This document shows, in pieces, positions 1 to 64,000 of a DNA stretch of 64,000 bases. The stretch is taken from NCBI GenBank assembly GCA_031310005.1, contig CM062382.1, positions 2,604,001-2,668,000 of the forward strand, given 5' to 3'. The notes under the pieces were generated by a model. That model was not told where the DNA came from, searched no databases, and was given only the letters and a program-made list of their open reading frames with translations. Origin of the DNA: Dactylellina haptotyla. Its lineage: Eukaryota; Ascomycota; Orbiliomycetes; Orbiliales; Orbiliaceae. The position numbers were made by a program, and so were the translations under genes. Position 1 is the first letter of the stretch. Every line of letters starts with the position of its first letter.

Positions 1-1184
1 ACAACTGATTGGAACGAGCCAATCAGAGAATTCTCGGAGGTGGTATCAATCTTGCATAATATGTCTTCAGAGATCTAGTTAACGATCTTCTCCTAGCGCT
101 ATATGGTCAAGGCAACACAGGTTTTCGTCGAAGGATCCATGCAACCACGCGCTATAGGTTGGCCTGGTTAGTACCCTGCATAGCTCGCTGTGGAGCCGAA
201 ATTGTGTAACAATCGCCAGAATGCAACAAGGCTAGTCAAGCAAGTAAAAGAAATACACCAGGCAGGTTTTTCTGCACCTGCAGAGTCCAAATTACCTAGA
301 GACAGATATCAATTCGATTTTCTGGTAGATAACATCACAACCCCGCACCGGCATCCTCCCGAGCGAATCAAATCAGTCTCAAGTCAGCTTCTCAGCTCAG
401 CCTTTCCCGTCAGTCGATGCATGTTGGAGCCTTGTGATTGGCGAATAGTCATCCCTCCACCAACAATCGACACTGCTCGGCGGAATTCTCGATGTTCTTA
501 GCGGGTATCTCAGCCCTTTACCGCCAGGATTCGAAGCGGTCGAGCCATTTCCCGCACCTGTACACCCTATAGCATCCGCACAAGCAAACTAGTGGATCCC
601 ATGATCTCAACGATGCACCACCATATATCGCATGAGCGAGTGCGAGGTAGCATTCCGCCTTCAGCATCGCTTCGCTCTCTGCTAATGCTACATGAAAATT
701 ATATTACTTACTTATGGTGTCACTAGATGAGAGCGAATTTTGAAAGCCGCTTTGGCTAGATCTTGGTTTGCTTAATCGCTTTCGCGAGCTTGATAGATGC
801 TTGCAATGTGGCTTTTTGCCAAGTTTGGCTTGCGCTTGATGTATAGTCTTTGCTAGATTCACACAGCTGAAGAAATAACCTAGATCGGAGCAGGAATAGA
901 TTTTTCAAATCCTTCTTCGGAAGTTGGTGTCATGAGAAAACATGTTGTTCCATTGTTGTAGTTGTGCAATTCCAAGAGAAACACGGCATCGCGAGTCGAT
1001 TATGATTGTATAGCTACTGCAAAGTTATTTAAACCTATGGTAACCGCCTTTGAAGCTGTTAAACAATCAGACTAACTCACAAAAAACCACAAAATTGTCA
1101 TAACTTGAAGCTTTCAAAGTTATACTCCACAATAAAATACAAGAACTTCAAATATTCAACGCATTATTATCTCTTCTTAGAAAT
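1..1184. other. Intergenic stretch upstream of the metalloprotease gene
   Basis: No supported gene. A 103-codon open frame near 190-501 has no ATG at its listed start and no recognisable protein character. The last 150 bases before 1185 are A/T-rich and look like an ordinary fungal promoter and leader. Confidence 0.5.
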
Positions 1185-3262
1185 ATGGCCGCTCCATCTC
1201 TTCCAGATACTTTACCCATCAAGATTCCCGGCATTCCTGGAGGGTTCGGAGAACCTGAACTGAATCTGCCACCGTTTACTAGGCTTCCGCCAGAATTTCG
1301 GAACCCGATATTCTGGCCACGGCTTAGATTTTTAAATACAGGAGCATGGCTTGTGAATTACGAGCCTAATTCAGGGCAGGATAAATATGATGGGACTATA
1401 CGTATTGAAAACAATGCCGCTGGGCGTACCGCTAGCGGTGATCTCTACACGAGACCTGGATTTTGGCTTCCTCGACCCCCCTTCGGGCGGATATGGGTGC
1501 CTTTTCGACCACCAAATCCCAGCCAGGGCATTCCGATCCAACCCAGAGCAAAATACAAGTACTATCTACGAGTCACACAAATAGATGAGGTTGTCTCGCT
1601 TGGGACTACGTTCAAATTTGGTTTCCAATTGCTCAAATATGCGGCAACAGATAAGAGCAATTTTACCTTTACTCAAGATCCAATCGACAGCGGCTACACA
1701 GCGACAATGACTTGGATGACTGCGCCATCTGGCTACCCAAATCCAAATGAATATGCCGAGGGCGATGTCGTATTGGACAAGACTGGCGCTGTCACTGGCC
1801 GACTCAAAATGGGACGAGTCTCTGATTTTTACCGCAAGATTACCGTCGAAATAGACAGTGTAACCGGCTCCGAGAAGCCATTGGACAACGGTATCGATGG
1901 GGCGGGCCACGAAGACTGGAGCACGGTCTTTGGTCGAGTTGGCTTTGATGTAAAAGTTGTGCCGAGTGATAGCAATATCGACGAGCCAAGTGGAGACAGT
2001 TGGTCTCGAGTTGAGGCTCATCAGAAGATGCTTGAGAAACGGGACTCGAACGACGTAGACGCTGAATGGCGATACTATATGCTTGCTACCAAACTTAACG
2101 ACGACAATGCATTTGGTGTCATGTTCGATAATAGCGCAACCGACTCAGATAACGTTCCTCGCCAAGGTCTCCAAGTCAGTAGCCATGTCGTGACAAGTTC
2201 AAGTCCGGGATGGGGTGCCTTCAAAAATATGCGATACGGCACTGTCAAGGGGGCTTACTTCCGCACTGCACTCCATGAGCTCGGGCATGCTTTCGGACTT
2301 CTGCATAATGATGATGGATTTGATGGTGAAGCACCCGTACTTGACAACTCGTTCATGAACCAAACGGGAAATGCGGTTGGTCGTAGCACGGCTGCAAGTC
2401 CGTTCCCTGACAACATCAAATGGAATCATGCGGACCGAAATCTCTACCAGCTACGACACTGGCCAGATGTTTTCGTTCGACCTGGAGGCGTCGATTTCGG
2501 ACTCGCTTCGAATCAAAATCCACCCATTTTTCACCTGTGGACACAGATAAAGAATTCGAAGTCCCAGATTTGGAGCTTACTGTTGAGCCTCTCGAGGGCC
2601 ACGCTGAAGTTCCACTCGGCGCGCCCGTCCGTATCAACCTTACTTTGACAAATAAGGGCGAGACTCCAGTAACTGTTCCTGCAGATATTAGTCTAAAGTC
2701 AGACCACACGTCAGGTACAGTGACTGACCCGATGGGGAGGACCCGGGGGTTCCAGTCACTCTTCTACTTCGACCGAGCTGAAGAGTCTAAAGTTCTGGAG
2801 GCTGGACAAAGCGTTTCTACGTCGCTAACTCTGCTCCGTGGCGGACAGGGTGCACTATTTCCGGTAAGCGGGGTGCACAAAGTTAACATTAAATTGAGCT
2901 GGTGTACCGGCGATGGGTTGCCTCTCTCCATTGTGATTGGAAGCGTCACAGTGATGGTTACTCCACCATTGGATAAGTCGCATGCGGCCGCAGCTCACAA
3001 ATTGCTTACGACTCCGGATGCGCACCTTGTTTTAATTCTTGGTGGTGACTATCTACAAGACGGTGTGGATGCTATCAAGCAGGCCATAAAGGATAAAACT
3101 CTCCGACCACATTTTGCCGGCACCGAAGCGAAAAGGCTTTTGAAAAAGGCTTTTGATAGACGCCCGGATATCGAGGGAGCGAGTACATTGCTATCTGATG
3201 GCGACGCGGTTTTGAGCAACGAGGAGAAAGAAAAATTGAAAAAGTTGGGAGCCACGGTTTAA
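1185..3262 (+). CDS. Metzincin-like metalloprotease, interrupted by a -1 frameshift
   Basis: The first frame runs from ATG 1185 and carries a metzincin-type zinc site, HELGHAFGLLHND, near 2271-2310. This matches HExxHxxGxxH, and a Met-containing SFMNQ follows as a possible Met-turn. No signal peptide is evident; the N-terminus is rich in Pro and Gly. After about 449 codons the frame leaves the protein-like reading at a run of five T (2527-2531). The C-terminal half continues in the next frame to the stop at 3262, with a beta-rich segment (TVEPLEGHAEVPLGAPV) and a Lys/Glu-rich helical tail. Reading one extra T in the run joins both parts into about 692 residues. I see no intron with suitable ends here. 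It is either a sequencing error, a recent null allele, or two overlapping pieces of a dying gene. The family beyond the zinc motif is not recognised. Confidence 0.6.
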
Positions 3263-4049
3263 TGCTATTATGGACACGTGCCTACGCGACAGCTTCTTGT
3301 TACCTCTTTGGGAATACCCAACGGTTCGATATCTGTTTAAGAATTAATTACCTATATATTATCCTTCAAATATGATAATTTTGCATGCAGAGTAGTTCAC
3401 AAATCTCTGACAAACATTAATATTTCAGATCTACTGGTCTCCGATACCCAGGGGGCATACACGTGGCGTACTGATTTGATCGTAGACCGGCTAACCGGAC
3501 TTTCTTCGCTTCGTATTTGAAGTAGGGGAACTGTGCTGGAGGACCTGCAGCTGCAATATCTGCTTCTGCACATGCAGAGATGCCGGTTAAATCGCTGTCG
3601 GCTTGCGAGAGTGCGTTGTGTCCAGGGCCAGGGATGGCAGGTCAGATCGCCGCCCACACTACACCCTGGCCTGGCCATAGCCGTAATTGTGTGCGGATTA
3701 TTAAAAATCCAGGATAAATTAAATCGAAGGAACAGCATTTAAGCCTTATGCACCTTGGTATTCGCGGTTCGGTCATACGCGAAGGATTACTGATTGAACT
3801 TGAAAACCATGCACGTTGTTCAGCCTATGTCCCCTATCACGATTGCGGTGAAGTCAATTTAGCCCGATCCAAGCATCAATAGGTTAATCAATTGAGAAAG
3901 AGTAGCAAAAATTCTACATATATAAGATAACCATTCTCGCGTCTCAAACTCTTCTAATCAGAAACTGGTTATTCGATACCGTACCCAATTCTTGCTCCAC
4001 GTAAAATCGTCAACACCATACAGTTATAAAAGGTTGTGACGTACCTATA
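3263..4049. other. Intergenic stretch
   Basis: Contains small open frames on both strands (3397-3738 minus, 3533-3742 plus) with no domain, signal peptide or codon character that I can support. The last 150 bases are the probable promoter and leader of the next gene. Confidence 0.5.
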
Positions 4050-5190
4050 ATGGTTCAATTATCTAATACTGCGCTAGCGCTTGCAACGACGGTTCTTTTT
4101 GCTCGCAGAAGTGCTCAGTCGTGTCCTCCCATATCTGGGAATATTTTCATCAAACAGGCTGGACTATTCCCTGAGAACTTGGACTGGGATTCGTGCAACT
4201 GCAGACTTTACTTAGGGTATGATTCTGATCTAATAAGTTCGCAATGGTTTTTGGCGTACCAGTTTGCAAATTTTGTGCTAATGTATCTTTCCTAGGTCGC
4301 TTTTTAACGCAACCGGGGTCGAATATAATCCATACACCAACAAAACTCGTGTTATCACGTTCCCCAATGTCTCCTTCGATCCTGACTTCCATATCGGTGG
4401 CGTAGATTATGACTTTCGCAAAAAAGTTGTTTATTTTGGCGCAGATGCTGGTGCACCCTTCAACACCAATGGTCAAGATCTTTCAGGCCCAAACCGGCTT
4501 ATACGATATGACCCCCAGCAAAAGAAAATCCTCTACAATATTGATATGGCGCCATTTCAAAATCTTGTAAAGCTGCAAAATGGTGGTCAATTGGTTAGCG
4601 GCTTCCAGGATATGGCAGAGGACAAAGATGGAGACACATACTTCATCGCCACTTTCGGCAACGCGATTGCGAAGGTCACACCTCGCGGCACAGTTTCTGT
4701 ATACTATGCTCAAAACCCTGTGACCCCTTCAATTGCGGGGTACTCTGGGATATTTTCCATTGGAAACAAACTAGTCATTGCAGATAATTCGATTACCAGT
4801 TTCGTCACCTTTGATACTACCCAGAAACCTGGACGGCCAACAATTGTTGCGCCAAAATGCCAACCCGCAGGGTATACTTTCAGCTGCGACGGATTCTACG
4901 CACCACCCAAGTACGATGGAAAGGTCGCGCTTTGCTCCAATAATGCACTTCAGGGAATCGCAGTTTATAAATCATCCGATAACTGGAAAACTGCTAAATA
5001 CCTGGGTCTTATTCCGAACAACGACCCCGCCGTGGGTAACGGGTTCCCCACGGCCACAGTTCAGATTACAGACTCAATCTACATCAGCGAGGAATATTTC
5101 TTCGGGTCCACGCAGATTCCCGATCTCTTTCCTCTAATCGATATTACCTCTCAGGTACAAAGCATGGTGAACCAGGGTGCTTCTTGTTAA
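4050..5190 (+). CDS. Secreted Tri14/Mala s 1-like beta-propeller protein
   Basis: Two exons, 4050-4216 and 4296-5190, separated by a 79-bp intron (GTATGA...CCTAG, branch TGCTAAT), give 353 residues. The first 24 residues form a secretion signal ending near RRSAQS. The mature start, CPPISGNIFIKQ, followed by the PENLDWDSCNCRLYLG segment and the DFHIGGVDYD and NGQDLSGPN segments, resembles the family that includes the Fusarium Tri14 protein and the Malassezia protein Mala s 1. These are predicted or known six-bladed beta-propellers of the SMP-30/gluconolactonase type. Their biochemical role is poorly defined. Several Asn-X-Ser/Thr sites (NATG, NKTR, NVSF) fit a secreted glycoprotein. Nothing else here resembles a trichothecene cluster, so this is probably a stand-alone paralogue. 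Length agrees with the family. Confidence 0.85.
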
Positions 5191-5867
5191 AATCTCCTTA
5201 CGCTGATCGGAAAAGATGCCGTGTGGGCACATGAGCTGGATATTGGTTTAGGTAGCTGGTAGTGCCTACCAGAATGTTAATTAAAACCCTTTTGGTATTC
5301 CTGAGCAATAGAATTAAATGTCGGCTTGCGATGATTCTTATCCGTATGGTTACTTGTATAATAATGCCTTCCCTTTTTCTAGGGATATTGCAATAAATTG
5401 TTGCTAAAGCGATTGCCTAGCCATTGTGGTGATGTTGAGTGAGTTTTATTTTTTGAAAAACGAAGTGTTAGCTAGAAGTAAGGCCACAATATTTGTGATC
5501 GTCAGATATATAGCTAATCTAAAATCAGTATTATATGGGATCTTGCGGACTCAGCATCTGAGTCCGTAAGCACATACTCAGTAGGATGAGCTCCAATCTA
5601 ATATCTCATGGTAAGACCTTTACATAGCTGGCGAAGTATTAGATTTTGAAACTATTGATTCTCTTATTATCAAACTTGAAGTTACAACAAACGACAAATC
5701 GCAGGCAATCCTCTGAGGTATGAACAAATATTGGGACTTGGGCCCTGGTATTTTAGAGACGATACTTGTATTTCATTGATGAGCAATAATGTGTGTTTAT
5801 ATAGTTAAACTCTAACCTTCAAGATAGCTTGGTGCAACTTCAAGAGTATATTTTAAAAGTACATAGT
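5191..5867. other. Intergenic stretch with one hairpin
   Basis: A/T-rich sequence between the ends of two convergent genes. The only structure I see is the hairpin at 5542-5570, listed separately. Confidence 0.5.
5542..5570. repeat. 13-bp inverted repeat with 3-base loop
   Basis: CTTGCGGACTCAG and CTGAGTCCGTAAG pair at 12 of 13 positions around the loop CAT. It lies between the 3' ends of convergent genes, 350 bp past the Tri14-like stop. It may be part of a 3' end or a small mobile-element scar; function unknown. Confidence 0.5.
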
Positions 5868-6769
5868 CTAATTGGAATACTTTTCAGCTTCCCAGAGTGT
5901 CCGGCGGATTGCCTGTACTGCAGAACGTAATGCCTGCGGAGACCTCCTGTTTGGGACATTGTGTCCCTCCTTGTGGATAGATACCTGCCTCATCTTGGGT
6001 GTAGAGAGTGCTTCCACAATTGCACTCATTTCCGGACCCAAAGGATCATTATCTGCCCAAATATGAGCACTGGGAATATTTATTTTTGCTCCATATTTTT
6101 CGTCTAGTCTAATGAGCTCGTTCTTACGCAGGTGATCTAAGCTCCATGGGATTCCTGCGCTCAAGAAGACCGCACATTTGAAAGGGCACTGCCAGATATC
6201 TTTCCGATCACTGGCTCGCGTATTGTCGAGCAATTTACCTAGTATTAAGCTTGAAACAAGCGCGCCACCGTGAGAAAATGCTATAAAGCCATCGTAAGGC
6301 GCTTCAACTTCAATGTATCTTTCCAACTGCAAGATTGCTTCGTGCATGCTTTTAGCGTTGAGCGGGTCGTAATAAGCGAAATATTCATCTTCGTCGGAAA
6401 ACATATCACCAAGTTCTATGTTACTCGAGGAATTAGGGTTATTTATCGTCTTTATCTGAAATATAACTCAGTATATGTTACCTGGTGCTTTCGGCCATCG
6501 TACTGTTCCTTCCACAAAATCGTAAATATGCCCGTCCCCTAGTTCAGCTCGGATTGCGGCTGTTTGAGTTCCAATACCTTAGTAATTCAAGACCACTTCA
6601 ATTGTTGAGCAATCTGCATACCTATTTGCGTCGAGAGAACCTGACATAATTTAGATATATGGAGTTTGTAAATATTATTATGTCTGTCAACTTAGTGGGT
6701 AGTAGATACGAAAGTATTATTATTTACCTTAACATTGGTTCCAATTCCATGAAGACACAAAAAACGCAT
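5868..6769 (-). CDS. FSH1-family serine hydrolase, probable trans-acting PKS thioesterase
   Basis: Four exons on the minus strand, 6769-6728, 6640-6622 (only 19 bp), 6559-6482 and 6415-5868, give 228 residues. The first exon encodes MRFLCLHGIGTNVK, the classic start of the FSH alpha/beta hydrolases. The third encodes the YDFVEGTVRWPKAP segment and the fourth the nucleophile elbow AFSHGG. An acid in ADNDPLGP and the histidine in KEGHNVP complete the triad. The usual G-x-S-x-G begins with Ala here. Relatives such as LovG hydrolyse the finished chain from the carrier protein of highly reducing synthases. The gene is divergent from the PKS, with start codons 894 bp apart and CCG/CGG palindromes between them, so release of the PKS product is the most likely job. 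A general esterase is the alternative. Exon phases are consistent; the micro-exon is needed for the family-like segment VLSTQIAAIRAELG. Confidence 0.85.
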
Positions 6770-6992
6770 CTTTGCAGATTGTATAGCATGCAATCAACGG
6801 ATATATTGGTTAAAGTAACACCACGTCGTAACAAAGAGATAGAGAGCTATGAGAAATCAACTTCAAGAAAACTGACTGATGTAGATTGCCTGAAATTCTC
6901 TGGATGAAGTATATAAACCGTGTAATTACCCAAAGCTACTGCGTTGTGCGTAAGATATCCAGCTTGAAGTCTTGTGGAATTTAGATTTTGGA

Positions 6993-7004
6993 CCGAAATA
7001 TCGG
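6993..7004. promoter_or_regulatory. CCG-N6-CGG palindrome (site 1)
   Basis: CCGAAATATCGG. The CCG and CGG half-sites, spaced by six A/T bases, are an everted pair of the triplet that Zn2Cys6 dimers usually contact. It lies 224 bp upstream of the hydrolase start. Confidence 0.5.
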
Positions 7005-7029
7005 CCTGTTATCAACCAAGCAATTCTAA

Positions 7030-7040
7030 CCGAGCATCGG
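7030..7040. promoter_or_regulatory. CCG-N5-CGG near-palindrome (site 2)
   Basis: CCGAGCATCGG, followed by TGCT as at site 3. Spacing is five bases rather than six. Confidence 0.4.
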
Positions 7041-7283
7041 TGCTGAGACTTTAGAACCGGTGTTGGGATTTTGCAAAGCCGATACAAAATGAACAAAATG
7101 CCGACTCACGGCGGACTCGAAACCAGACGGGACACAAAGCAACACAGCCACGGGAAATTTAGCTGCTCACTGGCTGTATGGGAGGCTCTGGTATAGTATT
7201 GTTGCCAGGTTTGACGGCGGTTGAGTTGTATTTATTACGAAAATATATGATGTGATGTGGGTCATTTTACCCACGTTAGGCGG

Positions 7284-7295
7284 CCGATATATCGG
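7284..7295. promoter_or_regulatory. CCG-N6-CGG perfect palindrome (site 3)
   Basis: CCGATATATCGG is a perfect 12-bp palindrome and shares spacing with site 1 and the trailing TGCT with site 2. It lies 369 bp upstream of the PKS start. Confidence 0.5.
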
Positions 7296-7420
7296 TGCTT
7301 TTTAGATAGCACAAAGATATTGCACCGCTGCGGTCTAATACAACCGCCTAACCTCCGCAATTGACAATGCAACATGCCTTTGTGTATTCTGGCCAAGGTT
7401 GGTAATTTTAAATTATTCTT

Positions 7421-7428
7421 CCGATCGG
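7421..7428. promoter_or_regulatory. CCGATCGG palindrome (site 4)
   Basis: The same half-sites with only two bases between. It may be chance or a weaker variant of sites 1-3. Confidence 0.25.
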
Positions 7429-7663
7429 CCTACTTGCCGACAGATGTGATATTCGATATGCGAAGTTATTGCGGAGGTCAAGATCCCTCCGACGAAGCAT
7501 CTTAGTCGCCGACGAATTCAGTCAGCGATTAGAGATATGCAACGAACATAAGCCTTATAAACAGTCACATGCCTCTAATTATAAATTATTTTTGTTTTAT
7601 TATTGTTTTATACAGTCAACCAGATTGATTTAAACTGACGCCGCAAAAATAACAATAGAAGTG

Positions 7664-10600
7664 ATGGTTGGATACACGCCAGAGCAAAGGCCTACGGCGG
7701 CTGAACCCCTTGCGGTGATTGGTTTCGCTTTCAAATTCCCATCTGGAATCGAAGAAACAGAATCTTTTTGGCAGATGATTGTGAACGGATCATCTGGTTT
7801 GAAAGATATTCCGGAAGATAGGTTCAACCTGGGCGCTTTTCGTGAAACAGGAGCCGATGAAACCAGAGTAAGCTAAGATTCTTACCAGCTCCACAATCTA
7901 ATTTGTCTATAGCCATCTATGATGCATGAAATTTCCCCGTTCTATGTTCCTATTGATTGCAAGATTATTAATCGGCATTTAGGGTGAAAAGCCCAAGGGA
8001 TACTTCATCGAAGGCGATATAGCTGCCTTCGACGCGCCATTTTTCTCGATAACCGCAGAAGAAGCATTGGCGATGGATCCCCAACATCGAATTCTTCTCG
8101 AGACATCATATCATGCATTTGAGAATGGTATGTTTAACAGTGTTCGGTTTCTAAAGCAAGCGACTTACATGGTTGCTTCTAAAACTAGCCGGGCTGCCGA
8201 TGGATCAGGTCAGCAATAGTAGAACTTCGGTTCATGTTGGATGCTTATCTCAAGACTACCGAATGATTGGCGCTAGAGATATCGAAAACTCCGCGAAATA
8301 TGCCGCTACAGGTCAGGATATGAGTATATTATCAAATAGACTGAGTTGGTTTTTCAATTTAAAGGGACCCAGTCTTTCCGTGGAAACGGCTTGCTCTAGT
8401 AGCTTAGTGGCCCTAGACGCCGGATGCCAGCTGCTTAGAAACGGTGAGACAAATATGGTAAGGATATTCTTTTGTGTGTGTTTTTCGTGATAAAATAGTG
8501 CTTACAATGATTTTAGGCGCTTATTGCGGGAACAAGTTTGATGCATATGCCTGATTTTTTCGTCCAACTCGACAACATGGGATTCCTTTCTCCAGATAAC
8601 AAGTGCCATAGTTTTGACGCACAGGCAAACGGATATGCACGTGCAGAGGGATTTGGAGTCATCTTGATTAAACGTCTGTCAGACGCTGTTCGGGATGGTA
8701 ATGCAATTCGAGCAGTGATTCGTGCTAGCGGAACCAATTCGGATGGGTATACTCCTGGCCTCACTCAGCCAAATGGAGCATCCCAGCTAGCTTTAATTAG
8801 GGAGACCTATACGAAAGCAAATCTTTCAATGAAGCCAACTCGGTTTTGCGAAGCCCATGGAACGGGAACTACAATCGGTGACCCCATTGAATCTCAGGCA
8901 ATTGGTACTGCCTTTAGTAGCGCGCGGAGTATTGAGGATCCAATATATATGTAAGTATGAAGATTTGTTATTTGAAACTATTTGCTTAAAAGATAAATAC
9001 TAATCGAATAAAAGTGGCGCAATCAAAGCAAACATTGGTCACATGGAAGCAGCAAGTGGAATGGCAGGCATCATCAAAACAATATTAGTGCTTGAGCATG
9101 GAGTTATCCCGCCCATTGCGAATTTGACAGAGCTCAACCCGGATATAGATGACAAATACTACCGGCTGAAGGTATAAATATCCCTGGCATGTAGTTCTTG
9201 AACAGTTTGCTGATTTTGTGATAGTTTCCCGTTGAAGCCAGACCGTGGCCAAGTACTGGGCTGCGACGAGCATCGGTTAATTCATTCGGCTTTGGCGGGA
9301 CGAATTCGCATGTTATTATGGACGACGCATACAATTTTCTAAGAGAAAACGGCCTTAGAGCTCGTCATAATACTCGTCACCTTCCTCCTGCACGACTCGA
9401 TAGAGGGCTCGAAATCTGCGAGGATACGTGCATTAAACGCGAAATATCTGAAAGCCGTTCGGCGACAAGTTCGAAGCCATATCTACTAAAAGTGTCCGCC
9501 GCAGACCGAGATGGAGTCAAGCGCATTGGAGCCTCTCTGGGTGATTACTTTAAGAATTTTGGCAACCATCCGACCAATGAATCTGAAATTTGCCGACAGT
9601 TAGCCACTATCTTGAATAACAAACGAACTTTATTGCCTTGGGCATCATACGCACTCGTCAGCTCCTTGGATTCAATTTCTTCTCTTCGGGATCTGCTTTC
9701 TATACCTCGAAAATCATTTCAAGACCCCGTCATGGCATTCTGTTTCACTGGACAAGGTGCGCAGTATGCACAGATGGGCGTGGGGCTAATGCAATATTCC
9801 CTCTTTGCGGAGAGTATCTCGAGATCTTCAAAATTTCTTACCGATCTTGGCTGTCCTTGGAACCTTGAAGGTATGAAACAAATCTATACATTCTAGAATT
9901 ACTACTAAGTTTTAAATTTAGAGGAATTATATAGGGATGCTGCCACTTCCCGCGTTCATAACACGGATATAGCGCAACCGTTGAGCACCGCGATCCAGAT
10001 CGGTCTAGTAGACCTTTTAGAACGCATTGGATTGAAGCCTGCCATTGTGATTGGTCACTCATCAGGAGAAGTTGCAGCGGCGTAAGTACCCCAAAATCGC
10101 AAAGTTTGGGGATATAATTTATCCAATAGAGCTGATAGATACGTATTCGCATAGTTACTGCAAAGGCGCTATCTGCCAAGGAAGTGCGATGAAAATTGCA
10201 TACTTCAGGGGACTTAGTGGAGCAGAAGCTTCGACTAGTCCACTATTGAATGGAACCATGATGGCCGTGGGCCTCGGTGAGTCTGAAACAACAGCGATGA
10301 TCAGAAAGCTATCATCTCGTGATATCAGCGATATTCATATAGGATGTATCAACAGCCCAACGAGCGTCACTGTATCAGGCGAGGAATATGCTATTGATAA
10401 TCTTAAGGCGATCTTAGACAAAGAGGGCATTTTCGCGCGTAAGCTGAAGGTCTCTTGTGCCTACCATTCTCCACATATCGCAGATGTGGCATATAAGTAC
10501 CTTCCACGTGCGATATCATTGGAACCGCGACACGAAAGCAACGATATTATACGAATGATATCATACCTAGACGGAAAGGAAGTTTCCAGCGAGCGCCTCA

Positions 10601-13600
10601 AGCAAATAGACTATTGGATCGAGAATATGTACTCCCCAGTCAACTTCTTGAAATCCGTAATGGAGATCGATAGGCTGGCGAGTCTTGCGAAAGGGACAAA
10701 GAAGCTTGACCTTAGTCACCGAAAGGGTGCTCTGGTCACGAATATCCTCGAAATCGGACCTCACGCAGCCTTGCGAGGGCCATTACGGGATATAGCAAAA
10801 CAATTCAAATCTATAGGGACAGATGTACAATATAACTCTGCATTAGTTCGAGGGTCCCCAGCATTTGACTCCTTCCTTGACGCCGTGGGTAGTCTTCAGT
10901 GTGCCGGATTCGATATCGATACCTCTTATTTGAATGGTGAAAGCGACATTCAAGAATCAATTACACTTGTCGACCTTCCGGCCTACCCTTTCGCACACTC
11001 CCGTAAATACTGGCACGAAAGCCGACGTAGCCAAAATGAACGATTCCGTCGTCAGAGAACAAGTGAGTTACTTGGGGCTCCAACTCCTGACTCCCAGCCT
11101 TACAACCCGACATGGCGCAACATCTTAAATGAATCCAAATCCGAGTGGATCAAAGACCACAGTGTAAGTCATAACAACCTTGAAATTATACAAAATTAAA
11201 TGCTAATATTTAAATTCAGATTAAACAAAAGTTGGTCTATCCAGCCGCTGGGATGTTAGCGATGGCAATCGAGGCAATAAACCGGCACGCTCAAGCAAAT
11301 TTGAATATTAAACCACTCGCATTTCGCCTTAAGGATGTTGAATTTACCAACACTATAAATATTCCTAATGAGAATTCAGATCTCGAGACCCAAATACACT
11401 TACGCCCCTCAGGAGATGGATCTCTCAAGGCTAGTACTTGGTTCGAGTTTAGTATTTTCTCATGTGAGGACAGCGAGTGGAAAAAGCATTGCAAGGGGCT
11501 AATTCAAGTCGATACTCGACCGTGTGACCGCGATATCCTTCGTTCCCAACATCATCTGCGATCTTCCTCGGATATTACGGATATCAATACCAAGGAGTTC
11601 TATGATAAGATTTGGAAGGCAGGTTACACTTATGGGCCGGCTTTTCAAGGACTCACTCAAATTAAATACTCTGTCCCTGGAGAAATTCGAGGTCAAGTTA
11701 AGACGTACCAGAATCATGCCGCAGATATCCCCAAGCAGCGTGGGTCACGAATGGTGGATCAAGAACATATAGTACACCCGGCAACACTTGATTCTATATT
11801 ACAAATAGCTCTTCCAAATATTATCAAGACATCGACAGGCTCCTTACCGACCATGATACCAACCAAGATAAAAGAAATGTGGCTCTCAAGCACCGGCTTG
11901 AATTCTTCGACAAACACTTCTTTGTCTGTTACGAGCTGGATAGATTCTTGTGGTTATCGTGGTAGCGAGCATACAGTTTCTGTTACCGGGCTTCAAAATG
12001 GCGCTAAACTCCAAGTCATCGGGTACGAGTTAACGAATGTTGCTGATGGCAATGCAACATCATCGACACCAAATATTACGGATCTACATCATTGCTGGGG
12101 GTCTGATTGGAAGGTTATCAGTCCTATTGTGGGTCAAAATATTGACCTTACCAGTTCCATTACCGTGGGGATGCAACCAGTTATCGAGATTCATACCCAC
12201 GAACCTTCTATTGATGTTATTGAGTTAGCAGAAACTCTACGATCACGACTGCAAGCCGAAGGTAGTTCAAATTGCACCATTGTTGATTCAATGAAGCAAA
12301 CTGATTTCTCCAGCGCAGCCGACCTAAGAATAGTACTTTGGGATACAGATAGGGAATCCATATTAGCCCAACTCACCGAAAATAATCTTCGAATTCTACA
12401 ACGATTAGCGAAATGCAAAAATATCCTCTGGCTTCAAACATCTGACCCTAAAACCTTCGAATTTTCTTCTCAACATATAATAGATGGATTATCGCGTGTA
12501 ATTCGGCAGGAAGAAGATATGAAGAATTTTGCGACGCTTTCAGTCACAAGCAGAGATGTTGCAAATCGAGCCAGTGCTATTCTGCGGGTTTGCCAAGCTC
12601 TATTCTCAGAGACTGATTATTCTAGTAACCCACAGACATTTAGAGAGACATGCGGAAAAGAAATCGAGGCCTTGAAACTAAAAGAACTTCCAAGCGCCAC
12701 GCAAGCCGTACAATCTGCGTGCATTAGAGCTGCTCCTAAACGCGTTTCATGGGACACAAATCGTCCCATGAAACTAACCGTTGGGTCATTGGGAATGCTC
12801 GACACTCTGCATTTTACAAAGGATGATCTGTTTACAAACCCTCTCCAAGATAATGAGATAGAAGTTGAAGTGAAAGCAGTTGGCCTAAACTTCAAAGACT
12901 GTTTGATTGCTCTTGGTGGCTTGAATGAAAGTAGCATCGGCAACGAAATTTCCGGCGTGGTAACTCGCATCGGACGAGATACTGAGAATCACGGCCTAAT
13001 CCCGGGGCACCGGGTTTGCGGATTTGCGACGAACGGATATAGGACCTTTTATCGCAATCACGGCCAGTCATTTGCTAAGATCCCTACGCCTCTAACATTT
13101 ACTGAAGCCGCATCGATTCCTATAAATTTCGCAACGGCTTGGCACTCGCTGAAATATGTTGCACGACTGAAGGAGGGTGAGACTGTACTTATTCATTCAG
13201 CGGCTGGTGGAACTGGCCAAGCCGCAATCCAAATTTCTCAATATCTTGGAGCCCAAGTTTTCGCAACCGTCGGAACTGATGAGAAACGGGATTTACTGGT
13301 TAAGCACTATGGAATAAACCCTGAACATATTTTCAATAGCAGAGACCCCGGTTTCGCGGCGGAGATACATCGTTTAACTGGGGACGGCGTCGATGTTGTA
13401 TTCAATTCTCTTTCTGGGGAGCTATTAACTAGTTCCTGGGAGTCTATTGCCCCCTTTGGCCGATTTATCGAAATAGGTAAAAAAGATATCTTAGCACGGA
13501 ATAGCCTACCGATGGCACAATTTGAAAAAAACTGCTCTTTTTGCGCGGTCGACCTTGGCCACATGTTTCAGACACGCCCTAAGCAAGTTACAAAACTAAT

Positions 13601-15108
13601 AACAGAAGTTTTAAAGCTCTTTCAAGAGGGTAGTCTTGGGACAGTAAATCAAGTTCATACATTCGATATCGGGGATATCGTGGAAGCGTTTAGATTAATG
13701 CAAAGTGGAAAGTCGTCGGGGAAAATTGTAGTGGAAACTAATCGTTCCAGCCAGGTTGAAGTAAGTCGAACAAAATCAAATCTTCTTTCAACTTTTAACT
13801 GCGCCTTTTCAACCTCTGATATAGAGGGAACTACGTTTATTTATCTGCATCTGCTTCTAGTTGTCATCCGGTGTATTGTGTTGCTAATAGCTGAATCATG
13901 CTTGTAGGCAATTTTGGCTCCAGAAGAGAAATCTTCGTTTGTTTCGGAGGCCTCTTATATCATTGCGGGTGGGCTCGGAGGTCTTGGCCGTGATATTGCC
14001 CGGTGGATGGCGTCAAGGGGGGCAAAACACCTAGTTCTATTATCGAGGTCGGGGCCACAATCGGAAGCAGCGAGGAATCTCATTTCTGAAATGAGAAACA
14101 AGGGCGTAATTTGTTATACTCCACGTTGCGATATCACGAATCATTGCGAGCTGGAAGCTATCCTCGAAGATCTTACGAAAACCGCCCCTTCAATTAAGGG
14201 TTGCATACAAGCGAGTATGGTCCTAAGAGTAAGTGCATGCAAACACGAGGATCAATCATCTATATTAACTAAAACTATGACAGAGCGCTCTGTTTTCCGA
14301 TATGACCCATTCCGAGTGGAGTGAAGCGACCAGATCCAAAATTTCAGGGAGCTGGAATCTCCACACACTTTTACCAAAAACGATGGATTTCTTCCTTTTT
14401 CTATCGTCCGTTCAAAGTATCATAGGCAGCAGAACCCAGGGTAACTACGCCGCAGCAAATAGTTACCTAGATGCCCTGGCGCAGCACCGTGTATCACTTG
14501 GTCTCAAAGCGGTGTCATTACAGCTGGGGCTGATGGACTCGGATGGATATCTGTCAGAACACCAAGATCAAAAACAGCTAATGTTGGCACAGAATACTTA
14601 TCTTCCAATCTCGCGGCTAGATTTTCATTCTTTGTTAGATTATTATTGTTCCGGTAGTTTACCCCTGCTACAACCAGATACAGCTCAAGTAGCAATAGGG
14701 CTTCGGCTACTACACACAAATCCGGATTTGGATCCTCTAGGGACGAGCTGGGGGAAGAGCAGTTTGTTTGAAGAACTGAGGCGTATTAATGCCGTCTCAG
14801 AAGCTAAAACCAATGGTACATCACCATTCTCTATCGCAAAATCAACGGAGGAGGCAATTAATATTGCGGTAAAAGCTCTGACACAGAGGATTGCGTCAAC
14901 GATAGCAGGTATGGACCCAGAGGAGATAGATGTTGGGAAAGCTGTTCAGTCTTATGGAGTCGATTCACTACAAACAATGGAGTTGAGAAGCTGGTTTATG
15001 AAAGCTTTTAGTTCCGATGTAGCCACATTCGAAATTTTGGGCGCATCGAGTCTATCAGCTTTGGCACAAACTGTGGTTGAGCGCAGTTTGATTCGATTGA
15101 AATGTTAG
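7664..15108 (+). CDS. Highly reducing type I polyketide synthase without methyltransferase (KS-AT-DH-psiKR-ER-KR-ACP)
   Basis: Eleven exons: 7664-7867, 7983-8127, 8189-8457, 8517-8950, 9015-9171, 9225-9870, 9922-10081, 10155-11163, 11220-13760, 13908-14228 and 14284-15108. They give 2236 residues with consistent phases. KS: active Cys about 185 in VETACSSS, His in EAHGTGTT and [22 protein letters not shown] and nucleophile Ser about 665 in GHSSGE. DH: His about 1007 in [12 protein letters not shown], where the fifth motif position is Gln rather than the common Gly, and Asp in [20 protein letters not shown] near 1667. [10 protein letters not shown] near 1876 and [13 protein letters not shown]: Ser about 2190 in GVDSLQ. 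Only about 240 residues separate DH from ER and they lack a SAM-binding motif, so a pseudo-KR is present but no C-methyltransferase. There is no thioesterase or reductase end, so release must occur in trans. Intron 10 (13761-13907) is 147 bp, and its only in-frame stop is its last three bases. Expected product: a reduced unbranched polyketide acid. Confidence 0.93.
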
Positions 15109-15623
15109 TTCAAAATCTTGTGCGATGAAGAGGACGTTGTGTATATGAAATTTATGTATGATCATATCTTAAAACCAAAATTATAAAAAGACCGAATGCT
15201 CCTATTATATCAACATATTAAAATCTAGAGACATGAAATTAGTTCCTGCTTAACTTATCACAAATATGACTTCTTTTGTTCGAAGAAAAAACCAATATTC
15301 CTTTGTGTTCAGTCGCGAAACCCAAATTTGCAGAGAGCTAATAACAAAAACATATACCACCTTTTTTCAAGACTTTCACGAATATTAAGATAGAGTATGA
15401 GGAATCAAGGAGCTCAGAAGCTATATTAATATCAAAGCAGAGTATAGGAGTTGCTGAGTTCAGCTGCAGTTTTATGTAACGCCTTGAAAGTTATCGAGTT
15501 GACTCTAAATGCATTATAAAATCTGGGAACCAATTACTCATCTCTTCAAAAAAAGACTACTTTCTAGACGAGAGACTTAGATAAATTTACGTAATAACGT
15601 CTATGGATGTTCTTTACGGATGT
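15109..15623. other. Intergenic stretch between convergent genes
   Basis: A/T-rich 3' flanks of the PKS (plus) and the FMN oxidase (minus). No gene seen. Confidence 0.6.
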
Positions 15624-17138
15624 TCATATCTCGTCACTAGAAACAAGCGCAGATCTGTTTGATGCTTGGAGATCTGTGACACCCGTCATGCTCATGCTCC
15701 TATCCAGATCAGCTAAGAGACCCATGAAAACCTCCTTTACACCTTCTTTACCTGCTACGGCATAGCCATACATCGTTGGCCGACCTATCAGCACGCCTTT
15801 AGCTCCTAAGCAGAAAGCTTTGAGAATATCAGATCCAGTTCTTGTCCCGGAGTCAAATAGAACACATGTTTCTTGGCCAACCGCGTCTACGATAGGTCGA
15901 AGCATTCTCAGTGAGCCCACTGCTCCATCCAACTGCCTCCCTCCATGATTTGATACAATGACACCATCACATCCCGCCCTTACAGCCATCTTGGCATCTT
16001 CGACGTGTTGTATTCCTTTCACGACTACCGGGCCGGACCAGTTCTTTTTCAAAAATGCTATACGCTCCCTAGATTTTGAGATGTTTTCTATTAGCAAGTG
16101 CCTTGACTTATATGATTGCTCCAAGTAAATCATTCTCTTACCAAGGTTGCTGTGCCCCAGAAAGGATAACTTTAAGCCATTCGCGGCTGGCTAGTGCTAT
16201 GTCATCTTCTATTTCTATATCGTTGGCTTTCTTGAACTTGTCTCTAAAAACTGGATCCGAAAACCCAATTTGGTTTCCGACACCATTGACTAAAGGAAGA
16301 TATCCTAGATCCAGATCCAAGGGTCTCCATCCAGCAGACCAAGTATCTAGTGTTACCACGAGCACACTATATTTATTTTCTCGAGCTCTACGGAGTATAG
16401 AAAGTGTGATATCATCGTCATTCGGCCAGTATAATTGGAACCAACGAGGACCATCTCCACTAGCACTGGCAACCTCCTCAATAGTCGATGAAGCCGCAGT
16501 AGATAAAGTAAAGGGGATTCCTAGCTCAGAGCAAGCCTCGGCAACTTGTTTTTCACCACTAGGGTTAAATATGGATTGAACACCGATCTAAGTGAAAGAT
16601 AAGTCTCTCTATTTAGAAGGGGAGAAAGCAACTTAAAACTGGAGCAGCTTGCTTACTGGGGCCTGGATCAAGGGGGTCGCGTATTTCTGTCCGAAGAGTG
16701 TTATCTCCAATTTCCTTTGCGAGGCATCAGCCATTGGGCGAGGAAGCAACTTCCCACTCCGATTAGCATTTTTTTTTTTTTTTTAATCAATTATCCTTGG
16801 AAGTTGCGAAAATAATTACCTGCCATCGTTTAAAAGCAGCACGGTTGGCATCCTGGGTTTCTAATGAGCCTGCCCCTCCTATTACTTGAGACAATAAGCA
16901 AAATTAGAAGATCTTCGAAGGCTAGGTTTGCTGTCATACGCTATATTTGGTTTTCTAGGTTGGGCTTACAGTATTTTGCGGCGCGTACCCCAAGGTGTTT
17001 CTTCGCTTGTTCTTCTAGTTTCGATGCGTCGGTGCTCACTCTAGGCACCATGTCCCTGAACATACCATTTCGATAAATTTCATACTGGTATCCACGAACT
17101 CTAGTAAGTATTTTCGTGCAGAATGCTTCTGATGCCAT
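15624..17138 (-). CDS. FMN-dependent 2-hydroxyacid oxidase/dehydrogenase
   Basis: Five exons on the minus strand, 17138-16970, 16884-16820, 16749-16657, 16587-16142 and 16068-15624, give 405 residues. This is the usual size of the lactate oxidase/lactate 2-monooxygenase/glycolate oxidase family. Family marks in order: LIGGAGSLETQDANR, the STAASS strand, WFQLYWPNDDD, VTLDTW, the FMN-binding Lys in VVVKGIQHVEDA, the catalytic His and Arg in SNHGGRQLDG, and the phosphate site FDSGTRTGSDI and LIGRP. Substrate is not predictable from motifs. In this cluster it may oxidise an alpha-hydroxy acid to the keto acid, or do so with decarboxylation. The second intron carries a run of 16 T (16769-16784, plus strand). 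The gene is convergent with the PKS and co-oriented with the acyl-CoA ligase. The weakest junction is the last acceptor, chosen because it alone restores WERIAFLKKNW in frame. Confidence 0.88.
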
Positions 17139-17735
17139 GATGGGAGCGAAATTTTGGAAGTTAATAGATCTCTGTATGCATACGTATGTTTAACAGCACA
17201 AAAAAAACGTACAGTTTTAATCTTGATGCCAAGATATTATTTAAAGTTTGTAAACTCCGACATTTACTAGAGATTCGCCGAGGAAATCGGAGAGTAGACT
17301 GTTTACCAAAAGGTCGGCGGATGGTTGGCAACACACCCTCGGACCCTAGATTTACAGCATTGTCGTGTCTGTCCGACGCGGAGAATATATCCATCCCGAT
17401 ACCTAACTGGGCCAGCTCCCGATTGCGATCTGATCTGACAGCTCGGGGACACCGTGACTTGGATTTTAATTAGTGTCAATATTCGCCATCCGTTAAGAAA
17501 CCGATGTTCTGATCATGATCAATATTAAACTAAATGCTGTCATGATTGTAATATATTCAACAACTTTGAGTTTTTATTCTTGATATAAAAGATTGGTATT
17601 TCTAGAAAATATTCTCTCTAATGAAATAAGCCACCCGGACTGGTTACGATGTATAGCTCTTCGAATTATGATACAGAGATTTAAGATATGCTTCATTACG
17701 GCTGCGATATGGACACTAGTCGTTGTTGAAAGTTA
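17139..17735. other. Intergenic stretch, promoter of the FMN oxidase
   Basis: No gene supported; small frames on both strands look random. A looser CCG-N7-CGG pair occurs near 17278-17290, about 140 bp upstream of the oxidase start. Confidence 0.5.
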
Positions 17736-19938
17736 TTATGCCGATAGAGTCCCGCTCGTCAGATAGTTAATTGAGCCATTTATCGGGCTATTTAGGGGAG
17801 AGTTTATCTTGAACTCCAACCACCGTTCTCCCATCTCCCTCAGTTTATATTTTTCAATCTTTCCGCTCGCTGTTAGAGGTAGTTGAGATAGCCAGAATAC
17901 GTATTTTGGGACACAATTCTTGCTAAGACGCTCTCGTACTAACTCTCGGACCACCCCGGATGTCATAGTCCTCGCAGGTGAACTTTCATGACCATTCCCA
18001 TTGAAACTTCCCAGATTTTCGCGTAGGTCAACTGTTAGTTTGTCATCAGTCATGAGAATGTTCGTTTGTGGATGTGGCACAATGAATGCCGCCACCAGTT
18101 CGCCGTAATAATCGTCCGACAAGCCCACTACCGCTATACTGCTCACAGAATCCTGTTGCAGCAAGATGTTCTCAATTTCTGAGGGATAAATATTCTCCCC
18201 CGCTCGAATAATCGTATCTTTTATCCGGCCGGTTATTTTTATCGTACCATCAACCTGCATGAGAGCCTCATCACCTGTTCTCAGCCAAACTTTTGGGGTT
18301 TGGTGTGCACAGTTTGACTCGGAGGTAGAATCAGTAATCAAGGCCTCTGAAGTTTTCTTCTCGTCCTCCCAGTACCCCTTCATAACCAAGAATCCAGATA
18401 TTAGTAGTTCGCCTCTGCTACCTTTGGGTAGTACCTGATACGGATCGTCCATGGAAACCACTCTCAATTCAGTATGAGGCATGACAGATCCCACAGTGTA
18501 GAAATGTGTCTCATCCTCATGTTCTAATCGTGTCATACAACAGACAGGAGATGATTCTGTCATCCCATAGATGTTTAGTAAGCTTGGCAAATTCAAATCC
18601 TCGTGGATTTTTTTGCGAAGTGAAGGGGCAATTACACTCCCGCCTATTAGTCCCGTCCGGAGTTTTGGGAAGCCTTGTTGATAAAGAGTGCTAGATAAAC
18701 TCAGTAATTAAACTGCAAGCCAACAATAGAACCCTGTGTACCTACCTTTGTGAAATCTCCTCCAATTCTGCAAGAAACATCGTAGGAACGCCATATAGAA
18801 CGGTGGCTTCATAACGTACTAAAGCTTCAAGTACAGCTCTTGGGCTAAAGGTCTCCGATGGTATGATGATAGTACAACCTTGCGTAACGTTAGCTTATAT
18901 TTTCCTTGAGACACCTAGGTTAAGCCCTTTTTCGCCTTAACTTCAGCGTGATATATGGCTATAATTCTGTGATAAAATAGGAGTATCTCTACTAACCGTG
19001 GGTCAATGCTGCTAAGACACCAAGTACTATCCCGAAGCAATGAAAAAGAGGAGGAGCACAGCATATTTTGTCTTCTTTTGTAAGCTTTAAATTTCGTCCA
19101 ACAAGATAAGCGTTATTAAGAATGTTCATATGTGTAAGACAAGCAGCCTTAGGTGCTGACGTTGTTCCTGACGTAAATTGGATATTAATAGTATCCGTTG
19201 ATTTTAGAGTCGGTTGATTGAAAATTTGTCCGAGGTGTTGTTCGAGAGCTTTGTGATACCAAACCGCCGTATGGGGAAAAGGCTCGGTTTCATCCTGGAT
19301 TACTTTATTGGAGTTATTTATAAGCATGATCTCCTTGACAGGGATACCTTCTCGCATCTGCCCATCCAGTATTGCCTGGAAGCGTTCAAACGTAGATATC
19401 GGCTTTTTGAAAGGTGGGCATATTTGAGTGCTGAGTATAAGATAGCTCGCTGAAATATGTTTTAGAGCCCCAAGGAGCTGTAAATCAGTGTATGAGGAAT
19501 TCACTGGCACAGTTATCAATCCCAGCTTTGCACAAGCATACATTATCTATTCGAAATCATCCCAAAGTTTAGCTCTAGAGATCCATAATGTTGTTGTTGG
19601 CTCTAGAGATGTTATAATTACCACAATGTACTCCGCCAGGTTACCGAGGCAGACTACAACCCTCTCCGGTGCTTTGAGGCCCAAATTACTGAAGTATAAC
19701 GCCAAAGCATCGCTCTGTTCGTCAAGTTGCCTATACGTAAGACGGGCGCAGTCTGTCTGGACGGCTACTTCGTTTGGAGAGTAGGCAGCAACTGCAGAAA
19801 TCTGCTCCCCGATAGTGCTTTGTATTAATGGCTCCTAAATTCAATTTAAGTTAGAGGGATATAAATGAGGAAAGGCAATAGTATCGTTTTTGGGGTTCAT
19901 ACATCAGTTGGCCCAGACGCATAGGAAAATTCCAACAT
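17736..19938 (-). CDS. AMP-dependent acyl-CoA ligase
   Basis: Five exons on the minus strand, 19938-19903 (12 codons), 19834-19622, 19546-18997, 18878-18746 and 18690-17736, give 628 residues. ANL-superfamily motifs appear in order: the phosphate loop FTSGTTSAPKA (the usual Gly after the second Thr is Ser), the adenine-binding segment NIYGMTESSP, the WLRTGDEA ribose site, the hinge GRIKDTIIRAGENIYPSE, and the catalytic Lys in PLTASGKIEKYK. The MLEFSYASGPTD start followed by EPLIQSTIGEQ matches fungal medium-chain acyl-CoA synthetases. It would form an acyl-adenylate and then a CoA thioester. In polyketide clusters such ligases activate a starter or the released chain; no NRPS partner is present in the window. 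No clear peroxisomal C-terminal signal; the protein ends TLSA. Dual-substrate specificity cannot be read from sequence. Confidence 0.9.
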
Positions 19939-20180
19939 TTTGATTTACTAGTTAAATTAGGTTGCATCTAGCTGCTATATCGACTTCCTTGCTAGAAGCA
20001 AAGTGAAACTCTTGAATTGAACTCGAATTGGTAATAGGTTGAGACGCAGGATGTGAGCGTTTCAGAAAACTCTCCTTCATATATATTCTTCTTTGGGGAG
20101 GCTAACTAGAAAGTTTGTATTTAAGAAGGTTTCAAATGCAAATGGAGGATGCCGATTAGATCGCCGATGTCCCGCTAACA

Positions 20181-20411
20181 TTATGTACGATCATCTTTGA
20201 ACGCCTGACAGCATCCTACTGCAACTTCATCTAAGAGCTCAATTAAATCTACAACTAGAGTGTTTTGCTCTACGCACATACACGTGGATATAATTGGCAT
20301 AAAATGAATTCGATTGGCTATGGGTAAAAAGTAGCTTGCTTGAGTAGACAGGTTGGCAATATTCCAGCTTGAAAGAGCTATCTGGTTAGTAGGCCTGCGC
20401 AGGTTCTCCAT
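20181..20411 (-). pseudogene. Possible remnant of a pathway regulator or other gene
   Basis: A 76-codon frame has protein-like composition, including ISTCMCVEQNTL and DLIELLDEVAVGCCQAF. The sequence just upstream on the same strand, in another frame, reads SKLKPKKQSAS followed by a Ser/Asp cluster, like the low-complexity linker of a fungal transcription factor. I cannot join the parts with normal splice sites, and there is no Zn2Cys6 motif nearby. Identity is a guess; it may be only a chance frame. Confidence 0.25.
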
Positions 20412-20719
20412 CTCTAATATTCTCCTGGAACTCTAGCGAAATTAGAAAATAGACAGTCAACACTGGATTCGGAGTCGTCGTCGGACATACATGTTGTGGA
20501 CGCCGATTGCTTTTTGGGTTTGAGCTTTGATTTAAAGAGATCGGAGAAAGTCAAGACCCGACGTTTCTAACCGGTGCCGGTGCACACGGCGCTGACGGTA
20601 CTTGTGATTCCGCCCTACACGTAAGGTAAGATTTGCCGAAATGAGGTCTCGGCACAGCGCCATAACTCCGCACTGAAATTTCAACACAATTTCCAGGTGG
20701 TGAATTGCGAATCCTTTTG

Positions 20720-20778
20720 GGTTAGGCTGGTCTCGCAGGCCAGACAACACAAAAATCAGGTTAGCCTGGTCTCGCAGG
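20720..20778 (+). repeat. Two 20-nt direct repeats
   Basis: GGTTAGGCTGGTCTCGCAGG at 20720-20739 and GGTTAGCCTGGTCTCGCAGG at 20759-20778 differ at one base. They lie directly left of the MITE-like element and are G/C-richer than their surroundings, so both may be parts of a larger decayed insertion. Confidence 0.6.
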
Positions 20779-20790
20779 TTGGGCCACAGG

Positions 20791-20856
20791 TAGTCTCGTT
20801 GCCCGCCCCGCCGGCTGTCCATAACTGGGCAACACCAGCGTCTGGCAACGAGACTA
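20791..20856. mobile_element. 66-bp MITE-like element with 13-bp TIRs and 9-bp flanking repeats
   Basis: TAGTCTCGTTGCC (20791-20803) and its exact complement GGCAACGAGACTA (20844-20856) bound 40 bp. They are flanked immediately outside by identical GGCCACAGG (20782-20790 and 20857-20865). A terminal inverted repeat plus a 9-bp direct repeat is the layout of a non-autonomous element of Mutator type, whose target duplications are commonly 8-11 bp. An inner pair GTTGCCC/GGGCAAC (20799-20805, 20827-20833) could fold further. Alternatively it is a fragment of a longer palindromic repeat. No copy elsewhere in the window was noticed. Confidence 0.55.
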
Positions 20857-21242
20857 GGCCACAGGATTATAGTGTCGGCAAGCCTACAACGCAAGGCCTG
20901 TTCCGCTAGACAAGGTGGTCGGTGGCTGGCTCAGTTGGTTTACGAGACATGTCAAAGAGATCGGCTTCTGGAGTTTTGTTAGCACCCCTTTTTGAGGCGA
21001 GAAATATCAATTTCTGGAAAACTAGTGGCATTTGATTTAATGGTGTAATATCGACAACTCTTGATGAGATGAGAAGTTGTTAGACAAACCCACTCCACCT
21101 GGCCGCACCGAGCTTAACCCTAACTAGCAATATTCACAAAAAAAGGAAATAATATCTATCAGAAATAGCGTAGACCCAAAACTCCACCGATGCCTGATCC
21201 TGTCTATCATAAAACTCCTTCATGGTTAATTCGCCGAGATCA

Positions 21243-22602
21243 TCAAGAATGGCCCTCGATTTGTTTGGAGACATATGGCTCCTCAAGAAAAGCTTCTTCA
21301 TCATCGCTCAGTTCCTTTCCTTGAGCAGAGAGAGCGGCCTCTATCCGCTTGATGCTTGAAAGGCCGATTATTGGAGAAACGCAGCGTTTGTTAAGCCATG
21401 CCAAACTGACATCGGTCATGGACCAATTCTTTTGAGCGGCAAGCGTTGCAACTCGGGTAATGATCTCTCTATCCGCCTCGCTCTGTCCGTAAGAGAACCT
21501 TGGGTTGCTTGAATCGTCCGCCGTTCTTGGAGAGCTTCCGTATGCATTTGGCACACATGCCAAATGCCCAGAGGCGAGTGGCGCCCACTTCATGAATGAA
21601 AGACTTGATTAACACCATCGAATACACTATCATTGTTGATGAAACTTACGGGTAATAATCCTATTTTATTCTCCTTACAAAATTTGTTCACCTCTCGCTC
21701 TTCTTCCCGATACAGCAGATTATAATGATTCTGCATAGACACAAATTTCGTCCAACCGTTCCTCTCCGCTGTAAACTGCAAAGTAGCGAGCTGATAAGCC
21801 CACATCGAACTTGCGCCGATATATCGAACCTTCCCCATGGTAATAAGATCGTGGAGGGCCCTCATAGTTTCTTCTGGTGGTGTAAAGGGATCATATCGAT
21901 GAATTTGCAAAAGATCGATGTAGGAGGTACCCAGGCGACTTAAAGACTGATCCACAGATTCAAATATGCTTTTTCTAGAGAGTCCTATAGATAGTCAACC
22001 CCAAGGCTAGAAATTAGTTGGGCTACATTCCCCCTTCTCCTATTGGATACGATGTTTCTTACCGAATTGATTAACATGATCTTTACTTTGAGACGCTTCT
22101 TTTGTCATAAAAGGAATCCCTTCGTCGTGCCCTTCTGCCATAACTCTTCCAACCTTAGTCATAAGGACTACCTTTCGACGTGGAATTTCATAGTGCCGAA
22201 GTGCTTGACCTATCAGCCGCTCTGAGGCGCCGTTAGAATAAACATTGGCGGTGTCAAACTATTGAAATAAAAATAAATAACTGCCCGTAATTTCGATTTT
22301 CTTTGTGCAAAGCTGATAGTTGTGGACTTACAGTGTTGATCCCAGCGTCAAGTGCTGCCCGTAGCAATGGAAGTGCCTGGATAAGATAGGATTTAGTCGT
22401 CTTCTATTGAGAATAAATGTTTTCGGGCAAACCGAACCTTCTCGTGATCAAGAACCCAGTTCCACCATGATGGACTACCAATTCCCATGCAACCCATGAT
22501 AGGGTTCGAGACCATCAAACCACCAAGTCTTCTATATTGAACCCGTGTTTCCTTGATAGATTGGACGAACCTCTGTGGTAGATTGGCAAATGGTCCGATC
22601 AT
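21243..22602 (-). CDS. Aldo-keto reductase
   Basis: Five exons on the minus strand, 22602-22438, 22376-22332, 22258-22063, 21984-21650 and 21587-21243, give 361 residues. The aldo-keto reductase tetrad is visible: Asp and Tyr in [17 protein letters not shown], Lys in VVLMTKVGR, His in [10 protein letters not shown]. The cofactor-side segments [25 protein letters not shown] and [16 protein letters not shown] are also present. It is an NADPH-dependent soluble oxidoreductase of the Yajo/YakC-like kind, with a (beta/alpha)8 barrel. Position downstream of, and co-oriented with, the ligase suggests it belongs to the cluster and reduces a carbonyl of the product or a precursor. A stand-alone detoxifying reductase is the alternative. 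All exon phases agree and each intron has standard ends (51-78 bp range for most). Confidence 0.9.
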
Positions 22603-24560
22603 CCTTGCTGGTTCCCATTACTTTTTGTAAATTTTATTAGGGTTGTTGAAAGCTGGTATAGCTATTGGCTATCTGAACATTGAAATATCTCAGAATCATA
22701 TGGATATTTAATCTTTGGTGTATATGTAAGTATTTATAGACGAATTCACTACATCTGTCTAAATTCTAGCAAGAGAGTCGTGTCTCATATGCGGAGGATA
22801 GGTTCGGGTCCCAGGGTGGACTATAAATATTAAAGCTCTTTCCGACTTGCCACACCACTTTATAATTGTATCGGGGATAGTGATTCTAGGCTCTTTCCAA
22901 CTGGTATACAGGCAAGCTTAGTCGGCAGAGCAAGTATTCGGCATTCCAAATTTCCGGATATTGTGAGCTCACTATAAATATGAATCTAGATATCAAAACT
23001 AGAAACTAGTCGCGTGCAAATTGTATTCACGGATACTCTACGATTGAACTCATGAAAACCAATTTTCCATGACATATAAACGTATGAGTTCGAAATATTT
23101 TAGCTTCTTGAGAGGTTTTCATTCCAGCCAGATATTGGATTAAATTTGGAAATTCTAAGAAACTGAGTTTCCTCAAGCGTTATCCTTGCTTAAGATCTTC
23201 TTCTATAAGCTTTTAGATCGAGCTATACAGGCAATTTGTTGGTTGCACTCCATTTCCGCCTCGACATAATTCAACTGCCCCAAGCACATAAAGTACCTAT
23301 AAATACTTCAGTAGTCACTATTATTTTTATCTTCGACTATAGCCTACAGGCCGTTAAACCTTGCAAACGCGATATCTGGGATGAATTATTCTATTGGCGT
23401 CACAAATCGAAAATTATCAGTGGATTTCTAGACCATGTATCTCAAAAATTCTCAAATGCCTTTTCGTTGTACATACTTAGTATCTTCTAGAAGTTGATTT
23501 GCTATGACGTCACTTTACAACCTCTAGCGTGACGGTGCCTGAAGGTTCCGACTAGACCAAATGCAAAAATCTGGTGGCGCGACTAGGCATATAGCCTCTT
23601 CGGTCAGGATTCCCTCCGCCGACTTCGTGTCGCCGCCTCCGATCGCCTTGTCTACCGCGATATCGGAGGTTATTTTCGATTAAGCCACGAGGTTGAGAGA
23701 CACCGGGTTAGAAATGATTTTTTAGAACCAAGTGTACGCGAAAGGACAGCCGGTCACGACAGGCAGTGAGCGGTTCGGCAGATAGCTCGTCGGGGTCAAG
23801 TGGGTAAAGCCGGCGGAAGACATATTAGTTTTGGAAACCTTCGGCGAGATCCGGGATATACTCGGTAGAAAACAAAAGACTACTCGGAAGTGATTAGGCA
23901 CTCGATAGAAAGATGGTCCGAGGCGCGTTCCAATTGGCAACACAAATATACGTGATCAGCTTTGCTACTAGCAAGTGAAATCAGGGAGCAGAGGTAATAC
24001 AGCGTGGATCAATGGAATCAAGTACAAACAAACCAGCCATCTAAAATTACCTATACAACTCGCCTTTATATACAACTGATATTGATATACATATAACTAA
24101 ACCGCAGTCGCCATCCAAGGGTTCCGACTTTTTAGGCGAGACGTCAAGATCTGCAAGATGAGCCTTTTTGTGCGTTAACGTGTGGCATTTTTCGAGCTGC
24201 GCCTAGCCGTTTGGACTATGTCGTGACAACCATTATATATAAGATTATTATGCATTAAAACCAACGAAATATTCTTATTTTCATAAGTCAACTGAATATG
24301 TTAAGGCTGTGAAACATTTTGCGAACTTTTCGAATATCTAACTGGGCGTAATATCTAGTAAAGTAATTATAACAACCAGAATTTGCATCTATTCACCTAC
24401 GATTTGATACTTCTAATCGATTGATACGAGACTCGAGTAAGACAGAGCGAATGGGACATCCCTTTTCCTCGTCTTATAGTCTTAAATGAATATATATTGC
24501 ATACGCAAATCAATATAAGACACAGCGTCTAGATTATAGTGATTATACAAGCCACAAGCA
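22603..24560. other. Intergenic stretch with a G/C-richer island
   Basis: No gene supported in 1.96 kb. The first part is A/T-rich and is the promoter of the reductase. From about 23560 to 23960 the base composition rises in G and C, with CGATATCG and CCGAG-type motifs. No frame is convincing. It may be an insertion relic (for example a decayed LTR), but I found no terminal repeats. Confidence 0.4.
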
Positions 24561-27500
24561 TCACAGATACTGCTTCTTGAATCTGTCTAAGATCCAAGAT
24601 ATCTCTTCTTCGTCACTCATACTTTCATTCTCCTTCGGCTCAGGAAAGTACGATCCATTAAACTCCAACCACAAATGACTCGAGTGACAGTTAGATATAT
24701 CGGGATCGCCTGCCTTTATTTTTTCCATACATCTAGTGCAAAACGCATGGAATGTATACTGGCAGAAGAAAATTGGTTCCGAACCCCGCATAGGTACCCT
24801 CGTGTCGCACTGGGAGCACCGGAATTCTGCCAAACTGAACCTCGTTGACCACTGTCGACCGTGCCCATTCGTCCAGCCGTACTTATCGTTGTCCTCTCCT
24901 GTCCGATCGTTGAAGCAAGCCCACATTGCCCATTTCAGATTTATCTCGTCGCCATTGCTACAAGCGGTGTGTATTAGTGATTCCCACCCAAATGGTCTAT
25001 GTGTTATATAAAACTCGCTAGATTTCAAATATTCGATGGAATATTCAACGCATCTTCTAAAATACCCTTGGGCGACTTCCTTATTCCCCATTATCCGATG
25101 TACAGCTCCCAAGAAGGCAATATTGTAGATAGAATCAGAGCTCGCGCCAAGCTTAGAAATCCGGTAGAGTTGGTCGAGCTGGTCGAGCTTTTCGATCTTT
25201 CGAAGATATTCGGGTTTTATATCCGTGGGGGTATCAGGGTGGAGATATTTAAGGCGATAAATGCTACCAAGCGGCATCATGCACCAGCTTATGTCATACG
25301 GGCCGATTTGACTATTCGCTACTACAGCACCCACAGGGGGCTCGAAGCCACATTTGTCCAAGAATTTCTCCCAATAAGTTATCGCCTTTTCGGATTCGTT
25401 AGCATATTTATGATAGATAAAAGCGATATTTCGTTCGACGTATCCGACCGTGGTTTGATCTGCATATGCTTTAGCGGCTTCTAGAGTGTCGAATAATATT
25501 TTGTAGACAAAATCATCTTTCCCTTCAACGGATAAAGTCAAATCGTAGATTTGACTAATGGCGTCAGAATCGGAATCTGTCTGTTGGAAGGCGAAGAAAA
25601 GGTATTCCGTTAGGCGTGAATATTTTTCCGTTTTCAAACTCCGCATGTTGTGTAGATTTCGAATAAAATCCAGGCCAGCTTTTGAGCGAGCCTCCCTCTC
25701 GTCTTTTTTCTGAGGATAACGGCGGGAAAAATTGAAATCCAGGAAAAAGTCCCACAAATTTTCATCGTGATGGGGATCGATAATTACCCCAGGAAATTTG
25801 TACTGATCCAGAACTTCATCGCGTGGTAGTTTCCTCGAAGCATACTTTTCCTTGTGACTCCCGGCGCTGAGCATACACTCTCCAGCCTCTTTTCGGCCAA
25901 AAGCCCACGGACGGAGAAAAACATAGTCTAGCTCGTCGAGTCGTACGTTTTCCTTCTTTTTCCTAGAAAATAATGCTTCTAGTGTGGATATTCCAATGTC
26001 GTACTCGCGGTTGTAAAAATATGCGTTGGCGAGCCTTAACTGAATCAAAGACATTGCTTCATCGCTTTCGATACCCATTTTCAACGCCTGATTAAAATAT
26101 TCGATCGCAGTTTCCCATTTCCAACTACTCATGAAAGTAGCACCAGCATTGGCGTACCAGAATGCATTCTTTTCGAGATTGGGCCAATCCAAAATATAAA
26201 AGGCATCCTTAATATCTATAGTCCGCATCCTCACTTCTTCCTTATTCCATTCCATCTCAGTTTCGAATTTGTGATCAGTGAACTACTCGTACATGAGTTA
26301 GTTTGGGGCCATGACCAATTATCCGACGAGTTTCTCTTACCGATTTCATATAAGCCCCAGCACAATAAATTAAAGCAGATCCCCATCCAACATTATCATA
26401 GTCGGGCAATGTTGTTTTCGGGCCAGCTGATTCTGCCATGGGATCCACCTTCCCCTCTAGAACTACCCTATAGAACGCCATCAGGGTCGGTCTGATTAGC
26501 TCCTCTTTATGTTCTAAACACTTTGCAGCCCACTCTTTAACCTTAGGCTCACAGAGCGATAGCCCATCTTCTTCCTTCAGCCAAAAAATGACAGTATCTG
26601 TCCACACCCCATCTGTAAACGCGTCACACGCATTAAGGCTTATCCCTTTCGGGGGGTTTCGTATTTGGGCAGCAACAATGTCAACATTCGTAAGAATTTC
26701 GTACATGGAGTTGATGATGTACGCCTTATCTTCGGCCTTAGTACCGCGAGTTTGCACTTTTTGCAGGTGTAAGTACCAATTAGTAGTAGCATAAGGAGCA
26801 AATGCCAACCTAGGTGTTTCGGCTAGCACCTCTTTTGGTAAAGAATACTGCGTATATGAACTCGGCATCTGCGTAGAGTCAAGCATAACCCGGAAGCATG
26901 TTTTGAGGAGGTGGAGATTGGCATCATCTACGGTGAACCCAAGAGGGTTATCTGAATTTCCAAGTTTCAAGAAATCACCGAGAGATGCATGCCTGAGTCT
27001 CAATATACGATCTAATTTTTGATATGTTGTCATATAGTCCTTATCGTCCTCTTCTTCTGGACCAGAATCTTCGTCTTCTGAGTCGCCTTGAGCGTCTGGA
27101 GCTTGGCCCTGTTCATCTTCTACAGTACCTGAAAAGTTCCAAAGTTGAAAACGAGATCCACGGATAACTGTGAAAAGTGACGCATATTTCTTCCCTAGGT
27201 GCCCCTCAAGATCTAGCAGGCCTGATTCGTCATCTCCATATCTCAAAGCTGAAATGTGCTCCAGTTCCATGATATTTAGCGGCCGGAGAGCAAACCCAAC
27301 CCACATAAGCATCTCCTTTAAATCTTCGATTTGATCTGGTTCATCCACAAGTAGTTCGGTGATACTTTGAAACATTTTTTGATATGTAGCCGGAAGACCT
27401 TTGGGCAATTGCTGCAAGCTAGCGCGGATGGCTGGCTCGCGATTTTTAGTTGACATTTCTTTGAGCATCAAATCCACCCAAAGAAACATGCTGTCGGCTT

Positions 27501-29341
27501 TAGACCCTAAGGTATCAATGATTTCTTGCCGTAGTCCCTTACTGATCTTTTTGAGATTTCTGTACCTTCCAAGCATCTGGCCGATGTAGTGTTTTATATC
27601 GTCTTGATTTCTCCGAGCGGAGATATCTATATACGGAACCGGTTCTTCATAGAAGACTTCTTCGAAGTACCACTCCATGTCTGGGCGACCGACCAGAAGA
27701 ATGCTCATCTGATTATAATGTTGATGTCCTTGTAGTTCCATCAACAAAGATAAGAACTGAAGCAGATCCTCCCTGTTTGCTTCGTCAATGCCATCAAAAA
27801 TAAGAAAAAATCTGCCGTCTAGCTGTGGCGTTAGGAACATCTGAAAAAGCATTCTCCAAGCCCTGGCTAAAGACGAGACATTATTTGGGTCACTAGATGC
27901 CTTAACCGCATATCTAAGATAAACGGAGTCGTTTTGCGCAATTTGATAGGACATAGTTCTGAGCGCGATGGCAAAATTGGTTCTTAACGGGTCGTTCTCC
28001 TTGAAGAAGAAATACCCGAGTTTGGTCTGTACGGGTAACCCCGACGATTGAATAGGATTCGGAGCCTGCTTTTCCAATAAATGAGTAATTATAAATGACG
28101 ACAAATGAGATTTTCCGGTTCCAGGTCCCCCTGACAGCCGAAGGAGGGGAAGCTCTCCATTGAGCCACTTCTGCACTTGAGAGTCGCTGATAATCCATTC
28201 CCCTGTTCCCTTCATGCATTTTAGCAAAGAAAGGTCGTCCTCGACACCCGTTTGCGGTTGAAGTTTCGTTTTGATAGTATCCAAGGGTTTCTCAAAATCT
28301 TCGCTACTCGGCTTTGAGGCTATAGATAGAGTCGGAAGATGATGATTTCAGTACTCAGTTTTGCAAAGTGCGATATCATGAAAAGAAACACACTGCAATC
28401 ACCTTGAAGTTGCTTGGATAGGCTCTCAACTGTTTCAGCGAGATTGTCAACTTTCGAGTCTACACTCCTTAATATACCGCCAGCCAGTGTCGTTTGGGAT
28501 AATATATCTGTTGTGGCATCCAAATTTAGTGCCCCAACCATCGCGCTTTCTTGATCTACCAACTTCTTCAACTTTTCTTTCAGCGTAAAAGTTGCGTCCT
28601 CATCTGCCCCAAAGGTCTTCTTGAAGAATCGCTCTACATCCGTAGTCGCATTTTTGTAAGCTATATATCGAAGTAATGGCTTGATAGAGGAGAAACATAC
28701 TTGCTCGGCCATCGGCGATGTATTTTGTAGATACACCAAATATCTCCAGGATGCACGATAAAATCCCAACGAAAATAGCACTTAGCTCTCCTGAAAGTTG
28801 TTTTTTGGTATGAAGCTGAAGCCTCGCTAGGATGCCTTTGATATCATCGAAAAGGTCTTGAAGATAATCATAGGATTGGCTGACATCTCGAGCTCCCTAA
28901 AATTACAAGTTTTAAATCAATGCTAGCTCTTTGTACAAATAATTCTCTGCATACTAGTAAATAATTTTATATACCTTGATAAGCATCGAAACTGCACCCA
29001 TTATCACTGGTGTCGCCGGAAAAACCTTTGCGTACTTTCTGTTAGCGCTTCACCCAGGCGTGGTGTACCATAGTCAAACAAACCATAGAAGTGCCATCTG
29101 ACACCAGAGTTCCTAAGAACTCCACAGGTGTAAGAATGGCGGATAAGGACCCCCATAAAGAACGTCGGGCATTTCGATATTCTGCAAATTTGGATTGGTG
29201 GTTTTCAATTTCTTGCCTAAACAATTCAAGACTGTTAATCTGTGGAAGCTGGATCGCTTTGGTGTTAACACCTGAGGTTCGCTGATATGCTTCTACCGCA
29301 TCAAGCCAAACCCTGTTAAACTCGGGATTTTTTGACGCCAT
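24561..29341 (-). CDS. Goodbye-NACHT STAND (NLR-like) protein with TPR-like region and C-terminal finger
   Basis: Six exons on the minus strand, 29341-29084, 29025-28975, 28896-28701, 28660-28403, 28319-26341 and 26282-24561, give 1487 residues. The long frames at 24561-26255 and 26275-28284 are one gene, joined by a 58-bp intron. Residues 1-250 (start MASKNPEFNRVWLDAVEAY; later RFFKKTFGADED and QESAMVGAL) resemble the fungal Goodbye N-terminal domain. NACHT: Walker A GGPGTGKS near 318, Walker B FFLIFDGIDEA near 427, then a winged-helix-like part. An acidic linker (DSEDEDSGPEEEDD) precedes a helical region and TPR-like repeats (WYANAGATFMSSWKWETAIE). Near residue 1397 CSQC, FHAFCTRC and CHSSH form a Cys/His-rich, probably zinc-binding, finger. 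STAND proteins act as ligand-triggered switches in non-self recognition and regulated cell death in fungi. The ligand and effector output here are unknown. The start codon sits in ACCATGG. Confidence 0.9.
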
Positions 29342-29747
29342 GGTTGTAACTTGCTGGGTGCAAAGCTTGAGGGCTGCCGCTATTTTTTATCCACCTAGTA
29401 AATGTTGTCGAAATGCGTATCTCGTTTCCTTATGCCTCTATCGCGTTTTTAACTTTTGCATGATATTTATGTTGCTTTGCTACCCCTCAGTTTGTTCTTC
29501 CACCCAAAATACCTACCCTTTCTGGTAAAACACCCTTAACAAACGAGATATAGGACCCCCTTGTCTTATTTTTGGCTTGCATTGGGCATCTTGCGAGCTC
29601 GGCATGCCGACAAGTTCATGAACCTTTAGGTACTAGAAGGGCTTACATATTGTAGCGCTTTTTATATCACAAAAATCAGAAAAATTCGCCCGAAATCATA
29701 AAATGCATGGTCTATGTTACAACAATACAACCGCAAATACCAAGGCT
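29342..29747. other. Intergenic stretch, promoter of the STAND gene
   Basis: Upstream of the STAND start and downstream of the transporter stop, both minus strand. No gene seen. Confidence 0.6.
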
Positions 29748-31560
29748 CTAACGGCTCAATAGCGTTTCTATCTCTTCTAGATTCATACCCTCTGTATCAG
29801 GATATCCTAGGTATATCCCAACCCAACCAATAATACAGATCACAGCAAAAAGTACAAAAGTAGTTACTGCACCCATCCTCTCCATCAAACCCAAAAAGGT
29901 CTCACCAATGATGAAATTACTACTCCAGTTACACGCCGTGGCTATAGCGGTACCCAGAGAACGGACAGACATTGGAAAGAATTCAGCCTGCTGCCACGGA
30001 ACATTGCCTATTCCGGAGGCATAAGAAGCAACATAAAATGTTGTAGAGAAGAGAATAACATAGGCATAAAATGAAGAAGCCGGGTCCGTCGTATTCGGAG
30101 GTTCGGTTTCGCTGGCACCTGTAATTTCGTGCGAGGGTAGGTGAGAGAAACCATAGGCCGCAATGAGAAGCCCTAGTGCCATCATCGGGACGGAATAGAG
30201 CAACAATCTTCGTTTCCCGACCTTTGGTATCAGAATCAACGATATCAGAGTAAAGGTGAAATTAGTAGCTGCAACCGACAGCGACGTTAGAGTCGGGTTC
30301 TTGAAGTTGAGCATAGCGTATATCAAGCTTGAAAAATACATCAGAGCATTGAACCCGCAGAGTTGTTGAAATCCTTGGAGTCCTCCAGATATCAGTAAAG
30401 CTCTTTTGTTACCTCGCTTTCCAAATAAACTTCTCCATTTGGCGGAGGTGCTTGTCAGTTCGTTCTCGCTACGAACCCCACGCTCGATACTCCTCACGAG
30501 ATGGGACAGCATTCGTTTGTCGGCAGCGCTCGATGCTTCCTGCTTAATGCCGTAGATCCGTGCAAGAACAGAAGTCGCCTGTTCAACATATCCGTGCTGG
30601 ACGAGCCATCGAGGTGATTCTATGAACGTTATGTCAATATTTTCTTAATGCGAGCATATTACAGCATAGATGCCATACCAGGTAGGGAAAATAACAGTCC
30701 AATCTGAATAGCAGCTGGAACACCACCAAGCAGAAACATCGGTCTCCATCCAAATGGTGTGTGAGAATACCAGTAGCCGATCAAATACGCCACAATCTGG
30801 CCGAGTGTAATGAATACAGTGTTAAGAGTGTTTAGACGTGAGCGTAGGTGAGCGGGTGAAAGCTCGGTAATATACCTTGGAGGTGTTAACAACAATGTTC
30901 CCAGTACCAGGTTTTGCACTTCAACTCACATGGGCACTACAGCACTTCCAGCACCAACACCAAGGCCTAATACCGTTTAATTAATTTAGAATGATTCCAC
31001 GTTCCAAGCGTACCATCGAAACTAACCAACGATGAATCTGCCGACGATGAGCCCTTGGACAGACCCAGCCACACTCTGCGAGACCGCGCCGAGAATAAAG
31101 ACAATGGCAGCTGCCAAAATGGCTTTCTTCCGCCCATATTCCGAAATAGGACCAGAGCAGAGGGAGGATATGAGGGCCGATATTGACGTGATAGAGGTAA
31201 CTAGCGACTGCTCGGCAACCGTGAGGGCAGGTATCGGTGATGACTCCGGCGGGTTTGCTAGCTGTAATAAAGCTGAACTGATGATCGCAGTGTCATCTAC
31301 GAACCGTGTTAGTTTAGCCTACATCGAACGCTATATATGTTGTCTAGGAACTTCTTACATCCAAATAACAGTCCAGATATCCCAGCACTCACAACGAGCA
31401 GCCAGACCCAGATCCCTGGCTCTCCCCGAACCAGTTTAGAGGCCTCTTCGAGGTCGTTTTCGGAACCGAGAAGAGCGTCGTCGTCGCGGGCATCGTCTTC
31501 GAGGATAGGCGCTAGGCCGTCTCTGTGTAAGGTGGACATTTCTATCGAACCATCGGGCAT
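29748..31560 (-). CDS. MFS sugar porter, myo-inositol transporter type
   Basis: Five exons on the minus strand, 31560-31359, 31296-31027, 30966-30930 (37 bp), 30875-30679 and 30619-29748, give 525 residues. An acidic cytoplasmic N-terminus of about 55 residues precedes the first membrane helix, which ends GLLFGYDTA. Sugar-porter signatures follow: SEYGRKKAI, GRFIVGLGVGAGSAVVP with YITELSP, PESPRWLV after helix 6, and GFQQLCGFNALMYFSS in helix 7. GIGNVPWQQAEFFP in helix 10 is close to the motif of Itr1/Itr2-type inositol transporters. It is thus a plasma-membrane H+-coupled polyol or sugar uptake protein; inositol is the likeliest substrate but not certain. It is divergent from the M28 peptidase. 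The tiny third exon is required to complete the porter signature. Confidence 0.9.
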
Positions 31561-32381
31561 AGAGGACTACATAGAGATTGGTTGGCTCGATGTTTTGAAG
31601 ACCAGCTTGGTGTTTGTGTGCGTGAGCCGAATCAAAGCGGATTGCCGGATCAGGATGGCAACGCACTTTCTGCAACATGGCCCGAAGCTGGCACCCAAGC
31701 CGACAAGATATCTTCGCCTTCCTCAAGACAAGACCTATTGCGATAAAACGGACCCGGGCATTATGCTAATCTGTCGGAGTATTCTCCTCGATTGAAATAC
31801 TTAGTTTTCGACTACCCGAATAACATTCCCCTTTCGGCTTTCTCGTATATCTGCCAGATGCTTCACATCCGATCGAACTTCCCGATCAGGAGTAAACCCG
31901 GGTACCCTGGCTAGGCCTAGAAAAACCAGGGGCACTATAGCTCCAGCTGGATGCCTTCAACTATCCAAGAGTTGTCAAGACCTCAGTGTTACCTGTGAAG
32001 AGCAAGTCACCATCCATGCAAGGAAGGTGTCTCAGCAATCATTTACTCATGGTTCCTTGGTCCTCACTGTCGCCCAGACTCATCAGAGCGGCGATAAGAT
32101 ATAAAGTGCCATATTCGCAAGGAAAATTGCCTGTATTATTGATGGCGGCATTAGCTTGGCTTTCTCTTGGAATTTTGCATGCACAAATATCGCAGGCTCT
32201 TCCATCTGCATTGGGAGAGTGCAGGTCGTCGTATTCGAGGAGAGCCCAAGGACGCAAACCGCAATAGTAGTATATATAGGCCCGCCTGCCAGCTATTGAA
32301 AGGATGTTATGAAGTATTGAGCCATATATTTAGCAGAAATTTCTGGGGCATATGTTCCGGAATACCGAAGAATAATCCAGT
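31561..32381. promoter_or_regulatory. Bidirectional promoter region between transporter and peptidase
   Basis: The 821 bp between divergent start codons have only short random frames. No binding motif stands out. Confidence 0.4.
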
Positions 32382-33927
32382 ATGAAGTTCACACATTCCA
32401 GCATCACCGCTTGTGCGCTTTGCGCTGCCCTGGTCGTGGCTACACCGCCCCTACAATCGGAGGGGATGCAAAGCCTTGTTACGAAGGATGGGTAGGTAAA
32501 ATATCCTCTTGGAATCTAAACTAAAGGCCAAAGCTTTAACGACTTCTTTCTACAGCCTCCTACGTACCCTTAAAGACCTCGACCGTCTCGCCAGTGAGAA
32601 CGGCGGAAACCGTGCTTTCGGACTGCCAGGCTACACCGCCTCGGTAAACTACGTCAAGTCTCGGCTCGCCAAGTCCAAGAAATATAAGTCTTGGACACAA
32701 GATTTCCCTGCTTTATTCTCCCGCGTAGAGTCAATTGACTTCACGGTCACCAGCAAGAGCTACTATATCTACGGTCTCACCTACTCGCCCTCCACCTCGG
32801 CAGAAGGTATCGACGCAGTCTTAGTCAAAGGTCCATCTGGAACTGATGCCTGCAATGCGAACGCGTATCAGAACCTCGATGTTAAGGGTAAGATCGTTCT
32901 TGTTGAGCGTGGTACCTGTCCTACCGGCGGTACTCTCGCCGGCAAGGTTCGTCCTGCTGTATCTAATGGTGCTGTGGCCGTAATTGTCTACAATAATGTG
33001 GATACCCTCGTTACCGCGGGCACACTATCTGCACCAGACCCGGAAGGCTATCGTCCAGCTGGTTTCATCAACCGTTCCGATGGTCTTGACCTCCTTAAGC
33101 GCCTCGACGCCGGCGAGCAAATAACCGCCCACTTTCAACAGACTCAAGTCGTTGAGACTAGGATCACGCAGAACGTCTTTGCTGAATCCAAAGCCGGTGA
33201 TTCGAACAATGTTATTATGCTCGGCGCTCATCTTGATAGCGTTCAAGCCGGCGCCGGAATCAACGACGATGGCTCTGGAACATCTTTAATCCTAGAGCTC
33301 TTCGATGCAGTTCAGCACTTCCGTCCCAAGAACAAGATCCGTTTTGCTTGGTGGGGTGCCGAAGAGAATGGCTTGGTCGGATCTAAGCATTACACCTCCC
33401 ACATCGCCAAGGCAGACGCAGACAAGATCCTCCTATACCTAAATTTTGACATGGTCAGCCGAGGCTACTTCGGTGTCTTTGACGGAGATGGCAGTACACA
33501 CGGTCTCGCTGGAGCTCCCGGCTCCGACGTCATCGAGAAGCTTTTTGTTGACCACATGGTATCTAAGGGTATCACTGTCACCCCGGCCGTCTTCACTGGT
33601 GGCAGCGACTACGCCAGTTTCATGTCTACACTGAACAAACCAGTCGGTGGGCTACACACTGGCACTGGTGTAGCACAGGATCCATGCTACCACCAAAAGT
33701 GCGACAGTTTTGAGAATGCCAATGGGACCGTTATCGAAGTTAACGCGAAAGCCGCAGCGCACGTACTCTCTGTTCTTTCCAATAACGGTCCAAAGATGAT
33801 TCCAAAGACACCGAACAACCCCGCCAAAGCCCTGAGAACTTTTGATGGTCTCGACAGTGTAGATCTCTTCCCTTGGACCCACGTTGAAGGAGAAGGTCAT
33901 CTGGGAAACTGTGGACATGATGCTTAA
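32382..33927 (+). CDS. Secreted M28 aminopeptidase (aminopeptidase Y-like)
   Basis: Two exons, 32382-32491 and 32556-33927, with a 64-bp intron give 493 residues. The N-terminus MKFTHSSITACALCAALVVA is a signal peptide. ANGGNRAFG-like family text (SENGGNRAFGLPGYTAS) opens the mature region. A protease-associated domain (KGPSGTDACNANAYQNLDVKG to about GFINRSDG) is inserted before the catalytic core. Zinc ligands and catalytic residues: His and Asp in GAHLDSVQAG, Asp in GINDDGSGT, Glu pair in WWGAEENGLVGS, Asp in LNFDMVS, His in GGLHTGTG. Members remove N-terminal residues from peptides outside the cell or in the vacuole, co-catalysed by two zinc ions. The codon choice is richer in C-ending codons than in the cluster genes, suggesting good expression. 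Exon 1 ends in phase 2 and restores the frame exactly. Confidence 0.93.
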
Positions 33928-34546
33928 AAGAAGTACATCAAGTCCGGGGAGACAAGATCGGGAAATTAAGGGATTCTATTTAAATAATTGATACCCATAC
34001 TATTGTATTACGAAGAATGTATCTTACATCCATGCCTTCTACTTGTAAATAGCTACAACACCATTGAACTCGAATTAAAGTCATTGTTGCCAATAAACAT
34101 AGCTTTAAACATCACATAGCTACAGTACAACTACCGCTTGAATAAAGAATATCGATTGAACAAACCAAAAGGCGAATGATGAAGTACTAGTATCCTCAAC
34201 CAGCCGCCAAGCCCATCCCCCCATCCAGCCGCAGGTCTTTCTGCAACCAAACAAACGAACCGGCGACGAGAAAACTGATAGTCCCTAGGTTCCTTCAATA
34301 TGTACCAATCGGACCCTTAAGAATAATAACCATTATTGCCCTTTCAAATTCAAATCCAACGTCCAAACACCATCTATTCCCAATTTCCACTGCCACACAA
34401 AGGGATAAATCTACCCCTATTTATTCCCAAGGATATCTCCTGCCCCTGCCATCAAAAAGGCCACTTTTGTTCCTCTTACTCCCAAATTTATTCATCGCCA
34501 TACGGACGCTTCTCTTCAACATACCTCCCGGGCCAGTAGGGGTTTC
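33928..34546. other. Intergenic stretch between convergent genes
   Basis: 3' flanks of the peptidase and the alpha-glucosidase. No gene or structured repeat seen. Confidence 0.6.
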
Positions 34547-37500
34547 CTAGACCTGAATACTGACCTTTGTAGGCAGTGCGAGATTTATCTCAACGGGTAT
34601 GATATTTGGCTCAGAGCCGACAGCCAAAATTACCACCTCAGAAATCTTATACTCGTTCTTATTTATCGGATTGTACCCAAATTCACCAATCGTGCGCAAA
34701 ACTAGGTCCGTAGTGTCTTTTCCAAGTTCAGCGTAGATCTGGATATACGATTTACCGGAGCTGAACGTAGCTCCATCGTCGAGATAAAGTGCTCCCTCCG
34801 CGCTTCCAGTGCTATCCAACGCAATCACTAATGAAAAGCCTCCTGACCTAAAATCTACCGTCGTCTTGCCGGTCTTATTGTAGTGGAGAGGGATGATGGA
34901 TCCACCTTTATAGTACATCTGAGGAATAAAGTTAGCTAGTCGGTTTATAGTAGGAAAGCAATTTGTTATACGTACCGGCATCTTCTCGATTGGGGCGTCC
35001 AAATCTACCCACTGATCCTCTGTCGATGCAATAGCCTTTCCGTTGCCTACTTCATACCACACCCCGGCTGGGATCCAAGTGTGGACCGACGTCTGTCCCT
35101 TCGTAACCACAGGAATAACGAGTATCTTCTTATCAATCATGAAGGCATCGTTGTTCTCTTTCATCACTTGCGCCATGTCTTCAACCTTCTGTGGAACAGT
35201 CACCGCCCAGACAGGTTGGACTACGCTGCCCCCGTTCCTCTTGACATCTGCGAAGGCTGTGTACCACAGTGGAAGCAGCCGATAACGGAGCGTCAAGTAA
35301 GTTCTGGCAACATCGGCTACCTCGTCAGTGATGTGTGCCTCCTGTGATGGTGTATTCGGCATGTTGTGGTTGCGACAAAATGGGTACATAGAACCCAGCT
35401 GGAACCACCGAAGGAGCAACTCTGTCGAGGGTGCGCCATTAAAGCCTCCGATATCAGCACCAATGTGCGGTATACCAAACAACTGCATGTTCAACATTCC
35501 AGAGATTGAATATTTCATAGACTCCCAGTTGCTAAAGTTGTCTCCAAGCCTGGAATCTCGAGTTAGCATATGAATACAATGAAGGTAGTTTTGTCTCCCA
35601 ACTTACCATTTCGATGCAAATTTCCCACTTCCTGCGAAGACACTTCGCGTTAGGATGAATGGTCGTTCATCCGGTCGAATATTGATCATTGAGTCATAAG
35701 TGACTTTACAATTCAGATGGCCGAAAAGGTTGTGAATGTCGAATTCGGTAATTCCGCCGTGGTGATACGATTCCACCGAAATACTTCTTGCGCTCAAAGG
35801 CCAATCTTCATTACCATGGTTAATACTATATGGTGGATTTGTGATACCGAACGGTTTAGAAGGGTCAAAGGCGGCAAGAGGCTTCGGCTTTGCAGCTCCT
35901 CTTTTACCGTCGTCTTCGACTTCTACTCCTTCTGCGGCCGCCTTTGCCATTTCCGCAACAGTTTCTTCATCCGTTGGTATCAAAATCGCATCTTCTTCAG
36001 CATCTCCTCCGGCTTCCCAAACGTCACCATTGACAAAATTACTGCATTCGTTCATATCTGTGCTCGGTTAGTTTTCCTATGTAGATAGCCAAACCCGCAT
36101 TTCTTAGCTTACCATGCCAAATTCCATCAACAGGCATTATCTTCAGCCAATCTCTTAACATTTCCGTCCAGTATTCTTGGATACGCGGGTGGATCCAATC
36201 AGGAAAGACGACATGGCCAGGCCAGACCTGATAAAACATTAGTCACAAACTTTCGTCCATGAAGCGTGCCGAGACTAACCTTTCCAACAAAATATTTTTT
36301 GGTGTTCCCGTTCTTGATGAAGATATCTAACTCAGCCCCACGACTCCAGGGCTTGTAATCCGGGATGTTGCATTTAACTCCTGGATCAAGGATCGCCACC
36401 AGCTTGTGGTTATCTTTGTGCATCTGCTCAACATGTTCAACAAATTTGGGATAGCGATCCTGATCAAGCGTAAATAGTTTGTACTTGATCATGTAGTCTA
36501 TGCACATTTGAGAAATTAGGATCAATCACAATGCTGCGTGCTTGACTAGTGCTTACCAATATCCAGCCAGAACACATCCACAGGAATACTAGCTTCCATA
36601 TTCCTCTGACGGGACTCCGCCAGCTTTTCGACGGTGTCATAGAACCAACGACATTGGTGGTACCCGAAAGACCCTAGCAACCTTAAGTTAGACCTGATCG
36701 CGCAGTCCACTTAGCTATACTTACAGAATGGTGGAAGTGTGGGAAATCCGGTGACGCTCTGGTACTGTTTAATCACATCCTCGTAGGTATCTCCGAGGAA
36801 TACGAATAAGTCTATGATACCTCCTACAATTTTGTAGGTAATCATGCCAGGATTGTACACCATATCCAAGGCGTTCGAGTTGTGTAAATACTATCAAAAT
36901 GGCATTTGTCAACGTGCATGCTCCACCTCTAGGTCGAACGAATGACAACTTACAACACCAAACGCCTTGCCATTGTGCATTCCAGCAAATATTGGAAAGC
37001 TGGAATATGCGTTCTCATGCAATGGTGTTTGAGCATCTTGAGCATTGTGACTTATCAGTATTTCCCAACTCCTAGTATACGATCATAAGTCATGCGTACC
37101 TCTCGCCCAAAACGCAAATCTCGATCCGGGTTCACGTAGAAAAGGTCCAGTAACCTCCCCCAATCCGTATACCAAGGTATCTTCAGGTAACTTTGTGGAT
37201 ATCTCCATGTAGTGTTCACAGAAGCTGATTGGTAGTCCACGGCTATCAAAGACGGCTTCACCATCTGACTTGCGAAAGATAGCAAACCCAACATCTTTAC
37301 CCTTTTCGTCAAATGCTAGGTCATAATTTGCTTCTCCAGTATACATATTCTCCGGACGGAGATCCTGTCCGAGCGGTACCATTTCCTGTGGTATTTCCCA
37401 CCGCTGTTTATCCAGATCTTTAATGCTGATCCTTGCAATTGTGGGCGTGAATGCATCGATTTCAACCTGTAGTCGATCAACAGACGGACCATATCTTGTA

Positions 37501-37709
37501 GTGTGTCCCGTCTTCCCTCGGAGTTGGGCAGTGAACTTCGTGGGCGTCTTCCAGGCTGGTGGGGCCGCATATTCATAGTCACCATGCGGGGTATCGTCAT
37601 TTTGGAGAACCGATGGTTGGGGTGGTTCAACCTCTGTCATTTGCATGGCGGAGACTACTGTTTCCAGCTTTTCGCCGATGCCCTGCAGGGCTGCTGCTAC
37701 AGTTTCCAT
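34547..37709 (-). CDS. GH31 alpha-glucosidase
   Basis: Nine exons on the minus strand, 37709-37100, 37036-36954, 36890-36725, 36673-36557, 36497-36280, 36227-36113, 36057-35607, 35549-34976 and 34918-34547, give 901 residues. The N-terminal mutarotase-like domain contains LVYGLGEVTGPFLREPG. The (beta/alpha)8 core has SFGYHQCRWFYD, DVFWLDIDYM and VFPDW. The nucleophile Asp about 437 is in the GIWHDMNE signature, created across intron 6. The acid/base Asp about 590 is in KWLGDNFSNW, created across intron 7. HIGADIGGFNG and RLLPLWYT complete the core. Beta-rich C-terminal domains follow. No signal peptide is visible, so it is probably intracellular, hydrolysing alpha-linked glucosides; the exact linkage is open. 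The segment after the nucleophile carries a Glu/Ala-rich insertion of about 60 residues (EEDAILIPTDEE onward). All phases agree. Confidence 0.93.
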
Positions 37710-39172
37710 GCTAGGATGCGTTCTCCAGGTTTTGAAACTCTAAAAATATGAAGTCACGCGTAACTGCACAATCAATGCTGTGGGGGTTATCGATCTATCA
37801 ATTCGAAGGTATCTTCCTTCTTCGTTGTCCTTTGAACGGAGGTTAGCAAAGGTATAAGCAAAACGTAATAGATTATTGCCAAAGTATCCGCCAGGGGATA
37901 GCCGGCAGATGGCTACACAGACAGTTGGTTTCAGAACTGAGCGCTTACCTGCAGATAAGACGAGAGAAGAAATATATATACGGAGACACTTCAGTGAAGG
38001 AGATGAAGCTGCAATTCTCAAGAATAAAGGAATTTCCGCTTTAAAACGGCAAACAACCCCAATTACGTGCGCTTCAGTTGCACAAATATAAATTATTTAG
38101 GCAGTTGTTTCGAGACTACAGTTATCGAGTTGATCCCGAGGTTTCCAGCCTTTGTTATAAACGTGTGCGTTGGTCGGGCACTTCGCCGGTCGTCGAGTAG
38201 AGTCAGAACTACCAATTGGCGGAAGAAAACCGAGAATATTTCAGATGTTTATGCAGTGGTACGTACCCACCTTCGCGATGCCGTGTAGACGTCCTACGAG
38301 CTCGTCAATACGAGGAAGGTTGTCAAGGTTGCCTTCAAGCTTAATTGTGGGGCCACCTTGCAGGCCTCGCCTAGCTATTTAGCCTGGTATCTTGCGTTAT
38401 GTCCCAACAGCACGTAAACGAATGTTCGAACCAGCCCTGAAATTCGGGTGCTAACCTGCCGCATTGATCGAACCCGCATATACCGAAAGGCTTTCGCATT
38501 ATGCTATTGGGTTTCTTGGTTAGAATTGCATTGCTTTCGGATAGCCATTTCAAGATAGTTGTTCCATCCTACGGGCAATTTTTAGAAACATGCTAACAGC
38601 ACAGCATTCCTTGGACACAGGTGAGCTGCGAAGGCATCTGGAATGTTGGCACTCGGAGCTTCCCCAGTGTCAAACCTTTTGGACGTGCCAGGATTTTTGG
38701 TATCTAACCCTGGTTAGTTTCTCTTATCAAACGGAGAATGGACGGCATCTCGCACGCGAATGCAGCATAAGCTAGCCTAGTTGCATCACAAGTCTGGTTA
38801 CGAGACTGAGTTGCATGAGGTCATTCCGCAGCTTCGGGAAGACAAACACACCCGAAAAGATAAGATAACTCAGAAAGCACCCAGTGGGACACCATCCAAT
38901 CTAGAGATCTTATTTCGCAATCGCTAGATCTTGTGAGTGGTCGGTGCAAATATTCATAGATCCACTTCAAAACCCTGGAACCATGACTCGCGGGGTATCA
39001 GAGTCCGTTATCCATATTTACCCTTTTAAACGGCGGGGTTGGTGGCAAAGCCCGAACCAGATTAAATATTAGTTGATTCCAAAAAAATAGAAATAAGAAA
39101 ATTAAAAGAGACAATTGAAGTTGAAAAAGCGCTACCAGAAAAACATGATTCTATCGCAGCTATTCTCCGACT
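37710..39172. other. Intergenic stretch, promoter of the alpha-glucosidase
   Basis: 1.46 kb with no supported gene; the short frames in it are random in character. It separates two minus-strand genes. Confidence 0.5.
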
Positions 39173-41301
39173 TTATTTATCGCCATCACCAGAATCTGTT
39201 TCTTCATCCTCTTCGACGACCTCCTTGCAAAGGTCCAGCACAACCTCCCATCCTCGATCCTGGCCAACCAAGGATAGAATCTTAGACCACCTCTCCTCTT
39301 CAATCATACATATGCCCTTCCAGTTTGCAATAACATAATTTTGCTCAGTGAAGACAATACCTTGCGCAGGAACAAACCCAAACGTCAATCGTAGAATCGC
39401 GAGCACCACAATCTCGGCAAAGCGCTGTAGATACCCCCACCTATTGAAGAGAACAGGGTGCGTCATGTGTAGACTCAATGTTCGTAACAGTACCTCGTAT
39501 ATATCACCGTTCGGATATCCAAAATACGATGCATCAGTTGGCGGTGGTGAAGAGTTGAACCCTTGTCTACCAAGTGGATTCCCCGCCATGACCATGTCTC
39601 CAGCTGCATCCGAACGTCCTTGTTGGTGAATGGTATAGTACCTAACGCGGAAGAAAGGATCTTGAAGAGCAAATAGGGATATCACCACGGAATGCAATAG
39701 CCGTAAGAACGCAGGTCCGTCAAAAGGATGACTGTGAGCGTCTGGTGATAGCGGCGGATACACCTCCACAAAGAAATCTCTCTCCCAAGCGCACAGCGCA
39801 TCCATCGCAGTATCATACTTAGCATAGTCGCCAATAGAATCCCGTCTGATGAGCATACGTAAAACTTCGGAAATACCAACCAGGGCAGAAAAGAAGGTCG
39901 GAGCTCTCTCGGGTTTGGGAACATTGAATCCCATATACGTGATGACTGGTGGTACTCCAGAGAAGATATACAACCTACAGATACACGATATAAGCATGCA
40001 AGCAGTAGAATCAACTAATAACCGGAAATGGGCCCGCCTACCATATATCTTTCGACACGAGAGTCCACCAAAGGTAGTTGACAGCAGGACTTCTATCTTC
40101 ATCCAATTGATCAGGTGGCCGATTCAGATGTAGAGAACATGCCATCCTAACAGCCTATTTAAGGTTAGACCCAGCTTGACTGAAGATATATTGATAACTT
40201 ACAGTCATCAACTTATTCCCGGCTCCTGAACGGGGCTCATCAACAAAGAGACTAAGAAACAACAAGCTCTGCACATTGTGCACCGATGGAATCGTGATTG
40301 CGTTCTTGTCTTTGAAGTACTTGCGTATAGACTCTTGGGTCTGGCTGTCGTCTGTAATATTGCTAGGTTCGGTGAACGACCGAACCATACGCCGAACTGT
40401 TTGGTTCAACAAAACACTGGTACTGTTCGAAAGCTCTTTGGAGCTCACGATTGGTAACGAATTGTCCAGGAATTCTCCAAACTTCACTTTAGATCTAAAG
40501 AAAAGTCAGTTCCGTTATAAGCCGCGTTTGAGGCTGGATACTCACTGCTCTATGTGATCGAGCTGGCTCGCAGGCAAAGGGGCGGAAGAGTGTTTCCTAG
40601 ACATAGCCGACGATAAGAATATGGTGCTGATATGATAGAATTTTTTCTCGATGAACGATCTGGACTACCTCATTACACTTGGTCTCGATAAAACAGGAGA
40701 TGTGCTGGTCTCTCCGATGGGCTCTCTTAAATTGCGATGTTATTAGTTTTTCAATTTGAAATCACAAGATTTCAAAGGATCGAGATAGGCACATACAGTA
40801 TCGGCCCACTGCTACTGGCGTGCCTCCGGTCTCTTGTTTCGGTGATTGGCAGGATGCGTGTGCAATCGATATTTAGTCTCGCGCAACGTGTGCATCTTTG
40901 GTCCCTTGTGACTGCATCGAAAGCCTCGCGACGGGAACTAGACGAACTAGAGTCATCCTCGGGCAGCTGGCATCTATGTACCCATCAGTTACATTTACCG
41001 GCTTGTAAATTTCCAAAGGATTATGCTTACTTGGTCCGCAGCTTTCTACATTCTATGTCGAATTGCCATTATTGTCAGCGCATAATCAGATTGACCTCCC
41101 AAGATCTAGGAACAAGATAACTAATGTTCTTGTAAAAAACTAAAGCCTCTCCCATACCAAGCGTAACACTTAAGCTTTTGAGAAGAAAAGATGATAAAGC
41201 TTGTATGGGAATGACGGATTGTGTTGGGGGGTGTTAGAGAACTCACGATCACAAGCTCTAGACGCTTTTAACCTCTTTATCGGAACTTCGACTTCCGGCA
41301 T
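39173..41301 (-). CDS. Zn2Cys6 transcription factor with fungal-specific middle domain
   Basis: The DNA-binding domain is split over three small exons, 41301-41247, 41052-41031 and 40973-40797. Spliced, they read RACDQCRKLRTKC, a linker of about 24 residues, then CTRCARLNIDC. That is C-x2-C-x6-C on each side, with an unusually long loop between the halves. Further exons are 40725-40669 (optional), 40626-40546, 40494-40203, 40154-40042 and 39974-39173. The total is 532 residues, or 513 without the optional exon. Skipping it keeps the frame and avoids a 42-bp intron. The middle region (LMTAVRMACSLHLNRPPDQLDEDRSPAVNYLWWTLVSKDIW) is the fungal-specific transcription factor domain. The C-terminus is acidic (EVVEEDEETDSGDGDK) and may activate transcription. 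Targets are unknown. It is divergent from the next regulator. Confidence 0.85.
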
Positions 41302-43466
41302 TTGAGCGTTCTCCCTCCGTAATAGAATATTAAGATGGAGATTTCGACGATTGGTTTTGTGAGCCGATGATGAAGCATGATATCAGACCTTTCTCTTCAA
41401 GAGGACTGGCTCTCCCGTGAGATTTAAACTTCAGCATTCGTCTATCATGATCATCTATCGAAACCATGAAGCACAATCGTATGTCGTCACAAAAGAATAT
41501 CTGATCCCGCCAGGCAGTTCCCAACTCCGTACTCGCGTAGAACACCGTGCGCCTCCAGAGACCCACTGCCGGAGCGATAGAAAAAATTTAAAACGCCTAG
41601 AAGCCCGAGAAATTTCCGACGCAAGATATCGCGAGTATGATAATCCTGCGTATGTAAGGATGATGTCGGATGTCAAATATCGTGCAGAGCGTTTCGAGTT
41701 CGAGATTGTTTCGAAGCCTTGACGCAAGTACTAATTAGCATCTGCGGAGGCAACCCTGCGCAGACGCAAACGCGGAGGGTGTGGGTACTGATGAACCGTC
41801 GATGACCAGAGCTGGAGGTACTCTTTGGTACCCTCAACAGAAGCAAATTTACCCGACGATTGCAGTAAATTGGGGGCGTGGAGAAGGGACGGCCGCTCGG
41901 AGGGGTTGAGGTCCTGGGCACCGTGCAGGGTTCACGCGAGATAATTTACCAACCCCGCAAAATGAGCACCCTCAGTATGACAAAGCTAGGTTAACTCGGA
42001 CCTAGCGGCGCAAATAATCTGACCAGGAAGAAGTCGAGACAGAGGTAGAAGTAACATGTGACAAAGACACCGGTACCTCAACTGGTGTACGATCGATTTC
42101 CGCCTCCTCTGTGCTCGCCAATGCCAGTCAGCCAGGGTGCAAGATGTCAGCCCTGTTGATTTACTGGCAGGTGAGCACACAGCGACCCGTCCCACTCCCA
42201 ATACGTCGGACCGTTTGAAACGTTCGAAACCAAATTACTTAATTTTGGAGGAAATTGTGTTAGATGAATATAGCCTTCTTAGCTAGAGGTCATAGCAGCA
42301 ATTTCAACCGTTTGGGATATCGATCATAGCCATTATCGATAAGCATTTAATTTCATGGCGTCAACACACGTGCACACGACATCCAGATAGTTGTGCATAC
42401 TATGGGCTTGCACTTCAACCGTTAACCGCCTTTTGCATCGAACAAAATAGCAAGGGATTACGCATGCTTCCTTAATGCAAATCAGATAACCTGTGTCAAA
42501 TAATATAAGCCGGTGATTTTAACTGCATATTTTATAAATTTTAGGTGACTTTTTTTAGCGTGAACGTTAGATATATATCGACCGAATACTCGAGTATGCA
42601 TCGACGCATCCAATAACCCTGTCGCAATCAGTGTGCATATAAAAGGATGGCCATGCAGCTGTTGTAATCCTTCCACTCAGCATATTATCTCATGATCAGA
42701 TAACGGATACCTTCTCGCGAAGTATTCGATTGTCCCTGCTACTTTACTTCCAATTCAAGCTCCAGTTTATCGATAATCGTCCTGCAGGAACACAAACGCA
42801 AGGGTTGGTTGGAACATTCCCCATCTCGTTTGCGTGAACTGGTGCGCTCCAACCACAAGCTGCTCATGTTCATTTCCAACGTCCGAGCCCCACAACCGAG
42901 TGTCAACCATCCGGACTCCGATATCCCAACCAGGATACATACCTATACAATCGGACGTCGATGATGATACTCTGACGCTCTCGTGCTGAATTTGCACACT
43001 TTGGTACATACAAAAGGCTGAATTCTGCGGGAAACGCCGGTCCTAAAGTAGAAAGAAGCGCGAAAACCCCATATTCTTGGTTGGTGCGGTGAGCTGCCAC
43101 TAAATTTGTATCCCATCTTCTCCCCTCGACGTTATCAGATGGATTTCTCCGATCTCTCGTCCGCTTATATATTTGATCTTTAAGATAAAATACCGGGCAC
43201 CCGGCATATCCTCTCGCCGCAAAGGTGCACCAGTGAGCGACGGACCCTTGTGGAAATTTATAATTCGCTGGTGCATTTCACACCCTCTGCGTCCCGAGCC
43301 CTGACTCCACCTTTGCCGCTCCATCTCGCCGGCTGCCAACTCGCAGACTCAAGCTTTTCTGCCTTCCCTTTAGAATCCCGAAAAAGGTCCCGTTAGCTGT
43401 AAAGCTATCTTTTTCCAATTCGCTCTAAGCCTTCCAGCAACAGAATTTCCGCGAAATCCCAAAGTC
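41302..43466. promoter_or_regulatory. 2.2-kb region between two divergent Zn2Cys6 regulators
   Basis: No supported gene. A 101-codon frame at 41417-41722 (plus) lacks recognisable features. The right end just before 43467 is pyrimidine-rich, like a leader. Both regulators' promoters must lie here. Confidence 0.45.
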
Positions 43467-45830
43467 ATGGCCCACGACACTCTCCATGCTACCTTTGCCA
43501 GGGCCTCCAGGCGACGCTCGTGTAACGAGTGCCGCACTCGTCGGACGAAATGCGAGCTCAAACCTCAGCCTGACGGATCCACCAAATGTCTCTGGTGTTT
43601 ACAGCATGGCAAAGAGTGCGAGCTGCCGGACGACGAGGCGCTACAGCAGCATATGCCTAGGCCTCCAAATGACGGGTGAGTATATAAAACTACAAAATGA
43701 GCCTCCCGTTCGAAAAAAGTTCTCTGCTCGTATTGTCACTTTTTTTATTAAAAGAAATGATTGTCTTCCGAAGGCTAACTCCTGAATTCTATGCATTCGA
43801 TGAAAAATAGGTTCATGATTATGAACGGAAACACGTCCGCTCACGCGGGGTTTCAACTCTCTGACCAATCCTTCTGCCCCACAGAAGAATCCAGGGAGAA
43901 GATCCTAAGAATACGTCAGAGTATTACCGAGAGCAACTACCAGCCGTGGACCGATATCGAGGGCACGGACAAACTCCACATTGACCCTATAATTGCCAAC
44001 TATCTGGAGGACCTTTTCTTTACTAAAATACAGCCCTACATCCCAATTATTACCCGGAGCTACTTCAAGACAAACAAAATATCCCAGCTGCTGCGATCCG
44101 CTATATATGGTGTGGCAGCCCGATTAAGCAGAGTTCTAGTTTCAAGTCGGGATTTCGTTCACATCAAACAAGTCCTGCATGCGCAGCTCATCAAATTGAT
44201 CAATAATTACAGACCATCGTTGCAAGCATGCATTGCTTTGACCCTGATTCATCTTACCATCGAGCTGCAGACCGATGGCATCAACGACACGGAGGCCTGG
44301 CCACTAAGGCTTGGTATGGTGCGTAATTTAGGATTCTTATATCCCTCATCTCGGCTGGTACCTGCATTACTAAACCTAATTGACGTAGGCGGTTCGCATG
44401 GCTCTTGAATTAAAGCTTCACAAAAGGACAGCCCAGAGCAGGTACTCCCAAGATATGCAGGAGATGCGACGGCGTCTTTTCTGGGCTGTGTTTATCAAAG
44501 ATCGATGGTACGTCCCAGTTGGTACCTTGAAGTTACTGTCACTGCCAGTACAATAAGGAAACATCCTTACACTATAGTTCAACAGGACAAGCACAGGAAA
44601 AGGCTATCCTTTGATGATATCACATCAAGACATCGACCTCGACTTTCCGCACGCCAGAAATCTCGACCCAGGAAGGGATGACACGAATCACTATTTCTTC
44701 GTAGAACTCATCCAGCAAGCTTATGTTTTGGGCAAATGTCACCCAGTCGCATATCGTGCCGACCGGTTCGGACATGTAACTGTCGAAGCCTTCCGTGAAG
44801 CTGAAGCCAACATCGCCGAACTCGGAGATCGCCTTCGAAAATTCCAAGCTGTTTGCAAAGATTACGATAGTCAGGCCAGTCTCGCATTAAACTATGCAGC
44901 GCTGAAACTCATCTTCTACGGACCATTCTTCCAGCCAGCCAGCCCCGCGGAGAAAGTAAAGTTTTCGCAATTTCTCCAGGATATCCCAAAGCTTAGAACA
45001 ACGTTGGCACAGGATGCCGTTTACGCTCTAGGATATGCCAGCAAGGAGCTCGTACACAGCTGCCCCGCCATATGGGGCATTACCTACTACGCCCAAGTCC
45101 GTTGCTTCCTCGTAGCACTAAGCATCAAGCACGACACGCAGACCGAATACCCGCAGGACCTTCGCGACGAATCAGACAGGGCATGCCAAAAGGTCGCCGA
45201 GATTGCTCGAAGTATGTGCGAAGAGAAGCGATGGAGCTTCAAGCAAATGTCGGGAACACTCGTACTTTTCTGCGAAAACGTAGCCGACGAGAGGAGGAAA
45301 GCATTATCGCCGTCGATGCAGGACAACGGCTCCGATATAACCCTTAGCCCAACGCAACCAGCGTCGGATAGTTCTTCATCTTCTCAAAAACCGGTCAGAA
45401 AACAAAAGCGAACCCGGGACGAATTCCATCGCGTATCTGAGAACATCACTGCTCTCTCGCTGGATACCCAGCCGATGAGCAACTTTCGTGTGCCGATGGG
45501 TTTCCAAGAAAACGAAATGATTACACCGATGGATCCGTATAACATCACACAATCGTTTGCTAGCGCCCAGATGGTGGAAAGCTCGTTCAATTTAATATCG
45601 GAGGGGAACTACGCTAGCGCTATCATCAACAACGCTGCTAACTTCGGTGGGAATACGAATAACTGGAATATGGGGGCCGAGTTCCAGCAGGACTTTAATT
45701 TCTTCAAGTAAGTCATCGTATACATCTTCGTATATTGTTGTTGAGTTGGGTGGCTGATATGTCGCACGTGTGTAGCTGGGAGACTACGGATCAATTTTAC
45801 GATTCGAACGGGGTTCCGAAATATCCGTAA
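43467..45830 (+). CDS. Zn2Cys6 transcription factor
   Basis: Five exons, 43467-43675, 43811-44318, 44389-44507, 44586-45707 and 45776-45830, give 670 residues. The binuclear cluster lies in residues 19-52: CNECRTRRTKC, an 11-residue loop, CLWCLQHGKEC. The fungal-specific middle domain follows, including the LRLGMAVRMALELKLHK helix, RRLFWAVFIKDRW and PLMISHQDIDLDFP. The C-terminal third is Ser/Asn/Gln-rich with a basic patch KPVRKQKRTRDEF that could be a second nuclear signal. It ends in an aromatic-acidic tail, FNFFNWETTDQFYD, of activation-domain type; that tail is split over the last intron. The pathway controlled is not evident from sequence. Confidence 0.92.
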
Positions 45831-48800
45831 AAATACTGCACGGGACCTGCGGCGCAGACGCCGAGGCGGGGGAGCTTCCTTCCGATCCCATTGCTCGAAC
45901 CTAGTTCCGGTTCCCACTTTCCTTTCCAAATTGCACCTTTGCTCTAATTATTTCTTCTTAATTTTTTAATGACGGTTTGGTTATGGAAATCCGGCGCCAC
46001 GGTACCATTGGTCTTGATATGGCGTATTTCTTAATGTTGATGACTTGTCAGGCTGGATTCTGCCTGTGGCACCTTTTGATTTGGGCCGTTGGTTCCGAAC
46101 GGCGTACAGAATCGATCAGCAGGTTCTGGATTCTGTCTTACCTCAACGCATTTAGTCCGAGTGTTTCACGGCTCGAACGTATATACACGTATTGTATGAA
46201 GTTTTTTAATGATGCGAAAAATAAAAAGTTCGGTTTGATTACTTAAGTTGGGGTGGGTTTCTTCCCCGGACTGATTGGCGTTTCTCATACAGCTTGCTGG
46301 CCGGAATATGTAGGTAATTCTTAGCTAGCGAGGCGTTCTTGTGGAGTTCTTCGTTTCCGTTTGGGACTTCTCCGAGTGCACCGCCTATCAGCTGCGTGGT
46401 ATCAGACAATCCTGTCAAACACTTACTATATTAGCAGCTGGGCGCGCCATACCTAGTAATCTAGACAGCGGCACGCCTTCTATCATCGGGCACTAGAAAA
46501 AAAATATTACATGCCTTTGATAGTCGGCATATGTGTACCGAACGTCCGATTGCGAATATAACTTATCTTATTCCTAAACGTTCCATCACATGCTGACGTA
46601 GATCCTAGATCATCCGTCAAGTACGCCATATCGTGCCTTTGAACTCGCTAAACAGTTGGCCATCGAGAATGTTGAGCTCTCCCCCAGCCGTCGGTGTTTA
46701 AAAATAATGCATGCCGACATGATATATATTTTTCGTCCGGCTGGAGCGACAAGAGATCTTGGCTGGCTGAGAAAAGCTTGCAAGTTACAAATTACGAGGA
46801 CTAAAATTACAAAGTGTTTTTCTAAGGGTCATGGCGGTCAACTTGGCGAGAATACCGAGAATGCTGAGGTATCTAGTGGGAATACAAGCAAACCGAAGCA
46901 TCGATAAGCAAAATCTTCTTTTGGAGCAAGGATGTTGAAGCTAGTTGGGCAGTAGTTTACGAAGTTTAACCTACGCGGGTTCGTCTTGGATCTGCAGCTG
47001 GTCTAGGCTGGGACCCACAGCTCATGGACTAAACATGGGTTTTATTTCTGGGCATCAGACAAATGTGCTGCAAATTGTATCACTGAGCATGTTGCCAACC
47101 CACGAGCCAACCTCGAAAACGACCTCGTTTTGCCGCTGGGATTATTGTTAATCTCTTGGATGCTGGATGGCTGTCTAGAATTCGAATATTCCATGGTGGT
47201 GGCTTGCTGAAATAATAAGATACCAAAAGTTTTTTTTTTTTTCCTTTGCAGGATATATTATCGTGCATGCTATAGGCCTGTAGATTGATATGATGGAAGG
47301 GTGAATGAGAAAGTCACGCCCATGTTTGTCCCAAAACACCAAGAAATCCAGAGCAGCCATGACGCTTGATGATGTCTAGAATGGTAGGGTCATCCCACGC
47401 TCCGGCTCATCCTCCGAAATTTCTTCTCGGGTCATGACCGGAAACTGAAGGGCAGAGGAGACACGGCGCAGCGATATGCAAGGGTTTGGTGTCTCGGCAC
47501 CGCCAGCAGGGTTGATCCATTGGACGTGATGGGCTTGTTGGATGAGAAAAACAAGCGAACCTTGAGGGATGCATCTAAAAAAAAAAAAGATTGGGAAGCA
47601 GACAGAGAAACTCACAGCTATCGCTCAGATGCTCTCGGTCCCAGTGCGTATTTTAACTATTGCTTTTCCTGCGTGATTGTGAAGTGAAAAATCTTTTTTC
47701 ACACTTCCTCCCTGTGAAGCTCTCTCAGCTATCCAACCATCCCCTTAAACTCCACCTCGACTGACCCTCCAGTCCCAATTCTCCCTCCTGTTCTGACCCT
47801 GTTGGAGACAAATCGACGGCGAGAGCGAGATTAGGTTCTCTTTGCGGCCGCAAATTCCCGGAGGTTGTTTGGTCAGGAGGCTTGCCCATTTGAAGCGGCT
47901 GTTTGCTCGCATATTTATCGTCATTATCGGATCGGTTCCTGTACCTGCTGCACCCAACATACCACCGCCATTTCGGACCTCGCAGTCCGCTGCTTGACCG
48001 CCTCGCGCAACGACCCCAATCGTCCCTCTCTCGGACTTACTCTCGCTCCCTCTCGGTCGTGGAAGCCCTCTTTACCACGCCCCCTCTCGCCAATTCCTCT
48101 CTCGCCGCGACCTCCAGCCATCGCCCAAGTCATCAGCCCATTTTCCCGGCTCTAAGCCCGTTATCCACTCGCGCGAGCCCTCCAAGGCGATAAATTCCCT
48201 TCAATCCTCGCTAGTTTTTTTTTTTTTATTGTTGTTGTGCCCAAAAAATACCAGCTGTTGAGCGCTTCTCGGTTCCTGCCGGCCACCTGAAAAGGAAGCT
48301 AGGAATTGAAACTCCTCTCATTCTGACGTCTCCCAGAGCCACTCCGCGAGTTCAGTCGTTACATCGACAGGGAAGCGGCGACAACGAACTGAAAATTTAG
48401 AAAAAAGAAGGTTCAGAAGAGAAAGTGTGAAAAACGACATCGGGCTGCAGGGTTTTCTATCTCACAATTTTTTCTTCCTCTCTCCTGTATTCCCTGAACA
48501 GCGGCATCGACGGCAGCTAACAAGACCGGCCGAGTCACGCAAAGGCAACCCACATGCTTCGCGTGTCGATACTATACTAAACGCATCTCATTCCTGCGCA
48601 ACGGTATCTACCCCCGGTCAAATGACAGGATAACTAGCTTTTTTCTTCCAAACCCAAGATCATCAGCCTTTGCCCTTTTTACTTTGCCCCACGCCTTCGA
48701 ACTGGTGATAGGGCAATCCTTACACCCGAAGTCCCTCTGGTGCCCTTCTTAACAGCGCATGCATCAACTCCCACAGCCCTCTTCATCATCTTTCGAGTGG

Positions 48801-49053
48801 GTGGGTTTCATACTTAGGAAGCCCCCATAAAAACCGATACCATTGTCGCTCATTTGCCGCGCCCTTTAAACCAATTCTAAAGGAAAAACTTAAAAAAACT
48901 CCGAATAACAATATCGTTGAAATCCGATTACCGAAGGAAACGGAGGCGAGGAACCGCTTTTTTCTGCTAGGAGCAGGGAAACGGACAGAAAGCACAGCGG
49001 AGGATCGTATAGTTCTGTTATATTTGATACTTGCCGATTAACAGATCTACACG
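45831..49053. other. 3.2-kb intergenic region and long leader of the antiporter
   Basis: No supported gene. Several A or T homopolymers (near 47228-47241, 47578-47588 and 48210-48224). From about 47690 the plus strand is pyrimidine-rich with repeated CCTC/CTCC runs, which looks like promoter and 5' leader of the antiporter gene. Short frames in it would act as upstream ORFs if transcribed. Confidence 0.5.
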
Positions 49054-52000
49054 ATGGCATGGGATCATCTGAGTGTAAGTTCAACCTCCCTTCCGCCGGT
49101 CCATCGTGTTGCACGTTGTTGGATGTCCAGGACGGGTCGCTTTCAAGATATTTGCGGATATGGGCGTAGACTTCGATGCTGTATGAATGTCAATTGAGTT
49201 GATGAAGCTGGCTCTGATGCATCTCCATCATGATCTCAACCCTTCCCCTTGGTTTCAAATCAACCATTGACCACAGGCTTGCTTCAAAATGTATCTATCA
49301 CTGTTCCAGCTGCTAACTCATATGCCGCGCTCCCAGATCAACAAGCCGCATCTGGCATATATCATCCTGGGAGGTTTCACCTCCCTCTTCATGTTGGTTT
49401 CTCTATTCGTAAAGGAAAGGCTTTACATCGGTGAAGCTACCGTCGCCACCATCTGTGGTGTCATATTCGGTCCATACGCCGCTGGTCTCTTCGATCCGAA
49501 CAGCTGGGGAAATGTCGATCAAATTACCCTGGAATGTAGCCGAATTGTCTTGGTCGTCCAGTGTTTCGCCGTTGGTGTCGAATTGCCAAAGGTCGGTCCC
49601 GAAAAAGAAGAATACCAAAATCCCGGAATCTCGCTAATACAAGTATCTTCAAATTTAGGCTTACATGACTCGTCATTGGCGATCCGTCGTATACCTCCTC
49701 GTACCCGTTATGACCTTCGGATGGCTCGTTGTCTCGGTCTTCATCTGGTGGCTCATTAAGCCGCTATCATGGCTGGACTCGTTGTGTATCGCAGCCTGCG
49801 TCACTGCCACCGATCCTGTCCTCGCATCTTCGGTCGTCGGTAAAGGTAAATTCGCAAAACGAATTCCCAAGCACTTGAGAGATCTCCTGTCTGCCGAATC
49901 CGGCTGCAACGACGGCATGGCATTCCCGTTTATTTACCTGTCGCTCTATCTCATCCACTACCGACCAGATGCTACGGCTGTCTTTTATCACTGGTTCGTT
50001 TACACAATCCTGTACGAATGTATCTTTGGTGCATTCTTCGGATGTTGTGTTGGATACGCTGGACGGCGGCTCATCAAATTTGCCGAATCGAAAAATATTG
50101 TCGATCGAGAGAGCTTTTTGGTGTTCTACTTTACTTTGGCATTGTTCTGTGCTGGTGCAGGAAGTATTTTGGGTAAGCTGAACACAAATCGCATTTTTCT
50201 TGCTGGATTGAAGTTCCCTCGCTAACGAAATACCAGGTGTGGACGATTTGCTGGTTGGCTTCTGTGCAGGCGTTGCGTTCAGTAATGACGGATGGTTCGC
50301 CCATAAGACCGAAGAATCACACGTCTCTAACGTCATCGATTTGCTTCTCAACTTGGCATACTTCGTTTACTTTGGCGCCATCATTCCATGGGACCTATAC
50401 AACCGCCCCGAGTGGGGGCTGGAGCCATGGAGACTAGTCTGTATCTCAATTTTGGTCATCTTCTTCCGCCGCATACCCGTCATGGTGGCACTAAGGCCAT
50501 TCATACCGGATATAAAAACGTTCAGAGAATCCCTTTTCGCCGGTCACTTCGGTCCTATTGGCGTCGGTGCTATCTTTGTTGCAATTCTCGCCAGATCAGA
50601 GTTAGCCACTGGAAATGCAGCAACTCCACTTGCGGTGCTACCAGAGCCGGATAGCGATTTCCACAATCTCCTCTTAATCGAGGTTATTTGGCCAATCACC
50701 ACATTCTTGGTTATATCATCCATCATCGTTCACGGATCTTCGATTGCGGTTTTCACTCTCGGAAAGAGAATCAACAGAATGACACTCACCATGTCATACA
50801 CTACCCAGGGACCTGAAGATTCCTGGGTCAGCAGATTACCCTTCCTAAACCGCGGCCAGTCATTGTCTATAAGGAAACCCGATGAGTCGGATAACGAGAA
50901 ACTACCTGGCGACGGCCAGTTTCCTGCGGGCACTCTCCCACCTGCTGGAGGTATTCCTGGTGGATTCGGTAACGGCAAGAGGCACAGTAGGCATACTAGT
51001 GATTCTACTGGCGCACCTCGGAGACGTAACGGCCTCGGGAGACCCAAGAACCAAGGCACAGGATCTATTTCGACTGAGCGGTTACCGGCTCCGGAGGCCG
51101 TAAAAGTTCATATCCCAGCTGGCGGCAGCGCTTACCAAGAAGGCGAGGAAATTCTGGTTGAAAACTCCGATGGCGATGTTGTGAAACAATTCCGTACCCT
51201 GCCCGACGGTGGAATCGAAAACACATTCGATGAATCAAAAGACACTCGTGCTGGTAGACCAGGTGCCGCGCCACCTCGTATTGGAGAACTCGCTGAAGGC
51301 ATCATGCAACGAATCGATAGTCCGAGTCGTCAAAGAGATAGTTCTACAGATGAAGAACCACCCCGTCTCGTCCGTCGTCCATCCGATGCCCACAGGAAGC
51401 GCGGAACGGCAACTGCATACCAGAGTGGAAACGACGTTATTGTTGAAGACGAGGATGGTGAAGTCATCAAGGTTATCCGTACGAATACTAACACTGGCCG
51501 CAACGACTCTATCATGGGAATTCCGACAAGCCGCCGTCCAAGTCTTCAAAAATTTGGCTCCTGGTTAACCCGAAAAACCTCTGCTGTCGCCGAATCCAGT
51601 CAACAAGGTGCTATCAATGAGCAGAACGAGCAGAACGAGCAGAACGATGATGCGATGTCTGTCATTTCTAATGAGGAGCACGGTGTTCATCTGCACAATC
51701 CGTTCCATGGCGGCCGTATGTCTCGTAAAGAAATCGTTGAGCACTTCCAGACCATCGATCCCCGCTATAGGTCCAAGATTGCTCAAGCCCACAACATCCC
51801 GCAAAGACTTGTCGACGAAGCTGAAGCCGATACGGACGATGGCGGTAGTGGCACTTACTCCCCTGGAGGAACAACTCACGGCCCAAGTATAAGCGGACCA
51901 GCGGACAAAGTGATCGAGAAGGCCGTCTTATCGGCTCAATCCGGCGATCCGGGATTAGCATTGTCAAAAATGCAGAGTACCACTAGCGCCGAAGACCCAG

Positions 52001-52242
52001 AGAATTTTGAAGAGGAAACGCCAGCCGAACGACGTCGCAGAGAAGCCGCACTCGGCCACTCTGATGAGCCGACAGGTAGCACCTCGCAAAACGCACCTGA
52101 GACCGATGCTGAGCGCAGACGCCGAGAAGCCGCCCTAGGAAACACCATCGATGACGATGATAGCGACGACGACGGAACTGAGCGTCAACAACCTGCTCGA
52201 CGTGGTATCCGCTTTGCAGAATCGGCTCGACGAGGTGGTTAA
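49054..52242 (+). CDS. Plasma-membrane Na+(K+)/H+ antiporter, Nha1/Sod2 type
   Basis: Four exons, 49054-49074 (seven codons), 49337-49591, 49659-50172 and 50237-52242, give 931 residues. The start MAWDHLS joins [13 protein letters not shown] across a 262-bp first intron, as in fungal Nha1/Sod2. The CPA1 membrane domain has about 12 helices. It contains [11 protein letters not shown], the ND-like [12 protein letters not shown] with conserved acidic residues for cation transport, and [20 protein letters not shown]. The remaining 480 residues are a hydrophilic cytoplasmic tail with duplicated motifs: 51130-51198 and 51415-51483 encode two related 23-residue units ([16 protein letters not shown] and [16 protein letters not shown]). 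[11 protein letters not shown] occurs twice, and a 9-bp unit is repeated three times at 51619-51645 (NEQ x3). The protein exports Na+, Li+ and K+ and sets cytosolic pH; the tail is regulatory in yeasts. Confidence 0.95.
51619..51645 (+). repeat. Three tandem copies of a 9-bp unit inside the antiporter gene
   Basis: GAGCAGAAC repeated exactly three times, encoding part of [11 protein letters not shown] in the cytoplasmic tail. Copy number could vary between strains. Confidence 0.8.
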
Positions 52243-55200
52243 GCAAAAATTGCAGTAAATTCCATTCTTTGCGTACAAATTATCTATCTTTTTTATCTTT
52301 CCTTATCCCTGAAAGCAATTCAGGGAGATATGCGCACAGATCAACCTTTCTGGCGTGTTGGTTTTTGGTCAAAACACATTTTCTTGTTCTTAATTATTTG
52401 CTAGTCTAATATGCATGAGAGACAAAGAGCTTCACGATAATGAAGATGTTGTTGATACGATTGGTTGGCGGGTTGACTTTTTTCGTTTTTTCATCATTAT
52501 TCTTTTAGCGACAAATATACCTTTTCCTTTATTTTCTTGATGTTTCGGACGTTCATACTCCTGTGCTCATCGTACTTTTTAACGACATAGCATTGGAACC
52601 CCATAACCGGAGCTTCCTTAGAAGTATATCATAGTTTACATGAGCAGAAGGCACTCAGCCATCAAAGTCACGAGCGTGTGACATCCTGCCCAGGTTTAAC
52701 GTCTAACTTTACCTCACTCGGTGTGTCGTATGTGATACCGGAATACACATTCCCATTCGCATCGTCGAAAGTCCCTTGATTAGGAAAACATCGCTGCTGC
52801 CACATATATTAATCGTCGTGCCTAGTTCGCCCACGACATTTTCGGCGACACCAGATACTCAACGGATAAATTTAAATAAACCCCCGAGCCTCGAAAGCGA
52901 GTTTTGAAGACCGTCGTTGACCACGGCAAAATCCCTTCACAACTGGTATTACGTTCGCAGCTCCTTTGAATGTATCCCAGATAAGTCGGTGTGCAACCCA
53001 TAGTTGTCATTGAACCCAGTGATCTCGCCGTTTGAAAGGGTTATTTCAGGGCCTCTACCTGAGAGTTTTCTTATCGTTGAGCCATCTTTGTGAAGGTGCT
53101 TGATACCTCGTTCGTCATGACTGCAAGCTTCGTTGGGACTATGCCACAACTAATCCTATATGGTTGTCGAATGAGTGATGAAGTCATCATAGTTATGACG
53201 AACATCATTTTAAATAAGGCTCTACTTTTAGCATAGCGATTGAAAATCGTTTAGATGAGGGGAAGTTCGAGGGTTCAACTTATACGGATGCAACTGGATC
53301 TGCTTTTGGAGCAGTTGCGGCAGTATTTCTCCCAATCGACGACCCGCATTGCCAGAGTGCGGCAAAGGTTTGCTTGGGAGGTCATGCATATGGAGCCCTC
53401 ATCACAATTATATCGACTATAGGTATGTCTATGTTTCCTATTGAATTACTATCCCGAGGGATGCTCACGATAAACTACTCGATGTAGAAGACTGGTAATT
53501 ACCAAATATTTACAAATATATCTGTTCCTAGCAAAAGCTCTGTTGGTGAGTTTTTTACTACTCATGCTAGCCACCGCAACCATATTACATAGTCATAATA
53601 AAAGCGCAGGTTTTCAAAATTGCAAATATTTACTATTTTATCAAATTATGTGCTACGATTTATAATTCCTACGAATTAAACGAAGTAGCGAAAAATAGTC
53701 GCCGAATATACAATTATTTAGATTCGAAATTATTTATTGCTATTAGGATTCAACATCCACTAGATGGCGCAAAGGCCATCAAAAAACCTCTTGATCAGTA
53801 GCTAGTTCGAACCGAAGTTCTACTTTTCTTCACTTTTGGAATTTCTAAACAACATGGTTATTAATCGGGTCGACTTGCCACAGAATATCGCAGGTTATAT
53901 TCATTTTAATACGGTTTTGAGCAAATCTTGGCAACCAGTTTTAAACCAGGCAGTATTCTTGGACACGAGGTGATAGGTGATAGGGTTGGTAGCCAGGTCA
54001 AACTCCAAACATGAAGCCTGGAGACGCCCGCGGCAACCCGAAAATAACCCGGTGAACCCTGTCCCTCTGAACTTTCTCGAGGTGTTTCGAATCCTGCTTT
54101 GGCGAGAACCTCGATATGCAGTTTTTCCATGCCGCAAAACGTGGCAGGCGGGGAGATATTATGCGAATCGCGAGACGCGGGTGTGAAATAGGTACTTATG
54201 CATGCATGGTAAAATAAACAGCACACAAGGCACCACTATTGGTCTGGGCTGGAGAGCTATGATTCTGAGACAGTTCCTGAACGGATATCTGGAAACACCT
54301 TGGGATGGGCGACGAAAAAAACAAAATCGCCACCCATCGCAGACTTTTCATTGACATAAACCCGTGAAATGGTTGCACAACCGGTAACTTTTCATAGGGA
54401 GAGGGAATTATGCTTTGCGACCACACTCTTCTCTTGTTTGAGGATTTACATGAACTTTTTCTTTCTTTCGTTCCTCTGAAAATAAAAAATAAAACCTCAA
54501 GTTCCCCCTCCTGATTCATGTTCGTCGTAATGTTAGATGGCAGTTGGTATTCTCCAAGGGGTTTTCGGATTACCACCGGGACACAACCAATTGCTTCTTT
54601 TGGTTATCAGTAGGGTTTCCTTTCTGAGCGATCCTGAGCGTGGTCGCGAGATCTGGCGGGTACCTGAATGGACTCCGTAATTGGCCCACCAGAAATCCGA
54701 AGGATGCCCCTGTTCGAACATTCTCCGTTTTATGTTCGTGACTTCATAATTTTATATTTTACCCTTCCTGGTCCACCGGAAACAGCGATTGAAATTTTTT
54801 CTGTTGAGTGAGTGGTGGGTGTTGTTATGAAAGAAGGAAAAGGATGGTCGTCATGGGGTTGGTTGAGTTGTAAAGGTAAATGGTGCCTGAGCTGAGTGGT
54901 CCAGGTTTCTGGAATGGGCGACCCGGTTACTTGGATCATGGGCCGCTGCTTTGCATAATCACATCCATCTCGCCCCTTTCCCGCATCACAGAACCTTGTC
55001 GACCGGCTGGCCATTAGGAATCCCGCTCATTCTTCCAGATCCCACGCAGCACCTCTTAGTGGTCTCGTCACTGAAATTTCGATTTTAAACAATAAGGGCT
55101 TTTGTGCTGGTTTCCCATACGCCCCGCCGTTGTTTGGTGATACAAACATTCACACACACACGCATATACACGCACACCTCAGCAAACACGGCCGTTGCAT

Positions 55201-58114
55201 GCAGACGTTGCAAACTGCATCAGCGGCTGGCTATTTGGCCGGGTGAACCAACAGGTACTCTTGTACCAGATATCAGAAGTCGAGTCGGCCCGGGTCGGCG
55301 TCCCTGTTTCACGTTGAGCCTCGGCAGCCATACCACAAAGACTCGAGAATGTCTGTGGTGCCCCTGGGTTTATTTGACACGGTGTTTAACCCCCCATACC
55401 CCCTTCTAAAATTACCCAGAGATCATGGGAAAAGGCAGAGAGACCGTGGAAAAGCCGCTTACGAGAGGATACAAATGGGTGCCAATTTGGGAGCACTCGG
55501 GGTCAGGAAGAAGAAAGGAAGAGGCAACTGGGAAAATATCGACCATGAGGTTTAATATTTGATAGAAGGGATCCCCTTTCTCTTTGCCTTTCGAGCCGGG
55601 CCTGCCTGCTTGCATTGCATGAGACATCTTCTCACGTTTTTGATCCAGTTTGCTTTTTTCGGGGTGCTTTAACATCATCGACTTGTTTCCGCCGTCCGTC
55701 GCGTCGCTTCTTCCAACAATAGTTATTTTATTATTAACAGATAAAAATTAACGATTTAGAAACATGGATTGTCCATGGCGAGCCAGCAGGATTATATTAC
55801 GGCGAACGAGCGAGAACCTGAAAGACACGCCTGCTGGAGTGTGAGAGTAGCGCGTTTTAGAACAGCCAGAAGAGGGAATCCGCCCTTGCTTCTGGAAGCC
55901 TTCCAAATTAATCTCCTGGGTGGGGACCAGGCCAAAGCTGAACGGGCACCCCTTGCCCCCACTTTACCTGGGCTTCTTTTCCTTTTCTGCCCCTTGATCG
56001 TGAAAGCCTTGGGTTGCTGCTTTGTACGGGTACCTTGGAAGCAGCAAGAAGAAAGCACTGAGGGGAGAGAATTGGCGTGAAATCTGTGGTTGCCCACCGT
56101 TATGAGGATGATGATGATGTCGTGAAGAAGCAATATGCGCGAGGTTTTCTTATTCCCAGAGCCCCCCTCCATGCGATGCCCTTCATCCCCTCCCTCATCT
56201 CTCATCTCTCTCCAATATATATACAATCTAGTAGGGCCAAAGGAGAACGAAGAGATTCCTTGATTTTTTTCGCACTTTTCTCTCCTCCCTCTCATCCCCT
56301 CTAGAAACCAGCAAGGCTACTACTGTATTCTTCTTTATTTTATTATTCGCTCGTAGGAATTTTTCCGTAGAGGATTCCATTCTTGGACATATAACAGTGT
56401 ACCCCCCCTTCCTCGACCTCCTTGCGCTTGCATTGGATCCCAGTCTATAGATCTCAGTCCCATCGAAACCGAAACCATCTTGCATATTACTCCATACATA
56501 GACTCGAGATATCATATCTACGTCGCATCACAGTCGTAGCACACTAGTATACTTTCAACACCCACTCTCCACCACAACTGCACCGCCCGCTTGCATTGAG
56601 AATAAACCGCCATCGCCTTTTCCATTAATCCTCTTTTTGATTTTATTTTATTTTCCTTTGGGACCAAAGATCTTGCCAGACAACCTCGCACAAATCCCCA
56701 GGCCACCTCGGAAATCACCCGTGTTCAACCGGCGCGCGGAATCTTTTTCATTCCTCCCCTTTCGCGTTGCAACCTCCTCGCAACCTAATCAACCTCGATA
56801 GTGCACTGCTTGAAAAGAGCGGTCTTCCTAGTCTGGTTATAAAGGATAATCGAATATCACCGTATCTGGTAGTTCCTCACTCGCGGTTCATCAAACACAC
56901 CACTCGAGCACCCAAACGACCGGTAATAAATCACCCAGCTCGCATCGAAGATACACACCTCGGACAGGTAAAATACAAGTTCACCAACGCTGGGACTTGC
57001 GGATTGTATCTTTCCTCTTTGCTTTCACTATTTCGAAAGCCTATTTTCCTTTTCGACTTCGGAAAGAGAATTCTCCGATAAACTAGGTGCAGATACAACT
57101 TTGATATACTGGTAAGTGGTACAAGTTGCCCTTTCCCTTTAATAAGCCCTCTCCGGTCAAGCCCATCTCTGGTCCCTGTGGAGACCTTTCTCAGCGAAGT
57201 CGGGCAGCATCGTCTGTTATTTTCCTTCTTCCAGATTGGAGGCTACTACGGCAGGGTACAACTTCTCCATATCCTCCCCAGCAGCGAGAAAAAGGATCGA
57301 ATACGCTGCTGGCCAGATCCAGTAGCCAATCCTCTCTCGTCGATAGCATCTTCTCACTAGCCCCTCTTGATACCTTCCATTGTGTTTTCGCCGATATTGG
57401 ATTAACGCCGGCGGCCGGTACGCTCTTCCCAGTGCTAATAGTTACCAGCATATAACACAGACATACTAGCCAGTCCTTCAGTGCATGTGCCTAGTCCGGG
57501 CGGGGTGATTAAAAAGCGGGACCAGCCAGCAGGCAGGCAGAACAACTAATAGAAAACTGCGTCCCAAGTACCGTTCGCACCCTCCTTCAACCTGACGAGT
57601 ACCTCGACGGGAAGGCCTGCCTCAGACGTCAAAAGAGGAGTCGAACTGTTCTTCGGTGCCATCTTCCAGAAGCAACAAGTACAGCTGGTGCCCGCCGTTG
57701 TAGACGTTCGTCCGTTCGTGGGGTGGTGGTCCTGCAGCACATTCCATCCTGCCTTATATTTTTTTATTCCTCACAACAACCCGAGAAAATTCTGGCCAAT
57801 CGAAACCTCGCAAGCCGAATCCACCTTCTTCGACACCGCACAAACTTGGGGGCCTTTGTAGAACCAGCACATCGACACTTCATCCGCCGTGTGTGCTTTC
57901 GTCGGGTCGGATTGCATTTGCATTTGGGAACTTGTACCAGTTAGATCTCGGGATACACGAGGGAAACGCCCAATTCCCCGGACTACCGTCATCCCCTCCT
58001 CTCCTCTCCTTCCCCCTCCTTCCCTCCCCTCTTTCTCCCCGGAAGCTGTGAATCAGCTTTCCTTCCGGTTTTCTCCTTTACTCTCAGCCTTTGCCATCAT
58101 CACCAACATCAAAC
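52243..58114. other. 5.9-kb gap between the antiporter and the Spg1-type GTPase
   Basis: Mostly without supported genes. It contains one protein-like frame (53232-53498, listed separately), a CA-rich tract near 55147-55180, and, from about 56150, a pyrimidine-rich stretch. The densest CT run is near 57993-58045, just before the GTPase start and probably in its promoter and leader. Many short frames here look random. Confidence 0.45.
53232..53498 (+). pseudogene. Unidentified protein-like frame, possibly the 3' part of a small gene
   Basis: A frame of about 64 codons after a good acceptor (CTTTTAG ending at 53231) contains GSTYTDATGSAFGAVAAVF and CQSAAKVCLGGHAYGALI, with two Cys and balanced composition. 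A 65-bp intron (53423-53487, GTATGT...GATGTAG) would join it in frame to a short end EDW-stop at 53498. No convincing first exon with a start codon was found. It is either a small gene whose 5' exon I missed or a relic. I do not recognise the family. Confidence 0.35.
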
Positions 58115-59163
58115 ATGACGACTACACCTCCGACAAAGCGAGACGCCTCGCCGGTTTCTCCCCTCCGAGCATCCTTCGCGAACCTCAACACTGACGACCA
58201 CACGTCGGCTACCGCCGCCATACGAGCAGCCGCCGGCCATACAAGACACGAGTCCCTCGAAAAATACACGAGACGAGATTCGACAGCTAGCGAGAACAGA
58301 CCTGAAGAAGGATACAGAGAACGCGGCAGCATCAGCAGCCAAGGCGGCTCCGCTGGTGCTAAGAAGAATTCGTACGTATTCGTGTTCACTCTTACTGTGT
58401 ACGATTCTCGTGTCCTTTTTGCTAATTCGGTTTTCTGGCTTTAGGGTCGTCATCAAAGTCGGAATGGTCGGCGATGCACAGATCGGAAAGACCTCGTTAA
58501 TGGTCAAATACGTCGAAGGTAGCTTTGACGAAGACTACATCCAAACATTAGGTACGAGAACAATGCCCTATTTCATCCGTTACAAGACAATACCCTAACC
58601 TTCGAATGCGTGCAGGTGTCAATTTCATGGAAAAGACGATATCGATACGAAACACCGAAATCACCTTCTCAATCTGGGACTTGGGTGGCCAGCGCGAATT
58701 CGTCAACATGTTGCCTCTGGTCTGCAACGACGCGGTCGCCATCCTCTTCATGTTCGACCTGACAAGGAAGAGCACATTGAACAGCATCAAGGAATGGTAC
58801 AGACAGGGACGAGGTCTCAACAAGGTATGCTTTCCTCCCCCCCCTTTGTTGTCTTGCCACATTCGTCGCCTAACATAAATTTCCCCACAGACTGCAATTC
58901 CCTTCCTTATTGGTACAAAATATGATCACTTCGTCAACCTCTCCAAGGAAGACCAAGAAGAAATCTCCAAGCAAGCGAAACGCTTCGCCCGCGCCATGAA
59001 GGCCTCGTTAATCTTCAGCAGCACATCGCACAGCATCAACGTTCAAAAGATTTTCAAAATCGTTCTCTCGAAAGCATTCGACCTAAAATGTACGATACCG
59101 GAGATCGAAAACGTCGGCGACCCGTTATTGATCTACCAGGACGTCGAGCTTGGAAACCGGTGA
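58115..59163 (+). CDS. spg1: Septation-initiation Ras-like GTPase (Spg1/Tem1)
   Basis: Four exons, 58115-58371, 58445-58551, 58616-58824 and 58891-59163, give 281 residues. A Ser/Thr/Arg-rich N-terminal extension of about 85 residues precedes the G domain. G1 is [10 protein letters not shown], switch and G2 region [15 protein letters not shown]3 [10 protein letters not shown]4 GTKYDHF, G5-like SSTSHS. This combination, with DLGGQ instead of the Ras DTAGQ and TKYD instead of NKxD, is diagnostic of Spg1/Tem1. The protein sits on spindle pole bodies and switches on the septation initiation (mitotic exit) kinase cascade. The leader upstream is long and extremely CT-rich. The divergent-type G4 is normal for the family. 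Confidence 0.97.
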
Positions 59164-61718
59164 TGGGCGATGTAAACAACATGGTTATCTCAGATACCCT
59201 TCCTTATCCCCCCTTCTCCGATGTATAGTCTTCCGCGCAGCCACTCCGTTACTCCTTCTCGCACGCCGCCCTCTGCTCTTATCATTTCACATGTGCTTGA
59301 ACAAAAATATTTCCAACGCCCTAAACACACCCGATCCTGGCAAATCATTTATCTCTCTTTTAATCTGCCGCATACTGGTTCTTCCTCTTCCATATCCTTA
59401 CTCATCGAAACCTTTTTCCTCATATTTTTCCTTACTATACCTCTTTTACAGGCATTGGGTCAATGGGGCGATTCTGTTTTCTATGTTTGTCTCTTTTTCC
59501 GGCTTTATTCTGGTTTCCTTATCTTCGTAACGGTGTTATCACGGCTGTCGTTGGTATTCTCAACCTTTTTCCTCTTCACTCTTGCTGCTTTACATACCAC
59601 TTTGTTTTTTTCTGCATTTTGCTCTTTTTCAATTTCATTTCATTTTGATACCACCACTCTCGCTTTTCTTTATTGGTTTTCTCTTTTTTTTCTGTCTTTA
59701 TGCTTTTCTTTGATATTTTCTATCTTGGTCATGATGACGATTTATCAAACGTCATATAACAAGCAGTAAGTATATATAATCTCTTCTTAATCATAGCCTT
59801 CTCATGAAGCGATTCTTTTTCAACCAAAAAATTTTCTGTCTAGCATATTCTTGGGCCTACACAAAAACGTTCGTTATCCTTTTACAAAGAAAGTCTTGCA
59901 TTCTGTTCATTCGTTCACCTCTATTTTTCTTTCCGGTTCTCCCGTGACGGCGCTGTTCTATTTCTGTTACCCGCTCCAAAAGAAAAAACCTACAGTTGAA
60001 TTATTTTTGTGTTTTTTGCATTTTCATATCACTACGATCATATACATAAAAAACTTTGGAAAAATGAATTCTATGACCAAGAAAACATATACATGTTGCA
60101 TCGATATCTGGTATAGCAGCACTAGCCTTTAACTATACGCAGGTGGTGTGCATACGTTCGACGCTATCCCACAGACCACCTATCGTGAATCAAAGAAAAG
60201 AGATATCTGTAGACCCACTTTTTTCCTTTTTTTTCTAATCGTTATCGATTAGCTAGCCACACTTAATAGTGTATAGTCAGGGACGGAATAAAAAATATAC
60301 TAGGCAAAGACCACCTAATGTATGCCGAAGGAGAAAAGGGTAAGAATCCACGTCTTTCCCGTGCCTGCAGAAGGGATGGCCTAGGGATGGAGGTGGGGGG
60401 GAAGGGGCTCAGGTCTAGACTCCCCACACCACTACCACCACCGACTGGTATGCTGCTAGAGCCCTCTTCGTCATCGTGCTGGAAGCGGGTAGTTCGGCGG
60501 CGTAGATGTCGTAGGTGAAAAACGCCACCACGGTGTTATCGTCGATAGAGATACTAGCCTGCATATTCTTCTTCTTCTTGATAACTTCTGTTATCAGCTG
60601 AGAGATGTGGAGAAAACAAGACAAATGATTAATGGTTACTAAGAGTATTTACTAGTACGCTACGTGCTTTGTTATACTGGAACATCTTAAGAGCCCTACG
60701 GGTCGTATTGAAGAATAAATAAATAATAAAGTGGCTTGAAAAATATTCGTAAGGTTTCCCCAGACACACGGCTTCGATCCACCCTCTCCGAAGCCCTAAG
60801 CACTGTGGGAACTTTTTCTTTTTCGCTCACCAAGAAACCGGAGAATACAAAATGGAGAGACATTAGAATAGTGCGCGAAGATCGAAGGGTGTGCACTATG
60901 TGGTTTTTGTTGGCGTCCGGCCTCCAGTGGGGGGTTTATATATTCTGGGTGGCTTTTTGCTCCAGGGCTGTACACACATACTTTTTTTTCCCGCTACAAA
61001 TTCGAACCGAACCAAAATAATGTCCCGGCCGGAGAAGATGTTACCGCTACCGCCCGATCACCTGAGTTTCTTGGAGGATTTCAGCAGCGTTGCGTCCGGA
61101 GTTACCGTGGATGAATAACGGCGGTGCATGAAAAGGGTAAGATCTTAAGAAATGAATTATACTATCGATATCCAAACAGACGCTAAGATAGCAACGATAA
61201 TGGAACTAAGATAGTAATACATGGTAATGAAGCGTGGAAAAGTATGAAGAGAAAGAGGGTTAGGTATTATACCGAGATCTATATTGATGAAACAATGGTA
61301 AAAACCCGCAAATGCGGGCCATTTTGTTTTCTTTATCAGGCAGACGCCGCGCCGTTTCTTGAAATGCAACCTTTCGCCGAGTTATACGCTAAGAAAAGAA
61401 CTGATGGAGAGAAACGAGTAAGGAAGAGACATAATTGTGGGAAACGCCGTTCCCGGAAGGTTTTCTGTGTCATGGGCCGTTTACGAAGAATGAACGAGTA
61501 AGTTCGCCAGGGCGAGGGAGAAACGCATAGTATTCGTGATATTATTTTTCTTTCTTCATCTTCGTGAACAGAGCCCGCACACAGCTCGGGCGTAACACCA
61601 TCGAAAATGGGTCTTAATCTGGCGGTTGTGACCCTGCCGCCGGTGATCTGTGATTCCTCTCGACGTAAAGGGGAAGCGAGAAGGAAGAAAAGAAAGAAGG
61701 GGGCTTGTCGCCCACCTT
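59164..61718. other. 2.6-kb intergenic region
   Basis: The first 900 bp are T-rich and probably include the 3' end of the GTPase transcript. A 183-codon frame at 59221-59769 is a Phe/Leu/Ser product of this T-richness and not a believable protein. A 69-codon frame at 60415-60624 (minus) has a somewhat protein-like end but no other support. Confidence 0.45.
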
Positions 61719-62116
61719 TTACTTCTTCAGGATCCCCTCCAGTACCGCGGAGATCCGCTGGTACATTTCCCGTTGGACCTCAACGGGGACCTTCCCCCAC
61801 ATCTCCTCTTCCACCTGGTGTAAGACCTGGTGGAAGTCGGAGATGGGCTCCCCGTTTGCGTCTGTGGCTGGCGCCTGTTGGCCGCCTTGGTCCTGCCCAT
61901 TCTGGTGGGCGTATATGGCCCTCGAGGCCGCGCGCCGAGTGTCCTCGTACCAGCCGCTGATGTGCAGCTGCTCGATGAGGTGGTCGAGCAGGCTAAAAAA
62001 GTTGTCAGTATATTTTGCTGATCGATTTGTGGTGATATATACACGTACCGTTGTCGCTGGCCTCGCTCGACCAGCTTCAGGTTCACCTGGGTCTGTAGGG
62101 GAACTTGTGGTGCCAT
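61719..62116 (-). CDS. sus1: Sus1/ENY2, shared subunit of SAGA deubiquitinase module and TREX-2
   Basis: Two exons on the minus strand, 62116-62049 and 61992-61719, with a 56-bp intron (GTACGT...TTTTTTAG) give 113 residues. After splicing, VNLKLVERGQRQR continues as LLDHLIEQLHISGWYED. This aligns with the ENY2 pattern of a short first helix, an ERERL-type turn and a second helix ending in CGW. The C-terminal helix VPVEVQREMYQRISAVL matches the ENY2 end VPDSVKKELLQRI. A Gln/Gly-rich loop (NGQDQGGQQAPATDANG) lies between helices and is longer than in animals. Sus1 couples histone H2B deubiquitination to mRNA export at nuclear pores. The intron interrupts the same Arg that closes helix 1. The gene is divergent from the ribosome-assembly gene. 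Confidence 0.9.
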
Positions 62117-62695
62117 TTTCTGGTAAATACGCTGGATTATCAGTTATAAATCCGTAGTTATGAGAATATGTCGGTGTGAGAAGTGGTATAGGGGTTGTAA
62201 TGTGCAATTGCTCTCCGAGCACTCTGTTGCGCATGGAGGTAGCAGCAACGTTGCGAAAGGGATGATAGAGGAATGTAGGCAAGGCAGAACGGTGAGATGA
62301 ACACCGGAAGAGAGTCAACTTACAGTTATTTGGCAACCGAATATGGCAAGCTCTTGTGATATATGTCTAGTGACAGTAGTTTGGCTCTCTGAGCGCAGGT
62401 GTGAAGTGAGAAAGCTGTCGATGAGAGGAGCGGCGATGTTCTGACAAATGCGAAGTCGGTGTGGCCATCGCGCGTTGTCGAACATCTTACCGAGTTGGTG
62501 ATCGCCCGCCAAGCGCCAAGCTGTGTCGCTCATTTGACCACCCGCAACACTTTTTTCGAGCCGCAGAAAAAAAATTATTCGCCCTGTCGCAGACTCGGAG
62601 ACTCCAAACCCCACCATCCTTCCTCTCATCTTTCTTTCTTTACCAGCCTCGAATACCATACGCTCTTTATATCTGCGAAGAGGACTTATTAGGCC
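62117..62695. promoter_or_regulatory. Bidirectional promoter between sus1 and rrb1
   Basis: 579 bp between divergent start codons. A TTTTTTCG...AAAAAAAATTATT segment at about 62550-62580 resembles the A/T-rich RRPE-type element of ribosome-biogenesis promoters, but the match is weak. No gene seen inside. Confidence 0.4.
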
Positions 62696-64000
62696 ATGGC
62701 GAAGCGACCAAGCGAATTCACAGAGGGCGACCTCACCAACCTCAAGAATGGCGAGCGAGCAGGCAGCACCGCCAAGCTTGGTGAAGCTACCACTCCAGTC
62801 AAAGACGGCATGGGAGAGTTCGAAGACCCCTTCGAAGATGAGATGGAGAGCGATGAGGACGTCGTAGAAGCTGGATCGGGTTCAGAAATTGAGGATGAGG
62901 AGGAAGAAGATGATGAAGGTAGATATTTCAGTTTAACTTCGTCCTCTGCCACAATTGCTAACTCGATCGATTCATGTAGCAATGGACGTCGATACCGAAG
63001 CATATCGGATATCGAGGCCTCAGCAACCTCTTGGAGAAGACGAAGTACTAGAAGCCGATCCTAGCGCATTCCACATGTTGCATAACATGGGAACAAAATG
63101 GCCATGTCTATCGTTCGACGTACTACCGGACCGCATGGGCGATAATAGACAGACCTACCCGGCTACTGTATACCTCGTCACCGGCACACAAGCTTCCAAA
63201 CCGAAGGATAACGAGATCACAGTAATGAAGCTCAGCGGATTGTCGAGGATAAAACAGGGTAAGCTCATAGTCTTCTAAGAAAAACCCGGAGCTTGATTGT
63301 TAACAGTCCCATAGATCCCGAAGACTCTGAGGAGGAAGACGCAGAATCTGACGACGACGAAGACTCCGAAGCCATCCTCGAATCTCGCCACATTCCCGTC
63401 TCCACCACTACAAACCGCATCCGCCTCTCCCCGCACTCTCTGGCCAACAACGAATACCTAGCTGCCACGATGCTCGAAACCGGTCATGTAAACATTTACA
63501 ACATCACCCCACACTTCACATCCCTCGAATCGCCAGGGAACCCCATCCCACCAGCTGCAAACCAGCCGCTAGCAGCATTAAACATGCATCGCGGCGTAGA
63601 AGGTTACGCTATCGACTGGTCACCGTTAATACCCCAAGGCCGCCTGCTCACTGGTGACAACGCCGGCAAAATCTTCCACACAACCCGCAACGATTCCGGA
63701 AAATTCGTGGCCGATAACGCTCCGTTCACTGGCCACACCTCCAGTATCGAAGAGTTACAATGGTCCCCTGCAGAACGAACAGTCTTCGCCTCCGCATCCG
63801 CTGACGGCACCGTCAAGATCTGGGACGTGAGACAAAAGAACAAGAAGTTCGTGCTAAGTGTTGACGTCAGCTCGTCCGATGTCAACGTCGCCAGTTGGAA
63901 TCCCACTACACAGCATTTACTCGCCACCGGCGCCGACGACGGTGTCTGGGGTGTGTGGGATCTGCGAACCTTCTCGAACGCCGGGTCTGGTGGGAATGTA
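62696..64000 (+). CDS. rrb1: Ribosome assembly WD-repeat protein Rrb1/GRWD1 (3' end beyond window)
   Basis: Exons 62696-62918, 62980-63258 and 63315 to the window end give about 396 residues of an expected 480-500. The acidic N-terminus (EIEDEEEEDDE) is followed by the CAF1C/H4-binding-type segment HMLHNMGTKWPCLSFDVLPD, typical of GRWD1/Rrb1 and the RbAp48 group. A second acidic stretch (DSEEEDAESDDDEDSE) then precedes WD repeats: GVEGYAIDWSP, LLTGDNAGKI, GHTSSIEELQWSP, FASASADGTVKIWDVR, and VNVASWNP...LLATGADDGVWGVWDLR. Rrb1 escorts ribosomal protein L3 (Rpl3) into pre-60S particles in the nucleus and nucleolus. The gene is truncated only by the end of the window. Confidence 0.95.

What the first reader, a model, noticed from the sequence alone, without database searches (positions are those of the whole stretch)
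5868..22602. Compact cluster around a methyltransferase-free reducing PKS with its own releasing hydrolase
Read directly: FSH hydrolase divergent from an 11-exon KS-AT-DH-psiKR-ER-KR-ACP synthase, then FMN 2-hydroxyacid oxidase, acyl-CoA ligase and aldo-keto reductase, with no other intact gene between. Known: LovG-type FSH hydrolases release chains from reducing PKSs, and ligases re-activate acids. Inference: the product is a reduced unbranched acid, activated as CoA ester and modified at an alpha-hydroxy/keto position. I do not recognise this exact gene set, and there is no P450 or NRPS.
Basis: partly seen in the sequence, partly recalled or inferred. Interest (0 to 1): 0.7.

Follow-up and report, generated by a model that had tools for sequence, protein, structure and literature searches.

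The report
Fungal polyketide cluster with decayed twin
Five neighbouring genes in a nematode-trapping fungus look like a small assembly line for an unknown polyketide, and the same genome carries four sister versions of its core, one of which still holds broken remains of two of these genes.

Summary
Five intact, intron-rich genes lie at 5868-22602: FSH hydrolase, 11-exon methyltransferase-free reducing PKS (2236 aa), FMN 2-hydroxyacid oxidase, acyl-CoA ligase and aldo-keto reductase.

New here: the PKS is one of five paralogues in the genome, each near an FSH gene; these take 5 of the 7 FSH places found. At one sister locus (chromosome 3) reductase and FSH survive, oxidase and ligase remain only as fragments, and the PKS has lost DH and ER motifs. 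The other three carry a different shared accessory set. So the five-gene set was most likely inherited as a unit, one of two accessory types on a common PKS-FSH core.

The oxidase is lactate-2-monooxygenase-like, with Gly where lactate oxidase has Ala, so oxidative decarboxylation is as likely as keto-acid formation. Product, expression and reaction order are unknown. Ordinary kind, unusual combination.

The parts
5868..6769 (-). FSH-type serine hydrolase, 4 exons (6728-6769, 6622-6640, 6482-6577, 5868-6415), 234 aa; proposed chain-releasing thioesterase
   Evidence: gene model; PF03959 FSH1 80.4 bits; one FSH gene near each of the five paralogous PKSs
6770..7663 (.). shared divergent promoter region of FSH and PKS
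   Evidence: between the two start codons
7664..15108 (+). reducing iterative type I PKS, 11 exons, 2236 aa: KS 14-388, AT 575-843, DH 977-1286, psi-KR 1330-1474, ER 1552-1846, KR 1870-2047, ACP 2161-2229; no methyltransferase domain
   Evidence: model; Pfam; active-site motifs
15624..17138 (-). FMN-dependent 2-hydroxyacid oxidase, lactate-2-monooxygenase type, 5 exons, 405 aa
   Evidence: PF01070 378 bits; full-length match to lactate 2-monooxygenase 6dvh, 286 bits
17736..19938 (-). AMP-forming acyl-CoA ligase, 5 exons, 628 aa
   Evidence: PF00501 275 bits and PF13193 53 bits; best NCBIfam match 'fatty acid CoA ligase family protein' 428 bits, below that model's cut-off of 832
21243..22602 (-). 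aldo-keto reductase, 5 exons, 361 aa
   Evidence: PF00248 218 bits; sister gene at C3:92440-93847, 293/360 aligned residues identical
20726..20859 (.). short dispersed repeat pieces in the ligase-reductase gap (probably not part of the cluster)
   Evidence: 34 matches besides itself in the own genome, a lower bound

Best explanation
A five-gene biosynthetic cluster for an unidentified, unmethylated, reduced polyketide in Dactylellina haptotyla. Proposed mechanism: the PKS builds the chain from malonyl units (inferred); the divergently transcribed FSH hydrolase frees it as an acid (inferred from family and from FSH-PKS pairing at five loci); the aldo-keto reductase reduces a carbonyl (inferred); the ligase re-activates the acid as a CoA thioester (inferred); the FMN enzyme oxidises a 2-hydroxy acid, either to the keto acid or, like lactate 2-monooxygenase, with loss of CO2 (inferred). 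Reaction order is not known. Because the chromosome 3 sister lost oxidase and ligase but kept reductase and FSH, these two probably do not depend on oxidase and ligase. The cluster is one of two accessory types on a PKS-FSH core that multiplied to five copies in this genome.
For: Intact genes and domains. Five PKSs form one clade against four other PKSs of the genome (100/100): KS 67-80% identical within the five, at most 48% to the others compared; no methyltransferase match in the DH-ER stretch of any of the five. Five of seven FSH places lie near these five PKSs. Chromosome 3 sister: reductase 293/360 identical, FSH, and collinear fragments of oxidase (C3:81755-82172) and ligase (C3:83201-82865) beyond its PKS. 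Best single fragment scores exceed all 200 Markov-resampled sequences of C3:80900-90300 (oxidase 26.6 bits against at most 24.3; ligase 37.4 against at most 28.9); reversed proteins find nothing at E<=2, the oxidase paralogue of C1 nothing at C3, the ligase paralogue one weak match there (E 0.2). Breaks between the oxidase fragments span the places of the window gene's introns 1 and 2. Fourfold sites, window against C3: PKS 365/515 changed, close to the 0.74 expected at saturation; reductase 75/129, somewhat lower: an old duplication. Oxidase: Gly in the APIGV motif as in lactate 2-monooxygenase, Ala in lactate oxidase.
Against: No expression, metabolite or enzyme data. Three of four paralogous loci have none of oxidase, ligase or reductase at E<=0.001 in the 27 kb fetched around each. 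The window and C3 PKSs do not come out as sisters, though that grouping is not rejected (AU p 0.08), so the shared accessory genes need either loss in the other lineage or transfer between loci; the reductase copies are closer to each other than the PKSs are, in protein (0.81 against 0.52) and at fourfold sites (0.58 against 0.71), which transfer would also explain. The oxidase fragments are short and, against all 111 kb of the four loci, only moderately significant (E 0.004); the same query has chance-level matches at C2 (E 0.30 and 1.2). The publication says that a CBS 200.50 protein similar to clusters 2.1, 3.1, 4.2 and 4.3 has a cMT domain, which I do not find in these five. No hydroxylase that would supply an alpha-hydroxy acid, no transporter and no regulator among the five genes.
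Confidence: 0.72

Rival explanations
1. Only FSH and PKS (perhaps with the reductase) form the pathway; oxidase and ligase are metabolic neighbours that happen to lie next to it.
For: FSH and PKS are the only pair kept at all five loci; three loci lack the other three genes. Sister copies of oxidase (C1, 42-46% per piece, in a 7 kb stretch without a match to the other four genes) and ligase (C3:3.71 Mb) exist elsewhere.
Against: Fragments of both genes, closer to the window copies than to those paralogues, lie beside the chromosome 3 PKS: chance adjacency would have had to be there before the duplication.
Confidence: 0.15
2. The FMN enzyme does not act on an alpha-hydroxy acid but as an aromatising or dehydrogenating oxidase on a later intermediate, as FUB9 does in fusaric acid biosynthesis.
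For: The fusaric acid cluster also combines a PKS (FUB1), a serine hydrolase (FUB4) and an FMN-dependent dehydrogenase (FUB9), which performs the last oxidation in the proposed pathway (passages of PMC6738028, PMC10967133). No alpha-hydroxylase is encoded among the five genes.
Against: The Lys, His and Arg of the 2-hydroxyacid oxidase active site (roles recalled) align with lactate 2-monooxygenase. None of the five window genes resembles FUB3, FUB5, FUB7 or FUB8 by family. FUB9 itself was not available for comparison.
Confidence: 0.25
3. The FMN enzyme chiefly supplies hydrogen peroxide or clears lactate-like acids during nematode killing, outside polyketide chemistry.
For: The family includes lactate oxidases (peroxide formation recalled); the fungus feeds on nematodes.
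Against: Gly rather than Ala at the position that separates the monooxygenase from the oxidase (mutational meaning recalled); physical linkage kept as fragments at chromosome 3.
Confidence: 0.07

Closest known systems
Fusaric acid (FUB) cluster of Fusarium
   Same: PKS + serine hydrolase + FMN-dependent dehydrogenase in one cluster (passages of PMC6738028, PMC10967133)
   Different: FUB has amino-acid genes, an NRPS-like enzyme, a transporter and regulators; the window has an acyl-CoA ligase and aldo-keto reductase and none of those among the five. No sequence comparison with FUB proteins was possible.
PKS BGCs of D. haptotyla YMF1.03409 (2.1, 3.1, 4.2, 4.3, 8.3, 10.2; antiSMASH, PMC10580851)
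   Same: Same genome; the window PKS is probably 4.2 (not verified); the authors note that two proteins of CBS 200.50 BGC 151.1 resemble 2.1, 3.1, 4.2 and 4.3
   Different: The passages and sections I read (15-17) give no gene-by-gene description, no accessory types, no decayed twin and no product; the supplementary tables were not open to me
LovG-type FSH hydrolases releasing reducing PKS chains (recalled)
   Same: Single FSH-domain serine hydrolase divergent from a reducing PKS without its own thioesterase match
   Different: Release not shown here; no LovG sequence compared
Lactate 2-monooxygenase (PDB 6dvh; organism Mycobacterium recalled)
   Same: Full-length 286-bit match, Gly in the APIGV motif, Lys, His and Arg of the active site kept
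   Different: Fungal, inside a polyketide cluster; substrate unknown. The top-scoring PDB entries by total bits are tandem L-lactate oxidase constructs whose score sums several stretches

Membership tests
Highly reducing iterative type I PKS | KS-AT-DH-ER-KR-ACP in one chain with intact active sites | tested here: met
   the Gly of the DH HxxxGxxxxP motif is replaced by Gln
Highly reducing iterative type I PKS | C-methyltransferase domain (common, not required) | tested here: not met
   no methyltransferase domain at E<=0.001 nor at E<=1 in the DH-ER exon
Highly reducing iterative type I PKS | iterative synthesis of a reduced chain | not testable with these tools
   needs expression and product analysis
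PKS-releasing FSH hydrolase (LovG-like) | FSH1 domain with Ser-Asp-His residues | tested here: met
   PF03959; serine in FSHGG, aspartate in WADND, histidine in EGHNVP read in the sequence (residue roles recalled)
PKS-releasing FSH hydrolase (LovG-like) | genetic linkage to a PKS without thioesterase | tested here: met
   5 of 5 paralogous PKS loci; at C3 it lies about 9 kb beyond the PKS end. Absence of a thioesterase domain was tested in the window PKS only
PKS-releasing FSH hydrolase (LovG-like) | releases the PKS chain | not testable with these tools
   enzyme assay needed
Lactate 2-monooxygenase subfamily | full-length similarity and Gly at the position where oxidases have Ala | tested here: met
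   of four paralogous places in this genome C1 has Gly, C3:631k and C9 have Ala, the C7 piece does not cover the site
Lactate 2-monooxygenase subfamily | oxidative decarboxylation of a 2-hydroxy acid | not testable with these tools
   enzyme assay needed
Fusaric acid type cluster | amino-acid arm (FUB3, FUB5, FUB7) and NRPS-like FUB8 | tested here: not met
   absent among the five cluster genes and the flanking ORFs at 1104-2648, 4282-5190 and 24561-26282; other ORFs were not tested in Pfam
Biosynthetic gene cluster | co-expression of members | not tested
   no expression data could be reached

The most novel reading that the evidence does not exclude
The lactate-2-monooxygenase-like enzyme shortens the released or re-activated polyketide acid by one carbon through oxidative decarboxylation, a tailoring step I know of in no fungal polyketide pathway (from recall), and the genome maintains five copies of one PKS-FSH core with two exchangeable accessory sets as a way of diversifying products in a nematode-trapping lineage.
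Probability: 0.17. Interest if true: 0.62.

Novelty: new variant of a known kind. Interest (0 to 1): 0.42.

Why it matters
It shows, inside one genome, a polyketide core multiplied to five and split into two accessory types, with one copy caught in decay. This gives a natural test of which tailoring genes belong together and a short list of clusters to delete in a fungus whose polyketides have not been tied to genes in the papers I saw. If the FMN enzyme decarboxylates, it would be a new way to make chain-shortened polyketides.

Tried and rejected
Chance assembly of ORFs: rejected, the main family of each of the five proteins passes its Pfam cut-off. A dead PKS in the window: rejected, motifs present. 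A solved relative of the FSH protein: none at E<=0.001. A regulator in the window cluster: the regulator-like ORFs shared by C2 and C3 (31.9% over 116 aa; an upstream exon at C2 has a cysteine-rich Zn2Cys6-like motif, recalled) have no match in the window below E 0.5; Pfam gave nothing for the two main ORFs; other kinds of regulator were not searched. Recent duplication of the reductase: not supported, fourfold sites 75/129 changed, though fewer than for the PKS. Promoter motif: k-mer counts gave mostly A+T-rich words; CCGA/TCGG is 12.0 per kb in four cluster promoters against 7.5 per kb in most of the rest of the window, chosen after looking; at the paralogous promoters it is 7.2-11.6 per kb against 6.1-7.0 for the whole loci. 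Only a hint. One KS place (C7:1716821) was not compared, and one (L004, C1) was left out of the tree as distant (32% at most). Orthologues in other fungi could not be searched: this genome has no relatives in the tool and the other collections hold prokaryotes, viruses and plasmids. An rRNA search of the genome did not complete; identity came from contig lengths instead. Literature: searches showed no paper describing this gene set. Some listings were cut (20 of 23, 15 of 946, 20 of 21), I judged by titles and abstract starts except for the four papers named below, and only the held open-licence library was searched.
Full report
WHAT IS THERE. The window holds five intact genes at 5868-22602. 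The PKS (+ strand, 7664-15108) has 11 exons and 2236 residues. Around it on the other strand lie an FSH hydrolase (5868-6769), an FMN 2-hydroxyacid oxidase (15624-17138), an acyl-CoA ligase (17736-19938) and an aldo-keto reductase (21243-22602). Pfam confirms the main family of each. No methyltransferase domain is found in the PKS. The models were made by hand from splice signals and family knowledge; no RNA supports them.

WHERE IT COMES FROM. Contig C1 of the window's genome is 7,783,607 bases and C11 is 249,811. The first figure is the longest sequence of the Dactylellina haptotyla YMF1.03409 assembly, and 39,806,839 minus 249,811 is its published size, 39,557,028. The window is therefore from this nematode-trapping fungus, by inference from lengths. 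Its authors report nine PKS clusters by antiSMASH and name six PKS clusters, 4.2 and 4.3 among them, that the older CBS 200.50 assembly lacked. The sections and passages I read do not describe the genes of this cluster. The two C4 KS places at 2.61 and 3.61 Mb suggest that the window is 4.2; this is not verified. The authors say that a CBS 200.50 protein resembling 2.1, 3.1, 4.2 and 4.3 has a cMT domain. I find none in the DH-ER stretch of any of the five paralogues, at E<=1 (one unrelated chance match, an RNA-methyltransferase PUA domain at E 0.096, fell in an ER).

A FAMILY OF FIVE. One search gave 27 KS matches, which I count as 11 places. Four of them are paralogues of the window PKS, on C2, C3, C8 and C10. 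KS identities within the five are 67-80%; at most 48% to four other PKSs of the genome and 32% to a further, distant KS place; one place (C7) was not compared. On KS plus AT the five form a clade with 100/100 support against four other PKSs; C2 and C10 are sisters (99/99), the remaining order is weakly supported. Seven FSH places were found in the genome; five lie near these five PKSs. At C2, C8 and C10 the FSH gene is upstream on the same strand, in the window it is divergent, at C3 it lies about 9 kb beyond the PKS end. The paralogous PKSs were read as exon pieces aligned to the window protein, not as full gene models; the C8 row holds two stops, which may be read-through introns.

TWO ACCESSORY TYPES AND A DECAYED TWIN. 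At C3 the reductase is present (293/360 identical) and, between PKS and FSH, collinear fragments match the oxidase (residues 4-96, three pieces) and the ligase (residues 382-577, three pieces, with stops). The best fragment scores exceed all 200 Markov-resampled sequences of that stretch; reductase and FSH, whose genes lie outside it, do not. Reversed proteins find nothing at E<=2, the oxidase paralogue from C1 finds nothing at C3, and the ligase paralogue finds one weak match there at E 0.2. Searched against all 111 kb of the four loci the oxidase match is E 0.004 (two of its three pieces) and the ligase matches about 1e-4; the window oxidase also has chance-level matches at C2 (E 0.30, 1.2). 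The ligase remains are the firmer. The gaps between oxidase fragments span the places where the window gene has its first two introns. The C3 PKS has Tyr for the DH histidine and a broken ER cofactor motif, while KS, AT, KR and ACP motifs are kept; its ER scores 27 bits against ADH_zinc_N, the other four 52-66. The other three loci (27 kb each) have no oxidase, ligase or reductase at E<=0.001. They share a CMD-like gene (64-67% identical among them; Pfam run on the C10 copy) and an EthD-like gene (Pfam run on one C10 exon; the C2 copy was matched through the neighbouring exon, 80%), and C8 and C10 share an SDR (Pfam run on the C8 copy). I read this as one core with two accessory types, the window being the only complete copy of its type. 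The alternative, that accessory genes moved between loci, is not excluded: window and C3 PKSs are not recovered as sisters, though that grouping is not rejected (AU p 0.08), and the reductases are more alike than the PKSs.

HOW IT PROBABLY WORKS. Shown: gene content, motifs, linkage. Inferred: PKS builds an unmethylated reduced chain, FSH releases it, the ligase re-activates the acid, the reductase and the FMN enzyme adjust oxidation level. The FMN enzyme matches lactate 2-monooxygenase over its full length (286 bits) and shares its Gly in APIGV; lactate oxidase has Ala there, as do two paralogues in this genome, while the C1 paralogue has Gly. From recalled mutational work on that glycine, decarboxylation is a serious possibility. 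It remains a guess for an unknown substrate. No gene in the set would make an alpha-hydroxy acid. The fusaric acid cluster, with PKS, serine hydrolase and FMN-dependent dehydrogenase, shows that such an enzyme can also act as a final oxidase on a quite different intermediate.

VERDICT. A complete polyketide cluster of a known general kind with a combination of tailoring genes I did not find described (searches; held library only, some listings cut). The five-fold family with a decayed twin is the most interesting part and strengthens the claim that these genes belong together. Function and product are open.

Noticed in passing
20726-20859: Short dispersed repeat pieces between ligase and reductase; the search listed 34 matches besides the query's own place, in some places as the same pair of pieces.
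   Followed up: partly
C3:83418-84948 and C2:1303868-1305557: Related regulator-like genes at two paralogous loci (main ORFs 31.9% over 116 aa, upstream exons 58% over 48 aa); no match in the window below E 0.5.
   Followed up: partly
L041:1124-3736 (C3:77124-79736, PKS): DH histidine replaced by Tyr and ER cofactor motif broken in an otherwise open PKS stretch: decay or a new, less reduced product.
   Followed up: partly
C8:518479-520014: Long ORF near the C8 PKS with an acyltransferase-like HxxxD motif (motif recalled, no family search).
   Followed up: no
24561-30644: Minus-strand ORFs next to the cluster: a TPR-bearing ORF at 24561-26282 and a sugar-transporter-family ORF at 29748-30644 (Pfam); between them an ORF at 26275-28347 with NACHT-like motifs (recalled).
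   Followed up: no
cluster promoters 6770-7663, 17139-17735, 19939-21242, 22603-24400: CCGA/TCGG 55 in 4593 bases against 425 in 56884 of the rest; picked after looking.
   Followed up: partly
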